From Mesostigma viride (taxonomy: Eukaryota; Streptophyta; Mesostigmatophyceae; Mesostigmatales; Mesostigmataceae): DNA of 64,000 nt. Below the pieces are notes generated by a model. That model was not told where the DNA came from, did no database searches, and was given only the letters and a program-made list of their open reading frames with translations. Location: contig RPFO01000076.1 of the NCBI GenBank assembly GCA_009746045.1, forward strand, positions 4,129,433 to 4,193,432, written 5' to 3'. Positions 1 through 64,000 of this stretch are shown in pieces. Numbering within the stretch: position 1 is the first letter of the stretch; each line of letters begins with the position of its first letter. The position numbers and the translations under genes are program-made.

Positions 1-1665
1 TCCGCCAAAAATCGACTTGCAGCCGATGCATCGGCTGCTCCGCGGGGGACCAAATTGCGCGAAAACTATTGAGAATTAGGAAAAGTTTCGCAGATAAGAT
101 CGAAAGTTTATAATTTTCCTCACAGCATGTTACTAGGGTTCGCATACTTCTGACAAAGTTATAGAGGTGTTCTGGCCGGTCAAAGTACAAGGGGTCAGGG
201 TACTTTTTCACGTACAACGTGCATTCCGGAAAACGACGACCTGGCCATGGCGGCTTGCGCCCACACATGGAATTTACGTTTGCGTTCGAATTTTCTGGCC
301 AAACTTAGGAAATTGATTTCATACGTCCTAAAGATCACACAGGCGAATTTTTGGTTCGCGGGAATGCCATTTGATAGGTGTCGGCAGCGTTCTTGCTGGA
401 AAAAACTGCGATCAGGCCGGACGATAGAAACGTTGACAGCAATACCTTTCCGGCGTATTTTAAAGGATATATTGGTTTCTCTGTACTTTTTATGATACAT
501 AGTAGTCGTAAACGTGCAAGGGTGGCAAGAAATCGCCGAATCTAGCGACCATGCTGCACAACTTTGGTGTGCCGAAATGCGCCATTTTGCGGCCACCGCC
601 TGGGCCAAGGTAACGCCATCCATGCCTGGTAAAGCTTCAGCATCGTTTTCCTATCGATATTTGACGTTTATATATACGTTCTAGCTTGTGTAGCACATTC
701 TTTTTGCATTATTCATGCTCTTTCTTGACCCTGGCCTGGCCCCTTTCTAAAACACCCTTCTTAGATGCTTCCATCAGTCAGTTGACCTGCCACAGTGTGA
801 AGGTGATAAGTTTTAGATGCTGTATGGGTTTGAATACCTCCATATATGTTTGTTATACATTTCCCATACACATATTGCATGAGTGTGAGGCAGTTGGCTG
901 GTCTCTGTGGCATCATCAAGCACGTAACTGGTGAGTAAAAGCTTCCCATTGACAGCATGTGCCACCAGGTGTGCTGGCCATCACCTGGCAAGCTATAGCA
1001 GCTTAGGCCTAGTTTTTCCTTGCTAGGGCAGGCTGAAATAGGCTCAACGTCACTAGTTTGTTGGTGGCTGCCTCCTATAATGTATGCCTTGCGTAGGGTA
1101 TCGGTACCACGTTACCTACGTGCATGGACAAGGTGGCACCTGCACATAGGTGCCATGTAAGGGCAGTGTGATGATGCAGTTATGTTTCCCCATCATTGTG
1201 GAAGGGAAATGTATTGTATGGCATGGTTGGGGGCCATATAAGTAGGTATTAGTAGGTAGTATGCCCACCCCTACCCCCTTGGTTGCTTTTTACCAACGGT
1301 ACCCCTATGGGCTGTACTGGGTGTAACTGCTGGTATACCCACCCAAATGATGACCCCAATGGCTCAAACTGTTCAGCAACTGATTGTTTATCATCCCTGA
1401 AGTGGTAGGTGCCTAGCTCTTATAACATAATTCAAAATGCACATTCTACCAAAAATAAAAACGCGCGTCTCGACTCCCCTAACTTTGACGGTAGTTATAC
1501 ATGGCCTACCCTGCAGATATGTTAGGTTGTGATAGCTCACCCCGAAGGAAAACTCATGGACATGCTTGACCCCCAAGGACAGCCCTTGGATGTTGGTAGG
1601 TTGGCTGTGGGGTGGTTTGCAAATTTAGCATTTTGCAGCCGATTTTTCGGCTTTAAATGGGACCA
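1..1665. repeat. 1.7-kb non-coding repeat element, copy 1 (left end cut by window edge)
   Basis: The stretch is collinear with 21,019-22,665 over about 1.65 kb with scattered substitutions, so the two are copies of one element. The palindrome GCAGCCGATGCATCGGC lies near the left end (about 17-36), and a related GCAGCCGA...TCGGC motif lies near the right end (about 1,634-1,655), a symmetric subterminal arrangement. The other copy has short terminal inverted repeats; here the left terminus lies outside the window and the right terminus has diverged. No transposase is encoded. A non-autonomous DNA transposon is the simplest reading. Confidence 0.75.
195..623 (-). CDS. Conserved 142-aa ORF in repeat copy 1, coding status doubtful
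   Basis: This minus-strand ORF of 142 codons is kept, without indels or stops, in the second copy of the repeat (21,217-21,645). The two translations differ at about 10 positions. I recognise no domain. It is Arg/Lys- and Phe/Ser-rich with no clear signal peptide or membrane span. The opposite strand is also open over part of the same interval in both copies (82 codons, starting at 247 and 21,269), which weakens the case for coding. The high identity of the copies may alone explain why it stays open. Confidence 0.2.
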   Translation of the reverse strand: MDGVTLAQAVAAKWRISAHQSCAAWSLDSAISCHPCTFTTTMYHKKYRETNISFKIRRKGIAVNVSIVRPDRSFFQQERCRHLSNGIPANQKFACVIFRTYEINFLSLARKFERKRKFHVWAQAAMARSSFSGMHVVREKVP

Positions 1666-3050
1666 ATGAGGGGTTAAGCTTCAGCCTATATGATTTCAGG
1701 CATCCACCCTGGGTTACACCAGATACATGACCAATCCCATACCCGTTCCTTGAGAGCAGCTTACGATATCCGCTCAACGTTCCGATAGAGGGTGGATCCG
1801 GCAAGCCTATAATAGCTGTTGATCGTGCCGGTCCATTTGGTGGATTGAAGACATCCATTGTGATGTCTGGCACTTGTGAGGCTGCCAGGTAGTCCTGACC
1901 GCTGCTGGGATGTCTGGCCATGCGCCAGACTAGCTTGATCAGTTACTCGTAAATATCGAAATCGTGACGATACGTATCACAGTTGCTTGGAGTTGTTGTC
2001 GTCTGAGTTGTCGACTGAATCAGGAGAAGCCGTACGTGAACCGGTGGCTGTGTTGCTAGCGTGCAGCTCGGTCATATGGGAGAAGAACCGCATGTTGATG
2101 GTGCAGTCAGACCGTGCACCGCTGAATTGATGACTTGATGTAGCGTCCCGTGTTCAGCGACGGGGAAATCAGCGTTCAGCAACGAAGAGTGCGTGATGGG
2201 CGCCACTCAAACCTGCAAGATTGTGTGCATGGGTTGGTTGCGCTTCATGTGGTCGTGCAGAAGCATGGCATACAAACAAAAGTCAGGCTGATTCTCGGGG
2301 TGGCAAGAAGCCAACCCCAAGAGAAAGAAGGTACGCAACAAGACATAACAAGACCACTATAGTGTCAAGTTAGAACAACAAGACAACAAGGCTCCACCTA
2401 TAGTAGCCTCTGGAATTATGCCAACTGCTGAGGGCAGCCATCGCTGGCCAGCAGGCATGCATGAAAAACGAAAAGACAACTACTAGGTACCAGACAGATC
2501 TGTCATGCAAGTACTATATTCTGACACCTGAACTGGCCCTTCACTTGCCGTCGTTTCATCATAACCTTGTCAGACTCCTCCCCCCCCCTAAATGGACCTG
2601 GAGACAGTACTATGACGTCGACAGATTTGTCGCGCCTACGTGACACACTAGGGATTAGCCAATCAGACAAATGTGGCAATGCGATATTAGTATATAGGCA
2701 TTAGCAGCAATACCTAAGTTGCGGCAAGCCATTGTGCATGCCACACGAAGGATCCTCGACTTCACGGCCAAACACAACACTGAGCAGAGGCTGCCACGGC
2801 TTTAAAAAGGAACGGGGGTGTGGTGGTCGGCACTGAGCAATTAATAGTAGGCAGACATGACAAGTGGTGAATCAGTGTCAGACCTCCCGGCCGCAGCATT
2901 TCGGAATGGTTGCCGACTATGCGGCAGACCTACATATGCCCGGCCTTAGCCTGGCAGCATCCTGCCAGGGAAGAAGGGAACAGGTTGGTTCGTTCCCGAA
3001 GAAAGGTTGGCTGAGTATCAAACCGCAATGCAAAGCTAGGGGCCACATGA
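1666..3050. other. Unassigned spacer
   Basis: About 1.4 kb between the repeat and gypsy relic G1. Only short ORFs without recognisable domains are present (for example 2,150-2,362 and 2,864-3,178 on the plus strand). A C-run lies at about 2,581-2,588. I see no RNA gene, LTR partner or terminal repeat here. Confidence 0.4.
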
Positions 3051-3056
3051 TCACGT

Positions 3057-3868
3057 TCAATAGGTTGCCGACGTGTCACCGGGCGTGTCTGCTCCTCTCC
3101 TCAACTTCGGGCAGTTGCGCTTCATGTGACCGATCTCCTGACAATAGAAGCACCGCATGTGCCAGCTGCGGGTGTTGAGTAGAGCATTGACCTGGGAGTC
3201 ATTCTGCGCGTCGCCGATCTCGTCCTCATCTTGCTCCTCCTCAGCTGGGGATTCCTCCGCGTGGTCGCCTTCGTCTGCAGGATTCGACGCGTCAGCGGTA
3301 CCGCGCTGCGTCGAGCGTGCAGTCCTACTAGCCATGTGGTCGTCGGCTGTAGTGAGGAGGTATGCCTTGACCTTGGACATGTCCCACAGATGCCACGGGG
3401 TGTCTGCGAACTTCTTCCAAGCCTCCAGCTGCAGCTCAGGGCCGGTGGATGGCTTCCATGGCTCAGGCGGATCTTGTACTCGTGGCCCGACACATCCAAT
3501 AGGCGACTCGCCATCCCGTCAAACTCCACCTCAAACTCGCGGTAGGGCATGTCACCCTGTCTGAATGCGCCAAAGGCGATGCGCTCCTGGAACTCAGCGT
3601 CTGGTGGGACGAGCTTCTGCTGAATTCCATCACTCTCGTGAATATCCTTGGGGTAGGACTGTGACGCGATGCTATCGCAGTGAAGCAGTCGTGTAACTGA
3701 GATGTCCATGGCCTGGGTGATGATCAAGTCGATCAAGTCCTTGGTGGACAGATCCCAGTTGTGGTAATTCGACCAAAATTTGACGGCCTTGTTCATCAGC
3801 CTAGCCCACTCCTGGATGTCTCGCGGCTTCATGCTCATTGTTTAGCTTGGGGATGTGCTTGAAGTCGG
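3057..3868 (-). pseudogene. gag: G1 gag fragment with CCHC zinc knuckle
   Basis: The fragment starts with a PDFK..PKL motif at about 3,868 that also begins the capsid region of G2 gag (PDFKAVPKL). It continues through a capsid-like region (EWARL...FGAFRQG) and ends with the knuckle CFYCQEIGHMKRNC at about 3,120-3,160 followed by a short tail. One frameshift near 3,835 and another at about 3,380-3,420 break the frame. Role by family: packages genomic RNA in virus-like particles. Its position behind the chromodomain region is abnormal, because gag normally precedes protease. Confidence 0.75.
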
Positions 3869-4494
3869 GCATGGGGTCTGCCTCCGACTGGCTGAACTTC
3901 CATTGTACGCGGTACCATGCCCCTGCCTCGCTTCTGATCGCGGTGGGCCACAATGGCCTCCACCTCATTCTCTACCTCTCCCGTCTCTGGGTTGTGTTCT
4001 AGCGGCGCAGGGGCGTCTACCCTACCCGGGAACGTGCTCTTGTGGTACAGTTTTAACTGGTCCCTGTGGAAGGTGTTATTCTGCACCTGCCAAGTGGAGG
4101 GCACGTCTACCCGGAACATGCAGTCCTTGAACTTGTCCACCACCGGATACGAGCCGAGGAAGATTGGCTTCAACTTGGTCTTAAGCCCTTCCTCCACCTT
4201 CTGGGCGAAACGACCTAGTTGAGGACCCTCCACGAGGACCAAGTCCCCGATTTCGATCGCGGGCGTGCGAGCATCAATCGCGGCTCTCAAGCGCGTCAGG
4301 CGTTTGTCTCGTGTGGCTTGGTATCCCAAAACCGCACTTTCCTGTGCCTGCTTCATGTGCTCACGCATCTCCCTCACACCTCGCACTGTCGTGCGTATGA
4401 TTGCGTCCTTGCTGGGCATCTGGCTGTCCTGTGTCCAGGAAAAATGGCGTATAGCCGTGGGCAGCCTGGGACGAGTTGTTAAGGGCAAACTCAA
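3869..4494 (-). pseudogene. pol: G1 integrase C-terminal domain and partial chromodomain
   Basis: The segment aligns by eye with the C-terminal ORF of G4. It has a basic linker, a GDLVLVEGP motif, a GPY/F-like FLGSYPVVDKF motif, the DQLKLY motif, and then a chromodomain start (EAIVAHRD...). In a shifted frame the chromodomain runs on as VQWKFSQ and then passes directly into gag sequence (MPDFKHIPKL) at about 3,870. The rest of the chromodomain and the 3' LTR are missing. In the family, the chromodomain steers integration to heterochromatin. This copy cannot encode a complete protein. Confidence 0.75.
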
Positions 4495-4508
4495 CTAACC
4501 CAATGAAC

Positions 4509-5480
4509 TCATGAATCCCAGTTGTCGCCTCGCCCCTTGATGTAGTGGCGCATGGTCTCCTCCACTACCCGGTTAAGTCGTTCTACCAGATGTGTAGAGG
4601 AGCTGTGTATGTGCACATGCGGTCCCGAGGGAGACCTTGGTGCCCAGGGGTCCGAAGAACTCTTGCCAAACGTGGCAGTGAACAGCTTGTCGCGGTCGGA
4701 GATAAACTGGCGACTCAGCCCATGGTACTTGAAGACATTGTCTAGGTAGAGTCGGACGCAATCCTGCGCGGTGAGTGTCAAGGGACAATGCACCAGATGG
4801 CACCTGCGGGTCAACCGATCGAGGAACACGGCAAAATCTGCTCGTTACCCGACGGGGTCCTTTTAATGGACCAACAAAGTCCATCATCAGGCTATCCCAA
4901 GGTTGCAGCGGATCAGGTAATGAGTGGGGGGTGGCCTGCGACCCGGTGTTGCGCGGCTTCATCAATTGGCACGAATGGCATGTGCGCACATATTCCAGCG
5001 CCTCCTGCTTCATGCCGGGCCAGAAGAATAGCCGTCGCAGGTGGCTTAGTAGGACCCGATGGGTGCCCTGATGACCTCCCAAGGGAGAGCCGTGGAGCTC
5101 ATGCAAGAGCGCGGCTCTAGCGATGGGCGGTATATACAGCCGCCATTGATCCCCGGGTCCCGTCATCACGTACAGGAACCCGTATTGGAACTTGCAGGGG
5201 AGTCCGTTCATCTGCTGCGGGTGCACTGCAATGGCTGCCTGCGCCTCGGGTTCGGTCACCGTGAACCTACTGACGATGCGCTCCAAGTCGGACGTTATCT
5301 TAAAGCTCTCCGTGTTGCCTTCCGGTACGGGCAGCTTTTCCAAGTCGTCCAGCTCCTGGCGAATGGTGGTGTCGCCTGGTTGCGAGGTCGTGACTCGCCT
5401 AGCTATGGTTCGCGTGAGCGCAGTGATGTCCGCAACGGAGCCGAAGTTTCTGTCGACAAGAAGGGGCTCGCCAAGTGGTG
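4509..5480 (-). pseudogene. pol: G1 integrase catalytic region, frameshifted
   Basis: The zinc-binding part is visible as LHELHGSPLGGHQGTHR followed by CHSCQLMKPRN. Next comes the first catalytic Asp in MMDFVGPL at about 4,860. A frameshift follows, and the second part (4,829-4,509) carries DRLTRRCHL, the second Asp in ISDRDKLF, and the catalytic Glu in LVERLNRVVEE. All three DDE residues can be found, but in two frames with a further break near 4,650. Closest in the window are the integrase ORF of G4 (54,730-55,758) and that of G3. Confidence 0.8.
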
Positions 5481-5872
5481 TGAGGCTAAAGCCGCCTACT
5501 GGTGGGACCGCATGACTGGGAGGGATCCGGTGATGGGACCCCTCCCCCCCCATCGGGGTGGGCGCGCCGGTGATGGGACCCCTCCCCCCCCATCGGGGTG
5601 GGCGCGTCCTCGTGCTCGTCGCGGGGCCAAGGGGCCAAAACCTTAGGGGTGGTAGGGTCCTCATGGAAGAGGAACCGTGAGGTCAAGGATCCGTCCGACA
5701 CGCCATACGGCAGGACATGACCCATGGTGGGCACACAAACGGTGTGCAGCACACCCAAGTCCTCATAGAACTGGTAGTCTGCGCGGCGGGAAAGCGCGTC
5801 CGGGACAACTTTGTCCTCACCCTTCACATATTGAATGCGAAAGGGGCGAACTGGGACAGATACTCCATCCCT
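5481..5872 (-). pseudogene. pol: G1 RNase H C-terminus and RNase H-integrase linker
   Basis: The minus-strand reading begins with WSK-free gypsy RNase H end sequence (RIQYVKG..., VPDALSRRADYQFYEDLGVL) as in G2, G3 and G4, then enters a linker of low conservation. Everything N-terminal of this point (protease, reverse transcriptase, most of RNase H) is absent. The linker contains a 40-bp duplication (5,529-5,608) whose translation is a Gly/Pro/His-rich repeat. Confidence 0.7.
5529..5608. repeat. Two-copy 40-bp tandem repeat inside G1
   Basis: Copies at 5,529-5,568 and 5,569-5,608 match almost perfectly and each contain a C-run followed by CATCGGGGTGGGCGCG. A similar CCCCCATCGGG motif occurs twice at 12,054-12,100, just beyond the other end of C1. 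Before C1 inserted, these two stretches would have been about 450 bp apart in G1-flanking DNA. Confidence 0.85.
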
Positions 5873-5897
5873 GACTATGATGATCTTGGACCACGCC

Positions 5898-6242
5898 AGT
5901 TGAGTAACTCTAGAGCCCTAGGATCTGGCTCTAAGTTCCCCATGTCCGTCCGCACGCCTTCCGCTAGCGTCCGCTAAGCCGCCGGCTATAATCCGGCGGT
6001 CCGATGCGGTCGACCGGTCTAAGGGCGGCGCCTAGGGCCGGCGCCACCTAGGCCCCAGTCCGGGGCCTTATCCGGGTCGGTACGGACAGCTAGCTTGTCC
6101 CACGGTTACGGCTAACCGGATAGGGTTTGCTGGCTAAGACATAAACCAGTGGTGGGCCAGCTCCGACAGCAGTTCTCTGTGTTCACCTTATCCCAAGCTC
6201 AACGTGACCGACCGCCATAGCTGAGCCGGTCGGGCTTTAACT
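5898..6242 (+). repeat. C1 5' LTR
   Basis: 345 bp, GC-rich, beginning AGTTGAGTAACT and ending GGGCTTTAACT. It appears identical to 11,707-12,051. It should hold the promoter (U3) and the transcript start, although I see no clear TATA box. The ORF start codon lies only 19 bases after the LTR. Confidence 0.93.
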
Positions 6243-6261
6243 TGTATTCATAAAAATCCCG
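6243..6261 (+). promoter_or_regulatory. C1 primer-binding-site region, complementary to its own 3' UTR
   Basis: The 19 bases between the 5' LTR and the first ATG should contain the primer-binding site, yet there is no TGG start matching a tRNA CCA end. The first 12 bases, TGTATTCATAAA (6,243-6,254), are the exact reverse complement of 11,356-11,367 in the 3' UTR. A comparable pairing exists in C2. Confidence 0.5.
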
Positions 6262-8292
6262 ATGGCTTCCGGTACACGGAGCCGCACGGGCGAACACACA
6301 GATACGCCAAGTGGCGAGGCCGCAGGGTCCGTCCTGCCACGCTTTAGTGCGGACGAGGCCACGAGGTTGATGCAAACCCTCGTGGCGCAACCTGAACTGG
6401 CCAAGCAGTTCAAGCATCTGATGCTTGCTGCTGACGATGCACTAAATCGCGGCCCTCTCAAGCAAACGGAGGTGCCCGCTGATCTACCGGCCGACTATAC
6501 GGCGGACGACGCAGCAGATTTTCTAGCTGCTCTCAAGCGTCTGCGCGATGGACGCGCAGACAAAGATTCGGAGCTGATTGGCAAGTTCCGTGCAGTATTC
6601 TGCAGTACAACAAAGCACCCAAACATTGCCAATCTAGTTCGCATTGCGGACGACAACAAACAAACCTGGGAAGTTTTTTACAACGGTCTAGATGCCCACT
6701 TGTCGCGGTCTAAGGAAGAGGCCGACGAGCAAGCCTTCAACGACTTCGAGGGCTATGCAGTTAATAAGGCAAATTTGCCCGGGGCTGCACGTGATTTCCA
6801 GGTCTTCGTGCACAAGCACAAGCTGCTAGATACTCTCAAGCCCATTTTCCTGTGCAATCGATTTCTCAAGAAATGCGACCTGTCGTCGGATGTGCATCTG
6901 ACCATAGCGACGGAACTCAAAAAGAAGAGTGCCGTCAGTTTCGACGAGGGCATGCTGTATTTGATCTCATGCTTCAAGAGTGCGCAGTCCAAGCCGGCTG
7001 CCTCGGCTGCTCTGCCATCCCTGCGCAAGGTGGATGCCGGCGCGTCTTCTTCTTCAGGCGCAGAGGCTCCAATTACGCGGTCGGAGCTTACGGCCATCCT
7101 GAAAAAGGTCGTCGGCCACGGCAACAACGGGGGCCAGCGAGGGCGCAAGCGCGGGCATGGTGGCGACGCCAAGCAGGGTGATAATCCCCCGGCCAAGCGG
7201 CAGCAGGGGGCGTCTACTGACCGCAAGCAACGCTGTGAGCGCTGCTTCGGACGTCGCCATGTCCGGGATGACTGCCGAGTTCGCCCGGACCTGGAGCTCG
7301 AGGACAACCTTTGCCGCAAGTGCCACGACGTTCTGCGTGGTCACAGCGTGGAGGCGTGCAAGGCCAAGCGCATCGTCGTCCACGGCACACGCGAGGAGTG
7401 GGCAGAGCGACGGGCAGCACGAAAGTCAGGTGAGAGCACGCTCGATACCCCTTCTTTTGCTCAATGCGTCACGCTGAACCGGGCCGTCGTAGAGCCTGAC
7501 GTCGTTCCTAAAAGCAACGTGACTGCATCCTCTGTCTCATTCCGTGATGTGCTCACGCAATCCGTTGATGCTGCTCTGGCTCTGTCGCGCCAGGATCACG
7601 TGCTTCCTGAGCACGGGTCTACAATGCGTGACCTAAGCAATGTGGTGTCTTCTAGGTCGGGTGTGTACAACGCCGAGCGACCAAGCACTACTGCAGCACC
7701 CCAGCTAGATACTGGGGCGGTTGGGCCTATGAGGAATGTTGTGACAGTGCAAGAGAATGCTGGGCGGGCAGATGTTCTCGGTACACACCACCCTAGTGTG
7801 GATCTTCACATTGGCAAGGTGCTCACACGGGCGGCCTTTCGTGCAGCCTCTGAAGCTGCCCAGTTAGCCAATGTCACTACCCCAGTAGTCACCCCACCTG
7901 TTGAGAATCCTGACAATGCCACTGCACCTCAGGCTGTCACCCTGAAACTGTTAGCATACCAGATGCACCGTGCATACGGGCATGAGGCCCAAGCCGAGGT
8001 AGAGGGGGCACACATGTTGGGGGCACCTTTATACAACGAGCTGAAGAATGTGCGTGCTCAGTGTCCTGCCTGCATCAAGATCAGGAAGAAGTCGCGTAGG
8101 CGGCATGCCAAGACTCCACCCTTGGAGCGAGGGTACCTTGTGGGGGATGTCATGCACATGGAAGGGGGGGACACCTATTTCATAGTCAAGGATAGGTTCA
8201 GCAAGGCCACCTACATTGAGCCGCTGCCCACATGTTTGAGGCTGACCTGCACAGGGCTATCAAGATCAGCCTGGCTTTCTTTCATCCCGTAG
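6262..8292 (+). CDS. gag: C1 gag and integrase N-terminal half
   Basis: 676 codons. The N-terminal about 320 residues are a capsid-like region without close motifs. Two zinc knuckles follow: CX2CX4HX4C at residues 325-338 (CERCFGRRHVRDDC) and CX2CX6HX4C at 351-366. After a low-complexity linker comes an integrase zinc-binding motif (H569, H574, C601, C604) and the first catalytic Asp at about residue 629 (GDVMHM). No protease lies between knuckle and integrase; the DTGA at about residue 483 lacks the flanking pattern and the later ILG motif. The start is the first ATG after the LTR. The frame breaks at about 8,225-8,235 and the integrase continues in the ORF from 8,232. Confidence 0.85.
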   Translation: MASGTRSRTGEHTDTPSGEAAGSVLPRFSADEATRLMQTLVAQPELAKQFKHLMLAADDALNRGPLKQTEVPADLPADYTADDAADFLAALKRLRDGRADKDSELIGKFRAVFCSTTKHPNIANLVRIADDNKQTWEVFYNGLDAHLSRSKEEADEQAFNDFEGYAVNKANLPGAARDFQVFVHKHKLLDTLKPIFLCNRFLKKCDLSSDVHLTIATELKKKSAVSFDEGMLYLISCFKSAQSKPAASAALPSLRKVDAGASSSSGAEAPITRSELTAILKKVVGHGNNGGQRGRKRGHGGDAKQGDNPPAKRQQGASTDRKQRCERCFGRRHVRDDCRVRPDLELEDNLCRKCHDVLRGHSVEACKAKRIVVHGTREEWAERRAARKSGESTLDTPSFAQCVTLNRAVVEPDVVPKSNVTASSVSFRDVLTQSVDAALALSRQDHVLPEHGSTMRDLSNVVSSRSGVYNAERPSTTAAPQLDTGAVGPMRNVVTVQENAGRADVLGTHHPSVDLHIGKVLTRAAFRAASEAAQLANVTTPVVTPPVENPDNATAPQAVTLKLLAYQMHRAYGHEAQAEVEGAHMLGAPLYNELKNVRAQCPACIKIRKKSRRRHAKTPPLERGYLVGDVMHMEGGDTYFIVKDRFSKATYIEPLPTCLRLTCTGLSRSAWLSFIP

Positions 8293-9044
8293 TGGAGCTC
8301 ATGCTAGACCAGCAGTTCCGCTGTGTGCAAGGTTTGCCGGGGATGGAGGCCGTGGTCATCGTGGGGCGTGAGGATCACGGCAATATGGGCATGATAGATC
8401 GCACTGTAAGCTATGTCAAGACTGTGGCAGCCAAGCGACAGGATAACCCACATGGCAAATCCTACGCGGTCAAGACGGCGTGGTGCAAGGAGCTCATGCA
8501 TGTGTGCAACCATAGGCACGTGCTTGATGTCAAGGGCTTTGGGCTAGTCACGCCTCGGGGGCTGTCAGCGGGCACCTACTCACCCGAGGTAGTAGAGGCA
8601 TACCAACAGCATCTACAGGATACCGCCGCCAAGCTGCGGCTCAAGGATGCCACGCTGCCTGATTTGTCTAGCGCTTTTGAGGTCGGGCAGTTGGTCATGT
8701 TCCACAAGGAGAGCTCGCCCAGCGGCAAACGGGGCACCATGCAGGGGCCTGGGGCCATCACAAAGTTAGACTGGCCGCTGCGGGTCATAGACATAGAGTG
8801 GAATGATCGGGTGTATAGGGTACCATGGGCATCGGTGGCAGGCTATAAGCAAGGGGATAGCATGGAGAGTGAGCTGGCAGCCAACAGGGCACTGGGGTGG
8901 GTAGTGAAGGATAATGCGCCTGTCGTAGCATCTGAGGTGGTACCCCACGGGTCGCTCCCAGGGGCAGACACAGCTACACCCCCCCCTCCCCTGGGCCCCA
9001 ATATGACCCCGTGGATGGGTGGGATGAGGATGGGGTGGGTTTGA
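8232..9044 (+). CDS. pol: C1 integrase C-terminal half
   Basis: 270 codons, overlapping the upstream ORF by 61 bases in the -1 frame. It contains the second catalytic Asp (D26, MLDQQF). Where C2 has the catalytic Glu (GAVERS) this protein has Asp (D56, GMIDRTV). A region typical of Copia integrase C-termini follows (GQLVMFHKESSPSGKRG, then YRVPWASV). The ORF ends shortly after an 8-base C-run (8,979-8,986), and the acidic linker to the protease-like domain continues in the next -1 frame. Either programmed shifts or sequence errors in homopolymers could explain the breaks. Confidence 0.8.
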   Translation: MFEADLHRAIKISLAFFHPVVELMLDQQFRCVQGLPGMEAVVIVGREDHGNMGMIDRTVSYVKTVAAKRQDNPHGKSYAVKTAWCKELMHVCNHRHVLDVKGFGLVTPRGLSAGTYSPEVVEAYQQHLQDTAAKLRLKDATLPDLSSAFEVGQLVMFHKESSPSGKRGTMQGPGAITKLDWPLRVIDIEWNDRVYRVPWASVAGYKQGDSMESELAANRALGWVVKDNAPVVASEVVPHGSLPGADTATPPPPLGPNMTPWMGGMRMGWV

Positions 9045-11329
9045 CGGGACCTAGTGCACGTAGTGACTCACCTCCTGTGCTAGCCACGGATAATGTGGGA
9101 GGCCCGCCTAGCGTGGCCTCGCCGGAGGGTCAGGGTCCTGCCCATGCGCCTCGCCCACCTAGGGACCTGGCTTCAACGGTCACGGCCTTGTGGCGTGCTC
9201 AGGCGCTTAAAGCGAAAGCTGCATCAGGGGTGGCTCAGGTCAAAACTCTCTCACAGGGGGTCAGGCCGGTTAAGTCAGCCTTGTTTCCTACGTGTAGACC
9301 GTGGCAGCTGGTGGCTGTGGACACGCAAGCATCCGTGTCTATTATCTCTCGTCGGGCAGCCACCCTGTATCCAGTGCTAGAGTCGCCGTACAAATCGGTG
9401 ACCGACTTTGCAGGCACTTCGGCATATCAAGTTACCGGGATGGTGGTGCTGCCGGTGTTGGGCATTGACACGCCGTTTCACGTCGTGGATGGCTACGAGG
9501 ATGTGGCCTTGCTGGGCGAACCTTTCGTATCATACCCGGGGTTCTCAGTGTCCGCTGACTTGCTGTCAGTCGCGGGGGTGGGCAGCATCCCGCTTCGCGA
9601 GTACCACGCTCCATTGGGGGTGGTGGTCGGGCAGCCCGGCGTCGTGCGGCGCTTACCGATGGCGGCGTTTTCCACACCGCCGCTCGTCCAGTCCATCATT
9701 CAGCCTCAGGATTGGCACCCGCGCAGCTTCGGCCTCCACTCACACTCACTGGCGGCGGATAGCCCTGTGACGTGGGAGCAACTTGTCCTGGACTGTCAAG
9801 ATCCTCTCAAGTTTGCTTTGTGGCGCGACGCGTTCATTCGAGCCAAGGAGCAGTGGCGAGAGCGCGAGGTCTACCGAGGATTGGAGAGTGTGCCAGCCGG
9901 GGCCACGCGGTTGCGGTTGAAGTTCGTGCTCACCTACAAGCCGGACGAGACCAACTCTTCGGTGGTGTTCCGGGTAAGGCCCGTGGTCACGGAGACGAAG
10001 GGGTCCTCCCCGCTGGACGCCAAGGATCTTTATACCCCTGGGCTCAACCATGTTTCGCATCGGCTACTGACGGTCATCTACTTGGGCAAGCGGAACGCGG
10101 GCAAGGACTACGGGATGTGGTGCGGTGACTTTCAGCGGGCATTCCTCCACAGCGACGCTGGGGTCGCGCAGCAAACATGGCAAGGCACCCGCTACGTGGT
10201 GAAGGTCCCGGTGGTCTGGCAGGATGGCACCATTGGCAGCGAGTATATCGAGCTGTTGACAGGGGTGGAGGGGCTGCAGAGCTCTCCCATCATCTTCCGC
10301 ATTTCCGCGGAGGAGGTCTTGCAGAGCTTAGGGGCCACGTACCATCGCGCGGATCCTAACTTCTTTGTGGTCCCCACCGGCGTCCCTGGCGAGCCAGCCC
10401 TCTTCGTGTGGCATGGCGATGACTTCAAGCTGGTGGCACCTCGCACCTTTGCTACCCAGTTTCTTGCTGCAGTGGCGGCTAAGTTTCCCCTGGGCAGGGC
10501 GGTGGATCATGAGGAGGGTAAACCCGTGGTGTTTTGCGGCGTGCAGTCTACGTTGCAGCGGGATTCGCGTTCTGGCGAATGGGTCATGCACATGCAGGAT
10601 AGCCGCAACTATGTGGTTGACCTGCTGGCCGACCTCCCGTCCCCGCTGTTGGCAACCCATGGGCCCTCGGTTAAGGGCAAGCTCGGGTGGTTGGCGGACA
10701 CGGTGGCACCTGATTTGGCGGTGCTCGCTCGCCTGCCCGATGATGTGCTGGAAGGACTAGGGTCCATTCATGTTCGGCGGCAGCTGGCCATGACGCCCGG
10801 CATTGTGCTTCGTGGGCTCGATTGCTCACAGCCGGTGCACCTCGAGATAGTGACGGATGCTAATCTAGAGACGCGCACAGTCAGCCAAGTGCGGGCCCGC
10901 ATGGGGGCACTGTTCTTTATTAGCAATGAGGGACAGCCTGGCATGTTGTTAGATTGGTACTCGCGCTTGCACAGCCGCATTGCCACTAGCCCCAACACGG
11001 CTGAATGCCGGGGCATTGTTTCAGCTATCTCACATGGCATGTGGCTGCGGTACTTGCTGGGTTGGGTATTTGGCTCGTGTGGGTTCACTCTTCACTGGAC
11101 TAGCACGGTGCACACTGACTCACAAAGTTGTTTGGCCTTCCTTGACAATCCCTATGCGCGGTCACAGGACGTTGATTACCTCGTACTCGCTGAGGCGGCC
11201 TCCTGCGTCACGCGTCTCCAGCACATCGCGGATGAACTCAATCCCGCGGATGCACTCACCAAGGAGGCGCGGGAGGCTGCCCCGCAGTACGCAGTGTTGC
11301 GCAAGCGCATGACGATGCAACACCCGTGA
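9011..11329 (+). CDS. pol: C1 retropepsin-like domain, reverse transcriptase and RNase H
   Basis: 772 codons, -1 to the preceding ORF. Residues about 95-200 look like a retroviral-type aspartic protease: AVDTQASVSII with D104, and a later ALLGEPF in the position of the ILG motif. The active-site triad reads DTQ, not DTG. Copia-type RT follows: VRPVVTE, YTPG, FQRAFL, then GLQSSPIIF (the place of YGLKQ). The catalytic motif is HGDD at 468-471 instead of YVDD. RNase H starts near D616 (IVTDANL) and carries TAECRG and the final ADALTKE typical of Copia elements. Confidence 0.9.
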   Translation: MDGWDEDGVGLTGPSARSDSPPVLATDNVGGPPSVASPEGQGPAHAPRPPRDLASTVTALWRAQALKAKAASGVAQVKTLSQGVRPVKSALFPTCRPWQLVAVDTQASVSIISRRAATLYPVLESPYKSVTDFAGTSAYQVTGMVVLPVLGIDTPFHVVDGYEDVALLGEPFVSYPGFSVSADLLSVAGVGSIPLREYHAPLGVVVGQPGVVRRLPMAAFSTPPLVQSIIQPQDWHPRSFGLHSHSLAADSPVTWEQLVLDCQDPLKFALWRDAFIRAKEQWREREVYRGLESVPAGATRLRLKFVLTYKPDETNSSVVFRVRPVVTETKGSSPLDAKDLYTPGLNHVSHRLLTVIYLGKRNAGKDYGMWCGDFQRAFLHSDAGVAQQTWQGTRYVVKVPVVWQDGTIGSEYIELLTGVEGLQSSPIIFRISAEEVLQSLGATYHRADPNFFVVPTGVPGEPALFVWHGDDFKLVAPRTFATQFLAAVAAKFPLGRAVDHEEGKPVVFCGVQSTLQRDSRSGEWVMHMQDSRNYVVDLLADLPSPLLATHGPSVKGKLGWLADTVAPDLAVLARLPDDVLEGLGSIHVRRQLAMTPGIVLRGLDCSQPVHLEIVTDANLETRTVSQVRARMGALFFISNEGQPGMLLDWYSRLHSRIATSPNTAECRGIVSAISHGMWLRYLLGWVFGSCGFTLHWTSTVHTDSQSCLAFLDNPYARSQDVDYLVLAEAASCVTRLQHIADELNPADALTKEAREAAPQYAVLRKRMTMQHP

Positions 11330-11706
11330 GCCACACAGGGTTACGGCTCGGGCGCTTTATGAATACAGCCATAACTCACCCTGTGTTGCTAGCATTCACG
11401 AATATCATGGTGGTAGTTTTTTTGCTTGTCCTGACCATACCCTAGCCACGTTGGACGGTGCCTTGGGCCCGTCGGCGGGTCACTGGTCCTAATAAATGGG
11501 TCACCTTTTGTCTGGTGGCATAGTTGTTTTTTTCTCGATACTTATTACATCACTATTCATGTGTGATCACAAGGGCGCGGGTCGATACCGTGGTGATTTT
11601 GACGGCCTTGAGGCCCCCTTGAGTTCCCTACCTTAGAGGGTTTTGTATGGTCTGCATTTGATGTAATTATTTTGATAATTAATCAAAGAACAAAAGAGTA
11701 TGTCGG
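11330..11706 (+). promoter_or_regulatory. C1 3' untranslated region with stem-loop
   Basis: An inverted repeat ACACAGGGT (about 11,332-11,341) and ACCCTGTGT (about 11,379-11,387) can form a stem. Its loop holds TTTATGAATACA (11,356-11,367), the exact complement of the bases immediately after the 5' LTR. The purine tract just before the 3' LTR is weak (AAAGAACAAAAGAG at about 11,685-11,698). No ORF is seen. Confidence 0.55.
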
Positions 11707-12051
11707 AGTTGAGTAACTCTAGAGCCCTAGGATCTGGCTCTAAGTTCCCCATGTCCGTCCGCACGCCTTCCGCTAGCGTCCGCTAAGCCGCCGGCTATAA
11801 TCCGGCGGTCCGATGCGGTCGACCGGTCTAAGGGCGGCGCCTAGGGCCGGCGCCACCTAGGCCCCAGTCCGGGGCCTTATCCGGGTCGGTACGGACAGCT
11901 AGCTTGTCCCACGGTTACGGCTAACCGGATAGGGTTTGCTGGCTAAGACATAAACCAGTGGTGGGCCAGCTCCGACAGCAGTTCTCTGTGTTCACCTTAT
12001 CCCAAGCTCAACGTGACCGACCGCCATAGCTGAGCCGGTCGGGCTTTAACT
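11707..12051 (+). repeat. C1 3' LTR
   Basis: 345 bp, identical by eye to the 5' LTR at 5,898-6,242, and followed by the target duplication ACGCC at 12,052-12,056. Confidence 0.93.
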
Positions 12052-12056
12052 ACGCC

Positions 12057-14279
12057 CCCATCGGGACGGCCCACGCCCCCATCGGGGCAGGTGCGCGGAC
12101 TATCGTTCAATGGTACATGTTGTTGAGCGAGCCTTCGACCCGAGCGTAGCGCCCGAATATCTATGCCGTCATCCGAGGGAAGCTCAGTCATTAACTCGCG
12201 GTGCGCCATCGTTTTCAAAGTGCTACTCGTACCGTGTGATTCTGGATGTGCTAGTCTATTAGGTGTTTAGGTCCAGCACTCGAGGCCGGCTGCCGGGGTC
12301 ACGGATCACCACACCCCAACTACCCACCCCTTACACAAGTCCACACACACCTTTATAGCACTTAGTACTATAATAGTAGTCCTACTAGAACCACTCTTGA
12401 TTCCTGATCAACTTGTACGAGTATTATTAGTAATCCTAGACCTACTCTTAGTACGTGGTCACCTTACACACGGCTAACTGCAGGTCTATTGTTTTGATTT
12501 ATATAATGTAATAAAGTTTAGGACTCGGAAGAGGATTGCATCTAAATCAAAATGCAGTATAACTTATGCAGGTATAGGTCAAGCCACAACCATTGTCCCA
12601 ACTTATGGCCTAATGTCCTTGCCCATCGGCATATGACATGAGAACCAATATTTTGAGCCCATCGGCTTATGACATGACATTATGACATGACAACCATCAC
12701 GTTGAGCCCATCGGCTTAAGACATGACAACCATCACGTTGAGCCCATCGGCTTAAGACATGACAACCATTACATTGAGCCCATCGGCTTAAGACATGACA
12801 ACCATTACATTGAGCCCATCGGCTTAAGACATAACAATCATTATATTAAGCCCATCGGCTCGGAGACATGACAACCATTACTTTGAGCCTATCGGCTTAT
12901 GATAGGAAAGGAAGGAAAGACAATGCAACAAGCCACGACACGGTTTGGAACACAATATAAAAAACGTTTTTATGCGACTCAAACCAATCGGTTTGTTACG
13001 AATAAAGGTGTCCCTCCGACCCATCGGTCAGATTCTCACCTGCATGGGACAAAGAGGTCGGCCCAGGACAAAAAGAAAAGAAAAGATATGCGCAGCAGGA
13101 ATACAATTACTAATCCCGCAATGCAAGGAAGGGCAGAAAACAACGAAATTTCCGTCACGGCACCACCATCGTGGGCCGTTAGGAACTGCACTACATTGCC
13201 GCTCCATAATGCATGGATACACGGAATAAAAGGAAAACGACGATGCAGGATTGAAGTCTGCCGCCCCGACGGAATTGTCAGTGCGTTGCTGTTGGTTAGC
13301 TCTCGCTTGTTCTTCACGCTCCTTGCTGGACTGCAACGTGAGTGCGCAGGCACAACAGCAGCAAGGTGCAACACAACAACAGCAACGAAAACGAAAAGAA
13401 AACTAACCGACCATCGCCGGATCTAGCTAATCTAATTCGACCATCGTCGACTTTAATATTGCAATATTCGTTAGTCAAATTGCGGCAATTCCGACCATCG
13501 CCGGAATGCCTGAACAATATTGCATGAACCTAACTACTCAGGCACGAAATGCAAATAGAAAAACAGACCTCCGATTCCAGTGTAACGTGCCAAACCCATC
13601 GGCCAGGCACGTTGGGAAAGATCGTTTCTATCTACGGGACCATCGCCCCGGTTTGTTGCCTGCCTGAGTAGGAAGGGGGATCACTATTCTATGGGCTACT
13701 TGCTGTCATCACAGCGTAGGCCCAGAGGCATTATATTAATTACCTTCTTGTATTCTTGCAATTGCAGTTGTACAAGGATATGTGTTGGACATGATTGTAT
13801 TAAAAGGAATAGATTCGTAGCTCAGATTAACTGAGGTGGGTGAGTCGGCGGATTGACGAACGACTGTCTTGTCCATCGTCCTCGCACACCTTTATGCCAA
13901 GCAGTGCCACTAGGTCAGCACTGCTGTCCCGACCCTTGTGGCTCGGAACAGGCATGCGAATATTCCACGCTTAATTTCCATTACTGTAGTGGGCCGAACT
14001 ACGGGTCGAACATAGGGCTAGTCGACCTCTAACCATGTCCGTGGTAACCATCGTTACGTTATGCCATCGGACACACATCCATCGATATATATCCCAATGT
14101 CACCAATATTACTCTAGATATCAACTGTCGGCACCCTCGTATACACAAGCAGAGGTGTGCCGGAAGGTATGGACTTCAAACCACCTTAGGTATCTATCTC
14201 TTTTTGCACGTATCTTTTTATACCATATTTCTTTTGCCAAACTCTCTCGTGCTCACTAGGTTCGGCCCTAGTCGGCACG
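12057..14279. other. Non-coding DNA rich in CCATCGG motifs
   Basis: No convincing gene. The stretch holds a 36-bp tandem array (12,620-12,905). Beyond the array, CCATCG-type words recur (for example at about 13,020, 13,413, 13,443, 13,495, 13,596, 13,641 and 14,062). The part at about 13,565-13,640 resembles 20,509-20,560 (CCTCCGAT, CCAGTGTAACG, AACCCATC, AAAGATC in the same order), so both may be diverged copies of one LTR or UTR. The 175-codon plus-strand ORF at 12,899-13,426 begins inside the array and has no recognisable domain. Confidence 0.5.
12620..12905. repeat. 36-bp tandem repeat array, about eight units
   Basis: Units start at CCCATCGGC near 12,622, 12,658, 12,707, 12,743, 12,779, 12,815, 12,851 and 12,888. 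The period is 36 bp except for one 49-bp interval caused by a 13-bp internal duplication (ATTATGACATGAC). The core is CCCATCGGCTTAAGACATGA followed by CAACCATTACATTGAG variants. Divergence is low in the middle units and rises towards both edges. Confidence 0.92.
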
Positions 14280-16517
14280 CTACAGCACCCCCATGTCCTC
14301 ATAGAACCAGTAGTCAGCACGACGGGAGAGGGCGTCGGGCACAACATTGTCTGCACCCTTCACGTACTGGATCTTAAAAGGGGCGAACTGGGAAAGGTAC
14401 TCCATCCATCTGGCCTGACGGGGCGTCAGATTTGGCTGCGTCAGGAGGTGAGTCAGGGGCCTATGGTCCGTGTGAATAATCAAACGGGCGGGGTCGAGGT
14501 CTCCTGTCTCGCTGACCGCAACATCAAACTGCGCGCCCAACAGGTGGTGGCGCCATGTGTGGCAACAGTAGACCACAGCCAACAGCTCCGGCTGGTGGAC
14601 CGGATAGTTCCGCTCGGCGGGGATCATTGTGCGGGAGATGTACTCAACCGGTTGCAAGCCCTTGCCTTGGTCCTGCAGGAGGACCCCGCCGATAGCCACC
14701 TTGCTGGCATCCGTCGCGACCACAAAAGGAAGGGACGGGTCTGGGAGCACGAGCACTGGGGCCGCAGTCAAACTGGCCTTGAGGGCCTCAAAGGCCTGCT
14801 GGCACTGTGCCGACCAGACGAAGGACACGCCCTTCTTGAGGAGAGCGTTGATGGGCGACGCGATCGTGGCAAACCTGGGGATGAAGCGTCGATAGTATGA
14901 CGCAATCCCCAGGAAGCTACGCACGCCCTTCACGTCGGTCGGAGCTGGCCACTGTTGGACAGAGGCGATCTTCTCGGGGTCCGTGGCCACGCCTGCTGCA
15001 GAAAGCGTGTGGCCCAGGAACGGGACGCTGCGCCCCGCGCGAACCTTAGCCCTGCGGGCCGAGAGATGCTCGTCTTCCATGATGCGCAGGACCGTATCGA
15101 CGTCCTCCAGGTGCTCCTCGAAGGTCTTGGAGTACACCAGGATGTCATCCAGATAGGCCAGAGCGCAAGTGCGTTTCCAGGACCAGGGCGGCTTGTCCCC
15201 CTTGCGAGGGTCGCGCAGGTCACTGGACACCTGTGGCAGGTGTGCGGTCCCCATGACGGGCCGCAAGATGTCGTTCATGAGCATCTGGAAGCTGGCTGGT
15301 GAGTTGCAGAGCCCCATCGCCGCCACGCGGAACTGGTAGTGTCCGTATGGCGTATTGAAGGCCGTCTTGTGACAGTCCTCTTCAGCGATGCGGAGCTGCC
15401 AAAACCCATCGGCGCAGTCGATCACCGTGAAGCAGGTGGCACCCTGCACCCGATTGAAGATGTCATCAATGCGCGGGAGCGGGTACTTGGACTTGACAGT
15501 GATCGCGTTGAGCTTCCTGTAGTCGGTGACGAGCCGCCACTTGCCCCCAGGCTTGGGCACAAGGAGTACCCCAGCGGAGAAGGGGCTGTTACTGGGCTCA
15601 ATCAGACCACGCTCAAGGAGGGCCATCAGGATCTTCTTGAGCTCCATCAGCTCGACGGGCCCCATCCGGTACATCGGGGACGTGGTGGGCCCGTAGCCTT
15701 CCTTGAGGCGGATATGGTGCAGCACAGAACGGGGCGGGGGAAACTGCGGTGTAGACTCGTCGAACAGCTTCTCCCGCTTGGCCAGGACGGCGTTGTAGCG
15801 CGCGATCTCATCCTCAGTAAAGTCTGTGCCGATCTCCAGCAGCTCCTGAATCAGGGGCACCGAGTCAAGGCGGTACATGTAGTACTCCTTACCCTTCTGC
15901 AGGTTGCGCGCGAGCGTCTTGCTGCTCATCAGCATCTGAGAAGCATGGCGTCGTGGCTTCTCGGGCCCCGCGTCGTGCTGAACGTTGTGCACCTCGGTGC
16001 CATGCGCCAGGTATTCGTGCCGCGGGCACCAGAAGGAGCCATCAGGAAACCAAACCACCCGGCGCTTGACACTGATCGTCACGTCCTGGGCATCCTGCCA
16101 ATCCACGCCCAAGATGATGTCGGCTGCGCCCAGCGGCGCCACTGTGGCTGTTACCTCTACCGGGATGCCCTGGACAACCGCCTTGAGATCCACGAGACCC
16201 GGGGACGGGTGCTTGTTACCATCGGCGTACCGGACGTTGATGGGCGTCGGGTGTGGGCGAATGGTGTAGCCAGCGCGTCGCACCAGGGCCTCATGGATAA
16301 AAGATGTGGTTGCTCCCGTATCCACCATAAACTTAACATCCAGGATCGTCTTCTCCTTCAGAAACGGGTCAAGTGTGGTGGTGGGGAGCGCCAGTCCACC
16401 GCTGAAGACTAGCAGTGTTCTGGTGCTTGGTGCAGAGGGCGGGGAGGCCTTTGGGGCCTGTCCGCCAGACCTATCTACATGATTGGCTGAAGCTGGGTCC
16501 ACCTCGGTCGCCGACAC
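14280..16517 (-). CDS. pol: G2 protease, reverse transcriptase and RNase H
   Basis: 745 codons, uninterrupted. The retropepsin has a normal active site (VDTGATTSF, D66) and ADIILGVDW as its ILG motif. RT follows with LVPKPGGKWRLVTDYRKLN, a conserved DCADGFWQLRI block and the catalytic YLDD at about residue 455. RNase H has DASKVAIGGVLL and TDHRPLTHLL and ends in VPDALSRRADYWFYED. These enzymes cut the polyprotein and copy element RNA to cDNA in virus-like particles. The stop arises at the truncation point, so integrase is missing. The start codon is uncertain because gypsy pol is usually made by frameshifting from gag. Confidence 0.92.
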   Translation of the reverse strand: MSATEVDPASANHVDRSGGQAPKASPPSAPSTRTLLVFSGGLALPTTTLDPFLKEKTILDVKFMVDTGATTSFIHEALVRRAGYTIRPHPTPINVRYADGNKHPSPGLVDLKAVVQGIPVEVTATVAPLGAADIILGVDWQDAQDVTISVKRRVVWFPDGSFWCPRHEYLAHGTEVHNVQHDAGPEKPRRHASQMLMSSKTLARNLQKGKEYYMYRLDSVPLIQELLEIGTDFTEDEIARYNAVLAKREKLFDESTPQFPPPRSVLHHIRLKEGYGPTTSPMYRMGPVELMELKKILMALLERGLIEPSNSPFSAGVLLVPKPGGKWRLVTDYRKLNAITVKSKYPLPRIDDIFNRVQGATCFTVIDCADGFWQLRIAEEDCHKTAFNTPYGHYQFRVAAMGLCNSPASFQMLMNDILRPVMGTAHLPQVSSDLRDPRKGDKPPWSWKRTCALAYLDDILVYSKTFEEHLEDVDTVLRIMEDEHLSARRAKVRAGRSVPFLGHTLSAAGVATDPEKIASVQQWPAPTDVKGVRSFLGIASYYRRFIPRFATIASPINALLKKGVSFVWSAQCQQAFEALKASLTAAPVLVLPDPSLPFVVATDASKVAIGGVLLQDQGKGLQPVEYISRTMIPAERNYPVHQPELLAVVYCCHTWRHHLLGAQFDVAVSETGDLDPARLIIHTDHRPLTHLLTQPNLTPRQARWMEYLSQFAPFKIQYVKGADNVVPDALSRRADYWFYEDMGVL

Positions 16518-16600
16518 GTCTGCACCTGAAGAGGGCGGGGAGACCTCTGGGGCCTGCCCGCCAGTCCTATCTACATTATTGCCTGATGCTACATCGGCCT
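16434..16600. repeat. Tandem duplication of about 97 bp at the gag-pol junction of G2
   Basis: Two similar blocks starting at about 16,436 and 16,533 share GAGGGCGGGGAG, TGGGGCCTG, CCGCCAG and CCTATCTACAT in order. The duplication lies in the short region between the gag stop and the protease. Confidence 0.75.
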
Positions 16601-18498
16601 CAGAGTGGCCGCGCCCACATTTGGTGCAGGCGTCTGTTCTACCTGGTTGACTAACTCTACTCCTACTTCTACCCCTGTGGGAAGGGGCACTATGCGAGGA
16701 TCGCGGGGCCGGGAGGCCGCCTCGTCCGACCGCCCGGTCTCCCCTTCCCCCTCATCCGAGTCGTCGTCGTCGCCGGGATTGAGCGCCTCATACTCGTCAC
16801 CCTCAGCCTGCTGCTGCGCCAGGATCTCATTGAGCTCGCGCACCGTCCGAGAGAACGACGCTGGGAAGCGGGGTGTCTGGAACTGGTTGGGCTGCGTGCG
16901 CGCGTCGCGCAGCTTGGCAGCCCGCGCGCCTGCGTTGCGCGGGCGAGCATCCCGCGCTGCCGGCGCTGGGCGCTTCTCAAAGGCGGGACCAGAAAACTTG
17001 GGGGCCTCCTTGGTGGCCTCCGTCGCCGTGCTGGTGCGCGCCTTGAGGCGCGGGCAGTCCTTCTTGAGGTGCCCGACCTCGTGACACATGAAACAGCGGG
17101 CCTTGGACGCATCGATGGCGTGCAGTTGGGTGGCCGGCTGCTCGTCGTCATTGGACTCCTCCCCCTCCGACGGGTCGGGTTCCACTTCAGTGAAGTGGAC
17201 ACGGCGTGTCATCGTGGATGAGGCGAACCGGCGGGTGCTGGTGTAGCGCGGCTGCTTGATGACGTCGGCCACCTGTAGAAGGTACTGCTGGACAGCGTGG
17301 ATGTCAAGCTTGTCCCAGGGTACCTCTGCATAGTGCTTCTTAACCTCAGCGAGGAGGTCAGGATGGATGGCCTCCAGAAACCGAATCTTGTACTCGGTCC
17401 ACGTCAGGTCCCCGGTCAGCCGCGCCGCAAAGGAGTCAAAAGTGGTGAGGAACTCCGCCAAGTCAGTGTTGCCCTGACGTAGGCGGCCGAACTCAGACCG
17501 CTCGGTCAGTCGATAGCCGGGAGGGATGAGCTTGCGCCGGATGCGCTCGTGCAGTTCCTCGACCGTCTGCGGGTATGACTGGGCTGCCACACTCTCAACG
17601 TTAAGCATCCCGACCACTGATGGGTCCATATACACTTCACCACCACGTAGGGGATCAAAACCTTGGTGGCCAGCTGCCACTCATGGTGTTCACACCAGAC
17701 GGTGTACAACTGTTGCCACATACGGGCCCACTCGTCGATCTCACGGGGAGTCATGCCCGCATGGAGCTTGGGCACCGCCTTAAAATCTGGCATAGGCGGG
17801 GCCTTGACAGGGTCAGGACGCAAGGGGCCGCCCTTGCTGCAGTACGCGGGGCTGGAAAAGGTGAGGGGCTCGTGCCGACGCGCCCGCATCTCCTGTTGAG
17901 AGCCCCGTCCTGTGGGCTGGTCCTGCCCACGTAGGGACACAAAGGTGTCCTCCTCACGCTCGGGATCGAGGTCGCCGGACTCTCGGCGGGGCGTCACGGA
18001 CACCCGCTGTGACGCAAAGGGGGCTGACTCACGCCGAACGCGAACGGAGGTGGGATGCTCATAACCGGGGTCGTCCAGGGGCAGCCGACTGAAGTTGGCG
18101 TTAGTGGGCGCGCTCCTTGCTGGGAGGGGGGTGGGTACCGTGGGAAAGGGACCCGGGGGATCGTAGTAGTCCTCCTCCTCAGGATCGGTCTGCACGTGAG
18201 CCGACCCTGACGCCTGTGGCGGGGGCCTAGGCCAGCCCTCATTTGCTCCAAAGGAGACCCGACGGGGATCCCTTCCAGGACCCAGCCCCGACCCGCCGCG
18301 GCCACGCCCTGCCCAAGGGTGGGTCAGGCGCGGGCGGCCACGTGCGTACGCCCCCAATTGGGAGGACTGCACGAACTCAGGCGGAGGGGCAAACGGCGAG
18401 CTAGCTACCGAGCTGTCCGCGGCCTCTATCTCCTCATCCTCCTCCTGCACGACTTCCACAGATGGTGGTCGCTGCGTAGGAGGTACCCTGTCCAGTTA
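16589..18498 (-). pseudogene. gag: G2 gag with CCHC knuckle, one frameshift
   Basis: The N-terminal part (18,459-17,506) is proline/arginine-rich and disordered-looking, ending in the capsid start PDFKAVPKLHAGMTPREIDEW. The frame changes at about 17,640-17,650. The second part (17,680-16,589, 363 codons) continues the capsid region (FGRLRQGNTDLAEF, EYKIRFLEAIHP) and holds the knuckle CFMCHEVGHLKKDC, followed by an acidic C-terminus. The frame stays open upstream of the GTG at 18,459 to a stop at about 18,498, so the true N-terminus is lost or lies in removed DNA. Confidence 0.8.
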
Positions 18499-18502
18499 GG
18501 TG

Positions 18503-18562
18503 AAATAGTGCCGGAACCTTTTTTGCCGTTGGGGCAAATCGGTCCGGAACACTATTTTGCCC
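18503..18562. repeat. Diverged foldback motif
   Basis: AATAGTGCCGGAACC and its near-complement GGTCCGGAACACTATT flank a short TTTTGCC...GGGGCAAAT palindrome. The layout matches the better-preserved foldbacks that follow at 18,588-19,110, but the sequence is diverged. Confidence 0.6.
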
Positions 18563-18587
18563 GGATTCACCACTTCCGAGCACCCAA

Positions 18588-19016
18588 GTTAATTCGGCCG
18601 TGAACTACACGCGGAATAGATGCCGGCGAGTGGTTTTCGCCGGATAAATAGTGACGGACCTAATTGCCAAGTGGCAAAAAGGTTCCGTCACTATTTATAA
18701 TAACTAAGACCTCGTAAGTCGGGGGTTCGAATCCCTGTGGTGACACGGGTATTTCCGAATACCGGAATTGATACCAGAAGGCCAAACGAAAGTGCCAGAA
18801 GGGAAAATATGCCCGGTTGGAATATCGTTAAGGCGAGATTCGGTACTGCAGTAGGCATCAGCGGTATGATAGATATCGACCCCCACACTACGACGTTTTA
18901 GTTATTATAAATAGTGACGGAACCTTTTTGCCACTTGGCAATTAGGTCCGTCACTATTTATCCGGCGAAAACCACTCGCCGGCATCAATTCCGCGTGTAG
19001 TTCACGTGAACTTAAC
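18588..19016. mobile_element. MITE-like element with about 117-bp terminal inverted repeats
   Basis: The left arm (18,588-18,704) and right arm (18,901-19,016) are inverted copies of each other. Each arm also contains its own inner foldback: AAATAGTGACGGA...TCCGTCACTATTT around the palindrome TTGCCAAGTGGCAA. The 196-bp core begins with TCGGGGGTTCGAATCCC, which resembles a tRNA T-arm, but no complete tRNA can be folded. No transposase is present, so it is a non-autonomous foldback element or MITE. Confidence 0.8.
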
Positions 19017-19110
19017 GCGGAATAGATGCCGGCGAGTGGTTTTCGCCGGATAAATAGTGACGGACCTAATTGCCAAGTGGCAAAAAGGTTCCATCACTAT
19101 TTATAATAAC
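19000..19110. repeat. Third copy of the foldback arm, direct orientation
   Basis: It repeats the arm sequence of 18,588-18,704, with one visible change inside the foldback (TTCCATCACT for TTCCGTCACT). It overlaps the end of the preceding element and abuts the poly-glutamine ORF. Confidence 0.8.
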
Positions 19111-19158
19111 TTGTCCCAGTTGCCCATATGCTGGGTCAATAGCGGTCGCGGCTGCTGC

Positions 19159-19191
<33 letters not shown>

Positions 19192-19556
19192 TGTTGCTGT
19201 TGCTGCTGCTGCTGCGGCCGCGTCTGTCGTGACAACGTCGATTGCTGAGACTGAGGCTGTCGCTGCGGCGACTGCTGAGACTGATGCTGTCGCTGCGGCG
19301 ACTGCGGTTGCTGATCAAACCCTAGGGCAGCTTGCTCTAGCTGCGACTCCAGGGTCGCCTGCCGTTCCGCGGTAACCCTAGCGGCTGCATCGGATCGCCG
19401 GGAGCCTCGGGAGCCCCTACTGGACTTGCTAGATCTTCTGGAACCCTGGCTGGACTTGCTCGCCACTTCCTGCTGTTCTTCCCTAACGTCCTTTGGGGAC
19501 AGCCTAGGGTCCTTTGGGGACCGTGTGCCACCTGTACCTCTCTTCTTATGGGGCAT
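19101..19556 (-). CDS. Poly-glutamine, Ser/Arg-rich ORF (151 aa)
   Basis: The N-terminal half is basic and Ser/Arg-rich (SSQGSRRSSKSSRGSRGS). It is followed by a short predicted helix (VTAERQATLESQLEQAALGF), glutamine-rich repeats QSPQRQ, and a run of about 21 Gln encoded by 19,151-19,215. I recognise no domain. The C-terminal codons run into the foldback repeat arm (to 19,110), so the 3' end may be a chance fusion. It lies on the same strand as the hybrid-binding-domain ORF upstream (19,766-20,095) and could be part of the same gene or element. Coding is plausible but unproven. Confidence 0.4.
19151..19215. repeat. CTG/CAG microsatellite
   Basis: About 21 triplets of CTG with four TTG interruptions on the plus strand, encoding a polyglutamine run on the minus strand. 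Confidence 0.95.
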
Positions 19557-19765
19557 TTGGGCCCACGTACCTCACCAGCACCGTACTAGGTGTACACAAT
19601 ACCTCCCCAAACACAAGCAAGCACGAGAGAAAAGAGGCAGCCACAACTAATGCTTCTAACTAATGGTACTAAATTAATTAATGATACTAATATTATCTAC
19701 TAACTCTTGTATCTAGGCTATTGGCAGTCTCACTCTATACTAGTATCTAGTAGTGGTAGTAGTAC

Positions 19766-20095
19766 TTATGCACTAGCAACTGGGCCCAGGTGAAGCTGCT
19801 CCAGTGCATGCAACACATCCTGTGCAGGTATCTGGGTGCCACGCCTAGTCTGGTGCAGCCCTTCTGGGAGGGGCATATTATCCCTAATAAACTGATCTGC
19901 CTCAGCTAATGTATTAAATCCCTGCCATCTAGCTAACGACGTTGGGTGTAAGACTTTATCCTTAATATGATTGCTACACGCAGCCCAACTATAAAAAATG
20001 CCTGGTTGGCCTGTGGCCCCGTCGTGTGCTACTGCATAGTATAGGTATTGGGATCTACTACCTCCTTCTATACCTCCGTCTATATCCTCCTTCAT
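19766..20095 (-). CDS. Small protein with RNase H1 N-terminal (Cauli_VI/viroplasmin-like) hybrid-binding domain
   Basis: 109 codons. Residues about 17-66 match the RNA/DNA hybrid-binding domain found at the N-terminus of eukaryotic RNase H1 and in caulimovirus protein VI: YYAVAHDG...GQPGIFYSW, then a central KDKVLHPTSLARWQGF and a terminal TLAEADQFI. The family pattern is YYAV...G..GIY.SW, then a central VKGF...KF..F, then T..EA..FI. The catalytic RNase H domain is absent here. It could be a domain carried by a retroelement, or a remnant of an RNase H1 gene. The start ATG has only a short acidic leader before the domain. Confidence 0.6.
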   Translation of the reverse strand: MKEDIDGGIEGGSRSQYLYYAVAHDGATGQPGIFYSWAACSNHIKDKVLHPTSLARWQGFNTLAEADQFIRDNMPLPEGLHQTRRGTQIPAQDVLHALEQLHLGPVASA

Positions 20096-20992
20096 TATTA
20101 CGTCTGCTGCGGGAGGTTCCCATGAACTACCGATTAGGTATAAAGCAATATCACACGGTATTCAAGCATGCAATGCAGGAAGGGGAAAGAAAGGGAGGAA
20201 AGCCCACCCAGGATACCTCTACGTGCAGGTGACGTGCTCACAGCGAGAGAGAAACACTAGGCAGAAACGAAACGTTCACAAACAGTACGAAAGACGTTGA
20301 GGTCCAGCCACCGGCAACACAGTTAGGCAACGGCCAGCCGGTGACTACCCTCGAGCCGTAGGCAGCGTTGCCCTTTGGGGGTCCACCCACGGCTCGATCC
20401 AGTGTTTCTCCAGTGGAATCTAATCAGATGGGATCAGATTCTGAATGGATTTTATCCAGTGTAAGCTAAACACGGCTTTGGGCCGCCCTGTAAAACCACC
20501 CTAACCTAACCTCCGATAACCAGTGTAACGAACCCATCCGGGTCGTGCGAAAGATCCTATTGTTAAGGTAGGTTATCACCGGTTTCTTGGCTAACCACGA
20601 CCACTCTTTGGGAGTGGGATTAACGGAACAGGCGTGGCTTTAGGCCTGTTACGGCTCGCGGTGATTAATATTGCATTAATCTACACAATCCACATTTAGG
20701 ATGGAGCTACCAAATGCAGTTGGAATTTATGCCCCAGGTTCAGACAGGTGATAACACACACTTTATTCCGAACCAAGAGGACGAGACTCTCGTCCTCGGA
20801 CCAATTTCACCTAGGTCTGCCACCAAGCTGGCAAGAGGCGCCGACATGGCGCCGACCTTCCAGAGAACTCCGAAACATGCAGTCCACACAAGATCCTCGG
20901 GTCGACATCGACCCTCACCTACAGAATCCACGCATGAATACAAGATCTTAACCGGCTGTAAAGTACGCAGCGCGGCGCGACTGCGCCGGCCC
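20096..20992. other. Non-coding stretch, possible diverged LTR or UTR
   Basis: No gene recognised. Part of it (20,509-20,560) resembles 13,565-13,640 in word order, which suggests a duplicated LTR-like sequence bracketing the 14-20 kb block. The segment 20,390-20,470 contains several short repeats (CCAGTG, ATCAGAT). Confidence 0.4.
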
Positions 20993-22699
20993 CTAGCCCC
21001 TAAATGGTCTGGCTGCCGATTTTCCGCCTAAAACTGAGTTACAGCCGACACGTCGGCCCCTTCTCGGGGGACCAAATGCCGCGAAAACTATTGAGAATTA
21101 GGAAAAGTTTAGCTGAGAAGATCGAAAGTTTATAATTTTCCTCACAGCATGGTACTAGGGTTTGCATACTTCTGACAAAGTTATAGAGGTGTTCTGGTCG
21201 GTCAAAGTACAAGGGGTCAGGGTACTTTTTCGCGTACAACGTGCATTCCGGAAAACGACGACCTGGCCATGGCGGCTTGCGCCCACGCATGGCATTTACG
21301 TTTTCGTTCGAATTTTCTGACCAAACTCAGGAAATTGATTTTATACGTCCTAAAGATGATACAGGCCAATTTTTGGTTCGCGGGAATGCCATTTGATAGG
21401 TTTCGGCAGCGTTCTTGCTGGAAAAAACTGCGATCAGGCCGGACGATAGAAACGTTGACAGCAATACCTTTCCGGCGTATTTTAAAGGATATATTGGTTT
21501 CTTTGTACTTTTTATGATACATAGTAGTCGTAAACGTGCAAGGGTAGCCAGAAATCGCCGAATCCAGCGACCATGCTGCACAACTTTGGTGTGCCGAAAT
21601 GCGCCATTTTGCGGCCACCGCCTGGGCCAAGGTAACGCCATCCATGCCTGGTAAAGCTTAAGCATCGTTTTCCTATCGATGTTTGACGTTTATATATACG
21701 TTCTAGCTTGTGTAGCACATTCTTTTTGCATTATTCATGCTCTTTCTTGACCCTGGCCTGGCCCCTTTCTAAAACACCCTTCTTAGATGCTTCCATCAGT
21801 CAGTTGACCTGCCACAGGGTGATGGTGATAAGTTTTAGAGGCTGTATGGGTTTGAATACCTCCATATATGTTTGTTATACATTTCCCACACACATATTGC
21901 ATGAGTGTGAGGCAGTTGGCTGGTCTCTGTGGCATCATCAAGCATGTAACCGGTGAGTAGAAGCTTCCCATTGTCAGCATGTGCCACCAGGTGTACTGGC
22001 CATCACCTGGCAAGCTATAGCAGCTTAGGCCTAGTTTATCCTTGCTAGGGCAAGCTGAAATAGGCTTAAAATCACTAGTTTGTTGGTGGCTGCCTCCTAG
22101 AATGCATGCCTTGCGTAGGGTATCCGTACCACGTTACCTACGTGCATGGACAAGGTGGCACCTGCACATAGGTGCCATGTAAGGGCAGTGTGATGATGCA
22201 GTTATGTTTCCCCATCATTGTGGAAGGGAAATGTATTGTGTGGCATGGTTGGGGGCCATATTAGTAGGTATTAGTAGGTAGTATGCCCACTCCTACCCCC
22301 TTGGTTGCTTTTTACCAACGGTACCCCTATGGGCTGTACTGGGTGTAACTGCTGGTATACCCACCCAAATGATGACCCCAATGGCTCAAACTGTTCAGCA
22401 ACTAATTTTTTATCATCCCTGAAGTGGTAGGTGCCTAGCTCTTACAACATAATTCAAAATGCACATTCTACCAAAAATGAAAACGCTCGTCTTGACCCCC
22501 CTGACTTTGACGGCAGTTATACATGGCCTAACCTGCATATATGTAAGGTTGTGATATACCAACCCGAAGGGCAACTCATGGACATGCTTGGCCCCCAAGG
22601 ACAGCCATTGGATATGGGTGGGTTGGATGGCATCTGGTTTGCAAAATTGTGAAGTTACAGCCGATGCATCGGCAGTATTTCTGCCCATTTAGGGGCTAG
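20993..22699. mobile_element. 1.7-kb non-autonomous DNA element, complete copy
   Basis: Terminal inverted repeats CTAGCCCCTAAATGG (20,993-21,007) and CCATTTAGGGGCTAG (22,685-22,699) are perfect 15-mers. Subterminal palindromes ACAGCCGACACGTCGGC (about 21,042) and ACAGCCGATGCATCGGC (about 22,656) sit at matching distances. The interior is about 1.65 kb shared with 1-1,665. I could not find a convincing target-site duplication. No transposase is encoded. Confidence 0.75.
21217..21645 (-). CDS. Conserved 142-aa ORF in repeat copy 2, coding status doubtful
   Basis: Same length and position as the ORF at 195-623, about 10 amino-acid differences and no indels. No known domain. See the first copy for reasons for doubt. 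Confidence 0.2.
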   Translation of the reverse strand: MDGVTLAQAVAAKWRISAHQSCAAWSLDSAISGYPCTFTTTMYHKKYKETNISFKIRRKGIAVNVSIVRPDRSFFQQERCRNLSNGIPANQKLACIIFRTYKINFLSLVRKFERKRKCHAWAQAAMARSSFSGMHVVREKVP

Positions 22700-23130
22700 A
22701 AGATCTCATACATCAACCTAGGCCCAAAATAACTAGTCCGAATCACACAAACTATCATAGTTCCATACAAAAGTCCTGACCAAGGGACAATTCCCAAATT
22801 ACGTCCCGAAATGAGTCCCAAAGTCCTACGGACTATGACAACAAGCCAAAATACATAATTTATTCCATTGTTGCGCCCGTTCCAAGGGTCGGGCACGCAA
22901 CACTACATCTGGCCATTGCTTGTTTTTTTTTTTATCTTTGCTTGCCGATAGAGTTACACAACGCCGCGTTACTTTGGTATGTAGAGCTAGAACGCTAGTA
23001 ACCCTGAATCTTGCCATTGAATCTTGCCTGGCAAGGTCAGTGTCGTGTTAAGTGATGTATCTGTATTTCTTACCGTTGCTTCAATGCATTCTCTGTGGTT
23101 GGTTCTTTCCTTGCCTGTTTCTTTTTGCAG
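22700..23130. other. Flank upstream of the CACTA transposase exon
   Basis: Contains a 12-base T-run and an intron-like end (TTCTTTTTGCAG, ending at 23,130). A possible donor GTCAGT at about 23,036 would give an intron of about 95 bp, but the frame before it meets a stop within ten codons. The 5' exons of the transposase gene are therefore missing or decayed. Confidence 0.45.
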
Positions 23131-23856
23131 ACTGTCCGGCTGTACAACATGTAAAAAATCTTTACCCGCAGTTTCGTACTGAGCTGCGTAATCTTATATT
23201 CGGGATGGCGGTTGACGGAGTGTGTCCGCGTAGCTTTATGGGAAACTATTCTTGCTGGCTAGCTTTTATGGCTTGCTACAATTTACCTGAGTGGGTATTT
23301 GTCAACAAGAACTTCTCACCTATGGTTCTGCTGATAAGTGCCGCCAAGGGCAAGGCTCCAAAAAGAATGCAGGTGTACTGGGAGTTGGCGGTTGATGAGC
23401 TTGTGGCGATGTGGAATGGTTTTTATGTATGCGACATCGTGGATGACCATGGCGGCCATTTACAACCTGTGCGCCTGCAGGCGCTCCTACTGTGGGTAAT
23501 CCACGACTACACAGCTTTTGCAAAGTCACTAAACATCCCAGATGCTGGATACTGCGGCTGCATGTTACATGGGCCAGAATGGGAAGCAACTTTTTTTTCC
23601 AATGGGAAGCTTGTGTGCTTAGGGCACTCTACGCTTTTGAAGGAAGGTGACCCTGCGCGACCATCCGGGACTGGAGCTGCCCCTCCAGAAATGGATTATT
23701 ATGATGGGTACCTGAAATATTGTCGGGAAGAGTTGGGGGTGCAACCTGAAATATTCGGCAAGCTGCCGTACTGGACCAAGCTGTTAATTCGACATCTGGT
23801 GGATGAGTTTCACCTTGGCCCCAACTGCCTGCTCCGGATAGTCAACTGCACCAGCG
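23131..23856 (+). pseudogene. CACTA (En/Spm) transposase Tnp2-type, exon with Transposase_21 core
   Basis: The translation follows the plant Tnp2/Transposase_21 pattern. It has a start like 'RNLIFGMAVDGVCP' (family: RN..LGLATDGFNP), YNLPEWV (family YNLPPW), a segment matching IDVYLxPLIDDLxxLW (MQVYWELAVDELVAMW), then an ALLLWVIHDYTAF block, and finally LPYWTKLLIRHLVDEFH (family LPYW..L.LRHNLD.MH). The 3' end has a GTAAGT donor at 23,857 in phase 1. The exon itself is open. The enzyme cuts CACTA element ends. The N-terminal zinc-finger exons are not found, and the next exon is interrupted. Confidence 0.88.
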
Positions 23857-24017
23857 GTAAGTAGCACGCGACAGTGTTCTTTTTTTTTCTAGTGTGCAGT
23901 TTGTAAACTTTGTCATATGCAAGGGACAAATTTTTGTTACATGCTTATTGATTGATTATTGATTGTGCGTTTCGTTGATATTGTGTTGTCCTTTGTGGCC
24001 TTTTTTATTATGTGCAG

Positions 24018-24130
24018 GGAAAGCTCATACCCCTGCTGTTCGAGCAAGGCTGCAACAACTGGGCCTTAATCAGGAGCTCTGGGTTACCACGGAAGAGGTG
24101 GAGAAAGTGGCGAAGAACGGTGTCCGGACA
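24018..24130 (+). pseudogene. CACTA transposase, second exon, left part
   Basis: It begins after TTATTATGTGCAG in the matching phase. The joined reading GKAHTPAVRARLQQLGL corresponds to the family motif GKTKD...ARLDLV.MGI that follows the LRHNLD.MH block. The exon is cut at about 24,130 by the modular element. Its reading frame resumes directly at 26,491, so the two parts were one exon. Confidence 0.8.
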
Positions 24131-24422
24131 ATTTCTGAGCTATCTGCTCATTTTATAGTTATGTTGCGGCGGGCTCAAAGGGGGCCGATCTGCCGCCTGT
24201 AGCGTAGCTCTACCGTACGTCACCTACACCATGTTAGGTGCTTGTTGTTACTTAGGACTAGAGAGAGAAAGGGACCGGCGGTGCGCCGGTACTAGTGCCT
24301 ACTGGCAACCGTGCCCGCCCTTGATTGAGGGGGGCGCGGCGCCTTGAGACATGTGCTTTGTTTTCCATTTTCACACCGTACTTAGAGTGGTGTGGTGAAC
24401 GTAGGGAGGCCTTTTTGCAGCT

Positions 24423-25165
24423 TCGCAACTTGATCCCAGCATTTGCTGGCAAGGTCGGCTGGCCGCTATGGCGGCTGCGCTGAATGTAAGACGATGCTAT
24501 CGATCGGCCTCTCCGGGCGTGGAGAGGCCTGGAAAAAAAGTCTTTATGATCGCCACCTACCGTTACAGGCCACGGTAATGGTTGTTGGGTGGGGGGCTCT
24601 ACGATTTGAGTAAAAGGGTGTGATTTCCGGCGCTGGGCCCACTGACGATTCCCCTCTACCCCTGGGTGCGGCAAGCAGCTTCCTGACACTGGGGAAGCTG
24701 CGTTTTTAGTCGGACAACGTCAGGGAAGGAGCCATACAGGCCAGGGCCAGCGGCTACGGTGGAAAGAATAACAGGTGGAGGCGAATCTGCCTTAAACGTG
24801 GAGATGGCTAGCGCGGGGTGCCAGGGTAGCCCATAACTACCAGGAGCCTGACAGCGGACCCGATCTTTCGGCCTGTGGCCAGACGGGAGTTTCGGGGAGG
24901 ATGCGGGGCTGGAGCGAATCTTGGTGGGAGGAGCGCGCTCTTCATAATTGCCCAGTTTTTCAGCAAAGGCAGCGGCTGCCGTGGGTCGGGGGGGGTCCTG
25001 TCGGCATGGGGAGGTCGGCAGGCACTCTGTACCCTCTCGGCGCTCCGGCGAGCAGGCCCCTTCTGCCCTTGGCGATAAGGGAGAGGTGGGAAGCTGCGGA
25101 AAACCGTGGGTATTCATGCGCACTTACAAAAAATCTGGTTAAGAAATTCTACAGCGCCTGGCAAG
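24423..25165. other. Cargo segment unique to copy L
   Basis: About 740 bp lying between modules M1 and M2. Copy R has a different sequence of similar length (29,704-30,437) in this place. No recognisable protein domain in either frame set. It could be captured genomic DNA. Confidence 0.6.
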
Positions 25166-25185
25166 CCTGGAAAAAAATTTTCCCC

Positions 25186-25275
25186 TCGCGGGGGGCGCGT
25201 GAAAGGCTCCGCTACGCCCGCCCAAAGGCGGCGGGCTCCGCTTTGCCTTTGCCGTTTTCACGCGCCCCCCACGAG
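25186..25275. repeat. GC-rich hairpin in module M2
   Basis: CGCGGGGGGCGCGTGAAA and TTTCACGCGCCCCCCACG flank a short loop. In copy R (29,593-29,690) the stem is longer, because CGGCAAAGG and CCTTTGCCG also pair. Confidence 0.85.
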
Positions 25276-26490
25276 GGGGGGTGCGTGTGGAACCCGGCAG
25301 TGCGGTCCGGCTTTGTTTTAAGAAAATGCATTATATACCATAATAAAGCTCCACTCGGCTGCGGCTGCGCCAAGGCTCGTGATAATAAAGCTCGGATCGG
25401 CTGCGCCATGGCGATGGTGAGCCTTGGCGCTAGGAGGTCCGCAGCCATCATTATCACCACGATGGGGGGTAATGGAGCCAGTGGCAGTGGCTCTACCCTC
25501 GGGAAATCCCAGCGGCTTTGCCGGTGGGCTGGTGATGGTGGTTGGGTGAGCTGGAGACGTTCCCAGGTGGCATAAGTCCTAAAGCGGCAGCACTGGGATG
25601 CGCCCCTCTAAGAAGGGGAACGCATGTGGCTCCGCCCTGCGTCCGCCGGGAGACCGTAGCGGCCACACGGGGGCGGATAGGGGGGCATCATCATGCCAAC
25701 AAGAGCCCAGCATTCCAAGTGGTTGCGTTCCTACCACCAGGGCTGGAAACGGCCTGGGTGGCCAGAGATGGTGATGTGGGACAAGATTGGACCAAGGGGG
25801 CTTGTGCTGGGCCCCAGCATGGTGAACTGGCCTAACTTGACAATGACTTGTACAATGATTTTGAGGGTGTGGCTAGGCTCAACTGTTAAAGCCTGCACAC
25901 ACTTATTGTAATAAACTTGTTTCTCTGGTAGGAAGGCACTCCAATGGACCTTAGCTTCAGCACCTATTTTCTGAGCTATCTGCTCATTTTATAGTTATGT
26001 TGCGGCGGGCTCAAAGGGGGCCGATCTGCCGCCTGTAGCGTAGCTCTACCGTACGTCACCTACACCATGTTAGGTGCTTGTTGTTACTTAGGACTAGAGA
26101 GAGAAAGGGACCGGCGGTGCGCCGGTACTAGTGCCTACTGGCAACCGTGCCCGCCCTTGATTGAGGGGGGCGCGGCGCCTTGAGACATGTGCTTTGTTTT
26201 CCATTTTCACACCGTACTTAGAGTGGTGTGGTGAACGTAGGGAGGCCTTTTTGCAGCTCCCACCCACCCACCCTCGCTGCTGTTGGGGACAAGATTGGAC
26301 CAAGGGGGCATGTGCTGGGCCCCAGCATGGTGAACTGGCCTAACTTGACAATGACTTTTGAGGGTCTAATTTGACAATGATTTTGAGGGTGTGGCTAGGC
26401 TCAACTGTTAAAGCCTGCACACACTTATTGTAATAAACTTGTTTATCTGGTAGGAGGGCACTCCAATGGACCTTAGCTTCAGCACCTATT

Positions 26491-26562
26491 AACCCAAGCA
26501 TTAAAAAAATTCTCGACATCCACCATGTCAACACACGTCGGAGGAGAAAGCGGCCACCCGTG
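26491..26562 (+). pseudogene. CACTA transposase, second exon, right part
   Basis: 24 codons (start NPSIKKILDIHHVNTRRRRK) in frame with 24,130 once the modular element is removed. It ends at a GTATGT donor (26,563) in phase 0. The next recognisable exon at 31,556 needs phase 1, so at least one further exon is missing or this boundary is wrong. Confidence 0.5.
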
Positions 26563-26669
26563 GTATGTCTGTGGATGTGTATATGCTTTTTTTATTGGAA
26601 TTGGTTTGGATGTTGTTTGTTGGTATTTTATATAAAGTGTTTCATGTTGTCATCTGCCAAGATTGCTTA

Positions 26670-28227
26670 CAGAATCGGTTTTCTCTGAATATAGTTTAAT
26701 TAACGCATGCGGGAAAGATAAGGCCGCCATGCCTTGGCCTGGATGTGGAAGGCTGCCTGCGACATGGGCTGACTAATTCGATCTGTACAAAGGGTTTCCT
26801 GCTCGCCCGAATTTTCCTTGGATGACCCGGTTGTTTGTAAGGGTCGGTGGCGGTCCGAGAGAATTAATTGTAGGTTTTATACGACTTCACTTGCAAAGAT
26901 TCGTGTTTGCTTGCACCAGCTGAGGTTAGGTGGGGACCTGTAGGGTCGGCTGGTTGCTTACCGAATCTTTGGCTGATTTGGGTTATTTAGTGAGTCGTGA
27001 TTAATTATTGTATAGTGGATTCGGACCGGCCCAAGGGGTCGATGGGCGAGTTTTATGTTTGTCAGTCTTGGGAACCTTGTACAACTACCTGTACGGTTAA
27101 CGCACTAGCCTGGGGGTGCGTGGCCACGCTGTTTGTAGTGGCGTTTTCAGCACTGTTCAGGCCGGTGTGTGACGCATGCCGGTGTTAATTAATTTAGGAT
27201 GATGTCAGCTTGTGTGTCGGCGGGCCATGCCTTAAGCAAGCTAGGCAGGCAATGATCCGCAATTGTTTCTTTCACAATGGCGGCAATGGCCGCCTGTGCA
27301 AAATTGCACATTCTAGCGCGGGTTGCATCTGTCTTCTAGCCGAGGTAGATGGTGGCACAACCGCTAAGTTGTTCGACCAAGCATAGTATCGTTGGTCGTG
27401 CAACGGAAAGAAAATTTAAATTTACCCCCATGTCGTTTTCCCCGGCTGCGGGTCTTTTTGACATGGGCGAAGGATGGGGCGCTACTCCGGCGGTTGGGCA
27501 GCTTCGGCGGAGCTGTTTATAAGTTTCTAAAACAGCTCTAGTGTCACATCGCAGGCTTGCCACCTTGTGATGGTGCGTGGGACGTGACCTGGACTCAAAA
27601 GGTCCTGAACCAGGTTCCTGTCAGCAACGGCCTGTTTTTTTCATAAATTATTTTTTGTGGCGGCAGGTCAGTTGTCCAGCTGCCCCTGCCGAGGAGGGGT
27701 GGTTGGGGACAATAGGAGCCGCGCGAGAGTTGCGCTCCGAAGCTAGAAATTTCCCTATTGCGAGACTCGAGTTGGGGAGGGCGTCTCAGGGAGGCGAGGC
27801 TACGCCAGACCTTTGTCGTTCCTTTTGATCGTCTCAGCACCTGCTGCGCGGCTCAGTCTATTATGGTCTCGTAAAACCTCTTTCCTTTTTGGACGGTTCC
27901 GGAATTGCGAAATGCTGGCTCTTTTTGAGGGCTTGCTTTTGGGGTGGTCACCGGCTTGTGTTGCATTGAACCAGCGGGCCCCTGCGGGGGTTAATATAGC
28001 CTAGCGCGGGCTGAGTCGCCATTTAAGATGTTGCGACACGCTCTTTCGCGCACGGTGGTCATGAGTCTAATCGGCGCAATGGGGTTGGCGCCAGGGGGGG
28101 GTAATTGGGTGGAGGCTTCTTGCTTCCGCGTGCAGATTGAGAAACCTTAAGGCCACTGTTAACTGCTGCATTTGTGGCAGGGCTCCACTTATTGTATTCA
28201 ATCAAATGCTGGTCTTCTTGGGAGCTG
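26670..28227. repeat. Tandem block Y1
   Basis: Starts TCGGTTTTCTCTG and ends GAGTGATCTTAA. Immediately repeated from 28,228 (Y2). Y1 contains 27,272-28,110, which is absent from Y2, so that 840-bp segment is an insertion in Y1 or a deletion in Y2. Only short ORFs are present. It may be intron DNA of the broken transposase gene. Confidence 0.8.
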
Positions 28228-28449
28228 AGTGATCTTAATCGGTTTTCTCTGAATATAGTTTAATTAACGCATGCGGGAAAGATAAGGCCGCCATGCCTTG
28301 GCCTGGATGTGGAAGGCTGCCTGCGACATGGGCTGACTAATTCGATCTGTACAAAGGGTTTCCTGCTCGCCCGAATTTTCCTTGGATGACCCGGTTGTTT
28401 ATAAGGGTCGGTGGCTGTTAATTAGTGGTACGAGAGAATTAATTGTAGG

Positions 28450-30733
28450 ATAGGTGCTGAAGCTAAGGTCCATTGGAGTGCAGGCTTTAACAGTTGAGCC
28501 TAGCCACACCCTCAAAATCATTGTACAAGTCATTGTCAAGTTAGGCCAGTTCACCATGCTGGGGCCCAGCACATGCCCCCTTGGTCCAATCTTGTCCCCA
28601 ACAGCAGCGAGGGTGGGTGGGTGGGAGCTGCAAAAAGGCCTCCCTACGTTCACCACACCACTCTAAGTACGGTGTGAAAATGGAAAACAAAGCACATGTC
28701 TCAAGGCGCCGCGCCCCCCTCAATCAAGGGCGGGCACGGTTGCCAGTAGGCACTAGTACCGGCGCACCGCCGGTCCCTTTCTCTCTCTAGTCCTAAGTAA
28801 CAACAAGCACCTTACATGGTGTAGGTGACGTACGGTAGAGCTACGCTACAGGCGGCAGATTGGCCCCCTTTGAGCCCGCCGCAACATAACTATAAAATGA
28901 GCAGATAGCTCAGAAAATAGGTGCTGAAGCTAAGGTCCATTGGAGTGCCTTCCTACCAGAGAAACAAGTTTATTACAATAAGTGTGTGCAGGCTTTAACA
29001 GTTGAGCCTAGCCACACCCTCAAAATCATTGTACAAGTCATTGTCAAGTTAGGCCAGTTCACCATGCTGGGGCCCAGCACATGCCCCCTTGGTCCAATCT
29101 TGTCCCACATCACCATCTCTGGCCACCCAGGCCGTTTCCAGCCCTGGTGGTAGGAACGCAACCACTTGGAATGCTGGGCTCTTGTTGGCATGATGATGCC
29201 CCCCTTCCCGCCCCCGTGTGGCCGCTACGGTCTCCCGGCGGACGCAGGGCGGAGCCACATGCGTTCCTCTTCTTAGAGGGGCGCATCCCAGTGCTGCCGC
29301 TTTAGGACTTATGCCACCTGGGAACGTCTCCAGCTCACCCAACCACCATCACCAGCCCACCGGCAAAGCCGCTGGGATTTCCCGAGGGTAGAGCCACTGC
29401 CACTGGCCCCATTACCCCCCATCGTGGTGATAATGATGGCTGCGGACCTCCTAGCGCCAAGGCTCACCATCGCCATGGTGTCACGAGCCTTGGCGCAGCC
29501 GCAGCCGAGTGGAGCTTTATTATGGTATATAATGCATTTTCTTAAAACAAAGCCGGACCGCACTGCCGGGTTCCACACGCACCCCCCCTCGTGGGGGGCG
29601 CGTGAAAACGGCAAAGGCAAAGCGGAGCCCGCTGCCTTTGGGCGGGCGTAGCGGAGCCTTTGCCGTTTTCACGCGCCCCCCGCGAGGGGAAAATTTTTTC
29701 AGGAAAGCTGCGCAAACCATGGGGGTTTCCTTACGGATTACCCCCGAAACCGCGCTGCAGCTTGAATTCCCCCCTCGCCTTGGCACCATGCCCCGCCCTA
29801 ACATCCTTCCCCTTCCCCGCTGTGGACCGTCAGTCCCAACAACTCGTCCCCGTTTAAATTACGCGTCAACGACCCCGCCATTCCGCCCTGGCCGCCGGCC
29901 GCTGCCGACTCAATTAGCACGAGGAAATGTTAGGCTGTTTAGGGTGCTGCCCCCCTTGGCGCTGGGGCTGCAGCCACCCCGCTCCTGTGCTGGCCTGGGG
30001 GCTCGGCTCCGCCTTCTTCCTGCTCGCATAGCGCCCTCATGCACTATCGACATTTATTAGCCAGGCCCAGCGCATCCGATACCCAGCGAATTTGCCTGAG
30101 GCGTAATCCCCCTCCGCCTGTAGCTGTTGCCACCCAAGCACCACGATTGCCCCGCTTTAGTTGTCCGATCAAGAGTCACTCCCGCGTCTATCCAGACCCC
30201 TCCCGCGAGCTCGGGGTGGCGAGTACAACGGGCGAGCAAAAATACACAATCTGGCACTGGCAGCTACCGCCCGCACTTCGAATGGCAAATTCTTGGGGTG
30301 CTGCCGACCCCCGTCGCGCAGCCGTCATAACTTTAAATAAAACAGGCCCCCGAATAATAATTCGGAGGCCGGTAGCTGTGATTTACATTCGGCACCGCCA
30401 TAGCAGTGCACACACGCCCCAGAATGGGCCGTCGACAGAGCTGCAAAAAGGCCTCCCTACGTTCACCACACCACTCTAAGTACGGTGTGAAAATGGAAAA
30501 CAAAGCACATGTCTCAAGGCGCCGCGCCCCCCTCAATCAAGGGCGGGCACGGTTGCCAGTAGGCACTAGTACCGGCGCACCGCCGGTCCCTTTCTCTCTC
30601 TAGTCCTAAGTAACAACAAGCACCTAACATGGTGTAGGTGACGTACGGTAGAGCTACGCTACAGGCGGCAGATCGGCCCCCTTTGAGCCCGCCGCACCAT
30701 AATAACTATAAAATGAGCAGATAGCTCAGAAAT
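28450..30733 (-). mobile_element. Modular element, copy R (inverted)
   Basis: Reverse orientation of copy L, with the same module order: M3, spacer, M1, M3, M2, cargo, M1 along the plus strand. It begins ATAGGTGCTG and ends GCTCAGAAAT, the exact complements of the ends of copy L. The cargo (29,704-30,437) differs from that of copy L. The L and R arms together could form a very large cruciform about 4.3 kb apart at their start points. Confidence 0.78.
29704..30437. other. Cargo segment unique to copy R
   Basis: About 734 bp between M2 and M1 of copy R. Pro/Arg-coding, C-rich on the plus strand, with no recognised domain. An unrelated sequence occupies the same place in copy L. Confidence 0.6.
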
Positions 30734-31555
30734 TTTTTACGACTTCACTTGCAAAGATTCGTGTTTGCTTGCACCAGCTGAGGTTAGGTGGGGACCTGTA
30801 GGGTCGGCTGGTTGCTTACCGAATCTTTGGCTGATTTGGGTTATTTAGTGAGTCGTGATTAATTATTGTATAGTGGATTCGGACCGGCCCAAGGGGTCGA
30901 TGGGCGAGTTTTATGTTTGTCAGTCTTGGGAACCTTGTACAACTACCTGTACGGTTAACGCACTAGCCTGGGGGTGCGTGGCCACGCTGTTTGTAGTGGC
31001 GTTTTCAGCACTGTTCAGGCCGGTGTGTGACGCATGCCGGTGTTAATTAATTTAGGATGATGTCAGCTTGTGTGTCGGCGGGCCATGCCTTAAGCAAGCT
31101 AGGCAGGCAATGATCCGCAATTGTTTCTTTCCCCTCCCTCCCACCCTGGAGGCTTCTTGCTTCCGCGTGCGGATTGAGAAACCACTGTTAACTGCTGCAT
31201 TTGTGGCAGGGCTCCACTTATTGTATTCAATCAAATGCTGGTCTTCTTGGGAGCTGAGTGATCTTAAACTGCTGTGTTGGTCCATAGATCCCATGACGTA
31301 GTCCACTGTCATTAGATATTTCTGTGTACCACATCAAACCAAGTGCCCTTGTTAGGGTAAACATGTTGCTTGTAAGACTTCCTTTCATTTTTTCAATAAC
31401 TATTTATGGGGTTAGTGTCAGGATTTGCCGGAGCATTTGGGCTGACAGTGTTTGGCCACTCTGAGAATTCGCCTCTGACATAATTTTCTAATCAAATTGT
31501 CAATGTGATCGATCGTTTACATCTGTGTATCATACCATGTTTCTGTTGAATGCAG

Positions 31556-32067
31556 AGGTGGAAAAGGCGTTCGACTGCCTCCCGGACTATGTGCCTGGGC
31601 GATACCACGGACTAGCCGCTGACGGGAAAAGCGATGAGACGATGAAAACAAGTGACAAAAACAAGTACATGTGCTTGTTGTTGCCGGTCGTGTTGCGCAA
31701 TCGTTTGCATCCGGATGCCCGCACGGCATTTGTCCAGCTGTCTGTGGCCTTCAATGCTGTATTTTCAGCAAGGTGCCTCACTCAATCGCAGTTAGTCGAA
31801 GTGGGCGAAATGATGGTGCGTGAGGTGGTAGCATTAGAGTGTGTTATGCCAGCGTCAGAAATGTCAAGATCAGTCCATGCTGCATCTCACTTGGCGGAAC
31901 AGATCCGGTATGCTGGCCTGCCTGATGGCCGGAGCATGACTTGGGGTGAGCGCCAAATGGCGGTGCTTACTTCTGGCCCGTTGTCAAACAAGAACGTGGA
32001 ATGCTCCATGGGGAACTTCTTCATGGACTTCGAGGCATTGAACATCCTGAGCTACTTCACGCGCTAG
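31556..32067 (+). pseudogene. CACTA transposase C-terminal exon (DUF4218-like)
   Basis: Follows TTCTGTTGAATGCAG. The reading KSDETMKTSDKNKYMCLLLPV then VLRN matches the DUF4218 start seen after Transposase_21 in plant CACTA elements (GLKSHDCH.LM..LLPVALRG). The helical continuation (QLSVAFNAVFS, then MVREVVALECVMPASEM and AASHLAEQIRYAG) follows the same family. The ORF stops at 32,067. A GTAAGT...TTTCAG intron-like segment (32,077-32,136) lies after the stop. Together with 23,131-23,856 this shows a real but broken transposase gene about 9 kb long including insertions. Confidence 0.82.
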
Positions 32068-32147
32068 ACTGTGTGGGTAAGTTTTTTAAACAAACTTCGT
32101 GTTTGCTTGGCTGCATGCACATTTCCCATGTTTCAGCGAGTGTTTCT

Positions 32148-32601
32148 AGCTGGGAAGGCCAGTAGTAAGAACGGGTTACTAGGTCCCGTACCCGTTTACC
32201 GCCCTGGTGGGCAGCTAAATCATGCAACTCAAAAAGCAAGGAGGAGCGACAGATAGGAGGGACATGAGGCGCCATTGAGGGGGAGAATCTGTTATCTGCA
32301 CATAAAAAAACCCACCTACAAATTTACAGGGGTATTTGCCTAACTGTTGGGGATGGGAGGCGATGGCAGCTAAAGCTTCCGGCTCAGTGGCAGTAAATCT
32401 ACTAATAAGGCGCTCAAGATCAGAGGTAGGCATCGCTACAGAAGTATCTATATCAGGTTTAAAGAGGTCTCCTACCGCCTTGCCAAAGAGAAGGGGAGGT
32501 CCTAGAGGGACTATATTATCATAGGACTTTCCTGACCTAGTCGCTATATGGCTAAACGGTATAGAACTTTTATGTTTCCCCTCCCCCCCCACAGAGACCA
32601 C
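32148..32601 (-). pseudogene. pol: G3 integrase N-terminal fragment
   Basis: The first part (32,601-32,215) holds SDLERLISRFTATEPEALAA and the CKFVGGFFYV segment that precedes integrase in G1 and G4. After a frame change the zinc-binding start LFELHDLAAHQGGKRVRD and RSYYWPSQ appear (about 32,250-32,150). The catalytic core is missing because sequence identity to gypsy ends at about 32,148. Confidence 0.75.
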
Positions 32602-32651
32602 AGGAAGGGCCTCACATCATTGGGAGAGAGAGTCCTACGTGAGAAAGGAGG

Positions 32652-33854
32652 TCAGGCATGCGAACTGTCAGCAGTATGAAAGAGATAGGCATAAGATTCA
32701 TCATCCGGTAGTTCACCATAAGGGGTTACACCAATAGTGGTAGGAACTAGAGTAGTATTGAGAACATCTAAGTCCTCGAAAAAGGAGTAATCTGCGCGAC
32801 GGGAGAGGGCATCAGGTACTATGTTATCTACACCTTTAAAAGGGGAAAACTGTGCTAAAAACTCCATCCAGCGCGCTTGACGAGGGGTAAGGTTGGGTTG
32901 GGAGAGCAGATGGGTAAGGAGACGATAGTCCGTTTGTATAACGAATCTATAAGGATCTATCTCACAGGGTTCATTCAGACAAACATCAAATTGGGCACCT
33001 TTAAGAAAGTGCTGCCACGCGTGGCGACAATACACCACAGCTAAGAGTTCCTGCTGGTGTACAGGATAGTTACGCTCCGCGGGGAGCATTGTCCTAGAGA
33101 TATACTCAATTGGCTGTAAGCCCTGACCCTGATCCTGGAGAAGGACGCCCCCTATAGCTACCTTACTAGCGTCTGTAGCTACCACAAAGGGTTTGGTAGT
33201 ATCGGGTAGGATGAGTACGGGAGGAGAGAGGAGTAGGGATTTTAAACACTGAAAAGCAGACTGACACTCACTACTCCAGATAAAGGGGATATCTTTCTTT
33301 AATAAATGATTGATAGGGGCTGCTATAGTTGCGAAACGAGGGATAAAACGCCTATAGTAAGAGGCAGCAATCCCTAAGAAACTACGTACACTTTTAACGT
33401 CGGTAGGGGTAGGCCAATCCTGAATTGACTTAGTTTTATCCGGGTCGGTAGCGACACCGGCATCCGACAAAACATGTCCTAAAAATGGTACACTCCTACC
33501 AGAACGAACTTTAGCACGGCGAGCCCACAAGGAATTTTCAGACATTATTCTAAGACTTTCTTCATCACGTAGGTGCGTTTCAAAATCAGGGGAGTAAATA
33601 AGGATGTCATCTGAGTAAGCCTGAGCACAAGAACGATCGTGCTCAGCTAAAGAAACAGAGGAGAAGGAAGGATCCTTTAAATCAGAGGACACTTGGGGAA
33701 GGTGAGAATTACCCATAACAGGTCTAAGCACTTCATTCATCAACATTTGAAAAGAGGCAGGAGAATTACAGAGTCCCATAGCCGCTACTCTAAACTGATA
33801 ATGACCAAAAGGGGTAGCAAAGGCGGTTTTATGACAATCCTCGGGCGCTATACG
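32652..33854 (-). pseudogene. pol: G3 reverse transcriptase second half and RNase H
   Basis: Starts at IAPEDCHKTAF, exactly where the other half stops at LRI (42,029), the C2 insertion point. The catalytic motif is YSDD (AYSDDILIYS) where G2 and G4 have YLDD. RNase H motifs DASKVAIGGVLL and LTHLLSQPN follow, and the segment ends after ALSRRADYSFFEDLDVL. The piece is open for 400 codons. The Leu-to-Ser change beside the catalytic Asp pair and a shortened region after APFK (QYVK missing before GVDN) point to decay. Confidence 0.88.
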
Positions 33855-34496
33855 AGTTAGCATATTGGTGATGCAATATGCTAAGCATATCATACTTGAA
33901 GTGGCCTTTCCAACGCCGTGCTAAACGCCTCATTTGGACAAGGAACTTGAGAGTTATCAAGTCCCGAAGTAATGCCGCCGGACGCTACAGCAGTACCAGG
34001 ACTAAGGACACGTGAGGGACAGGGCACGTGGCAGTGTTGGGTGAACCATCACAAGTTACGTGTCACAGGACCGACTGTCACTAGGAGGTACTGTGGTCAA
34101 TATTGGTTGATGGTACCAAGAATGTCACAGGACTTCAGGACTGGCAGTCCTGCAGGCCTGGGATGGACGGGTACTTGTCATGACGGATAAATCCAGAGCG
34201 TTACTGTCATTCATGGAAGGACAGACGTCCTGGATTGATGCAACCAAGGAAATTGACAGTGGCGGACCTGCCAAGGCGTGCAAGGCCTGGCAGCAATGGT
34301 GAGACCTAGAAAGGCTCGGACACAGCAGTGGCCAAGCGTCTTTTCCCAACACCGTCCGTGGGTACTGCCGCCTCAGGCTAGTGACCACAGGGTAGTGAGG
34401 CAACTGTGGTAAAGGTTAAAAGCCGCTGGTTGAAACCATGGCTCCATTCATCACATCTTGGGAAGACCAGAAACTCACTGATCCGCGTTCATCTAA
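33855..34496 (+). repeat. C2 5' LTR
   Basis: 642 bp, starting AGTTAGCATATTGG and ending GCGTTCATCTAA. Nearly identical to 41,381-42,022. Its start is also shared with the C3 LTR (58,816 reading leftwards). Confidence 0.93.
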
Positions 34497-34510
34497 ATCG
34501 TATTACAGTC
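34497..34510 (+). promoter_or_regulatory. C2 primer-binding-site region, complementary to its 3' UTR
   Basis: CGTATTACAG (34,499-34,508), two bases after the LTR, is the exact reverse complement of 41,060-41,069 in the 3' UTR. No TGG typical of a tRNA primer-binding site directly follows the LTR. Confidence 0.45.
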
Positions 34511-34522
34511 TGGTCGACGGAT

Positions 34523-35486
34523 ATGTCGAATTCGGACTCTGAAGCTAGGACAAACACCTTTGCGCGTGCAGCAACGGTAGCGGCGTCCAGTCCAGTACCC
34601 GCAGGAGGGCACGAGGACTCGGAGGAAGTGCGCCGAAATATTAGAGCGGTGTCGGCGCCGGGCGAGTACGTCCGAGGAGCAGCCGAGCAGCTGCTGAGAT
34701 TTCGCGAGGACCTCGCGGAAATCATCAGAAGGCTGCCAGCGTCTTGGCGGGCTGGCCACACAAACGCATTCGCGTTTGAGCAGGTGGTCACTCTGCTTTT
34801 GCAGATAATTGCCATAAGCCTCGGGGGTGCCCGAGAGATAAACGACCTTGTCGCCAATCTCCGCCTTGGGGACGACTACACCGGCGTGCCAAACGTGGTG
34901 CAGGTCGCCCGGGACAGGCGGGAGGCCATCGTTCGTGGCAGTACGCAGGCGTTGGTGGCAGAGTGCCAGAATCTGGCGCACTCTGTCTTAGAGTTGACCA
35001 GAGGCGCTGCTGATCGTGTCTTCATTACTCTTAATCCCTTCTCCATCTACACTAGTCGGGATACTCCACATTCTCGCCGAGAGTTAAACCAGCTAAGTTT
35101 GACTGTCGACGTGGTTGGCGGTCGAGAGGTCTCAGCCGACGACGCCTTCTACGACTTCGTAGATCAGCCAAGGGGCGGTAGTACAGCCGGCCCAGAGGCG
35201 TCACGAGGGCGACGGCTCTCAGGAGGGCCGTGAGCAGGCGCAGCGGGACGAGCTTAATCGCTACCACATTGACGACAACGTTGGTTTAGGTGAGGCCCAT
35301 TTGTTGAGGTGGGGGCGTTCTCGCTGGATACGTGATTACGCGTATGGTTTGAGGCTTCCGGTGGTTATTAGGCCTGTGCCTACTCACGACGACCAGGGGC
35401 AGCCATTGAATCCGGTGGAGGGACCGTTCCACGAGCCAGCACCTGCACCGGTTGCAGGAGAAGCTTCGTCTGAAAACGAGGCTTGA
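34523..35486 (+). pseudogene. C2 upstream ORF A, function unknown
   Basis: First ATG after the 5' LTR. 236 codons are open to 35,233, and the likely continuation (EQAQRDELNRYHIDDNVG) runs in another frame to 35,486, so one base has probably been lost or gained at about 35,205-35,230. The protein is Ala/Arg-rich with helical segments (AAEQLLRFREDLAEIIRRL, FEQVVTLLLQIIAISLGG). I recognise no family. It may be a capsid-like Gag N-terminal part, or an extra ORF placed before gag. Confidence 0.5.
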
Positions 35487-35554
35487 GGGGGTGGAGGATA
35501 GGTGGAGAGTTTGCTGTTTTCTTGTTGCAAAGTTGGTCGCAGCCATTGTATATA

Positions 35555-36022
35555 ATGCCTAGGAGGGCAAGCCGGGGTGCGGCGACATTCGAGGAGCAAC
35601 GGGAGCGAACGGCAGAGGAGGACATCGCCAGAGAGGAAGGGGAGGCGATGGAGGAGAGGGGCGTGGAGGCGCCAGCTGGGCAACCTATCCCAGAGATGGA
35701 CCCCAGAGCCGGGAGAACACACAAGCGGTGGCGTGATGGGCAAGCTGAGGCGGAGAAAGTCAAGCGTGCCAGGCGACCTACGGATGCAGTGGTGCTCACA
35801 ACGCCTGGTGAGGAGGACGCCATCGTCACCCCAGGTGTGCGTGCTGCAAAGCAAGCTGCTGTTCACGATAGGGTGTCTGGTATGTTGCCCGAGCGTTTGG
35901 AGGCTAGGATTGACCCTCCCCAGGCACCACCAGTGCGTGTGGGGAGTGTGTTGCCTGGCACCCGTCCATTTTCTGATGCTGTGACAGTCATGAATGGGCA
36001 GAAAGCGCTCAACCCTCCCTGA
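35555..36022 (+). CDS. C2 upstream ORF B, function unknown
   Basis: 155 codons from the ATG after TATATA. Highly charged (MPRRASRGAATFEEQRERTA...), with basic KRWRDGQAEAEKVKRARR in the middle that could act as a nuclear-localisation or RNA-binding patch. No known domain. It ends 33 bases before the gag ORF in a different frame; the text before the stop (FSDAVTVMNGQKAL) could run into gag if one frame change is allowed. Confidence 0.45.
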   Translation: MPRRASRGAATFEEQRERTAEEDIAREEGEAMEERGVEAPAGQPIPEMDPRAGRTHKRWRDGQAEAEKVKRARRPTDAVVLTTPGEEDAIVTPGVRAAKQAAVHDRVSGMLPERLEARIDPPQAPPVRVGSVLPGTRPFSDAVTVMNGQKALNPP

Positions 36023-36054
36023 AGCAAGACAACCTGGATAAATGGCTTGATGAC

Positions 36055-36879
36055 ATGAAGCTAGTTGTGGGCTCTGTCGCAGCAGGTGTGGATATTGTCA
36101 GGGTGTTTCACTCTTCCACCGCAAACAAGGGGTCGTCTGAAAGGGTCAATGACATGGCTAGGCATGCTCTGAAAGAGGGGCACACTTGGCTGCAGTTCCT
36201 AGATGACATCAAGGAGGAGTTTTCTGACAGGGTTCACAATCTCACCATGGAAAAGAAGAGAGAATTTGATGAGTTTGAGATCAAGGGTGAGGTGGCTGCT
36301 GAGCTGGCCAGGTTTGAGTTGATCGTGGAGGCAGGCAAGAAGCAGGGCTTCAGTGTGACAGTCAGGGCAGCAGCAGACCACTTCTTTGATAAGATGGGCT
36401 TGTCAGAGGAAGGTAGGGCTACTGCTAGGCAGCTCTGTGATCTCACTGATGGCACCTGGGGGGCTCTGAAGCGTGTGATACTAAACTTCAGGACCCGGGT
36501 CCCTACCTGCAAGGGTATCAGTTCTCAGGGAGGGTCAGCGTCTCAGGCTAGCCAGGGCAAGAACCGTACCCCATCTGGGACACGGTATGGTAGCAGGAGA
36601 AGGAAGCAGGCCCAGAAGGAGCAGAACCAGGGTGGTGGAGGAGGTCAGCAGGGGAACCAGAATCAGGGGAACCAGTCTGGCAACCGTAACAGCCATCAGC
36701 AGGGTAAGGGTGGTGGCCAGGGGCAGAATAACAATCAGGCCTCAGGCAACCAGAACAAGCAGGACAGCAAGGCCCCAGGGGGAGGGTCTGGCAAGAGCAA
36801 GTGTTTTGCTTGTGGCAAGGAAGGTCACTGGAAGAGGGATTGCCCAAACAAGAAGAAGGGGCAGTCTGATCAGAAGTGA
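36055..36879 (+). CDS. gag: C2 gag with CCHC zinc knuckle
   Basis: 274 codons. Residues 1-150 form a helical capsid-like region. Residues 165-245 are Gln/Gly/Asn-rich low complexity. The C-terminus holds the nucleocapsid knuckle CFACGKEGHWKRDC (about 36,804-36,845) and a lysine tail. C3 has the same Gln/Gly-rich stretch and knuckle (CFGCGRTGHWRRDC at about 63,375-63,420 on the minus strand). The stop at 36,877-36,879 is followed after three bases by the pol ORF in the same frame (36,055 and 36,883 are both 1 mod 3), so readthrough of the TGA would fuse Gag and Pol. Confidence 0.85.
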   Translation: MKLVVGSVAAGVDIVRVFHSSTANKGSSERVNDMARHALKEGHTWLQFLDDIKEEFSDRVHNLTMEKKREFDEFEIKGEVAAELARFELIVEAGKKQGFSVTVRAAADHFFDKMGLSEEGRATARQLCDLTDGTWGALKRVILNFRTRVPTCKGISSQGGSASQASQGKNRTPSGTRYGSRRRKQAQKEQNQGGGGGQQGNQNQGNQSGNRNSHQQGKGGGQGQNNNQASGNQNKQDSKAPGGGSGKSKCFACGKEGHWKRDCPNKKKGQSDQK

Positions 36880-36882
36880 CTA

Positions 36883-39078
36883 GTGAAGCAGTCCCGTGTA
36901 CATAGTGAGACACCCTGTGGGGACACAGCTTCACATGTAAATAAATCTGGGCAGGGTGCCACCTCTGATCAGCACCAGGGGTGTACTGATGTTCTCATTC
37001 CACAAGATTGCATGCATGCTGCAGCACAACAATCCCCTCAACTGTCAACAGGTGGAGGGTCCCCAGACAGGGTTGGCTCTGGGAGCCTAGATGCTCTGCT
37101 GGGAGGGTCTGCTGGGTCCTCTGGATCCAAGATGCAGAAGGTGGATGTTGCGTCCTCACACGCAGGGCCCGTCCAGGCGTCTTCCCAGGTGCGTAATCTG
37201 GCTAGGCAACTGAGCTACACGGATGCTGGACGCAGGCTGCACAATATCTTTGGTCACACAGCCATGGCTGAGATGTTTGGTTGGAAGATTGGAGATGAGC
37301 CACTGAGGGAAGCATGCAGGGCTGCAGCTGAGCAATGTACTTGTAAGGAGAATGCTGCCAAGAAGCCAAGGTCCCATGCTAGGGAGCCTGCCAGGGAGAA
37401 GGGGGACATCCAGGTAGACGTCCAGCATATCAGGGGCTTATACATTTTGGTGGCAGTGGACAGATTTAGCAGGTACAGGCTGCTCCAGATTCTGCCAGAT
37501 ATGAAGGGGAATACCCTGCTGCTGGGCTTGCAGACTCTCTTACCAGGCTTTGGGGTGTACAAGACAGTACAGGCTGATATTCAGTTTGAGTGCCTACTGT
37601 CACAGCAGGAGCAACTGCCATGCAAGCTGCTGGTCACGCCCAGGGAGAGCCATGGACAGCAAGGTGCTGTGGAGAGATCCATCAGGGAGGTCAAGACCGT
37701 AGTGCTGGCAGAACCTAAGGTGCCACTGGTAGCATCTGCTTTGGAGAGGGCAGTGTGGACCAGGCAGGTGGAAGAACAGTTGAACCTCAGAATAAACTAC
37801 TATTATGACGGGGTGGCTGTCAATCCTGTAGCACTGCAGTTTGGGATGCTAGCCCAGGAAGTGGTCCAGGCTTGCTTGAGGAAAGCAGACAGGGTGTTTG
37901 CTCAGTTGAGACGCAAGGATAGGGGCTGGAATGTGCTGAGGCCTCAGGTGGGGCTGAAGGTCAGAATGTGGAAGGAGCCATCAATGCAGGGCAAGAGGGG
38001 CAAGTGGCAGAACGGGGTGGTGACCTGTGTGGAAGATGCCAATCGTTCCTGCCTTGTGGCCTTGGAGAGTAATCCCAGGCATGTTTACAGGTTGAGCTGG
38101 GCCAACGTCAAGGAACGCAAGCCACATGCAATCTGGCCTGCAGACGGGCCTGGACCCCAGTGTTGGCTGGAGGGCCAGGTTAAGGACCAGGTAGTTGATG
38201 TGCCTGTCACTGACGTGGGAGGTGGCTATCCCTCTGATGATGATGAGGTGCAGGAGGCAACTGCATCACCTGTGGTGGAGCCAACGGGGGCTGGGCCTGC
38301 ACCAGGGTCCAAGAGGCCACTCATGGCAGACATTGTCCGGTCGCTCATGTTCAACAAGCACAAGGATCCCAAGGTATCTAAGTTGACTGAATGGGGTTCT
38401 TGCTGGGCTGCTACCCTAGAAGTGGATACTAACTCAGAGGTGTCTATCATCAGGGTGGAGGATGCTCAGGGCCTGAAGGTGAATAAGGCTGGCTGCAGGG
38501 CAGTGAGTGACTTTACGGGCACTGTAACAATGAAGATCCTAGGGGAAGTGACTGTGCCTATCCTGGGTGTCCCCACTGCGTTCTGTGTGGTGGAAGGGTA
38601 CCAGGGGCCTGCCATTTTGGGCCAGAATTTCTTGTGCATGCCAGGAGTGACTCTGTCAGCAGATGAGCTTGCACTAGAAGGTCATGGCAGTTTGCCCCTC
38701 CAGAGATATCACTACTCCAAGGGTCTAGCTGTGGCAGTCAAGGCTGTGAAGGGGCAGCAGAGTGTGGGGCCTGAAGGCAAGGAGCCCATTGCTGAGGACT
38801 TGTTGATCATCCCAACCACCCTAGATCCACGGGACTTGGGGGTGCACAAGTACCAGATTGCTGGTCACAGTCCTATTTCCTGGCACCAGTTGGTAGAGTT
38901 GATGCAAAGCCCCAAGATGGCTAAGGCATGGATTCTAGGGTTTGTCTCCAGTGGGCATGACTGGATAGTGTCTAACTGTGCTGAGCCTGTGGATGAGTTG
39001 CCCAGGGAGCATCAGTTGCTAAGGCTCTTGTTTGTGCTCAAGCTGAAGGAGATAGACGGGTGCAGGTGCCACATGTGA
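36883..39078 (+). CDS. pol: C2 integrase, retropepsin-like domain and start of reverse transcriptase
   Basis: 731 codons. Integrase zinc-binding residues are H120, H125, C152 and C154, and the DDE residues are D179 (QVDVQHI), D232 (QADIQF) and E264 (GAVERS). A Copia-like integrase C-terminus with MWKEPSMQGKRGKW follows. A retropepsin-like domain comes after integrase: LEVDTNSEVSII with D515, and PAILGQNFL about 60 residues later. The triad is DTN. RT then begins (AKAWILGFVSSG, NCAEPVD). No protease precedes integrase. The frame breaks at about 39,058 after EIDG, where C3 reads on through GVQVPHVRPVV; one G is missing. Confidence 0.9.
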   Translation: MKQSRVHSETPCGDTASHVNKSGQGATSDQHQGCTDVLIPQDCMHAAAQQSPQLSTGGGSPDRVGSGSLDALLGGSAGSSGSKMQKVDVASSHAGPVQASSQVRNLARQLSYTDAGRRLHNIFGHTAMAEMFGWKIGDEPLREACRAAAEQCTCKENAAKKPRSHAREPAREKGDIQVDVQHIRGLYILVAVDRFSRYRLLQILPDMKGNTLLLGLQTLLPGFGVYKTVQADIQFECLLSQQEQLPCKLLVTPRESHGQQGAVERSIREVKTVVLAEPKVPLVASALERAVWTRQVEEQLNLRINYYYDGVAVNPVALQFGMLAQEVVQACLRKADRVFAQLRRKDRGWNVLRPQVGLKVRMWKEPSMQGKRGKWQNGVVTCVEDANRSCLVALESNPRHVYRLSWANVKERKPHAIWPADGPGPQCWLEGQVKDQVVDVPVTDVGGGYPSDDDEVQEATASPVVEPTGAGPAPGSKRPLMADIVRSLMFNKHKDPKVSKLTEWGSCWAATLEVDTNSEVSIIRVEDAQGLKVNKAGCRAVSDFTGTVTMKILGEVTVPILGVPTAFCVVEGYQGPAILGQNFLCMPGVTLSADELALEGHGSLPLQRYHYSKGLAVAVKAVKGQQSVGPEGKEPIAEDLLIIPTTLDPRDLGVHKYQIAGHSPISWHQLVELMQSPKMAKAWILGFVSSGHDWIVSNCAEPVDELPREHQLLRLLFVLKLKEIDGCRCHM

Positions 39079-40417
39079 GGCCAGTTGTGACTGAGTACCA
39101 TGGCACGGGGGAGCTGACAGATGAGGAGTTGTATACGCCTGGGATGCTGCATGATACCTGGAGGATTGTTCTGTGTATATATCTGTCTTTCCTGGTCAAG
39201 GGCATTGCGTACAGCTCTGTGCTGATTGATTTCAAGAGGGCTTTTCTAAGGGTGATGTGGAGCAGGCCAAGGAGACGTGGCGTGATATCCCTCCCTTCTT
39301 TGTAACAGTGCCCAAGGTGTGGAGAGCAGAGATCAAGTCAAAATATCTCAGAATACTCAAGGGTTTGGAGGGTCTCAGGTCCAGCCCTATCATCTGGAGA
39401 AAGAGCCTGGAAAAGTTTCTGAAAACTCACTGTGGCTTTACTGTGTCTCCAGTTGATCCTTGCTTGTTCCAGAGTACTCATGAAGGGTTGCCTGTGTTTG
39501 CATCTCTGCATGGAGATGACCTGCACCTTCTAGGGCCTCCTGAGTGGGTGGATTCAGTACTGTCCAAGATCCAGAAGAGGTTTGAGTTAGGAAAGGTCCA
39601 GCACATGAAGCAGGATGAGCCCATGGTGTTTTGTGGAATGCAGGCCACGCTGATCAAGAGGGCAGGTACTTGGTTTATCAAGATGGAGGGTGGCAACAAC
39701 TATCCTCAGCAGATCATTGATGCCCTCCAGCAGCCCATTACCCAGGCCAGGTGTGCCACAATCAGGGGAATGTTGGCTTGGCTAGCTAGCATTTGTGCCC
39801 CAGATTTGTTGGTGCTGAGTAGGCTCACAGATGCTCAGCTGGTTGAGGTAGGGGCAGAGCAGGTGGTTGAGTCTGTCAGGAGCTCACCTCCACTCATACT
39901 GGCAGCTGTGGACTTGTACAAACCACTCAACATGGTGCTTTTTGTGGACAGTTCCATGGACAGCAGGAAGGTGACGGATGTCAGGGGTAGGGCAGCAGCA
40001 CTCATTACACTACAACAGGAGCACACTTCTCTGGTCAGCTGGTACAGTAGGTTACAGAACAGGGTGACGCCCAGCAGTGACATTGCTGAGTGCAGGGCAA
40101 TATGTGAGGGGCTACACACTGCTCTTTACCTCAGGGAGTTATTCTACCAGCTCTGTCAGGTAGCTTCCTGTAGCTTGCAGCTGCACACACTGGTCAAGAC
40201 AGACAGCATGGGCATGGTGCAGTTTGTGCACAGACAGCTCGCCAGGAGCAGGGATCTGGATTATTTGTTGCTGAAGGAGATGTCTTACCTTGCTCATCTT
40301 GAACATGTGCCTGGTGTTGACAACCCAGCAGACGCCCTCACCAAGCTGGAGAGCAAGGCTGAGCTACAATACCCTGTGCTCAAAGGGCTCATGTACCCCT
40401 TTTCTGGTGGGACTTGA
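39060..40417 (+). pseudogene. pol: C2 reverse transcriptase and RNase H, one further frameshift
   Basis: The first part (39,060-39,250) carries VRPVVTEYHGTGEL and DFKRAFL. A second one-base deletion at about 39,250 moves the frame to 39,257-40,417 (386 codons). There LKGLEGLRSSPIIW takes the place of the Copia YGLKQSP.AW block and HGDD (residues 85-88 of this piece) the place of YVDD. RNase H follows (FVDSSMDSRKVTDVRGRAA, SDIAECRA) and ends with NPADALTKLE. Apart from the two lost bases the frame is intact and matches C3 throughout. Confidence 0.88.
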
Positions 40418-41380
40418 AGTCCAGCCTTTGCCAGTTGGTGGCTGACCAGTGCTGTTGTCCCCAGGGGGGAGGGCAACAGGTAGCCTACCTGTCACCAAGC
40501 AGGTAGAAGGCTCAACAGGAGCAAGCTCTTCCTGTAAAGGATTAGCACAGTGGGATGCCTTTGGCCTCGGGCAGTTAGGCCATGACAGGGCAGGCCATGT
40601 TGAGAGTTCTTCCAGGTTGTTTGTATATATCTCTCTTGTTTAGTTTTCTTTAGCTGTGAATAAGTGACAACCTTGGATATTATGGTGTTGTAACCTGACA
40701 GTTGGGCCTTGCTGGTGCAGGCTGGTCCACTGGGAACACTCAACATTGGTTTTGGTGGATATTCTATAATAAAACATAATCATGTTGTATGCCAATCTCT
40801 CTTGTTGTCTGTCATGTGACCAGGTTAAGTTTAACCTGGGGTTCTGGGGTAGGGTTCGATTCCCTAGTTGAGCCACAGCCTGGTATGTATGACTCCTGGG
40901 CTTTAACACCCAGTGATGACATGGGCTCCCCATCAAGCAGTGGCACAGTGGTGTTGAAGTGGTTTCCATTGGTGAACATTTGGATGGATGATGCCTGGAA
41001 CGCTCGGGGCGGGCGCCATGAAACGGGCGCCAGTGATAACTGGGAAGACCAGGAACTCACTGTAATACGTTTCCTGTAGTCAGGGCCTCTCATTCAGATA
41101 TCCAGGATATGTTGCCTAAGGAATATTCAATATCCTCCTTTAAGCCCAAGCCAAGGTACAGTTGCAAAAGAAAGGGTTGGGGATGACCTGCAGGTCAAGT
41201 TAATGATCAGATGGCAGGGTTGAACCATAGATCCCTAAGAAGGATACCATTAAGGTGGCAAAAGGGGTGCTCATGAGGCTTATTATAAGTCCAGGGTAAC
41301 CAGGTGTCCATTTCACAAGGCAGCAAGGAATGGGTTGGTCATGGTGTGAAGCTTGCAGCTCCAAAACAAGAAAGGGTTGG
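40418..41380 (+). promoter_or_regulatory. C2 3' untranslated region with hairpin, T-arm-like motif and two polypurine tracts
   Basis: About 960 bp. A perfect hairpin CCAGGTTAAGTTTAACCTGG lies at 40,820-40,839. The T-arm-like TAGGGTTCGATTCCCTA lies at 40,850-40,866. The complement of the post-LTR sequence lies at 41,060-41,069. The purine tract AAGAAAGGGTTGG occurs twice, at 41,168-41,180 and at 41,368-41,380 directly before the 3' LTR. C3 keeps the T-arm-like motif and both purine tracts. Confidence 0.7.
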
Positions 41381-42022
41381 AGTTAGCATATTGGTGATGC
41401 AATATGCTAAGCATATCATACTTGAAGTGGCCTTTCCAACGCCGTGCTAAACGCCTCATTTGGACAAGGAACTTGAGAGTTATCAAGTCCCGAAGTAATG
41501 CCGCCGGACGCTACAGCAGTACCAGGACTAAGGACACGTGAGGGACAGGGCACGTGGCAGTGTTGGGTGAACCATCACACGTTACGTGTCACAGGACCGA
41601 CTGTCACTAGGAGGTACTGTGGTCAATATTGGTTGATGGTACCAAGAATGTCACAGGACTTCAGGACTGGCAGTCCTGCAGGCCTGGGATGGACGGGTAC
41701 TTGTCATGACGGATAAATCCAGAGCGTTACTGTCATTCATGGAAGGACAGACGTCCTGGATTGATGCAACCAAGGAAATTGACAGTGGCGGACCTGCCAA
41801 GGCGTGCAAGGCCTGGCAGCAATGGTGAGACCTAGAAAGGCTCGGACACAGCAGTGGCCAAGCGTCTTTTCCCAACACCGTCCGTGGGTACTGCCGCCTC
41901 AGGCTAGTGACCACAGGGTAGTGAGGCAACTGTGGTAAAGGTTAAAAGCCGCTGGTTGAAACCATGGCTCCATTCATCACATCTTGGGAAGACCAGAAAC
42001 TCACTGATCCGCGTTCATCTAA
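41381..42022 (+). repeat. C2 3' LTR
   Basis: 642 bp, near-identical to 33,855-34,496; followed by the target duplication TATACG at 42,023-42,028. Confidence 0.93.
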
Positions 42023-42028
42023 TATACG

Positions 42029-42467
42029 CAGTTGCCAAAAACCATCCGCACAATCCAGTACAGTGAAACAGGTAGAACCTTTAACCTTATTAAATATATC
42101 ATCAATACGAGGTAGAGGGTATTTAGACTTCACAGTGATATCATTTAACTTCCTATAATCAGTAACTAAACGAAACTTGCCATTTGGCTTAGGGACTAAC
42201 AGGACACCAGCTGAGTAGGGGGAGTTACTAGGCTCTATCAATCCTGCTTCTAACAGTGACACTAAAATCTGTTTTAGTAGTTCCTTTAGCTCGGTAGGGC
42301 CCATTCTATACATCGGAGAGTGCGTAGGAACTGCACCGTCCTTAATAACTACACGGTGTAAAACAGAACGAGGAGGAGGATAAGAAGGAGTCTTTTCTTC
42401 AAAAACTTTGGAGGAATCTATCACAGCCATGTATCTTACTATTTCGTTTTCAGTAAATCCCACCCTT
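42029..42467 (-). pseudogene. pol: G3 reverse transcriptase first half
   Basis: Reads MGFTENEIVRYMAV, then the pre-RT segment (PPPRSVLHRV, SPMYRMGPTELKEL), LVPKPNGKFRLVTDYRKLN and DCADGFWQLRI, and stops at the C2 target site. The upstream codons TIRV join the protease part across the LTR composite. The piece is intact within itself and fits the half at 33,854 without loss of codons once C2 and one target copy are removed. Confidence 0.88.
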
Positions 42468-42472
42468 ATTGT

Positions 42473-43258
42473 TGTCAGAGTATGTTTATACCTGGCTGCC
42501 CTACCTAGCTTTTAGGCCCTTGCCTGAATTGAGGGGGGAGAGACTGTTTGCCCTACCTGCGTAGTGTCTTCACTTTAGGCATTGTGCAAGGGGGGTGTCA
42601 GAGGTGAATTTCACCCTGTGTGCCCAACTGCCTGTTTACATTTGTAGTGTCTGGCCATCATGTTGTAAACGGAGGTATTAGGGTTGCGTCCCTAACAATC
42701 GCACCCGCCTGCCGTCTTTCCGGCCGCTAATTAAATAGGCTTGGTAGGGCCCGCCGTGAGCTTTCCGGCACAACTCATAGCACTGAATATAGTGCAGTAT
42801 AGCAAAAGTTATGTAGTGCCAAAGTTGTAATTCCGGCACAATACTTTGCGTACCTTATAGGTGCCGACGGTATTATCCTCGGCCGAATATTCCGTGTTGG
42901 ATATTTCGTATGACTGAATCCAGTTCTAGATGCATTGTATGCCGTGTTAGTTGCTTGACATCTGGCGTTCTCCTAATCGTCCATTGTATAATCGACAGCT
43001 GGCAACTTGTGCAGAATATTCTAGAACGTGCACCGCTGCCCCAATGTGCCTTGATAAGGAAGTGACACACCTACGTTGCACTTACCTTGCAGTCCGAGCC
43101 CAGTGTGGCTATGGATGCTATGGTCCCCACCCGGGAACCGCACCATGGCTTTGGCGGTGAAACGGTGGCAGTCCGTAACCTAAATATGCAATGAATAAAC
43201 TGTCTATCAATTGTCTCAATCAGTCTTGACGACCAAGGAATTAAATGAAAATTTCTGA
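42473..43258 (+). repeat. Left LTR of the composite, with internal second LTR start
   Basis: TGTCAGAGTATG... to ...AAATTTCTGACA. A second start, AAGGGGGGTGTCAGAGG, lies at about 42,589-42,605, so the 662 bp from 42,597 look like a complete shorter LTR with a 124-bp prefix that itself ends in a purine tract. Confidence 0.78.
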
Positions 43259-44032
43259 CACAAAGCCATTACAGAATTCACCCTATGGACGTCAATTAGC
43301 GAGACCCGCCTGAAAATGGCGAGAGACGTAATGTATTTCATGCATTATTATGGTTCGGAAGTTCGCGGCCGTGAGTCGCGTAATATTTGCTGGTCAGGCG
43401 TCTTGTTGAAGTCCTGCTGGCCAGCGCGTTTCCTGGAACCAGTCGCGGCTGGAGTCGCGGAAGTTTATATAAAACAATTTCCGGAATATTTCACATGTCG
43501 TCAGGCATCGTTGGTTGAAGCCGGAGCCATATAATGAGCTCAGGTTCAAATCCTGCGGCCGGCGATGTCGCAAGCTAATTTTTGGGTATTTTTTCGGGCA
43601 ACGCAGCGTGGAGCTGCGAATTTTTGTGCCGGAACCTGTCACTGGCCTATGCCAGTATGGGGAGTAATATGTGGTCGGCTGACCGGACGTTCATCGCGGG
43701 ATTAGTAAGACGTGCATAGTCCACGCAGATGCCCAATGCGAGAACGAGGGGATCAGACCGAGAGCAGGCGTTCAGGCCGGGAGCAACTTTTTGCACCGAG
43801 TATCGCCGCCATTACCACCTGCACGATCACAGTGCTACTCCACCAAGACCAAGAATTCTTTTCTGCTTCATCGAGCCAAGTTCGGCAATGCATCCAAGAC
43901 GACATCAACTTTTATGCTGCGTTTTTCCAGGAATGGTTTGGCCGTGGCCCTTGCCACGAGCAATGTGTTTTCTTCCCCGTGCTGATAGCAATGGTAGCAC
44001 TGTTTTGACGGGCTAGCCATGTAAGGGGGGTG

Positions 44033-44586
44033 TCAGAGTATGTTTATACCTGGCTGCCCTAGCTAGCTTTTAGGCCCTTGCCTGAATTGAGGGGGGAGAG
44101 ACTGTTTGCCCTACCTGCGTAGTGTCTTCACTTTAGGCATTGTGCAAGGGGAGTGTCAGAGGTGAATTTCACCCTGTGTGCCCAACTGCCTGTTTACATT
44201 TGTAGTGTCTGGCCATCATGTTGTAAACGGAGGTATTAGGGTTGCGTCCCTAACAATCGCACCCGCCTGCCGTCTTTCCGGCCGCTAATTAAATAGGCTT
44301 GGTAGGGCCCGCCGTGAGCTTTCCGGCACAACTTATAGCACTGAATATAGTGCAGTATAGCAAAAGTTATGTAGTGCCAAAGTTGTAATTCCGGCACAAT
44401 ACTTTGCGTACCTTATAGGTGCCGACGGTACTATCCTCGGCCGAATATTCCGTGTTGGATATTTCGTATGACTGAATCCAGTTCTAGATGCATTGTATGC
44501 CGTGTTAGTTGCTTGACATCTGGCGTTCTCCTAATCGTCCATTGTATAATCGACAGCCGGCAACTTGTGCAGAATATTCTAGAACG
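44033..44586 (+). repeat. Truncated direct LTR copy
   Basis: Matches 42,473-43,026 with few differences and stops at TTCTAGAACG, where the inverted copy begins. Confidence 0.8.
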
Positions 44587-45249
44587 TCAGAAATTTTCAT
44601 TTAATTCCTTGGTCGTCAAGACTGATTGAGACAATTGATAGACAGTTTATTCATTGCATATTTAGGTTACGGACTGCCACCGTTTCACCGCCAAAGCCAT
44701 GGTGCGGTTCCCGGGTGGGGACCATAGCATCCATAGCCACACTGGGCTCGGACTGCAAGGTAAGTGCAACGTAGGTGTGTCACTTCCTTATCAAGGCACA
44801 TTGGGGCAGCGGTGCACGTTCTAGAATATTCTGCACAAGTTGCCAGCTGTCGATTATACAATTGACGATTAGGAGAACGCCAGATGTCAAGCAACTAACA
44901 CGGCATACAATGCATCTAGAACTGGATTCAGTCATACGAAATATCCCACACGGAATATTCGGCCGAGGATAGTACCGTCGGCACCTATAAGGTACGCAAA
45001 GTATTGTGCCGGAATTACAACTTCGGCACTACATAACTTTTGCTATACTGCACTGTATTCAGTGCTATAAGTTGTGCCGGAAAGCTCACGGCGGGCCCTA
45101 CCAAGCCTATTTAATTAGCGGCCGGAAAGACGGCAGGCGGGTGCGATTGTTAGGGACGCAACCCTAATACCTCCGTTTACAACATGATGGCCAGACACTA
45201 CAAATGTAAACATGCAGTTGGGCACACAGGGTGAAATTCACCTCTGACA
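44587..45249 (-). repeat. Inverted LTR copy at the right end of the composite
   Basis: Reverse complement of 42,597-43,258, lacking only the outermost bases at its inner end and carrying a few substitutions. Its outer end provides the TGTCAGAG terminus next to the target duplication. Confidence 0.82.
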
Positions 45250-45254
45250 ATTGT

Positions 45255-45866
45255 ATCCGCTGTGTTCACATCTATATCCACACTATTATTAGTGATAGGT
45301 ATCTCCTGTACTTCTAACTGAAGGAACATACATAATAAATATCCATATTCCTTTAATTCAGATCGCAATTCATCATTGGACATTAATACTTCAGGTATAG
45401 GTCTTACAGGAGGATCAACAGGTGTAGGAGGAGTAATATCTACCAAAGATAAATTTTCCACTCTATAATGACGTTCCGGTACCCAGTAAGAGCTATCTGG
45501 AAACCAGATGACCATGGTATCATAATTAATAGTAATCTTATTATCCTGGTGCCAATCTAATCCTAGTAATACATCAGCGGTAGTGATAGGGCCTATAGTG
45601 GCCGTCAGGTTGACAGTACGTCCTTGTATGACCAGGGGAAGGGACACCGTACCCGGGGAGTGACTGGTGCGACCGTCAGCATAATTGACAGTGACAGGCT
45701 TGGTGTGAGGGATAGGGACTAGTCCTAAACGCCTAACTAGGGCCTCGCTCACAAAGGAGCTAGCCGCACCGCTATACACTAACACAGAGACATTCAAAAG
45801 TTCATCAGCATGCAAGAAGGGGTCTACAACAGTGTGGGGAACGGTTAAGCCACCATTCAAAAACAT
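45255..45866 (-). pseudogene. pol: G3 protease with mutated catalytic aspartate
   Basis: Follows the G2 and G4 protease closely: FLNGGLTVPHTVVDPFL, VLVYSGAASSFVSEALVRRLG, then TTADVLLGLDW. The active-site triad D-S/T-G reads Y-S-G, so the catalytic Asp is replaced by Tyr and the enzyme should be dead. The segment continues to the LTR-composite insertion (codons TADTI). Confidence 0.85.
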
Positions 45867-46140
45867 AAGAGGACGGACACGTAGTGGTAGGGATGATTCA
45901 GCTCCTACAGAAGTTATAAAAACAGGCAGGCAAAAATTATTATCTGGGGTACTATCTAAGGACCTGTCCAGGTTACCCCCGGCTGACAGGCCTACTGTTC
46001 CCCCTGGCCCACATCCATTGGGACTAACCCCGAAGAAGTCCCTGGCGAAAAAGCCACTGCTGGAGGGTCACGAGGGAGCGAAGAGGGTGCAGGAGCCTGA
46101 TTATCATAGGGGAACCCTGAGGGTCCTGTCTGCACAGCAT

Positions 46141-47696
46141 TCAGCCTACTAGGGGTAGCTGAGAGAATGCGTCCTGGAGTGGGACGAATAGGAGCACGCT
46201 GAGGGGTACGAGGAGGGCAAGCATCGGGATGAGGGGGAGCACCCGAAAGGAACTTGGGGCACTCACGTTAAGATGACCTACTTCCTTACAATGATAGCAT
46301 GTGATATGAGAAACATCAAGAGCCGAAAGGTCGGTAACACAAATGTCTAATTCTTCTACATAGGAGTTCTCCTCCTCAGGGGTAAGGCTAATGTTATTAA
46401 TACGGGAGCGGGTAGGAAGAGAAGGGGTGGTGAAGAAATCTGCTACTCTTAAGAGATGCTGGCGCACATGCTTGAGGGGTAGATCAGTAAAACGGTAGGC
46501 AGAGAACTGGCGCTTTACCTCACGTAATAAGGGTCTACTGAGGCCTTGCAGGAAACGAGCACGTACTTCTGCGCCCGACAAATCCCTAATTCGTACCATC
46601 TGTGCATCAAATTCTTTCATATATTCCCTAAACGGCTTAGTACCCTGCTGCAAGGTACCAAAGGCTAATCTATCCTGCCAATCTGCATCAGGAGGAACTA
46701 AATGGCTCTCTAATCGCTACTGAGTTAGGGTAGGCATGAGAGGCCAAGGATTCACACTGAATGAGGTTAGCAAGCTCAGGGGTAATACAGGTAGTAAGAT
46801 AGTGAGGGACTAATACAGCATCAGGGAGACGCCATTTATTATGATTTTGCCACGACTCTGTGTTCTGGGTAAGCAACATAATAAAAGTGAAAAACTGTTG
46901 AGGGGTAGACTTGACATCCAACTTGGGAAGGTTAGCAAAGAAGGGAAGAGCAGGGGGCTTAGGAGGATGGGAAGGATCAGATTTACCCATAGGACCACTG
47001 TCTTCCACTGCTACATACGAGGGATAGAAAGAAGGAAGAGGAAAGGTTTTGGATAGGGGTCTAGAAGGGGCCACCGTTTCAGGATGGTGCCCATAGGAGA
47101 AGGGAACAGTATATTGTTCACGAAGGGAGGAGTAGGCAAAATGATCATAATTTCTGTCATCTAGAGGCATGGTGCTGAAATCACTATTAACTTCTAACTC
47201 AGCCACACGGGTAGGGACCTGGGCAGCCTCGTAGGCCGTGTCAGGGTAGGACCCAGAAGCAGGAGGATAAAATGGAACTGCACTAGGGCGACCAGAAGGG
47301 CCGACAGGGGCAGAGGTACGACCCGTGTTATGAGCAGGGATGGAAGGCACAGGGTGAGGAGGAGGCCTAGAAGCATTGTCAGGGAGTGAGGACCGAGTTG
47401 AGGGTTGGACCAAGGTTGCAGGAGGGGCAGGGGCCTGGTTCAGGGTAAAAGAGGGGTCATCACTAAATCTGACACGTTGTTCAAAGGTAGGGGGGGTAAG
47501 AGTGGGTCGACGGCGACCACCAGTAGTAGGAGCTAGAAGGAGGTGAGGTACGCAAGTTACCTTGAGGAGTGAGATGGTGCACCGTTTCCAAGGAGTCCCG
47601 TCGGTTACCACGAGTATTGTTATTATTAGTAGTATTAGTAGTATTATTAGTATTATTGGTAGGTATAGGCGACATATCTCCACCCACTGGATCCAT
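46141..47696 (-). pseudogene. gag: G3 gag, several frame breaks
   Basis: N-terminus MDPVGGDMSPIPTNNTNNTT with an Asn/Thr-rich run, then a proline-rich region and the capsid start LPFFANLPKLDVKSTPQQFF. The frame changes several times between 47,683 and 46,653. The last piece has QGTKPFREYMKEFDAQMVRI and the knuckle CYHCKEVGHL, but a lost base right after it (about 46,267) destroys the final Cys. Closest to the gag of G4 and G2. Confidence 0.8.
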
Positions 47697-47699
47697 GTT

Positions 47700-48997
47700 T
47701 AATTAATTAAAAAGAAAAACAATGAAAGTTGCCTTAAGAAAAGGATAGGAATCTAAATTGAAGCAATGAAGGCAAAAGGAAAAACCTTGAATGTCTTAAG
47801 GGGACGGTCCCGGCGCGAATATTTTGGCGCCGAAAAATTCGCGGTACCCATCCGTACCGTGAAAAAGTGGTGCACGGGGCGCGCACCCCTACTGGAGCTG
47901 GCCATGGCGACGTGCTTTCAGGCAGAGTAGAAAAAGATAGCTCGCGGAATGCAGAGAAACTGAGCGACGATGAGTAAATGATACTACTTCGTAGCGGAGT
48001 TCGCGTTTTTTGCAGTGTCGATGATTTTATTGATGACCATCGCGACGGGGGTCCAATCTGATGTTTTCGTCGAGAGGAATAAAATAGAATGCACGCTGGC
48101 GGCGGTGATTGTCAGGTTTTATGGGCTTTACCCAGCGTCAACGATGCGTTTAAATTGTTATTGGTAAAGCTTTAAAAAATTTGCTGGGTTTCGGCAAGAT
48201 TTCCGTCATGATCGGTAAGACACTCTCCAGGCTCGCGGGATGCGCGTCTTATACTTCCATGGAGGGTTGTTCTTTCTTGCGCCGCTGGGCGAAGGACAAT
48301 TCCGGTAATGGTACGATCGTGTGATCAACGTGACCCTATGAATGTTTCGCTTCCTTTATGGGTTATCAACGCAAGTTTTCGGCTTTTTTCCGTGCAGTTA
48401 GCGCCAGGTATAATGCCATTCCGTGCTGCGCATCGCCAGATTCCTGGCACCTTTCAGTGGTTTTTATGTACGTTGCATGGCTGGGACGTGTCAAAGCGTG
48501 ACCGTGGCATATCGTCAAGTTGTCAGGGATTTGCTGAGTGGTTTCTTGGAAGGAGATTGCTAAAAGGACTCAGTTTTGTGTGAATATTGACGCGGCCTTT
48601 CTTAGCAGAGGCTTCATTGTGGTTAGACTAGGCTCACAAGCTTGAGTTTGTTTCTTGGCAAGCAACTGCGCTGGAAAGAAAGGTGGCAGTGGTTTTTCTG
48701 AGGGGCATACTGCATGGGTGGAACTGCACGTAGGTAGGGGTTATCGTTGTCTTGTTGGCCTTTCTCCCACTAAAATGGGAGAGCCCTAATTCATGCTAGC
48801 AAGGCAAGGTAACCATGGTGAGAAGCCTTGGCAATCAGCATGTATGATAAATCTGCTTTCTCTGTGGACTGTCTGTTGTTACCCTTGTTGGGCAATTAGT
48901 GGATATGGCTTTCTAGGGTGTGTTTGAGCTTGGTTTTGGGATGATGCCCACACCATAAACCTGGAATATGCTTTAGAAGTGTCGGCTAGGCATGTAG
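47700..48997. other. Unassigned stretch upstream of G3 gag
   Basis: Should contain the G3 leader and 5' LTR, but no second copy exists in the window to define it. Near 47,815-47,850 GGCGCGAATATTTTGGCGCC and related palindromes occur. No supported ORF. Confidence 0.4.
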
Positions 48998-49002
48998 AGC
49001 TA

Positions 49003-49737
49003 TGTTGCACGGATGCAACATGCCGTTTGTGGTAAATATAAATTATCCGTCCCGGTCGATCGGCGCCGACCGTAATCCGGCGCCAGTGCCGAGGCCATAG
49101 TATAGTTTACAGCCGAGGCAATCCGTGTGGAAGTAAGTGCATAGAAGTTTTGCTGACGAACTTGGCCTTTGCGCCGTAGGCAGACCTAGCGCCTGAACGG
49201 GAGTTACGGGACAGCCAAGTGGCACTGCACATGCGTTATGATGGTACCTACGGACATTTGGATATTTTCAGGAGAGGCCTCTAGCCGTACTGGTCTTTAA
49301 TGTGTTCTAGACGGTTCGAGAAGCCCGTCCCTGCGGACCTCACGTCATGCCTGGTTGGCAGCGCCAGGCGCAGCCACCAACGGGGACGAAGGGACAAAAT
49401 AGGAAGGCACGAGCTATGCCAGCAATCCGGACCTTGTATCGTAATTTACCACGTTGCTCTACAGATTATTTACCATCGCTTAATCCTGGAGTGTAAATCT
49501 CCTGTGGGCTCGAGTGTGAATCCCTCGCCTACTGGGTGTAAGTCTTCCCGCATTGAGTGTTTTAATCTGTGTGGTAACATTGTAATATACGAAACCGGTT
49601 TTCCGGGTTTGAGCTTATTCGTATTGTGTGACAAGTATTAAGCCACCATCGTGCGCTGTGACGCATAGGAAGTCAAAGGTCTTTCGCATTCATTCTCAAT
49701 CACTAAGGCGCTATTTTAAATAGCCATACGTGTTAAA
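49003..49737 (+). repeat. G4 5' LTR
   Basis: 735 bp; starts with the near-palindrome TGTTGCACGGATGCAACA; ends CGTGTTAAA. Matches 56,942-57,673 with a few substitutions and short indels. Confidence 0.92.
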
Positions 49738-49738
49738 C

Positions 49739-49755
49739 TGGACTCGGAGGAAACT
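49739..49755 (+). promoter_or_regulatory. G4 putative primer-binding site
   Basis: TGGACTCGGAGGAAACT starts one base after the LTR. TGG is the expected complement of a tRNA CCA end. I could not identify the tRNA. The leader from here to gag is about 660 bp without a supported ORF. Confidence 0.5.
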
Positions 49756-50414
49756 TTCCTAGTGGCCTCTATCCCGTCCCGTTTTTCTGTAATCTGATCC
49801 GGATCAGCAACGGAATTATATAAGGGCCGGAACCCTTACTAATTCCGCTTGCAGTAATTCATTGTGGGGGTCGGATCCCCACAATCCTATCTGTCCATAC
49901 CCGTTACCCATATTGCGGTTCTTGCATGCCCCAACCTGGCCTTGTCCGGTTGACCTAAGGGATTCGTCCGGAAACGAATCTCCTTATATTGCGTGCTTTA
50001 TAAGGAAACGCTTTGTGGGTTGCGATTTCACGCATTATTTGGCGTCTTGGATATTGCCTCACACCCTATATCTGGGATATATACTGTCAGCTCCGGCAAG
50101 CTGCATGAATATCTCACGTCCCTTGATTGACGTATTTTGGTGCTTGGTCCCCGTGACCCGGTTCGCGTGACAGTGCCCGAGAGGACGCTTCCACGGATCT
50201 ATTCCAGCACCGGTCGTTCAAGGGACTGCGCTTCCAGCGGATCCACATGGACAACCAGGTACATTGTAGGCTAACAAGGAACATGCCCTACCCCCCTTGT
50301 TAGAGCATTGTGTAACCTGTTTGGAAGCTGTGGGTGTGTGTGAGGATTGTAATTAATTTATCACCCTGCCAAGACTAAAGGCACATTGTTTCACACTGTA
50401 CCAGCCACCACGCG

Positions 50415-52289
50415 ATGGCTGACGGTATTGAGCGAGGGCGACGAGAGGCCCATCGCTTCTCTCCTGCCCCTTCCCTCGTGGCAGCACTCGAGGCGGCAGA
50501 GAGAGCTACCCAAAATCACTCACGCCCGAGTAGTGAGCGTGGCTCTAGGGGGTCATCCCCAGCACAAACCCCACGTTTGGGAGGGAATTCCTCGGCGGCT
50601 GCCGGTGCACCACCTGATAGCCCTGTAGTGAATCCCCTTAATGGACCACCTAGTGGAACATCCATCGCGGGATTGTCGGCGGGTCCGGCCCTTGGTGTAG
50701 GAGCCGGCGCGGGGGCGCAGGGGAATAATGTTACCCTGCACTACGGTAGGAGTGGGGCCCTGCCTACGGTGCTGCCGCAACCTACATTGGCCACTTGGCC
50801 CAGCAGCGCCCCGGCGCCACCCTTGTATGATAGCCGATCGCGGTCTCGCCGCGCTGCGAATCGGGCGTCCTATCATGCGCCTGGACCCCTTGGGGCTAGC
50901 CCCTTCGGCCATGCCTCGCCAAATATGGCTGGGCAGGGCCAGGGCACCGCACGGACCGGTCGGTCTTCCTTCGGGGTCGCAGGGGAGGCGATTCCCCTCC
51001 CCAACTCAGCATACGACCGCCTGGCTCCGGGTGACCCACGAGCGCAGCACCCAGCGGCCACCGCCGCCCATCATTATGCAAGCCGCGCCCACTACCCACA
51101 TGGGTATGAGCACCCGGGTGAGGATGAGTGCAGCCCCCCGGCAGGTTACCCGCGTGGGCACACCTCGCAAGGTGTGGCCAGGCCCGGGAGACCCGCGAGT
51201 ATCATGGGCCATCATGACGATGATACTCACAATGCAGGGCGACTACCACCGTTGCCCAAGCTGTCGGATATTCCCAAGTTTAAACCCGACTGCTCGTACC
51301 AAGAGTTTGAGGCTTGGGAGATTGCAGTGTCTCAGAAGATCGACATCTGGGAGACATACAATCGCAAGCTCTTGGACGAGGATATCAAGGTCAAGCTGGT
51401 GTCCAGCGAGGCACTGGCTCCCGATGTGAGACAAGCTCTCCATTGCGAAAGCGCCCTGGCCAATGGCTTCCCCAGCAGCTTGGCTGAATTATTTCGGCGA
51501 GCACGGGCCAAGTACCTGCCACCCGACCAAGACAAGCTGGACCGGGAGGCTTTTGGGGCGTTCAAGCAGGGGAACCTGAGCTATCGGGAATATATGACCA
51601 AGTTCGAGCTTCTAGCTGGGCGGGTTGATGACCTGATGGGCCCAGAAGCCTTGGCAAGGTTCTATGAGGGCTTGCAACCCGAATTCCGGGATGAGGTGAA
51701 GCGGAAATTCGCCCACCTCTCCTGGGCTCAATGGAACCTGCAGGACATCAAGACCTACCTAGCGGAGATAGCTCCCTTGGTGCAGCGGACCCCAAAACCC
51801 CGCGTGAATGCACTGGAACTCAATGAGCTGGGATTCGCCCCCGTGTGGGTGGATGAGCTACAGTGCGAGGTCCTGGACATTAATGCCTTGGACACTTCCC
51901 GGATTCAGTGCTACCACTGCAACCGCGTGGGGCACATCAAACGCGAGTGCCCTGATCTCCCTCCGCTGGACCAGGCCCCGCCTGTGCAACGCAACAACTT
52001 CCAAGCGGCCTCCCCGCAAATGGCCTCGAGGCCACCACCGGCGCGAAATATGCGCACAGCTCCCAGTGCGGGTGAGCGTGCCCGACGCTTGCAACAAGCG
52101 CGCCAACAGCCCCGGCTGTACCAACAACCCAAGGCGCCCCCAAGCGCCTACCAGCAAGCTGGGCATGCCCTCAACCAACTGGATGCCGCAGACGCGGCCG
52201 AGCCTGATGATGGCTCTTCCGCGGCCGCATCCGGCCACCTGCGAGGCACACCGGTGGACGAGGGGCCTGCAGGAGAGGCGTTGGACTGA
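50415..52289 (+). CDS. gag: G4 gag with CCHC zinc knuckle
   Basis: 624 codons, uninterrupted. Residues 1-285 are proline/glycine/serine-rich and probably disordered. The capsid-like region starts at LSDIPKFKPDCSYQEFEAWE and includes FGAFKQGNLSYREYMTKFE. The nucleocapsid knuckle is CYHCNRVGHIKREC at residues 499-512, followed by a Gln/Ala-rich tail. The protein should build virus-like particles and bind RNA. It ends in TGA and pol follows in a different frame after about 60 bases. The start is the first ATG of the frame after the leader. Confidence 0.92.
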   Translation: MADGIERGRREAHRFSPAPSLVAALEAAERATQNHSRPSSERGSRGSSPAQTPRLGGNSSAAAGAPPDSPVVNPLNGPPSGTSIAGLSAGPALGVGAGAGAQGNNVTLHYGRSGALPTVLPQPTLATWPSSAPAPPLYDSRSRSRRAANRASYHAPGPLGASPFGHASPNMAGQGQGTARTGRSSFGVAGEAIPLPNSAYDRLAPGDPRAQHPAATAAHHYASRAHYPHGYEHPGEDECSPPAGYPRGHTSQGVARPGRPASIMGHHDDDTHNAGRLPPLPKLSDIPKFKPDCSYQEFEAWEIAVSQKIDIWETYNRKLLDEDIKVKLVSSEALAPDVRQALHCESALANGFPSSLAELFRRARAKYLPPDQDKLDREAFGAFKQGNLSYREYMTKFELLAGRVDDLMGPEALARFYEGLQPEFRDEVKRKFAHLSWAQWNLQDIKTYLAEIAPLVQRTPKPRVNALELNELGFAPVWVDELQCEVLDINALDTSRIQCYHCNRVGHIKRECPDLPPLDQAPPVQRNNFQAASPQMASRPPPARNMRTAPSAGERARRLQQARQQPRLYQQPKAPPSAYQQAGHALNQLDAADAAEPDDGSSAAASGHLRGTPVDEGPAGEALD

Positions 52290-52348
52290 GAGGCCGGGAG
52301 GGCACTCCGGGCGACACCTTACCCGGCCATGAACAAGTCGCCCAAGTT

Positions 52349-54874
52349 TTGTTACCATGTAATGTGGTGACAGAGACCCAGGAATGGCAAGCGGAGCCTA
52401 GCGAAGGCCCGCGGCAACTACTCCTCTTCACTGGAAGCCTACCAGACCCCCAGGGCTCTGGGCGTTGTTTGGAGGGCATCAAGGTCCTCATTGACAGTGG
52501 TGCGGCTACCACCTTCGTCAGTGAGGCCATAGTGCAGCGCCTGGGAGTAACCCCGACTCCCCATACCATTGCTCGGCGCGTGCGATACTCGGATGGCTAC
52601 ACTCAGCCATCCCCGGGCTATGCGGACTTGGCCCCTATCGTACAAGGCACCAGCGTGCCCATTCGCGCCACGGTCATTCCCTTACAAGCGGCTGATATCA
52701 TCCTAGGGATTGACTGGCTGCACATATCCAAGGTGACCGTCTCTTTTGGTACCATGGTTACCCACTTCCCAGATGGGTCATTCTGGTTACCTGAGCGGCA
52801 GTATGCGGCCAACGGCATGACCATCACCGATGACACGCCTGCCCTCAAGAGTGACCGTCGTCGCCTTGCGGACATTCTCATGTCCAAAAGGGAGTTCAAG
52901 CGGATGATGAGAGCCCGACAGCCTCCTCCCGTTTACTCCATTCGTCTGGACGCCCTTGCCCACGCGCGCGGGCCCAGCGCCCAGCATGCACAGGCTGGAG
53001 TTTCGTTAAACTCGCTTGGCATGGACTTGTCGGAAGACGAGGTGAAACGACTCAACGCAGTGCTCGATCAGTATTCAGCCGTGTTTGAGGAGAAAACACC
53101 TACGTTTCCCCCGGCCAGACCGGTGCTCCACCGCATTCATTTGCAGGAGGGGCACCCACCTACCACCTCACCCATTTTTCGCATGGGGCCCGTGGAGTTG
53201 GCAGAGCTCAAGAAGATCTTGGTCGGCTTGTTGGAGGCCGGCTTGATCGAGCCCAGCAATAGCCCTTACAGCGCGGGCGTGTTGCTGGTGCCCAAACCCA
53301 ATGGGAAGTGGCGTCTGGTTACGGATTATCGCAAACTCAATGCGATCACCGTGAAGTCCAAGTATCCCCTCCCCCGCATCGATGATATATTTAATAAGGT
53401 GGAGGGCGCAAAGTACTTTACGGTGCTCGATTGTGCAGACGGTTTTTGGCAACTTCGGATCGCCCCCGAAGATTGCCATAAAACAGCCTTTGCCACGCCT
53501 TTTGGCCATTACCAATTCCGCGTGGCGGCCATGGGCTTGTGTAACAGCCCTGCCTCTTTTCAGATGCTCATGAACCACCTCTTTAGGTCGGTGATGGGCA
53601 CTAGTCGGCTGCCCCAGGTCTCGGCAGACCTGCGCGACCCGACTATCCCGTGGGACCCGGGGACGCAGCCGTACAAACGCACCTGCGTGGCCATCTACTT
53701 GGATGACATCCTCATTTTCTCTCGCACGTTCGAGGAGCACTTGGAGGATGTTGCCGCGGTTCTGCAGATCATGGCGGATAATAAACTGTCCGCCCGCCGC
53801 AGCAAGGTAGAATCAGGCCGCAGCGTCCCCTTTCTAGGCCACATTCTCTCGGACAAGGGCGTGTCCACGGACCCCGATAAGGTCGCCGCCGTCCAACAGT
53901 GGCCTGTTCCCGCGAATGTTCGCGCCTTGCGCAGCTTCTTGGGCTTGGTATCGTATTATCGCCGCTTCATCCCGCGTTTCGCGACCATTGCGGCCCCGCT
54001 TACTCACCTCCTCAAGAAGGACGTACCGTGGGAATGGTCAGGCCTGTGTCAACAGGCCTTTGACCTGCTGAAGGCCAGGCTCGCCACTGCGCCTGTCCTC
54101 ATCCTTCCGGATCCCACCAAGCCATTCGTGGTCAATAGCGATTCTAGCAAGGTTGCTATTGGCGGTGTGCTGCTCCAAGACCATGGTCTCGGTCTCCAAC
54201 CGGTCGAGTATATCTCCCGGACGATGATCCCGGCCGAAAGAAATTACCCGGTCCATCAGCAAGAGTTGTTGGCCGTGGTGTACTGTTGCCATACTTGGCG
54301 GCACCATCTTCTGGGTGCTCAGTTCAACGTGGCCATGGCCGAACCCGACCCTGCGGACCCGTACCGCTTGATCATCCAGACCGACCATCGGCCCCTCACG
54401 CACTTGTTGACGCAGCCCACGCTTACGCCACGCCAAGCCCGTTGGCTTGAATATTTGGCACAGTTCGGTCCGTTCAAGATCGAATATGTCAAGGGCCTTG
54501 ACAACACGGTCCCTGACGCCCTGTCGCGTCGCCCCGACTATTGGTTTTATGAGGATCTTGACGTTTTGGCCACGACGTTGATCCCCTCCCATGGTCCCGT
54601 CGCCCCCTTTGGCGACCGCTTGAGCGACCCGATGAGCCCCTTCCTCTTCTGTGGCGCCACAACCGCGGAGGTTGACACTGTTGACCATTCCGTGCGCCTC
54701 GCCGGCAGCACCCCTGCACGTGAGGGCACGTGCGCAGCCGCAGGGGGGGAAGGACTTCGGCCCCGTACAGCCATGTGGTGCCGGCGACAGGAGTCTACCC
54801 TCCAATGCAGCCCGTTGGAGAGGCATTCACGTTGGCAAATACTGCAACAACGGTCGTCATCAGCTCGGACCTAG
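52349..54874 (+). CDS. pol: G4 protease, reverse transcriptase and RNase H
   Basis: 841 codons with no stop. The protease active site is IDSGAATTF (D49), with ADIILGIDW as ILG motif. RT contains LVPKPNGKWRLVTDYRKLN, DCADGFWQLRI and YLDD at 450-453. RNase H contains DSSKVAIGGVLL, YPVHQQELLAVVY and TDHRPLTHLL, and ends in VPDALSRRPDYWFYED. Every catalytic motif I can check is present. No ATG begins the ORF, so it is probably made as a fusion or by frameshift. The frame is lost after a run of seven G (54,743-54,749), where integrase continues in the -1 frame. Confidence 0.93.
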   Translation: MLPCNVVTETQEWQAEPSEGPRQLLLFTGSLPDPQGSGRCLEGIKVLIDSGAATTFVSEAIVQRLGVTPTPHTIARRVRYSDGYTQPSPGYADLAPIVQGTSVPIRATVIPLQAADIILGIDWLHISKVTVSFGTMVTHFPDGSFWLPERQYAANGMTITDDTPALKSDRRRLADILMSKREFKRMMRARQPPPVYSIRLDALAHARGPSAQHAQAGVSLNSLGMDLSEDEVKRLNAVLDQYSAVFEEKTPTFPPARPVLHRIHLQEGHPPTTSPIFRMGPVELAELKKILVGLLEAGLIEPSNSPYSAGVLLVPKPNGKWRLVTDYRKLNAITVKSKYPLPRIDDIFNKVEGAKYFTVLDCADGFWQLRIAPEDCHKTAFATPFGHYQFRVAAMGLCNSPASFQMLMNHLFRSVMGTSRLPQVSADLRDPTIPWDPGTQPYKRTCVAIYLDDILIFSRTFEEHLEDVAAVLQIMADNKLSARRSKVESGRSVPFLGHILSDKGVSTDPDKVAAVQQWPVPANVRALRSFLGLVSYYRRFIPRFATIAAPLTHLLKKDVPWEWSGLCQQAFDLLKARLATAPVLILPDPTKPFVVNSDSSKVAIGGVLLQDHGLGLQPVEYISRTMIPAERNYPVHQQELLAVVYCCHTWRHHLLGAQFNVAMAEPDPADPYRLIIQTDHRPLTHLLTQPTLTPRQARWLEYLAQFGPFKIEYVKGLDNTVPDALSRRPDYWFYEDLDVLATTLIPSHGPVAPFGDRLSDPMSPFLFCGATTAEVDTVDHSVRLAGSTPAREGTCAAAGGEGLRPRTAMWCRRQESTLQCSPLERHSRWQILQQRSSSART
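54743..54750 (+). promoter_or_regulatory. Possible -1 frameshift site between RNase H linker and integrase of G4
   Basis: GGGGGGGA is read GGG GGG in the pol frame (codons at 54,743 and 54,746). Slipping back one base enters exactly the integrase frame (GGA AGG ACT). A base-calling or replication error in the G run is equally possible. Confidence 0.4.
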
Positions 54875-55758
54875 AGCGCCTCATCTCGCGCTTCACGGTC
54901 ACTGAGGACAAGGCAAATGAAGCCATAGCTGCCCGCCCTCAGAGCATGGACGGCTACCCAGCCAAGTTTCAAAACGGGTTCCTTTACGTGAATGTCAGTG
55001 GCCAGGCGGCCCGTCAAGACTCATGGCGCTTGTATGTCCCCCAAATATGCCGCGCTGAGGTATTATTTGAGTTACATGACTCCGTCTTGGGGGGACACCA
55101 AGGCCAGGACAGGCTGTTAGCGAGGGCCCGGAGGTCCTACTATTGGCCTAAGATGGCTCGGGATGTGCGGGAGTATGTCAGTACCTGTGACAGCTGCCAG
55201 CACATGAAGCCACGGAATACGGGCAAACAGGGCGTTCCAAAGGAAATTCCAGACCCCATGTTCCCTTGGGACTCGGTGATGATGGATTTCATTGGGCCCT
55301 TGCCAGAGACCAAGGCGGGCAATGCTCAGATCCTGGTAGTGGTGGACCGGCTCACGCGGAGATGCCATTTAATCCCCTGCAAGGCCACCCTGACGGCGGA
55401 AGAGTGTGCCCACTTGTTCCTAAACAATGTGTTCCGGCTCCATGGCATGCCCCGACAATTTATCACCGACAAGGACAAGCTGTTCACGTCGAAATTTTGG
55501 ACCTCATTTTTTCAGGTCGTCGGGACTAAGTTGTCTATGGGTACGGCCTATCACAGTAGCTCTTCTCACATGGTGGAGAGAGTGAATCGGGTGGTGGAAG
55601 AGGCACTGCGGCACTACCTGGATCGAGACGGGAGGAATTGGGACGAAGTGCTGGGATTCATTGAGTTTTCACTCAATAATGCCCCCCATTCTGCCCACGG
55701 GTATACCCCGTTCTTTCTTGATACAGGCAGGCATCCCCTTACCCCACCGATCTCTTGA
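54748..55758 (+). CDS. pol: G4 integrase (zinc-binding and DDE core)
   Basis: In the frame reaching from 54,730 to 55,758: SDLERLISRFTVTEDKANEA, a zinc-binding motif (LFELHDSVLGGHQGQ... CDSCQHMKPRN), then the DDE residues D186 (MMDFIGPL), D247 (ITDKDKLF) and E283 (MVERVNR), with the 35-residue spacing of DD35E enzymes. The ORF stops at a TGA at 55,756-55,758 and the C-terminal domain follows in the -1 frame. Catalyses 3' processing and strand transfer of the element cDNA. Confidence 0.92.
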   Translation, partial: GRTSAPYSHVVPATGVYPPMQPVGEAFTLANTATTVVISSDLERLISRFTVTEDKANEAIAARPQSMDGYPAKFQNGFLYVNVSGQAARQDSWRLYVPQICRAEVLFELHDSVLGGHQGQDRLLARARRSYYWPKMARDVREYVSTCDSCQHMKPRNTGKQGVPKEIPDPMFPWDSVMMDFIGPLPETKAGNAQILVVVDRLTRRCHLIPCKATLTAEECAHLFLNNVFRLHGMPRQFITDKDKLFTSKFWTSFFQVVGTKLSMGTAYHSSSSHMVERVNRVVEEALRHYLDRDGRNWDEVLGFIEFSLNNAPHSAHGYTPFFLDTGRHPLTPPIS

Positions 55759-56387
55759 CCGCCCCAGCCATCACCACGACAACGGAGCTACGCTCCACAG
55801 TCGCAGGGGCGCGGGAGCTGGTACAACGGATGGTGCAAGCTCATTCCAGCGCCATAAGTGGCCTACGTCAGGCGCGTGCCAAGTACATGGCGCGAGTCCA
55901 AAGTACCCTGGACAGGCGCACCCCTGCAATCGAAGCAGGTGACTTGGTTTTAATTGAGGGCCCCCACCAAGGCCGCTTCTCGCACAAGTTCGAGGACAGC
56001 CTGAAGGTCAAGCTCCGCCCCTTATTCCTTGGACCGTATCTGGTGGAGAAGGTGTTCAATGAGGTGATGGTGTCTGTCGCCATCCCGGACTCGTGGCAGC
56101 TGAAGTCCAATGTTTTCCACGTTGACCAGCTGAAGCTTTACCGCAAGAGCACCTTCCCAGGTCGTGTCATGGCACCCGCCCCCTTGGAGTTCAACCCCGA
56201 GACGGGCGAACCCGAGGATGAGGTCGAGGACATTGTAGCCCACCGCAATCGAGGCCGCCGCCGCGAGTACCTCCTTAAGTGGAAGTTCTCCCAAACAGAG
56301 CTAGAGCACTCATGGGTAGCTGAGGCTGGACTCACGGGCTGTGCACGCTTGCTACAGGAGTATAAAGCCCGGGCAGGGTTGGCATAA
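55755..56387 (+). CDS. pol: G4 integrase C-terminal domain and chromodomain
   Basis: 210 codons, overlapping the previous stop. A basic helical region (AREL...RQARAKYMARVQ) comes first, then GDLVLIEGPHQGRF, the GPY/F motif FLGPYLVEKV and VDQLKLY. The chromodomain comes last: EVEDIVAHRNRGRRREYLLKWK with the typical LLKWK...HSWVAE..L pattern (residues about 155-200). In chromoviruses this module binds histone marks and directs insertion to heterochromatin. The codon breaks at 55,750-55,756 suggest one lost or gained base at TCTCTT. Confidence 0.9.
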   Translation: MTAPAITTTTELRSTVAGARELVQRMVQAHSSAISGLRQARAKYMARVQSTLDRRTPAIEAGDLVLIEGPHQGRFSHKFEDSLKVKLRPLFLGPYLVEKVFNEVMVSVAIPDSWQLKSNVFHVDQLKLYRKSTFPGRVMAPAPLEFNPETGEPEDEVEDIVAHRNRGRRREYLLKWKFSQTELEHSWVAEAGLTGCARLLQEYKARAGLA

Positions 56388-56941
56388 TTCCGGCCCTTCT
56401 CCTACCTTTTGCGTAATGCTCCTTGCATGTGCATTGGCAGCCTTGATGCAGGCCGCCCCGCCCCAGGGGTCCATGGGCGAGTTATTCGGTGCGGTATCGT
56501 TTGGACAGGAGGTTCGGTGTCCCTCACCCGACACAAGTTCCTCGCCGCCTTCTTGAGCGTTTTCCCACTGGAGGCGCTGCGGGATGTCAACCTGGCCAAA
56601 CGCCATGATGCACGCGCCGGCGAGCGGCAACTCACCTTCCAGCCCGCCCTAGTCCAGGCCAATGGCCTGCCTCTTCCCGAGCCGGCTGAGGCCGCGCCGG
56701 CTGAGCGTGTCCACCGGCGTCAACGCCCGGCCGCACCTCTGCGCGGGCATGGCCGTGGGGGCTCCGCTCGTGGGGGTCACCGCCCGAGCCCTTACCGCCC
56801 GGCGCCGTAAACCATCGCCAACGGACGGTGACAATTGGCACGATCGATGCGTGCCCTGGAAGGGAACAGTGACCATGTATACAGTCATTTATAAGTCCCG
56901 GCTACAGGAGTAGCCGCCTCTTTTGTTGGGGGGGGGAGGTG
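56388..56941. other. G4 3' untranslated region
   Basis: About 550 bp. A long plus-strand ORF (56,409-56,810) overlaps ORFs on the other strand and has no domain. The segment ends with the polypurine tract directly before the 3' LTR. Confidence 0.6.
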
Positions 56942-57673
56942 TGTTGCACGGATGCAACATGCCATTTGTGGTATTAAATTATCCGTCCCGGTCGATCGGC
57001 GCCGACCGTAATCCGGCGCCAGTGCCGAGGCCATAGTATAGTTGGCAGCCGAGGCAATCCGTGTGGAAGTAAGTGTAGAAGTTTTGCTGACGAACTTGGC
57101 CTTTGCGCCGTAGGCAGACCTAGCGCCTGAACGGGAGTTACGGACAGCCAAGTGGCACTGCACATGCGTTATGATGGTACCTACGGACATTTGGATATTT
57201 TCAGGAGAGGCCTCTAGCCGTACTGGTCTTTAATGTGTTCTAGACGGTTCGAGAAGCCCGTCCCCGCGGACCTCACGTCATGCCTGGTTGGCAGCGCCAG
57301 GCGCAGCCACCAACGGGGACGAAGGGACAAAATAGGAAGGCACGAGCTATGCCAGCAATCCGGACCTTGTATCGTAATTTACCACGTTGCTCTACAGATT
57401 ATTTACCATCGCTTAATCCTGGAGTGTAAATCTCCTGTGGGCTCGAGTGTGAATCCCTCGCCTACTGGGTGTAAGTCTTCCCGCATTGAGTGTTTTAATC
57501 TGTGTGGTAACATTGTAATATACGAAACCGGTTTTCCGGGTTTGAGCTTATTCGTATTGTGTGACAAGTATTCTTAAGCCACCATCGTGCGCTGTGACGC
57601 ATAGGAAGTCAAAGGTCTTTCGCATTCATTCTCAATCATTAAGGCGCTATTTTAAATAGCCATACGTGTTAAA
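56942..57673 (+). repeat. G4 3' LTR
   Basis: 732 bp, matching 49,003-49,737; followed by the target duplication AGCTA (57,674-57,678). Confidence 0.92.
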
Positions 57674-57678
57674 AGCTA

Positions 57679-58079
57679 CCTGCCTCATTGTTGTGCACAC
57701 ACACAACAGGTTGCCCGTGTCGAGGTAAGGCAAGGGCACATGACGTGCCCAGCCACCTCCTTGTACATTGTGGTTGAATTGGGCATGGTCAGGAGCCTTT
57801 TGGATGGCACAGGAAGTGTTAGTGTGCCTTAATAATCACTAATGCCTTCCTTAGCGTCTGCACAGGTGGCCAACTGCCAAAATTAATAACTGCTACAGCT
57901 GAGCTCAGAATGCCACCAAACTTTGACAGTGCCTTCTATGGTCATGACAGAATTTGACTATTACTTTTTAGGCCTAATTGATGTGTTATGAGTGTGTATG
58001 TGGACGCCCCGCCTGAAAAAGCGTATTTTTGGCCAAAAAATTAATAACTCAAAGGGATGTGCTGATTTTGTTGATCCAA
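57679..58079. other. Spacer between G4 and C3
   Basis: About 400 bp, AT-rich. No gene, repeat partner or RNA recognised. Confidence 0.5.
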
Positions 58080-58816
58080 TTAGGTAGAAACAATGTCCCA
58101 TGACATTTTAATATGGGTATTACTTTTTTCATGCAACTGGTTCTCCCACTGTTCTGGGCAAGAATTTGCGCAGCAACTCGTCAGCAGAGCTTGTGAGCTC
58201 CTGGTCCTTGCCGGCTGGACTGACCCTAGGCTGCTGGCTAGCAACCTTTATCCTCACACCAGGCCTACGACCCTCGATAGGCTCGCCACTCGTCGTGACG
58301 ACCAAGGTTCGTGTGTGAAGACGCTCGTTGCCTCGTTGAGCCTCGAGCTATATGCAACCTCGTTCCATCCTTGTTCCTCGGTCATGAGCAACGCTGGGCA
58401 ACGCTACATTGCCAGAGCCTCGTATCGCTGCCTGCATCCTCGTTGCAGGCAGCATACAGGAATCTCTGGCTATCCTGTGTCTAGGACAGCACAGGACCTG
58501 CCACAGTCCTGCAAGGACTTACATCCTTGCAGACCTGCTGGCTGGTTACTGGCTTCTACTAGCCACAGTACCGTTGAGCCCTCAGTACACTGTGTCCCAG
58601 TCACGTGAGAGTCCAGGCTAAGCCTGTGCAGGCACGGCCTGCCACGTGTCCTGTCCACTATGCCCTGAGTGTGCCCCGCCCTCGCCCACCGGTCGGCAGT
58701 ACTTCGGGACTTGATAACTTTCTAGTCCCTTGTCTGTTCTAGGCGGTTGACACGGCGTTGGAAAGGTCTCCTCAACCTGCATCCATCTAGCACATTGGTG
58801 CCCCAATATGCTAACT
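58080..58816 (-). repeat. C3 3' LTR
   Basis: Read on the minus strand it starts AGTTAGCATATTGG right after the purine tract AAGAAAGGGTTGG, as in C2, and shares CCTTTCCAACGCCGTG and TTATCAAGTCCCGAAGTA with the C2 LTR. The far end is inferred from CTACCTAA at about 58,080, similar to the C2 end CATCTAA. The middle is diverged from C2. Confidence 0.65.
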
Positions 58817-59748
58817 CCAACCCTTTCTTGTTTTGGAGCTTGGACCAGCCTGAGAACCTATCAGCCACTGTCCCCACAAGCCTTCAGACATCTGATCCCT
58901 CCCAGAGACCAGACCTGCCTTTTTTTTGGAACCTGAGGTGCCTCCAAATATTAGCTAGGCCTGCTCATTGGTTCAAAGGTTGCCCTCTGACCCACATGAC
59001 ATCCCAACCCTTTCTTTGGGAACCTGGTGTAGATTAAAGTTAGGTCTTCACTTAGTCAGAGGAGTTTGGATAGAGGAGTCCATGAACGTACTATTGTGAG
59101 TTCCTGGTCATCCAGTTATCACAGGCGCCCGTTCATATGGCGCCCGCCACGGAGCCTCCTTTATCTTTTAAATCCTTCCAAAGACTGAGAGAGCCCTGAC
59201 AAATGTTAGCCAACACATGGGGAGCCCATGTCCTCACTGAGTCTCACTCAGGATTCATACATGCCAGGCTGAGGTCAGCTGGGGAATCGAACCCCACCCC
59301 ATCCTCCAGGTTTGGATCAGCTCCTGGAACTGAGCATCACAAACAACAAGACATGACAATAACAAGATTATGTTTTATTATAAAGGAGTATAACCCATAG
59401 TGAGGCCCCTGGCAACCACGTCCAACATGGTCACACAACCAGGGATTTTATTAGCATGCAACAGGTTGGTTACAGAGAATATATACAAATGTACAGCAAC
59501 CTGTTAGAGCCAACACTTGGGCTGCCCTTGCAGGGTCCATTCCATGAAGACCCAAGGCCCATTACAAAGTCCTTAAGACTCTTCTGCAGCTCCATGACAG
59601 AGCCAGGCGAAATTCTCAGCCAGGGGAGTGACTCCACCCTGACCCCTGTCCAGCAGAGTGTGTCTGAACTCTGAAGGACCTGCTGTCAGCCACCACGTGG
59701 CTGCCCAGCCCACTGGGATGCCTCCCACCTAGAGCAAGGCTGTTTGGT
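58817..59748 (-). promoter_or_regulatory. C3 3' untranslated region with T-arm-like motif and two polypurine tracts
   Basis: The T-arm-like sequence (plus strand TGGGGAATCGAACCCCA, 59,280-59,296) and two complements of AAGAAAGGGTTGG (58,817-58,829 and about 59,004-59,016) match the arrangement in C2. A block with GGCGCC pairs near 59,120-59,150 also matches C2 at about 41,010-41,040. Confidence 0.65.
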
Positions 59749-62442
59749 CTACTCTGGCCCTCCCCCCTTGGAGGCCATGAGCCCACGAAGCAAAGGGTAT
59801 TGCAGCTCAGCCTTCTCCTCCAGCTTGGTGAGAGCATCTGCAGGGTTGTCCACGCCAGCCACATGTTCAATGTTAGCTAAGCAAGACATTTCCTTGAGCA
59901 ACAAATAATCAAGGTCCCTGCTCCTGGCCAGCTGCCTGTGCACAAACTGCACCATGCCCATGCTGTCAGTTCTTACCAGTGTGTGCATCTGCAACCGACA
60001 GGAAGCCACTTGACATAGCTGGTAAAATAGCTCCCTCAAGTAAAGAGCAGTATGAAGCCCTTCACAGATTGCCCTGCACTCAGCAATGTCACTGCTGGGA
60101 GTTACCCTGTTTTGCAACCGACTGTACCAGCAGACCAGAGAGGACTGTTCCTGCACCAGGGATATTAATGCTGCTGCACGGCCCCTGACCTCTGTGACCT
60201 TCCTACTATCCATAGAACTGTCCACATAGAGCATCATGTCAAAAGGCCTGTACAAATCCAAAGGACCCAGCATGAGAGGGGGAGACATGCGAACAGCCTC
60301 TACCACTCTCTCAGCACCCACCTCAACCAGTTGGGAATCGGTCAACCGACTCAGTACCAACAGGTCAGGAGCACAAATGCTGGCCAGCCATGCCAACATA
60401 CCTCGTATTGTTGCACATCTGGCCTGGGTGATGGGCTCCTGCAAGGCATCTATGATCTGCTGAGGATAATCCTTACCACCCTCCAGCTGGATGGACCATG
60501 TACCCTGCTGATGGACCAAGGTCGCCTGCATTCCACAAAACACCATGGGCTCATTCTCAACCATGTACTGGATCTTACCCAGTTCAAACCGTTTCTGGAT
60601 CCTGGCCAGAGTCAACTCTTGCCAAGTGGGATGGCCCAGGAGATGCAGATCATCACCATGCAGGGAGGCAAACGCTGGCAGCCCCTCATAGCTACCCTGA
60701 AACAGACAAGGATCAACTGGAGAGACTGAGAGACCACAGACAGACCTGAGGTACTTCTCCAAGCTCTTCCTCCAGATGATGGGACTCGATCTAAGGCCTT
60801 CCACGCCTTTGAGAATCCTCAAATACCTCGTCTTCAGCTCTGCCCTCCACACTGCAGGCACCTTAACAAAGAAAGGGGGTATTGTGCGCCAAGTATCCTG
60901 TGCTTCCTGCTGATCACCCTTAAGAAAAGCCCTCTTGAAATCTACCAACACAGAGCTATAGGGTATCCCCTTCTGCAGAAAAGACAAGTAAATGCACAAC
61001 AAAATCCTCCATGTATCATGCAGCATCCCTGGTGTGTAAAGCTCCTCATCTGCTAACTGTCCAGTGCCATGGTACTCAGTCACAACTGGTCTAACATGTG
61101 GCACCTGCACGCCATCTACCTCCTTGAGCTTGAGGACAAACAATCTGAGCAGCTGGTGATCCTCAGGGAGGACATCCACAGGCTCTGCACAGTTGGCAAC
61201 TATCCACTCATGCCCAGAAGCAACAAAGCCAAGAGTCCATGCCTTAGCCATCTTGGGGCTTTGCATCATCTCCACTAGCTTGCGCCAAGGTACAGGACTC
61301 GTTCCTGGGATCTGGTACCTCTGCACACCCAACTCACGTGGGTCAAACGTAGTAGGGAGGATCAGCAGGTCCCCAGCAATGGGCTCCTTTGTATCAGGAC
61401 CCTCTGCCTCTAGACCCCTCACAGCCCTTACAGCCACACTAAGACCCTGGGAGTAGCGATATCTCTGCAAGGGAAGGCGGCCCTGCCCTTCTAATGCTAG
61501 CTCCTCAGAGGATATCCTCACCCCTGGTAAGCACAAGAAGTTCTGACCTAGAATGGCAGGCCCCTGATACCCTTCAACACACTGAACGTGGTGGGCCCCC
61601 AGGATAGGCACACTCACTTCTCCCAAGATCTTCATGGACACATTCCCAGAGAAATCAGACACAGCTAGGCAGCTAGGGGATGACCACTGCAAGCCTGCAG
61701 CATCCTCTACCCTTAGAATGGACACCTGTGAGTTGGTATCCACTTCTAGTGCTGGTGCCCCACATGACCCCCATCCCGTGAGCTTAGATACCTTGGGATC
61801 ACGCTTGCTGTTCTGCAGAGCTCGAATGATGTCCGCCATAAGCAGCCCCCTGGACTGTGGTGCAGCCCTGGCCACCTCTGGCCTTGTGACAGACGTCTCA
61901 GCAGACTCCTGCTCACCCTCATCCATCCAGGACAGACCATAATCCAAGCATGGTGGGTTAGCATCTGCTGCCTGGCTCTCATCCTGCTCATCTCCCTCCA
62001 AGGGAGGATCAGGGCCGTCTTCAGGCCAGATTGCAGTTGGCCTTCTCTCCTTGACGTGAGCCCAGGATAGCCTGTACACGTGCTTGGGATTACTCTCCAA
62101 AGCCACCAGACAAGAATGGTTAGCTTCCTCAACATGGGTTACCTGCCCATCTTGCCACTTGCCACGCTTGCCTGGTAATGACGGTTCCTTCCACATCCTG
62201 ACCCTCAGTCCCACCTGGGGCCTCAGCATTTTCCAACCCTTGTCCTTACGCCTCAATCTGGAAAACACCCTGTCTGCCTTCTTCAGGCAGGCTGCCACCA
62301 CGTCCTGTGATAGCATACCAAACTGCAATGCCAGGGGAGAGACTGCCACACCATCATAGTAATAGGTTACCCTGTGGTTAAGCTGCTCCTCAATCCCCTT
62401 ACACCAAGCTGCTTTCTCTAGAGCTGATGCCACAACAGGCAC
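59749..62442 (-). CDS. pol: C3 integrase C-terminus, retropepsin-like domain, reverse transcriptase and RNase H
   Basis: 897 codons, uninterrupted. The integrase C-terminal part (LRPQVGLRVRMWKEPSLPGK) comes first. The retropepsin-like domain follows: LEVDTNSQVSIL with D235, and PAILGQNFL. The triad is DTN as in C2. RT has VPHVRPVVTEYHGTGQL, DFKRAFLKGD, GLRSSPIIW and the catalytic HGDD at about 595-598. RNase H ends with NPADALTKLEE. This ORF shows directly, in one frame and one polypeptide, that the protease-like domain sits between integrase and RT in this family. Confidence 0.93.
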   Translation of the reverse strand: MPVVASALEKAAWCKGIEEQLNHRVTYYYDGVAVSPLALQFGMLSQDVVAACLKKADRVFSRLRRKDKGWKMLRPQVGLRVRMWKEPSLPGKRGKWQDGQVTHVEEANHSCLVALESNPKHVYRLSWAHVKERRPTAIWPEDGPDPPLEGDEQDESQAADANPPCLDYGLSWMDEGEQESAETSVTRPEVARAAPQSRGLLMADIIRALQNSKRDPKVSKLTGWGSCGAPALEVDTNSQVSILRVEDAAGLQWSSPSCLAVSDFSGNVSMKILGEVSVPILGAHHVQCVEGYQGPAILGQNFLCLPGVRISSEELALEGQGRLPLQRYRYSQGLSVAVRAVRGLEAEGPDTKEPIAGDLLILPTTFDPRELGVQRYQIPGTSPVPWRKLVEMMQSPKMAKAWTLGFVASGHEWIVANCAEPVDVLPEDHQLLRLFVLKLKEVDGVQVPHVRPVVTEYHGTGQLADEELYTPGMLHDTWRILLCIYLSFLQKGIPYSSVLVDFKRAFLKGDQQEAQDTWRTIPPFFVKVPAVWRAELKTRYLRILKGVEGLRSSPIIWRKSLEKYLRSVCGLSVSPVDPCLFQGSYEGLPAFASLHGDDLHLLGHPTWQELTLARIQKRFELGKIQYMVENEPMVFCGMQATLVHQQGTWSIQLEGGKDYPQQIIDALQEPITQARCATIRGMLAWLASICAPDLLVLSRLTDSQLVEVGAERVVEAVRMSPPLMLGPLDLYRPFDMMLYVDSSMDSRKVTEVRGRAAALISLVQEQSSLVCWYSRLQNRVTPSSDIAECRAICEGLHTALYLRELFYQLCQVASCRLQMHTLVRTDSMGMVQFVHRQLARSRDLDYLLLKEMSCLANIEHVAGVDNPADALTKLEEKAELQYPLLRGLMASKGGGPE

Positions 62443-63000
62443 ACTCTAGCTGCTAGCACCACTGTTTTTACTTCACGTATAGATCTCTCTACAGCTCCCT
62501 GCTGCCCATGGCACTAGGGACCACTACCAACTTACAAGGAAGCTGGTCAGCCAGCTTGATCAAGCAGTCAAACTGCAAGTCAGCTTGCACCTTGGTGTAC
62601 ACCCCAAAGCCTGGCAACAAAGACTGGAGACCCATCAACAGCTGATGCTCCTGCATTCCAGGAAGAATGGTCAGCAACCTATATCTGCTAAACCTATCCA
62701 CCCCACCAACAGATACATGCCCCTGATGTGTTGGATGTCCACCTGGATATCCCCCGCTCTCTAGCAGGTTCTCTGGCATGGGACTGTGGGAGGCGAACAG
62801 CATTCTCCTGACAGACACAATTCTGAGCAGCTGCACTGCAGGCCTCTAGCAAAGGCTCCTTGCCAATCTTCCAAGCAAACATCTCTGCCTGCTTAGAGTG
62901 ACCAAAGATATGGTGTAGAGTGTTTCCAGCCTGAGCATAGCTCAACCCCCTGTCAGCCTGGCTGCACAGAGAGGAACGTGACAAAGACTGTGTGCTTGGG
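62443..63000 (-). pseudogene. pol: C3 integrase zinc-binding and catalytic region, frameshifted
   Basis: The zinc-binding start LHHIFGHSKQAEMFAWKIG and NCVCQENA lies at about 62,930-62,810. A break follows. DRFSRYRLL and the second Asp (QADLQF) lie at 62,700-62,570. Another break occurs before GAVERSIREVK (about 62,500-62,470), and one more before the long ORF. The DDE residues are present but in three frames. Confidence 0.75.
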
Positions 63001-63329
63001 ATAGCACGACCCACCTGCTGTTCTCTTGCTCCAGGGACCTCCTCCAAGGTAGCTCGGCTCCCAGAGCCAGCCCCGTTCCCACAGAAGCTGCAGGTCCTTC
63101 CAGTCTGGCGCTTGACTCCCAGAGTCAACCCCAACAACTGGAGACCCTGCACCTGCCACAGGCACAGGGAATTCCACTGCTGCAGCAGCGTTATTGCAAT
63201 CATTGAGTGGAAGCACCTCATCATTCCCAACCCCTTGCTGCTGCACAAGAGGACACCCATTACTATGTACAACTGTTCGTCCCACTAGGGGTGATTGACT
63301 ATTTACAGGGGACAACATCTCAAGTCATG

Positions 63330-64000
63330 GCTTACCCACCTGGCCAGAGCCTGCTCCAGCAGACTTGGCCTGGTCTGGGCAGTCACGTCGCCAATGACCC
63401 GTCCTGCCACATCCAAAGCACTTGTCATCCTTCCCAGCAGCAGCCTTCTTCAGGCCACCCTGGTTCTGGCTGCTCTGACTGGCCTGGGTGCCCTGGCCCT
63501 GGCTCTTGCCTTGCCCTTGGCCACCCTTGTTCTGCTGACCACCCTGGTGACCACCAGCCTGCTGCTGACCCTTGCCTTTGGATCCCTGCTGCTGGCCCTT
63601 GCCACCTGGTTACCATTCTGCCTGCGCCTGTTAGCCTCTGACGCTACTAGGCCTGGGATCTACCTGAGCACCCTGCCCAGGGGCATCACCATGGACCTGA
63701 TGAGCGGAGGCTGAAGGGGCACAGTCACCTGGATGCTTGCAAGCAGCATTGTCAGATGGACGGATGTTAAAATACTTTTTGCAAGCTGGACGTCCCATCT
63801 GTCTGATCAGCAACATCCTAGCTGCATTTCTCCCATACATCAGCCCATGCGATCAGAAGTAATCTGCCACTGCTCTGTCGCAGATTGAAGCATGCTTGGC
63901 CCTTTCTCCCTGATCGTGTGAGCGTGCAGCTCCTAGCTACTGCCCTGATCTCAAAGGTATCATAGCTGAGCTTATAGTGATTAGTGAGGTTGAGTATATT
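63330..64000 (-). pseudogene. gag: C3 gag, C-terminal part with zinc knuckle
   Basis: A Gln/Gly-rich stretch (minus strand, about 63,610-63,440) is followed by the knuckle CFGCGRTGHWRRDC (about 63,420-63,375), as in C2 gag. Upstream (63,840-63,631) a separate reading starts MYGRNAARMLLIRQMGRPAC and contains C...C.HPGDC spacing, with no counterpart in C2. The 5' end lies beyond the window. Confidence 0.65.

Follow-up and report, generated by a model that had tools for sequence, protein, structure and literature searches.

LTR retrotransposon superfamilies are distinguished by, among other characters, the order of their Pol domains, and a stretch of 64,000 nucleotides from Mesostigma viride (the window, contained in an assembly of 440 Mb) raises the question of whether a protease can serve from behind the integrase. 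The original prediction, made from the window, described copia-like elements (C1, C2 and C3) with a retropepsin-like protease (PR) between integrase (IN) and reverse transcriptase (RT), i.e., the order IN-PR-RT-RNase H (RH). The words copia and gypsy are absent from the available main text of PMC6947507 and PMC7027972.

Three elements of the window

C1 is bounded by two identical 345-bp LTRs (5' LTR, 5898..6242; 3' LTR, 11707..12051; + strand, 100% identity), which begin with AGTT and end with AACT, and is flanked by the 5-bp target duplication ACGCC. ORF reading and alignment assign to its first ORF (6241..8292, +) gag with zinc-knuckle-like cysteines, a linker and the N-terminal part of IN (H-x4-H, C-x2-C and the first catalytic D); this ORF matched zero Pfam families. 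The remainder of IN, with the second D, the third acidic residue (D) and the C-terminal GKRG region, was assigned in the same way to 8220..9044 (+), and PR, RT and RH follow in an ORF of 797 residues (8936..11329, +). The retropepsin domain (9245..9607, +) has D-T-Q-A at nt 9320, residue 129 of that ORF, and an LLG loop. The frame changes twice, at overlaps 8220-8292 and 8936-9044. IN thus precedes PR in C1, as predicted, but only in neighbouring frames, so that the one-frame proof of the order comes from other families.

C2 lies between 643-bp LTRs (33854..34496 and 41380..42022, +; pair identity, 99.84%) with termini (G)AGTT...TAA and a flanking duplication TATAC (or TATACG). The 3' part of its gag, including a CCHC knuckle (35977..36879, +), ends at an in-frame TGA (36877-36879) followed by CTA, after which the pol ORF (36880..39078, +) encodes a linker, IN, PR and the start of RT. 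Its retropepsin domain (38350..38712, +) carries D-T-N-S at residue 516 of the ORF and an ILG loop. RT-RH (39230..40417, +; RVT_2, E 3.4e-4) is in a frame broken from the preceding part.

C3, on the minus strand, starts with the end of gag and its zinc knuckle (63325..63609), closed by an in-frame TGA (63325-63327) and then CTT; the N-terminal and core region of IN (62489..63284) is in broken frames. The Mesostigma viride gene model P0002 spans the same protein as this IN region and, in a protein search, matched the C3 ORF at 100% over 24% of the query. The C-terminal part of IN, PR, RT and RH share one frame (59749..62445, 898 residues stop to stop), which confirms the unbroken ORF claimed for C3; the retropepsin domain (61453..61815) has D-T-N-S at residue 236 and an ILG loop. 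C3 extends beyond the window edge. In all three elements, the retropepsin-like segment was found where it had been placed, between IN and RT.

Domain order in related families

Outside the window, the L010 pol holds the whole order in one frame of 1196 aa, P0001 in one of 1214 aa, and L055 and L054 (one copy of each read) in frames of 1249 and 1344 aa. The landmarks IN H-x4-H, IN third acid, PR DTx and PR [IL][LI]G follow one another in 5/5 Pols (those of P0001, C2 and a single copy per family for L010, L055 and L054), and RT HGDD and then RH AECR come after PR in all four complete Pols, the C2 ORF stopping short of RT. The Ty1/Copia order PR-IN-RT-RH was not found, as IN precedes PR in each of the five; nor was the PR-RT-RH-IN of Ty3/Gypsy, again with IN before PR, or the Gmr1-like placement of IN between PR and RT, since it is PR that lies between IN and RT. 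Pfam models on P0001 fall in the same succession: rve at 214-265 (E 0.15), gag-asp_proteas at 557-628 (0.086) and RVT_2 at 751-923 (0.014).

Family copy counts are lower bounds because the best candidates alone were scored. The 1196 frame was present in 38/38 scored matches of the L010 family (of 10017 candidates), covering P0001 residues 12-1213 or 38-1213; the 1344 frame in 45 of 65 scored matches of the L054 family (P0006/L054); the 1249 frame in 13 of 71 match rows of the L055 family (P0005/L055); and a 1197-residue frame in 22 of 51 scored matches of the C3 family, by frame length alone. In the C1 family, 62 of 64 scored matches have the 797-residue frame. P0001, with a best identity of 64% in the assembly, is apparently absent from it, and the order therefore seems present in another organism or strain. 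No relatives were confirmed among IMG/VR and GTDB contigs, and protein searches (about 8000 candidates scored in each) returned 2, 3 and 3 proteins, further Mesostigma models included. The order IN-PR-RT-RH is thus real, common to divergent families, as had been claimed, and open in many copies; misassembly is an unlikely source of it at this copy number.

Trees bear on whether these families form one clade. Canonical Copia elements make one group (97/97 and 100/100), and the new families do so in a 13-row tree (96/93). In a 15-row tree, with a very long gypsy branch, they were grouped in only 24% of bootstrap trees. Neither tree included the partial Copia rows L045, L046 and L050, and the second also lacked P0003. 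The prediction of a single clade is therefore upheld by one tree and not by the other, and a single origin of the new families is likely as judged from these trees.

The segment between integrase and reverse transcriptase

A motif pair defined only after C1-C3 were known (hydrophobic-D-[TS]-[NQGA]-[AS]..S, then [ILVA][ILV]G..[FMLW] 48-62 residues on) matched four times in the six frames of the window, once in each of C1-C3 and once in a Ty3/gypsy protease; 60 triplet-shuffled windows gave no match, so that a chance motif was rejected. Structure prediction and Pfam profiles, the checks proposed with the original prediction, pointed the same way. For the segments of C2 and C1, AlphaFold gave mean pLDDT values of 65.6 and 61.0, respectively, with most core blocks at 75-86 and ends below 50, and fold searches with both models returned retropepsins alone among the best 50 matches of each, the spumaretroviral PR-RT structure 7o0g being among the matches listed. 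Pfam gag-asp_proteas was matched by three of four PR segments (best E 0.0022). A profile of eight PR segments run against the PDB hit HIV protease, co-linearly, in 8/9 rows (best E 0.049); PDB sequence searches gave zero matches with the C3 PR alone and one, unrelated, with four PR segments. The segment is thus predicted to adopt the retropepsin fold (clan AA).

Its catalytic triplet is unusual. DTN is found in C2, C3, L010, L011 and P0001, DTQ in C1, DTM in L055 and DTK in L054; 8/8 segments thus have N, Q, M or K as third residue, and D-[TS]-G occurs in none. All eight keep D, T and the S five residues on; the glycines of the D/G-F-x-G region and of the [IL][LI]G loop are likewise invariant, and this loop reads ILG, LLG or LIG throughout and never the LLS of Ty1/Copia. 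Among retropepsins in general, the glycine of the triplet is nearly fixed, and a working protease devoid of it would be the weakest step of the mechanism proposed below. Foamy viruses may provide a precedent for a non-glycine triplet; a literature search for it found no paper, and it is given no weight here. Canonical Copia proteases of Mesostigma have LDSAA or VDTGA with LLS (4/4 ORFs inspected), and DSA occupies the triplet position in L042, L043 and L044, so that the canonical Copia elements of this genome do not all retain the glycine in their putative proteases. The new retropepsins, which lack the DTG glycine, offer material for the study of the catalytic loop.

A genuine protease before IN would have undermined the prediction, and none was found in C1, C2, L010 or P0001. 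On these four, the new PR profile matched after IN only (as it was built from these same PRs, its result informs on the upstream stretch only), and Copia and gypsy PR profiles run on the gag and gag-IN stretches gave no significant match (best E 0.78). In P0002, which covers the C3 upstream protein, rve was the sole Pfam match. The claim that the stretch from zinc knuckle to IN shows no protease pattern held for profiles, with zero protease-profile matches, but not to the letter, as C1 does contain an LDTGA string there (nt 7705-7719). We rejected this string as a protease: it gave zero profile matches, its surroundings are of low complexity and a VLG follows only ~22 residues on. The gag-IN linker measures 130 residues in L010 and 148 in P0001, and bulky hydrophobic residues account for 0.20 and 0.19 of it, respectively, versus 0.36 in the L010 PR.

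Comparison of C2 with C3 (NG86; dS is high, which limits these estimates) gave dN/dS values of 0.19 for PR and 0.20 for the PR-RT spacer, 0.09 for both the C-terminal part of IN and RT-RH, and 1.06 for the IN-PR linker. These ratios indicate strong purifying selection on PR, weaker than that on the C-terminal part of IN and on RT-RH. Between L010 and P0001, identity is 62.9% in PR, 58.9% in IN and 70.5%, without gaps, in the PR-RT spacer, as compared with 31.0% in the gag-IN linker and 44.8% in the IN-PR linker. Because the PR-RT spacer is conserved like the enzymes and the IN-PR linker is not, PR may act joined to RT.

The absence of the triplet glycine from all eight segments would also fit a retropepsin fold that is kept but does not cut, i.e., a part of Pol with a structural or dimerising role, with maturation left to a host protease or dispensed with. 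We consider this improbable in view of the residues invariant in every segment, the selection acting on PR, the failure to find any other protease in the four elements searched and the DSA triplets present in canonical Copia elements of this genome. An ordinary Copia element, in which the segment reflects either chance or an artefact of assembly or frame, could be argued from the frame changes or breaks that split each of C1-C3; this is hardly credible against the shuffled windows, the retropepsin fold matches of the C1 and C2 models, the dozens of copies with open frames spread over different contigs and the same order in P0001, from another source. Very probably, these elements make up an LTR retrotransposon lineage whose Pol is ordered IN-PR-RT-RH and in which an ILG-type protease serves from a new place.

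Affinities, origin and expression

The RT-RH of this lineage is of Copia type. Its profile aligned with that of canonical Mesostigma Copia at E 9.1e-16 over 422 columns (hhalign), the gypsy RT control giving E 0.28, and a smaller RT-RH set gave 4e-12 and 0.33, respectively. RVT_2 is the sole RT-core Pfam model matched, weakly, by C2, C3, P0001 and P0003, alongside the RNase H model RVT_3, also weak; C1, L010, L054 and L055 matched neither. RVT_1, matched at 6.3e-33 and 1.9e-30 by two gypsy elements within the window, had no match in the new families, whose RT is thus not of Ty3/Gypsy type by this measure. HGDD is present in every RT found that reaches that motif, and a PDB sequence search with RT yielded zero matches. 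The intact Pols of L054 and L055 matched zero Pfam families at E up to 10. Similar elements may therefore be missed in other algal genomes, and the blindness of profile annotation to them may explain why they stay unclassified.

IN is less readily placed. The rve core was matched weakly in 4/4 new-family sequences scanned, and the gag_pre-integrs and SH3_retrovirus models, matched by 6/6 canonical Copia ORFs, remained unmatched. As third acid, L010, P0001, C2 and C3 have E, and C1, L054 and L055 have D. Against the PDB, the IN profile found integrases in 27 of 38 rows (from E 0.038); an ISCU chain as the best row (E 0.028; 11 ISCU-like rows) was taken as chance. Against Copia and gypsy IN it scored E 0.44 and 0.24, respectively, in a comparison of low power whose Copia-gypsy control itself reached only E 0.067, and shallow PR and IN profiles were assigned to neither superfamily. 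Canonical Copia elements are abundant in Mesostigma: 150/150 scored RVT_2 candidates, the best of 1981, pass the curated cut-off, and the six ORFs scanned show the usual succession of Pol_BBD, gag_pre-integrs, rve, SH3 and RVT_2.

With Ty1/Copia, the new elements share RT-RH by profile, an H-x4-H zinc site before the IN core and, in C1, the 5-bp target duplication. They differ in having PR after IN, an ILG rather than LLS loop, HGDD where canonical Mesostigma Copia has HVDD, a UGA between gag and pol in several families, and the LTR ends of C1 and C2 in place of the TG...CA of Ty1/Copia. The Copia label of the original prediction thus suits RT-RH and not the protease, and may or may not suit IN. 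A Copia-type RT can coexist with a protease that does not look like Copia's. In spumaretroviruses, PR is likewise N-terminal to RT, and the two may be unseparated here too; IN is C-terminal there and precedes PR here. Gmr1, a Ty3/Gypsy lineage with a Copia-like integrase position, is also marked by a relocated IN, which lies downstream of PR and not upstream as here, according to the part of PMC2774666 available. By the same account, the caulimovirus PVCV has IN upstream of PR, but upstream of gag as well, whereas in the new elements gag comes first and IN follows, ahead of PR. The available part of PMC2774666 also reports that, very few exceptions aside, Ty1/Copia proteases are marked by LLS and others by ILG, and none of its five integrase positions is between gag and PR. 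A literature search, mostly of open-access coverage, found no paper by the order itself, and no paper listed by description names IN-PR-RT-RH in its title or the opening of its abstract. Together with the five listed positions, this supports the view that the order is undescribed among LTR retrotransposons.

How the order arose is a separate matter. IN may have moved upstream in a PR-RT-RH element, rather than PR arriving behind IN, a history compatible with the lineage proposed here. The ILG loop, assigned to non-Copia proteases in the part of PMC2774666 available, the conserved spacer that joins PR to RT and an IN profile that fits neither superfamily speak for such a move. It is nonetheless rather doubtful, because RT-RH is of Copia type and, by the same source, every known Ty1/Copia element has IN placed after PR and before RT, and the IN and PR comparisons have the low power noted above. 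Whichever domain moved, a multi-family, recently amplified lineage implies that the protease (or integrase) can relocate without loss of mobility. More tentatively, with somewhat less than even confidence, we suggest a deep lineage of its own, on a par with Copia, Ty3 and Bel, combining the IN-PR-RT-RH order, an HGDD Copia-related RT-RH, a retropepsin with a variable, non-glycine triplet, DDE/DDD integrases, AGTT LTRs and UGA readthrough, and concealed by its near-invisibility to profile annotation.

As to expression, gag and pol share one frame, split by one TGA-C, in C2, C3, all five distinct L010-family copies that gave a result (of eight loci) and one L055 copy (TGA CTA in C2, TGA CTT in C3 and L010, TGA CGT in L055). 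UGA followed by CUA is a leaky stop context. Most translation would end at the UGA to give Gag, and occasional readthrough would yield Gag-IN-PR-RT-RH. Gammaretroviruses likewise make Gag-Pol by readthrough of one in-frame stop, there a UAG with a downstream pseudoknot and a PR-RT-RH-IN order; here the stop is UGA-C, and a search downstream of it for RNA structure gave no common signal. In the particle, Pol parts would pair and two PR segments would make one retropepsin, which would cleave the loose linkers on either side of IN, freeing it from Gag and from PR, with PR possibly staying joined to RT. The Copia protease before IN would have been lost, a variable linker standing in its place, and the ILG-type protease would act from its new position.

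C1 and the L054 family would reach their later domains by frame changes instead of readthrough. The L054 gag overlaps a pol that is in another frame, and the frame changes of C1 and L054 may be programmed; in C1, a run of eight C residues inside the IN/PR frame overlap (8979..8986, +) is a candidate slippage site. C1 is a recent burst: over 698 residues, all 64 scored matches, the window copy included, show 100% identity, and the 42-base tag that spans the C8 run has 205 exact copies in the genome.

Gag-pol junctions

A single in-frame TGA followed by CT marks the gag/pol boundary in two of the window's retrotransposon copies with protease between integrase and reverse transcriptase (RT), namely C2 (36877-36879, forward strand) and C3 (63325-63327, reverse strand). 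The L010 family and L055, further Mesostigma loci with the same domain order, likewise have TGA-C at this boundary. Judging from sequence, stop-codon readthrough is likely to operate at the gag/pol TGA of these algal retrotransposons. The P0006 family of locus L054 has a different arrangement, in which gag and pol overlap in different frames (L054:1586-1649); a scan of this overlap found no XXXYYYZ heptamers. A -1 frameshift near the gag stop is a plausible route to Pol in this family.

Integrase residues and the age of C1

D replaces E as the third catalytic acid of the integrase in three multicopy families, represented by C1 (8232-8880), L054, and L055. This DDD configuration also occurs in mariner-type transposases. 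C1 (5898-12051), whose LTRs are identical to each other and which carries a 42-base tag with 205 exact copies in the genome, is a member of a very young burst.

Neighboring elements and repeats

The first 1389 bases of L011 (reverse strand) hold a further family with a DTN protease, which neighbors C3 across an intervening stretch and whose frame stops within RT. The window holds a fragment of a tnp2-type DNA transposase (23052-23864, forward strand; Transposase_21, E 4.3e-24). Long repeats, both inverted and direct, are nested in a cluster at 24132-31267 (952-nt arms, 99%), which perhaps represents DNA transposon copies. A second cluster of long inverted repeats spans 42473-45249 (664-nt arms, 99%). 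There are also two Ty3/gypsy elements, one at 49209-57673, whose repeat arms are separated by ~7.93 kb and whose PR-RT-RH and integrase frames are open, and the other at 14280-18495 (reverse strand), with a DTGA protease and RVT_1.
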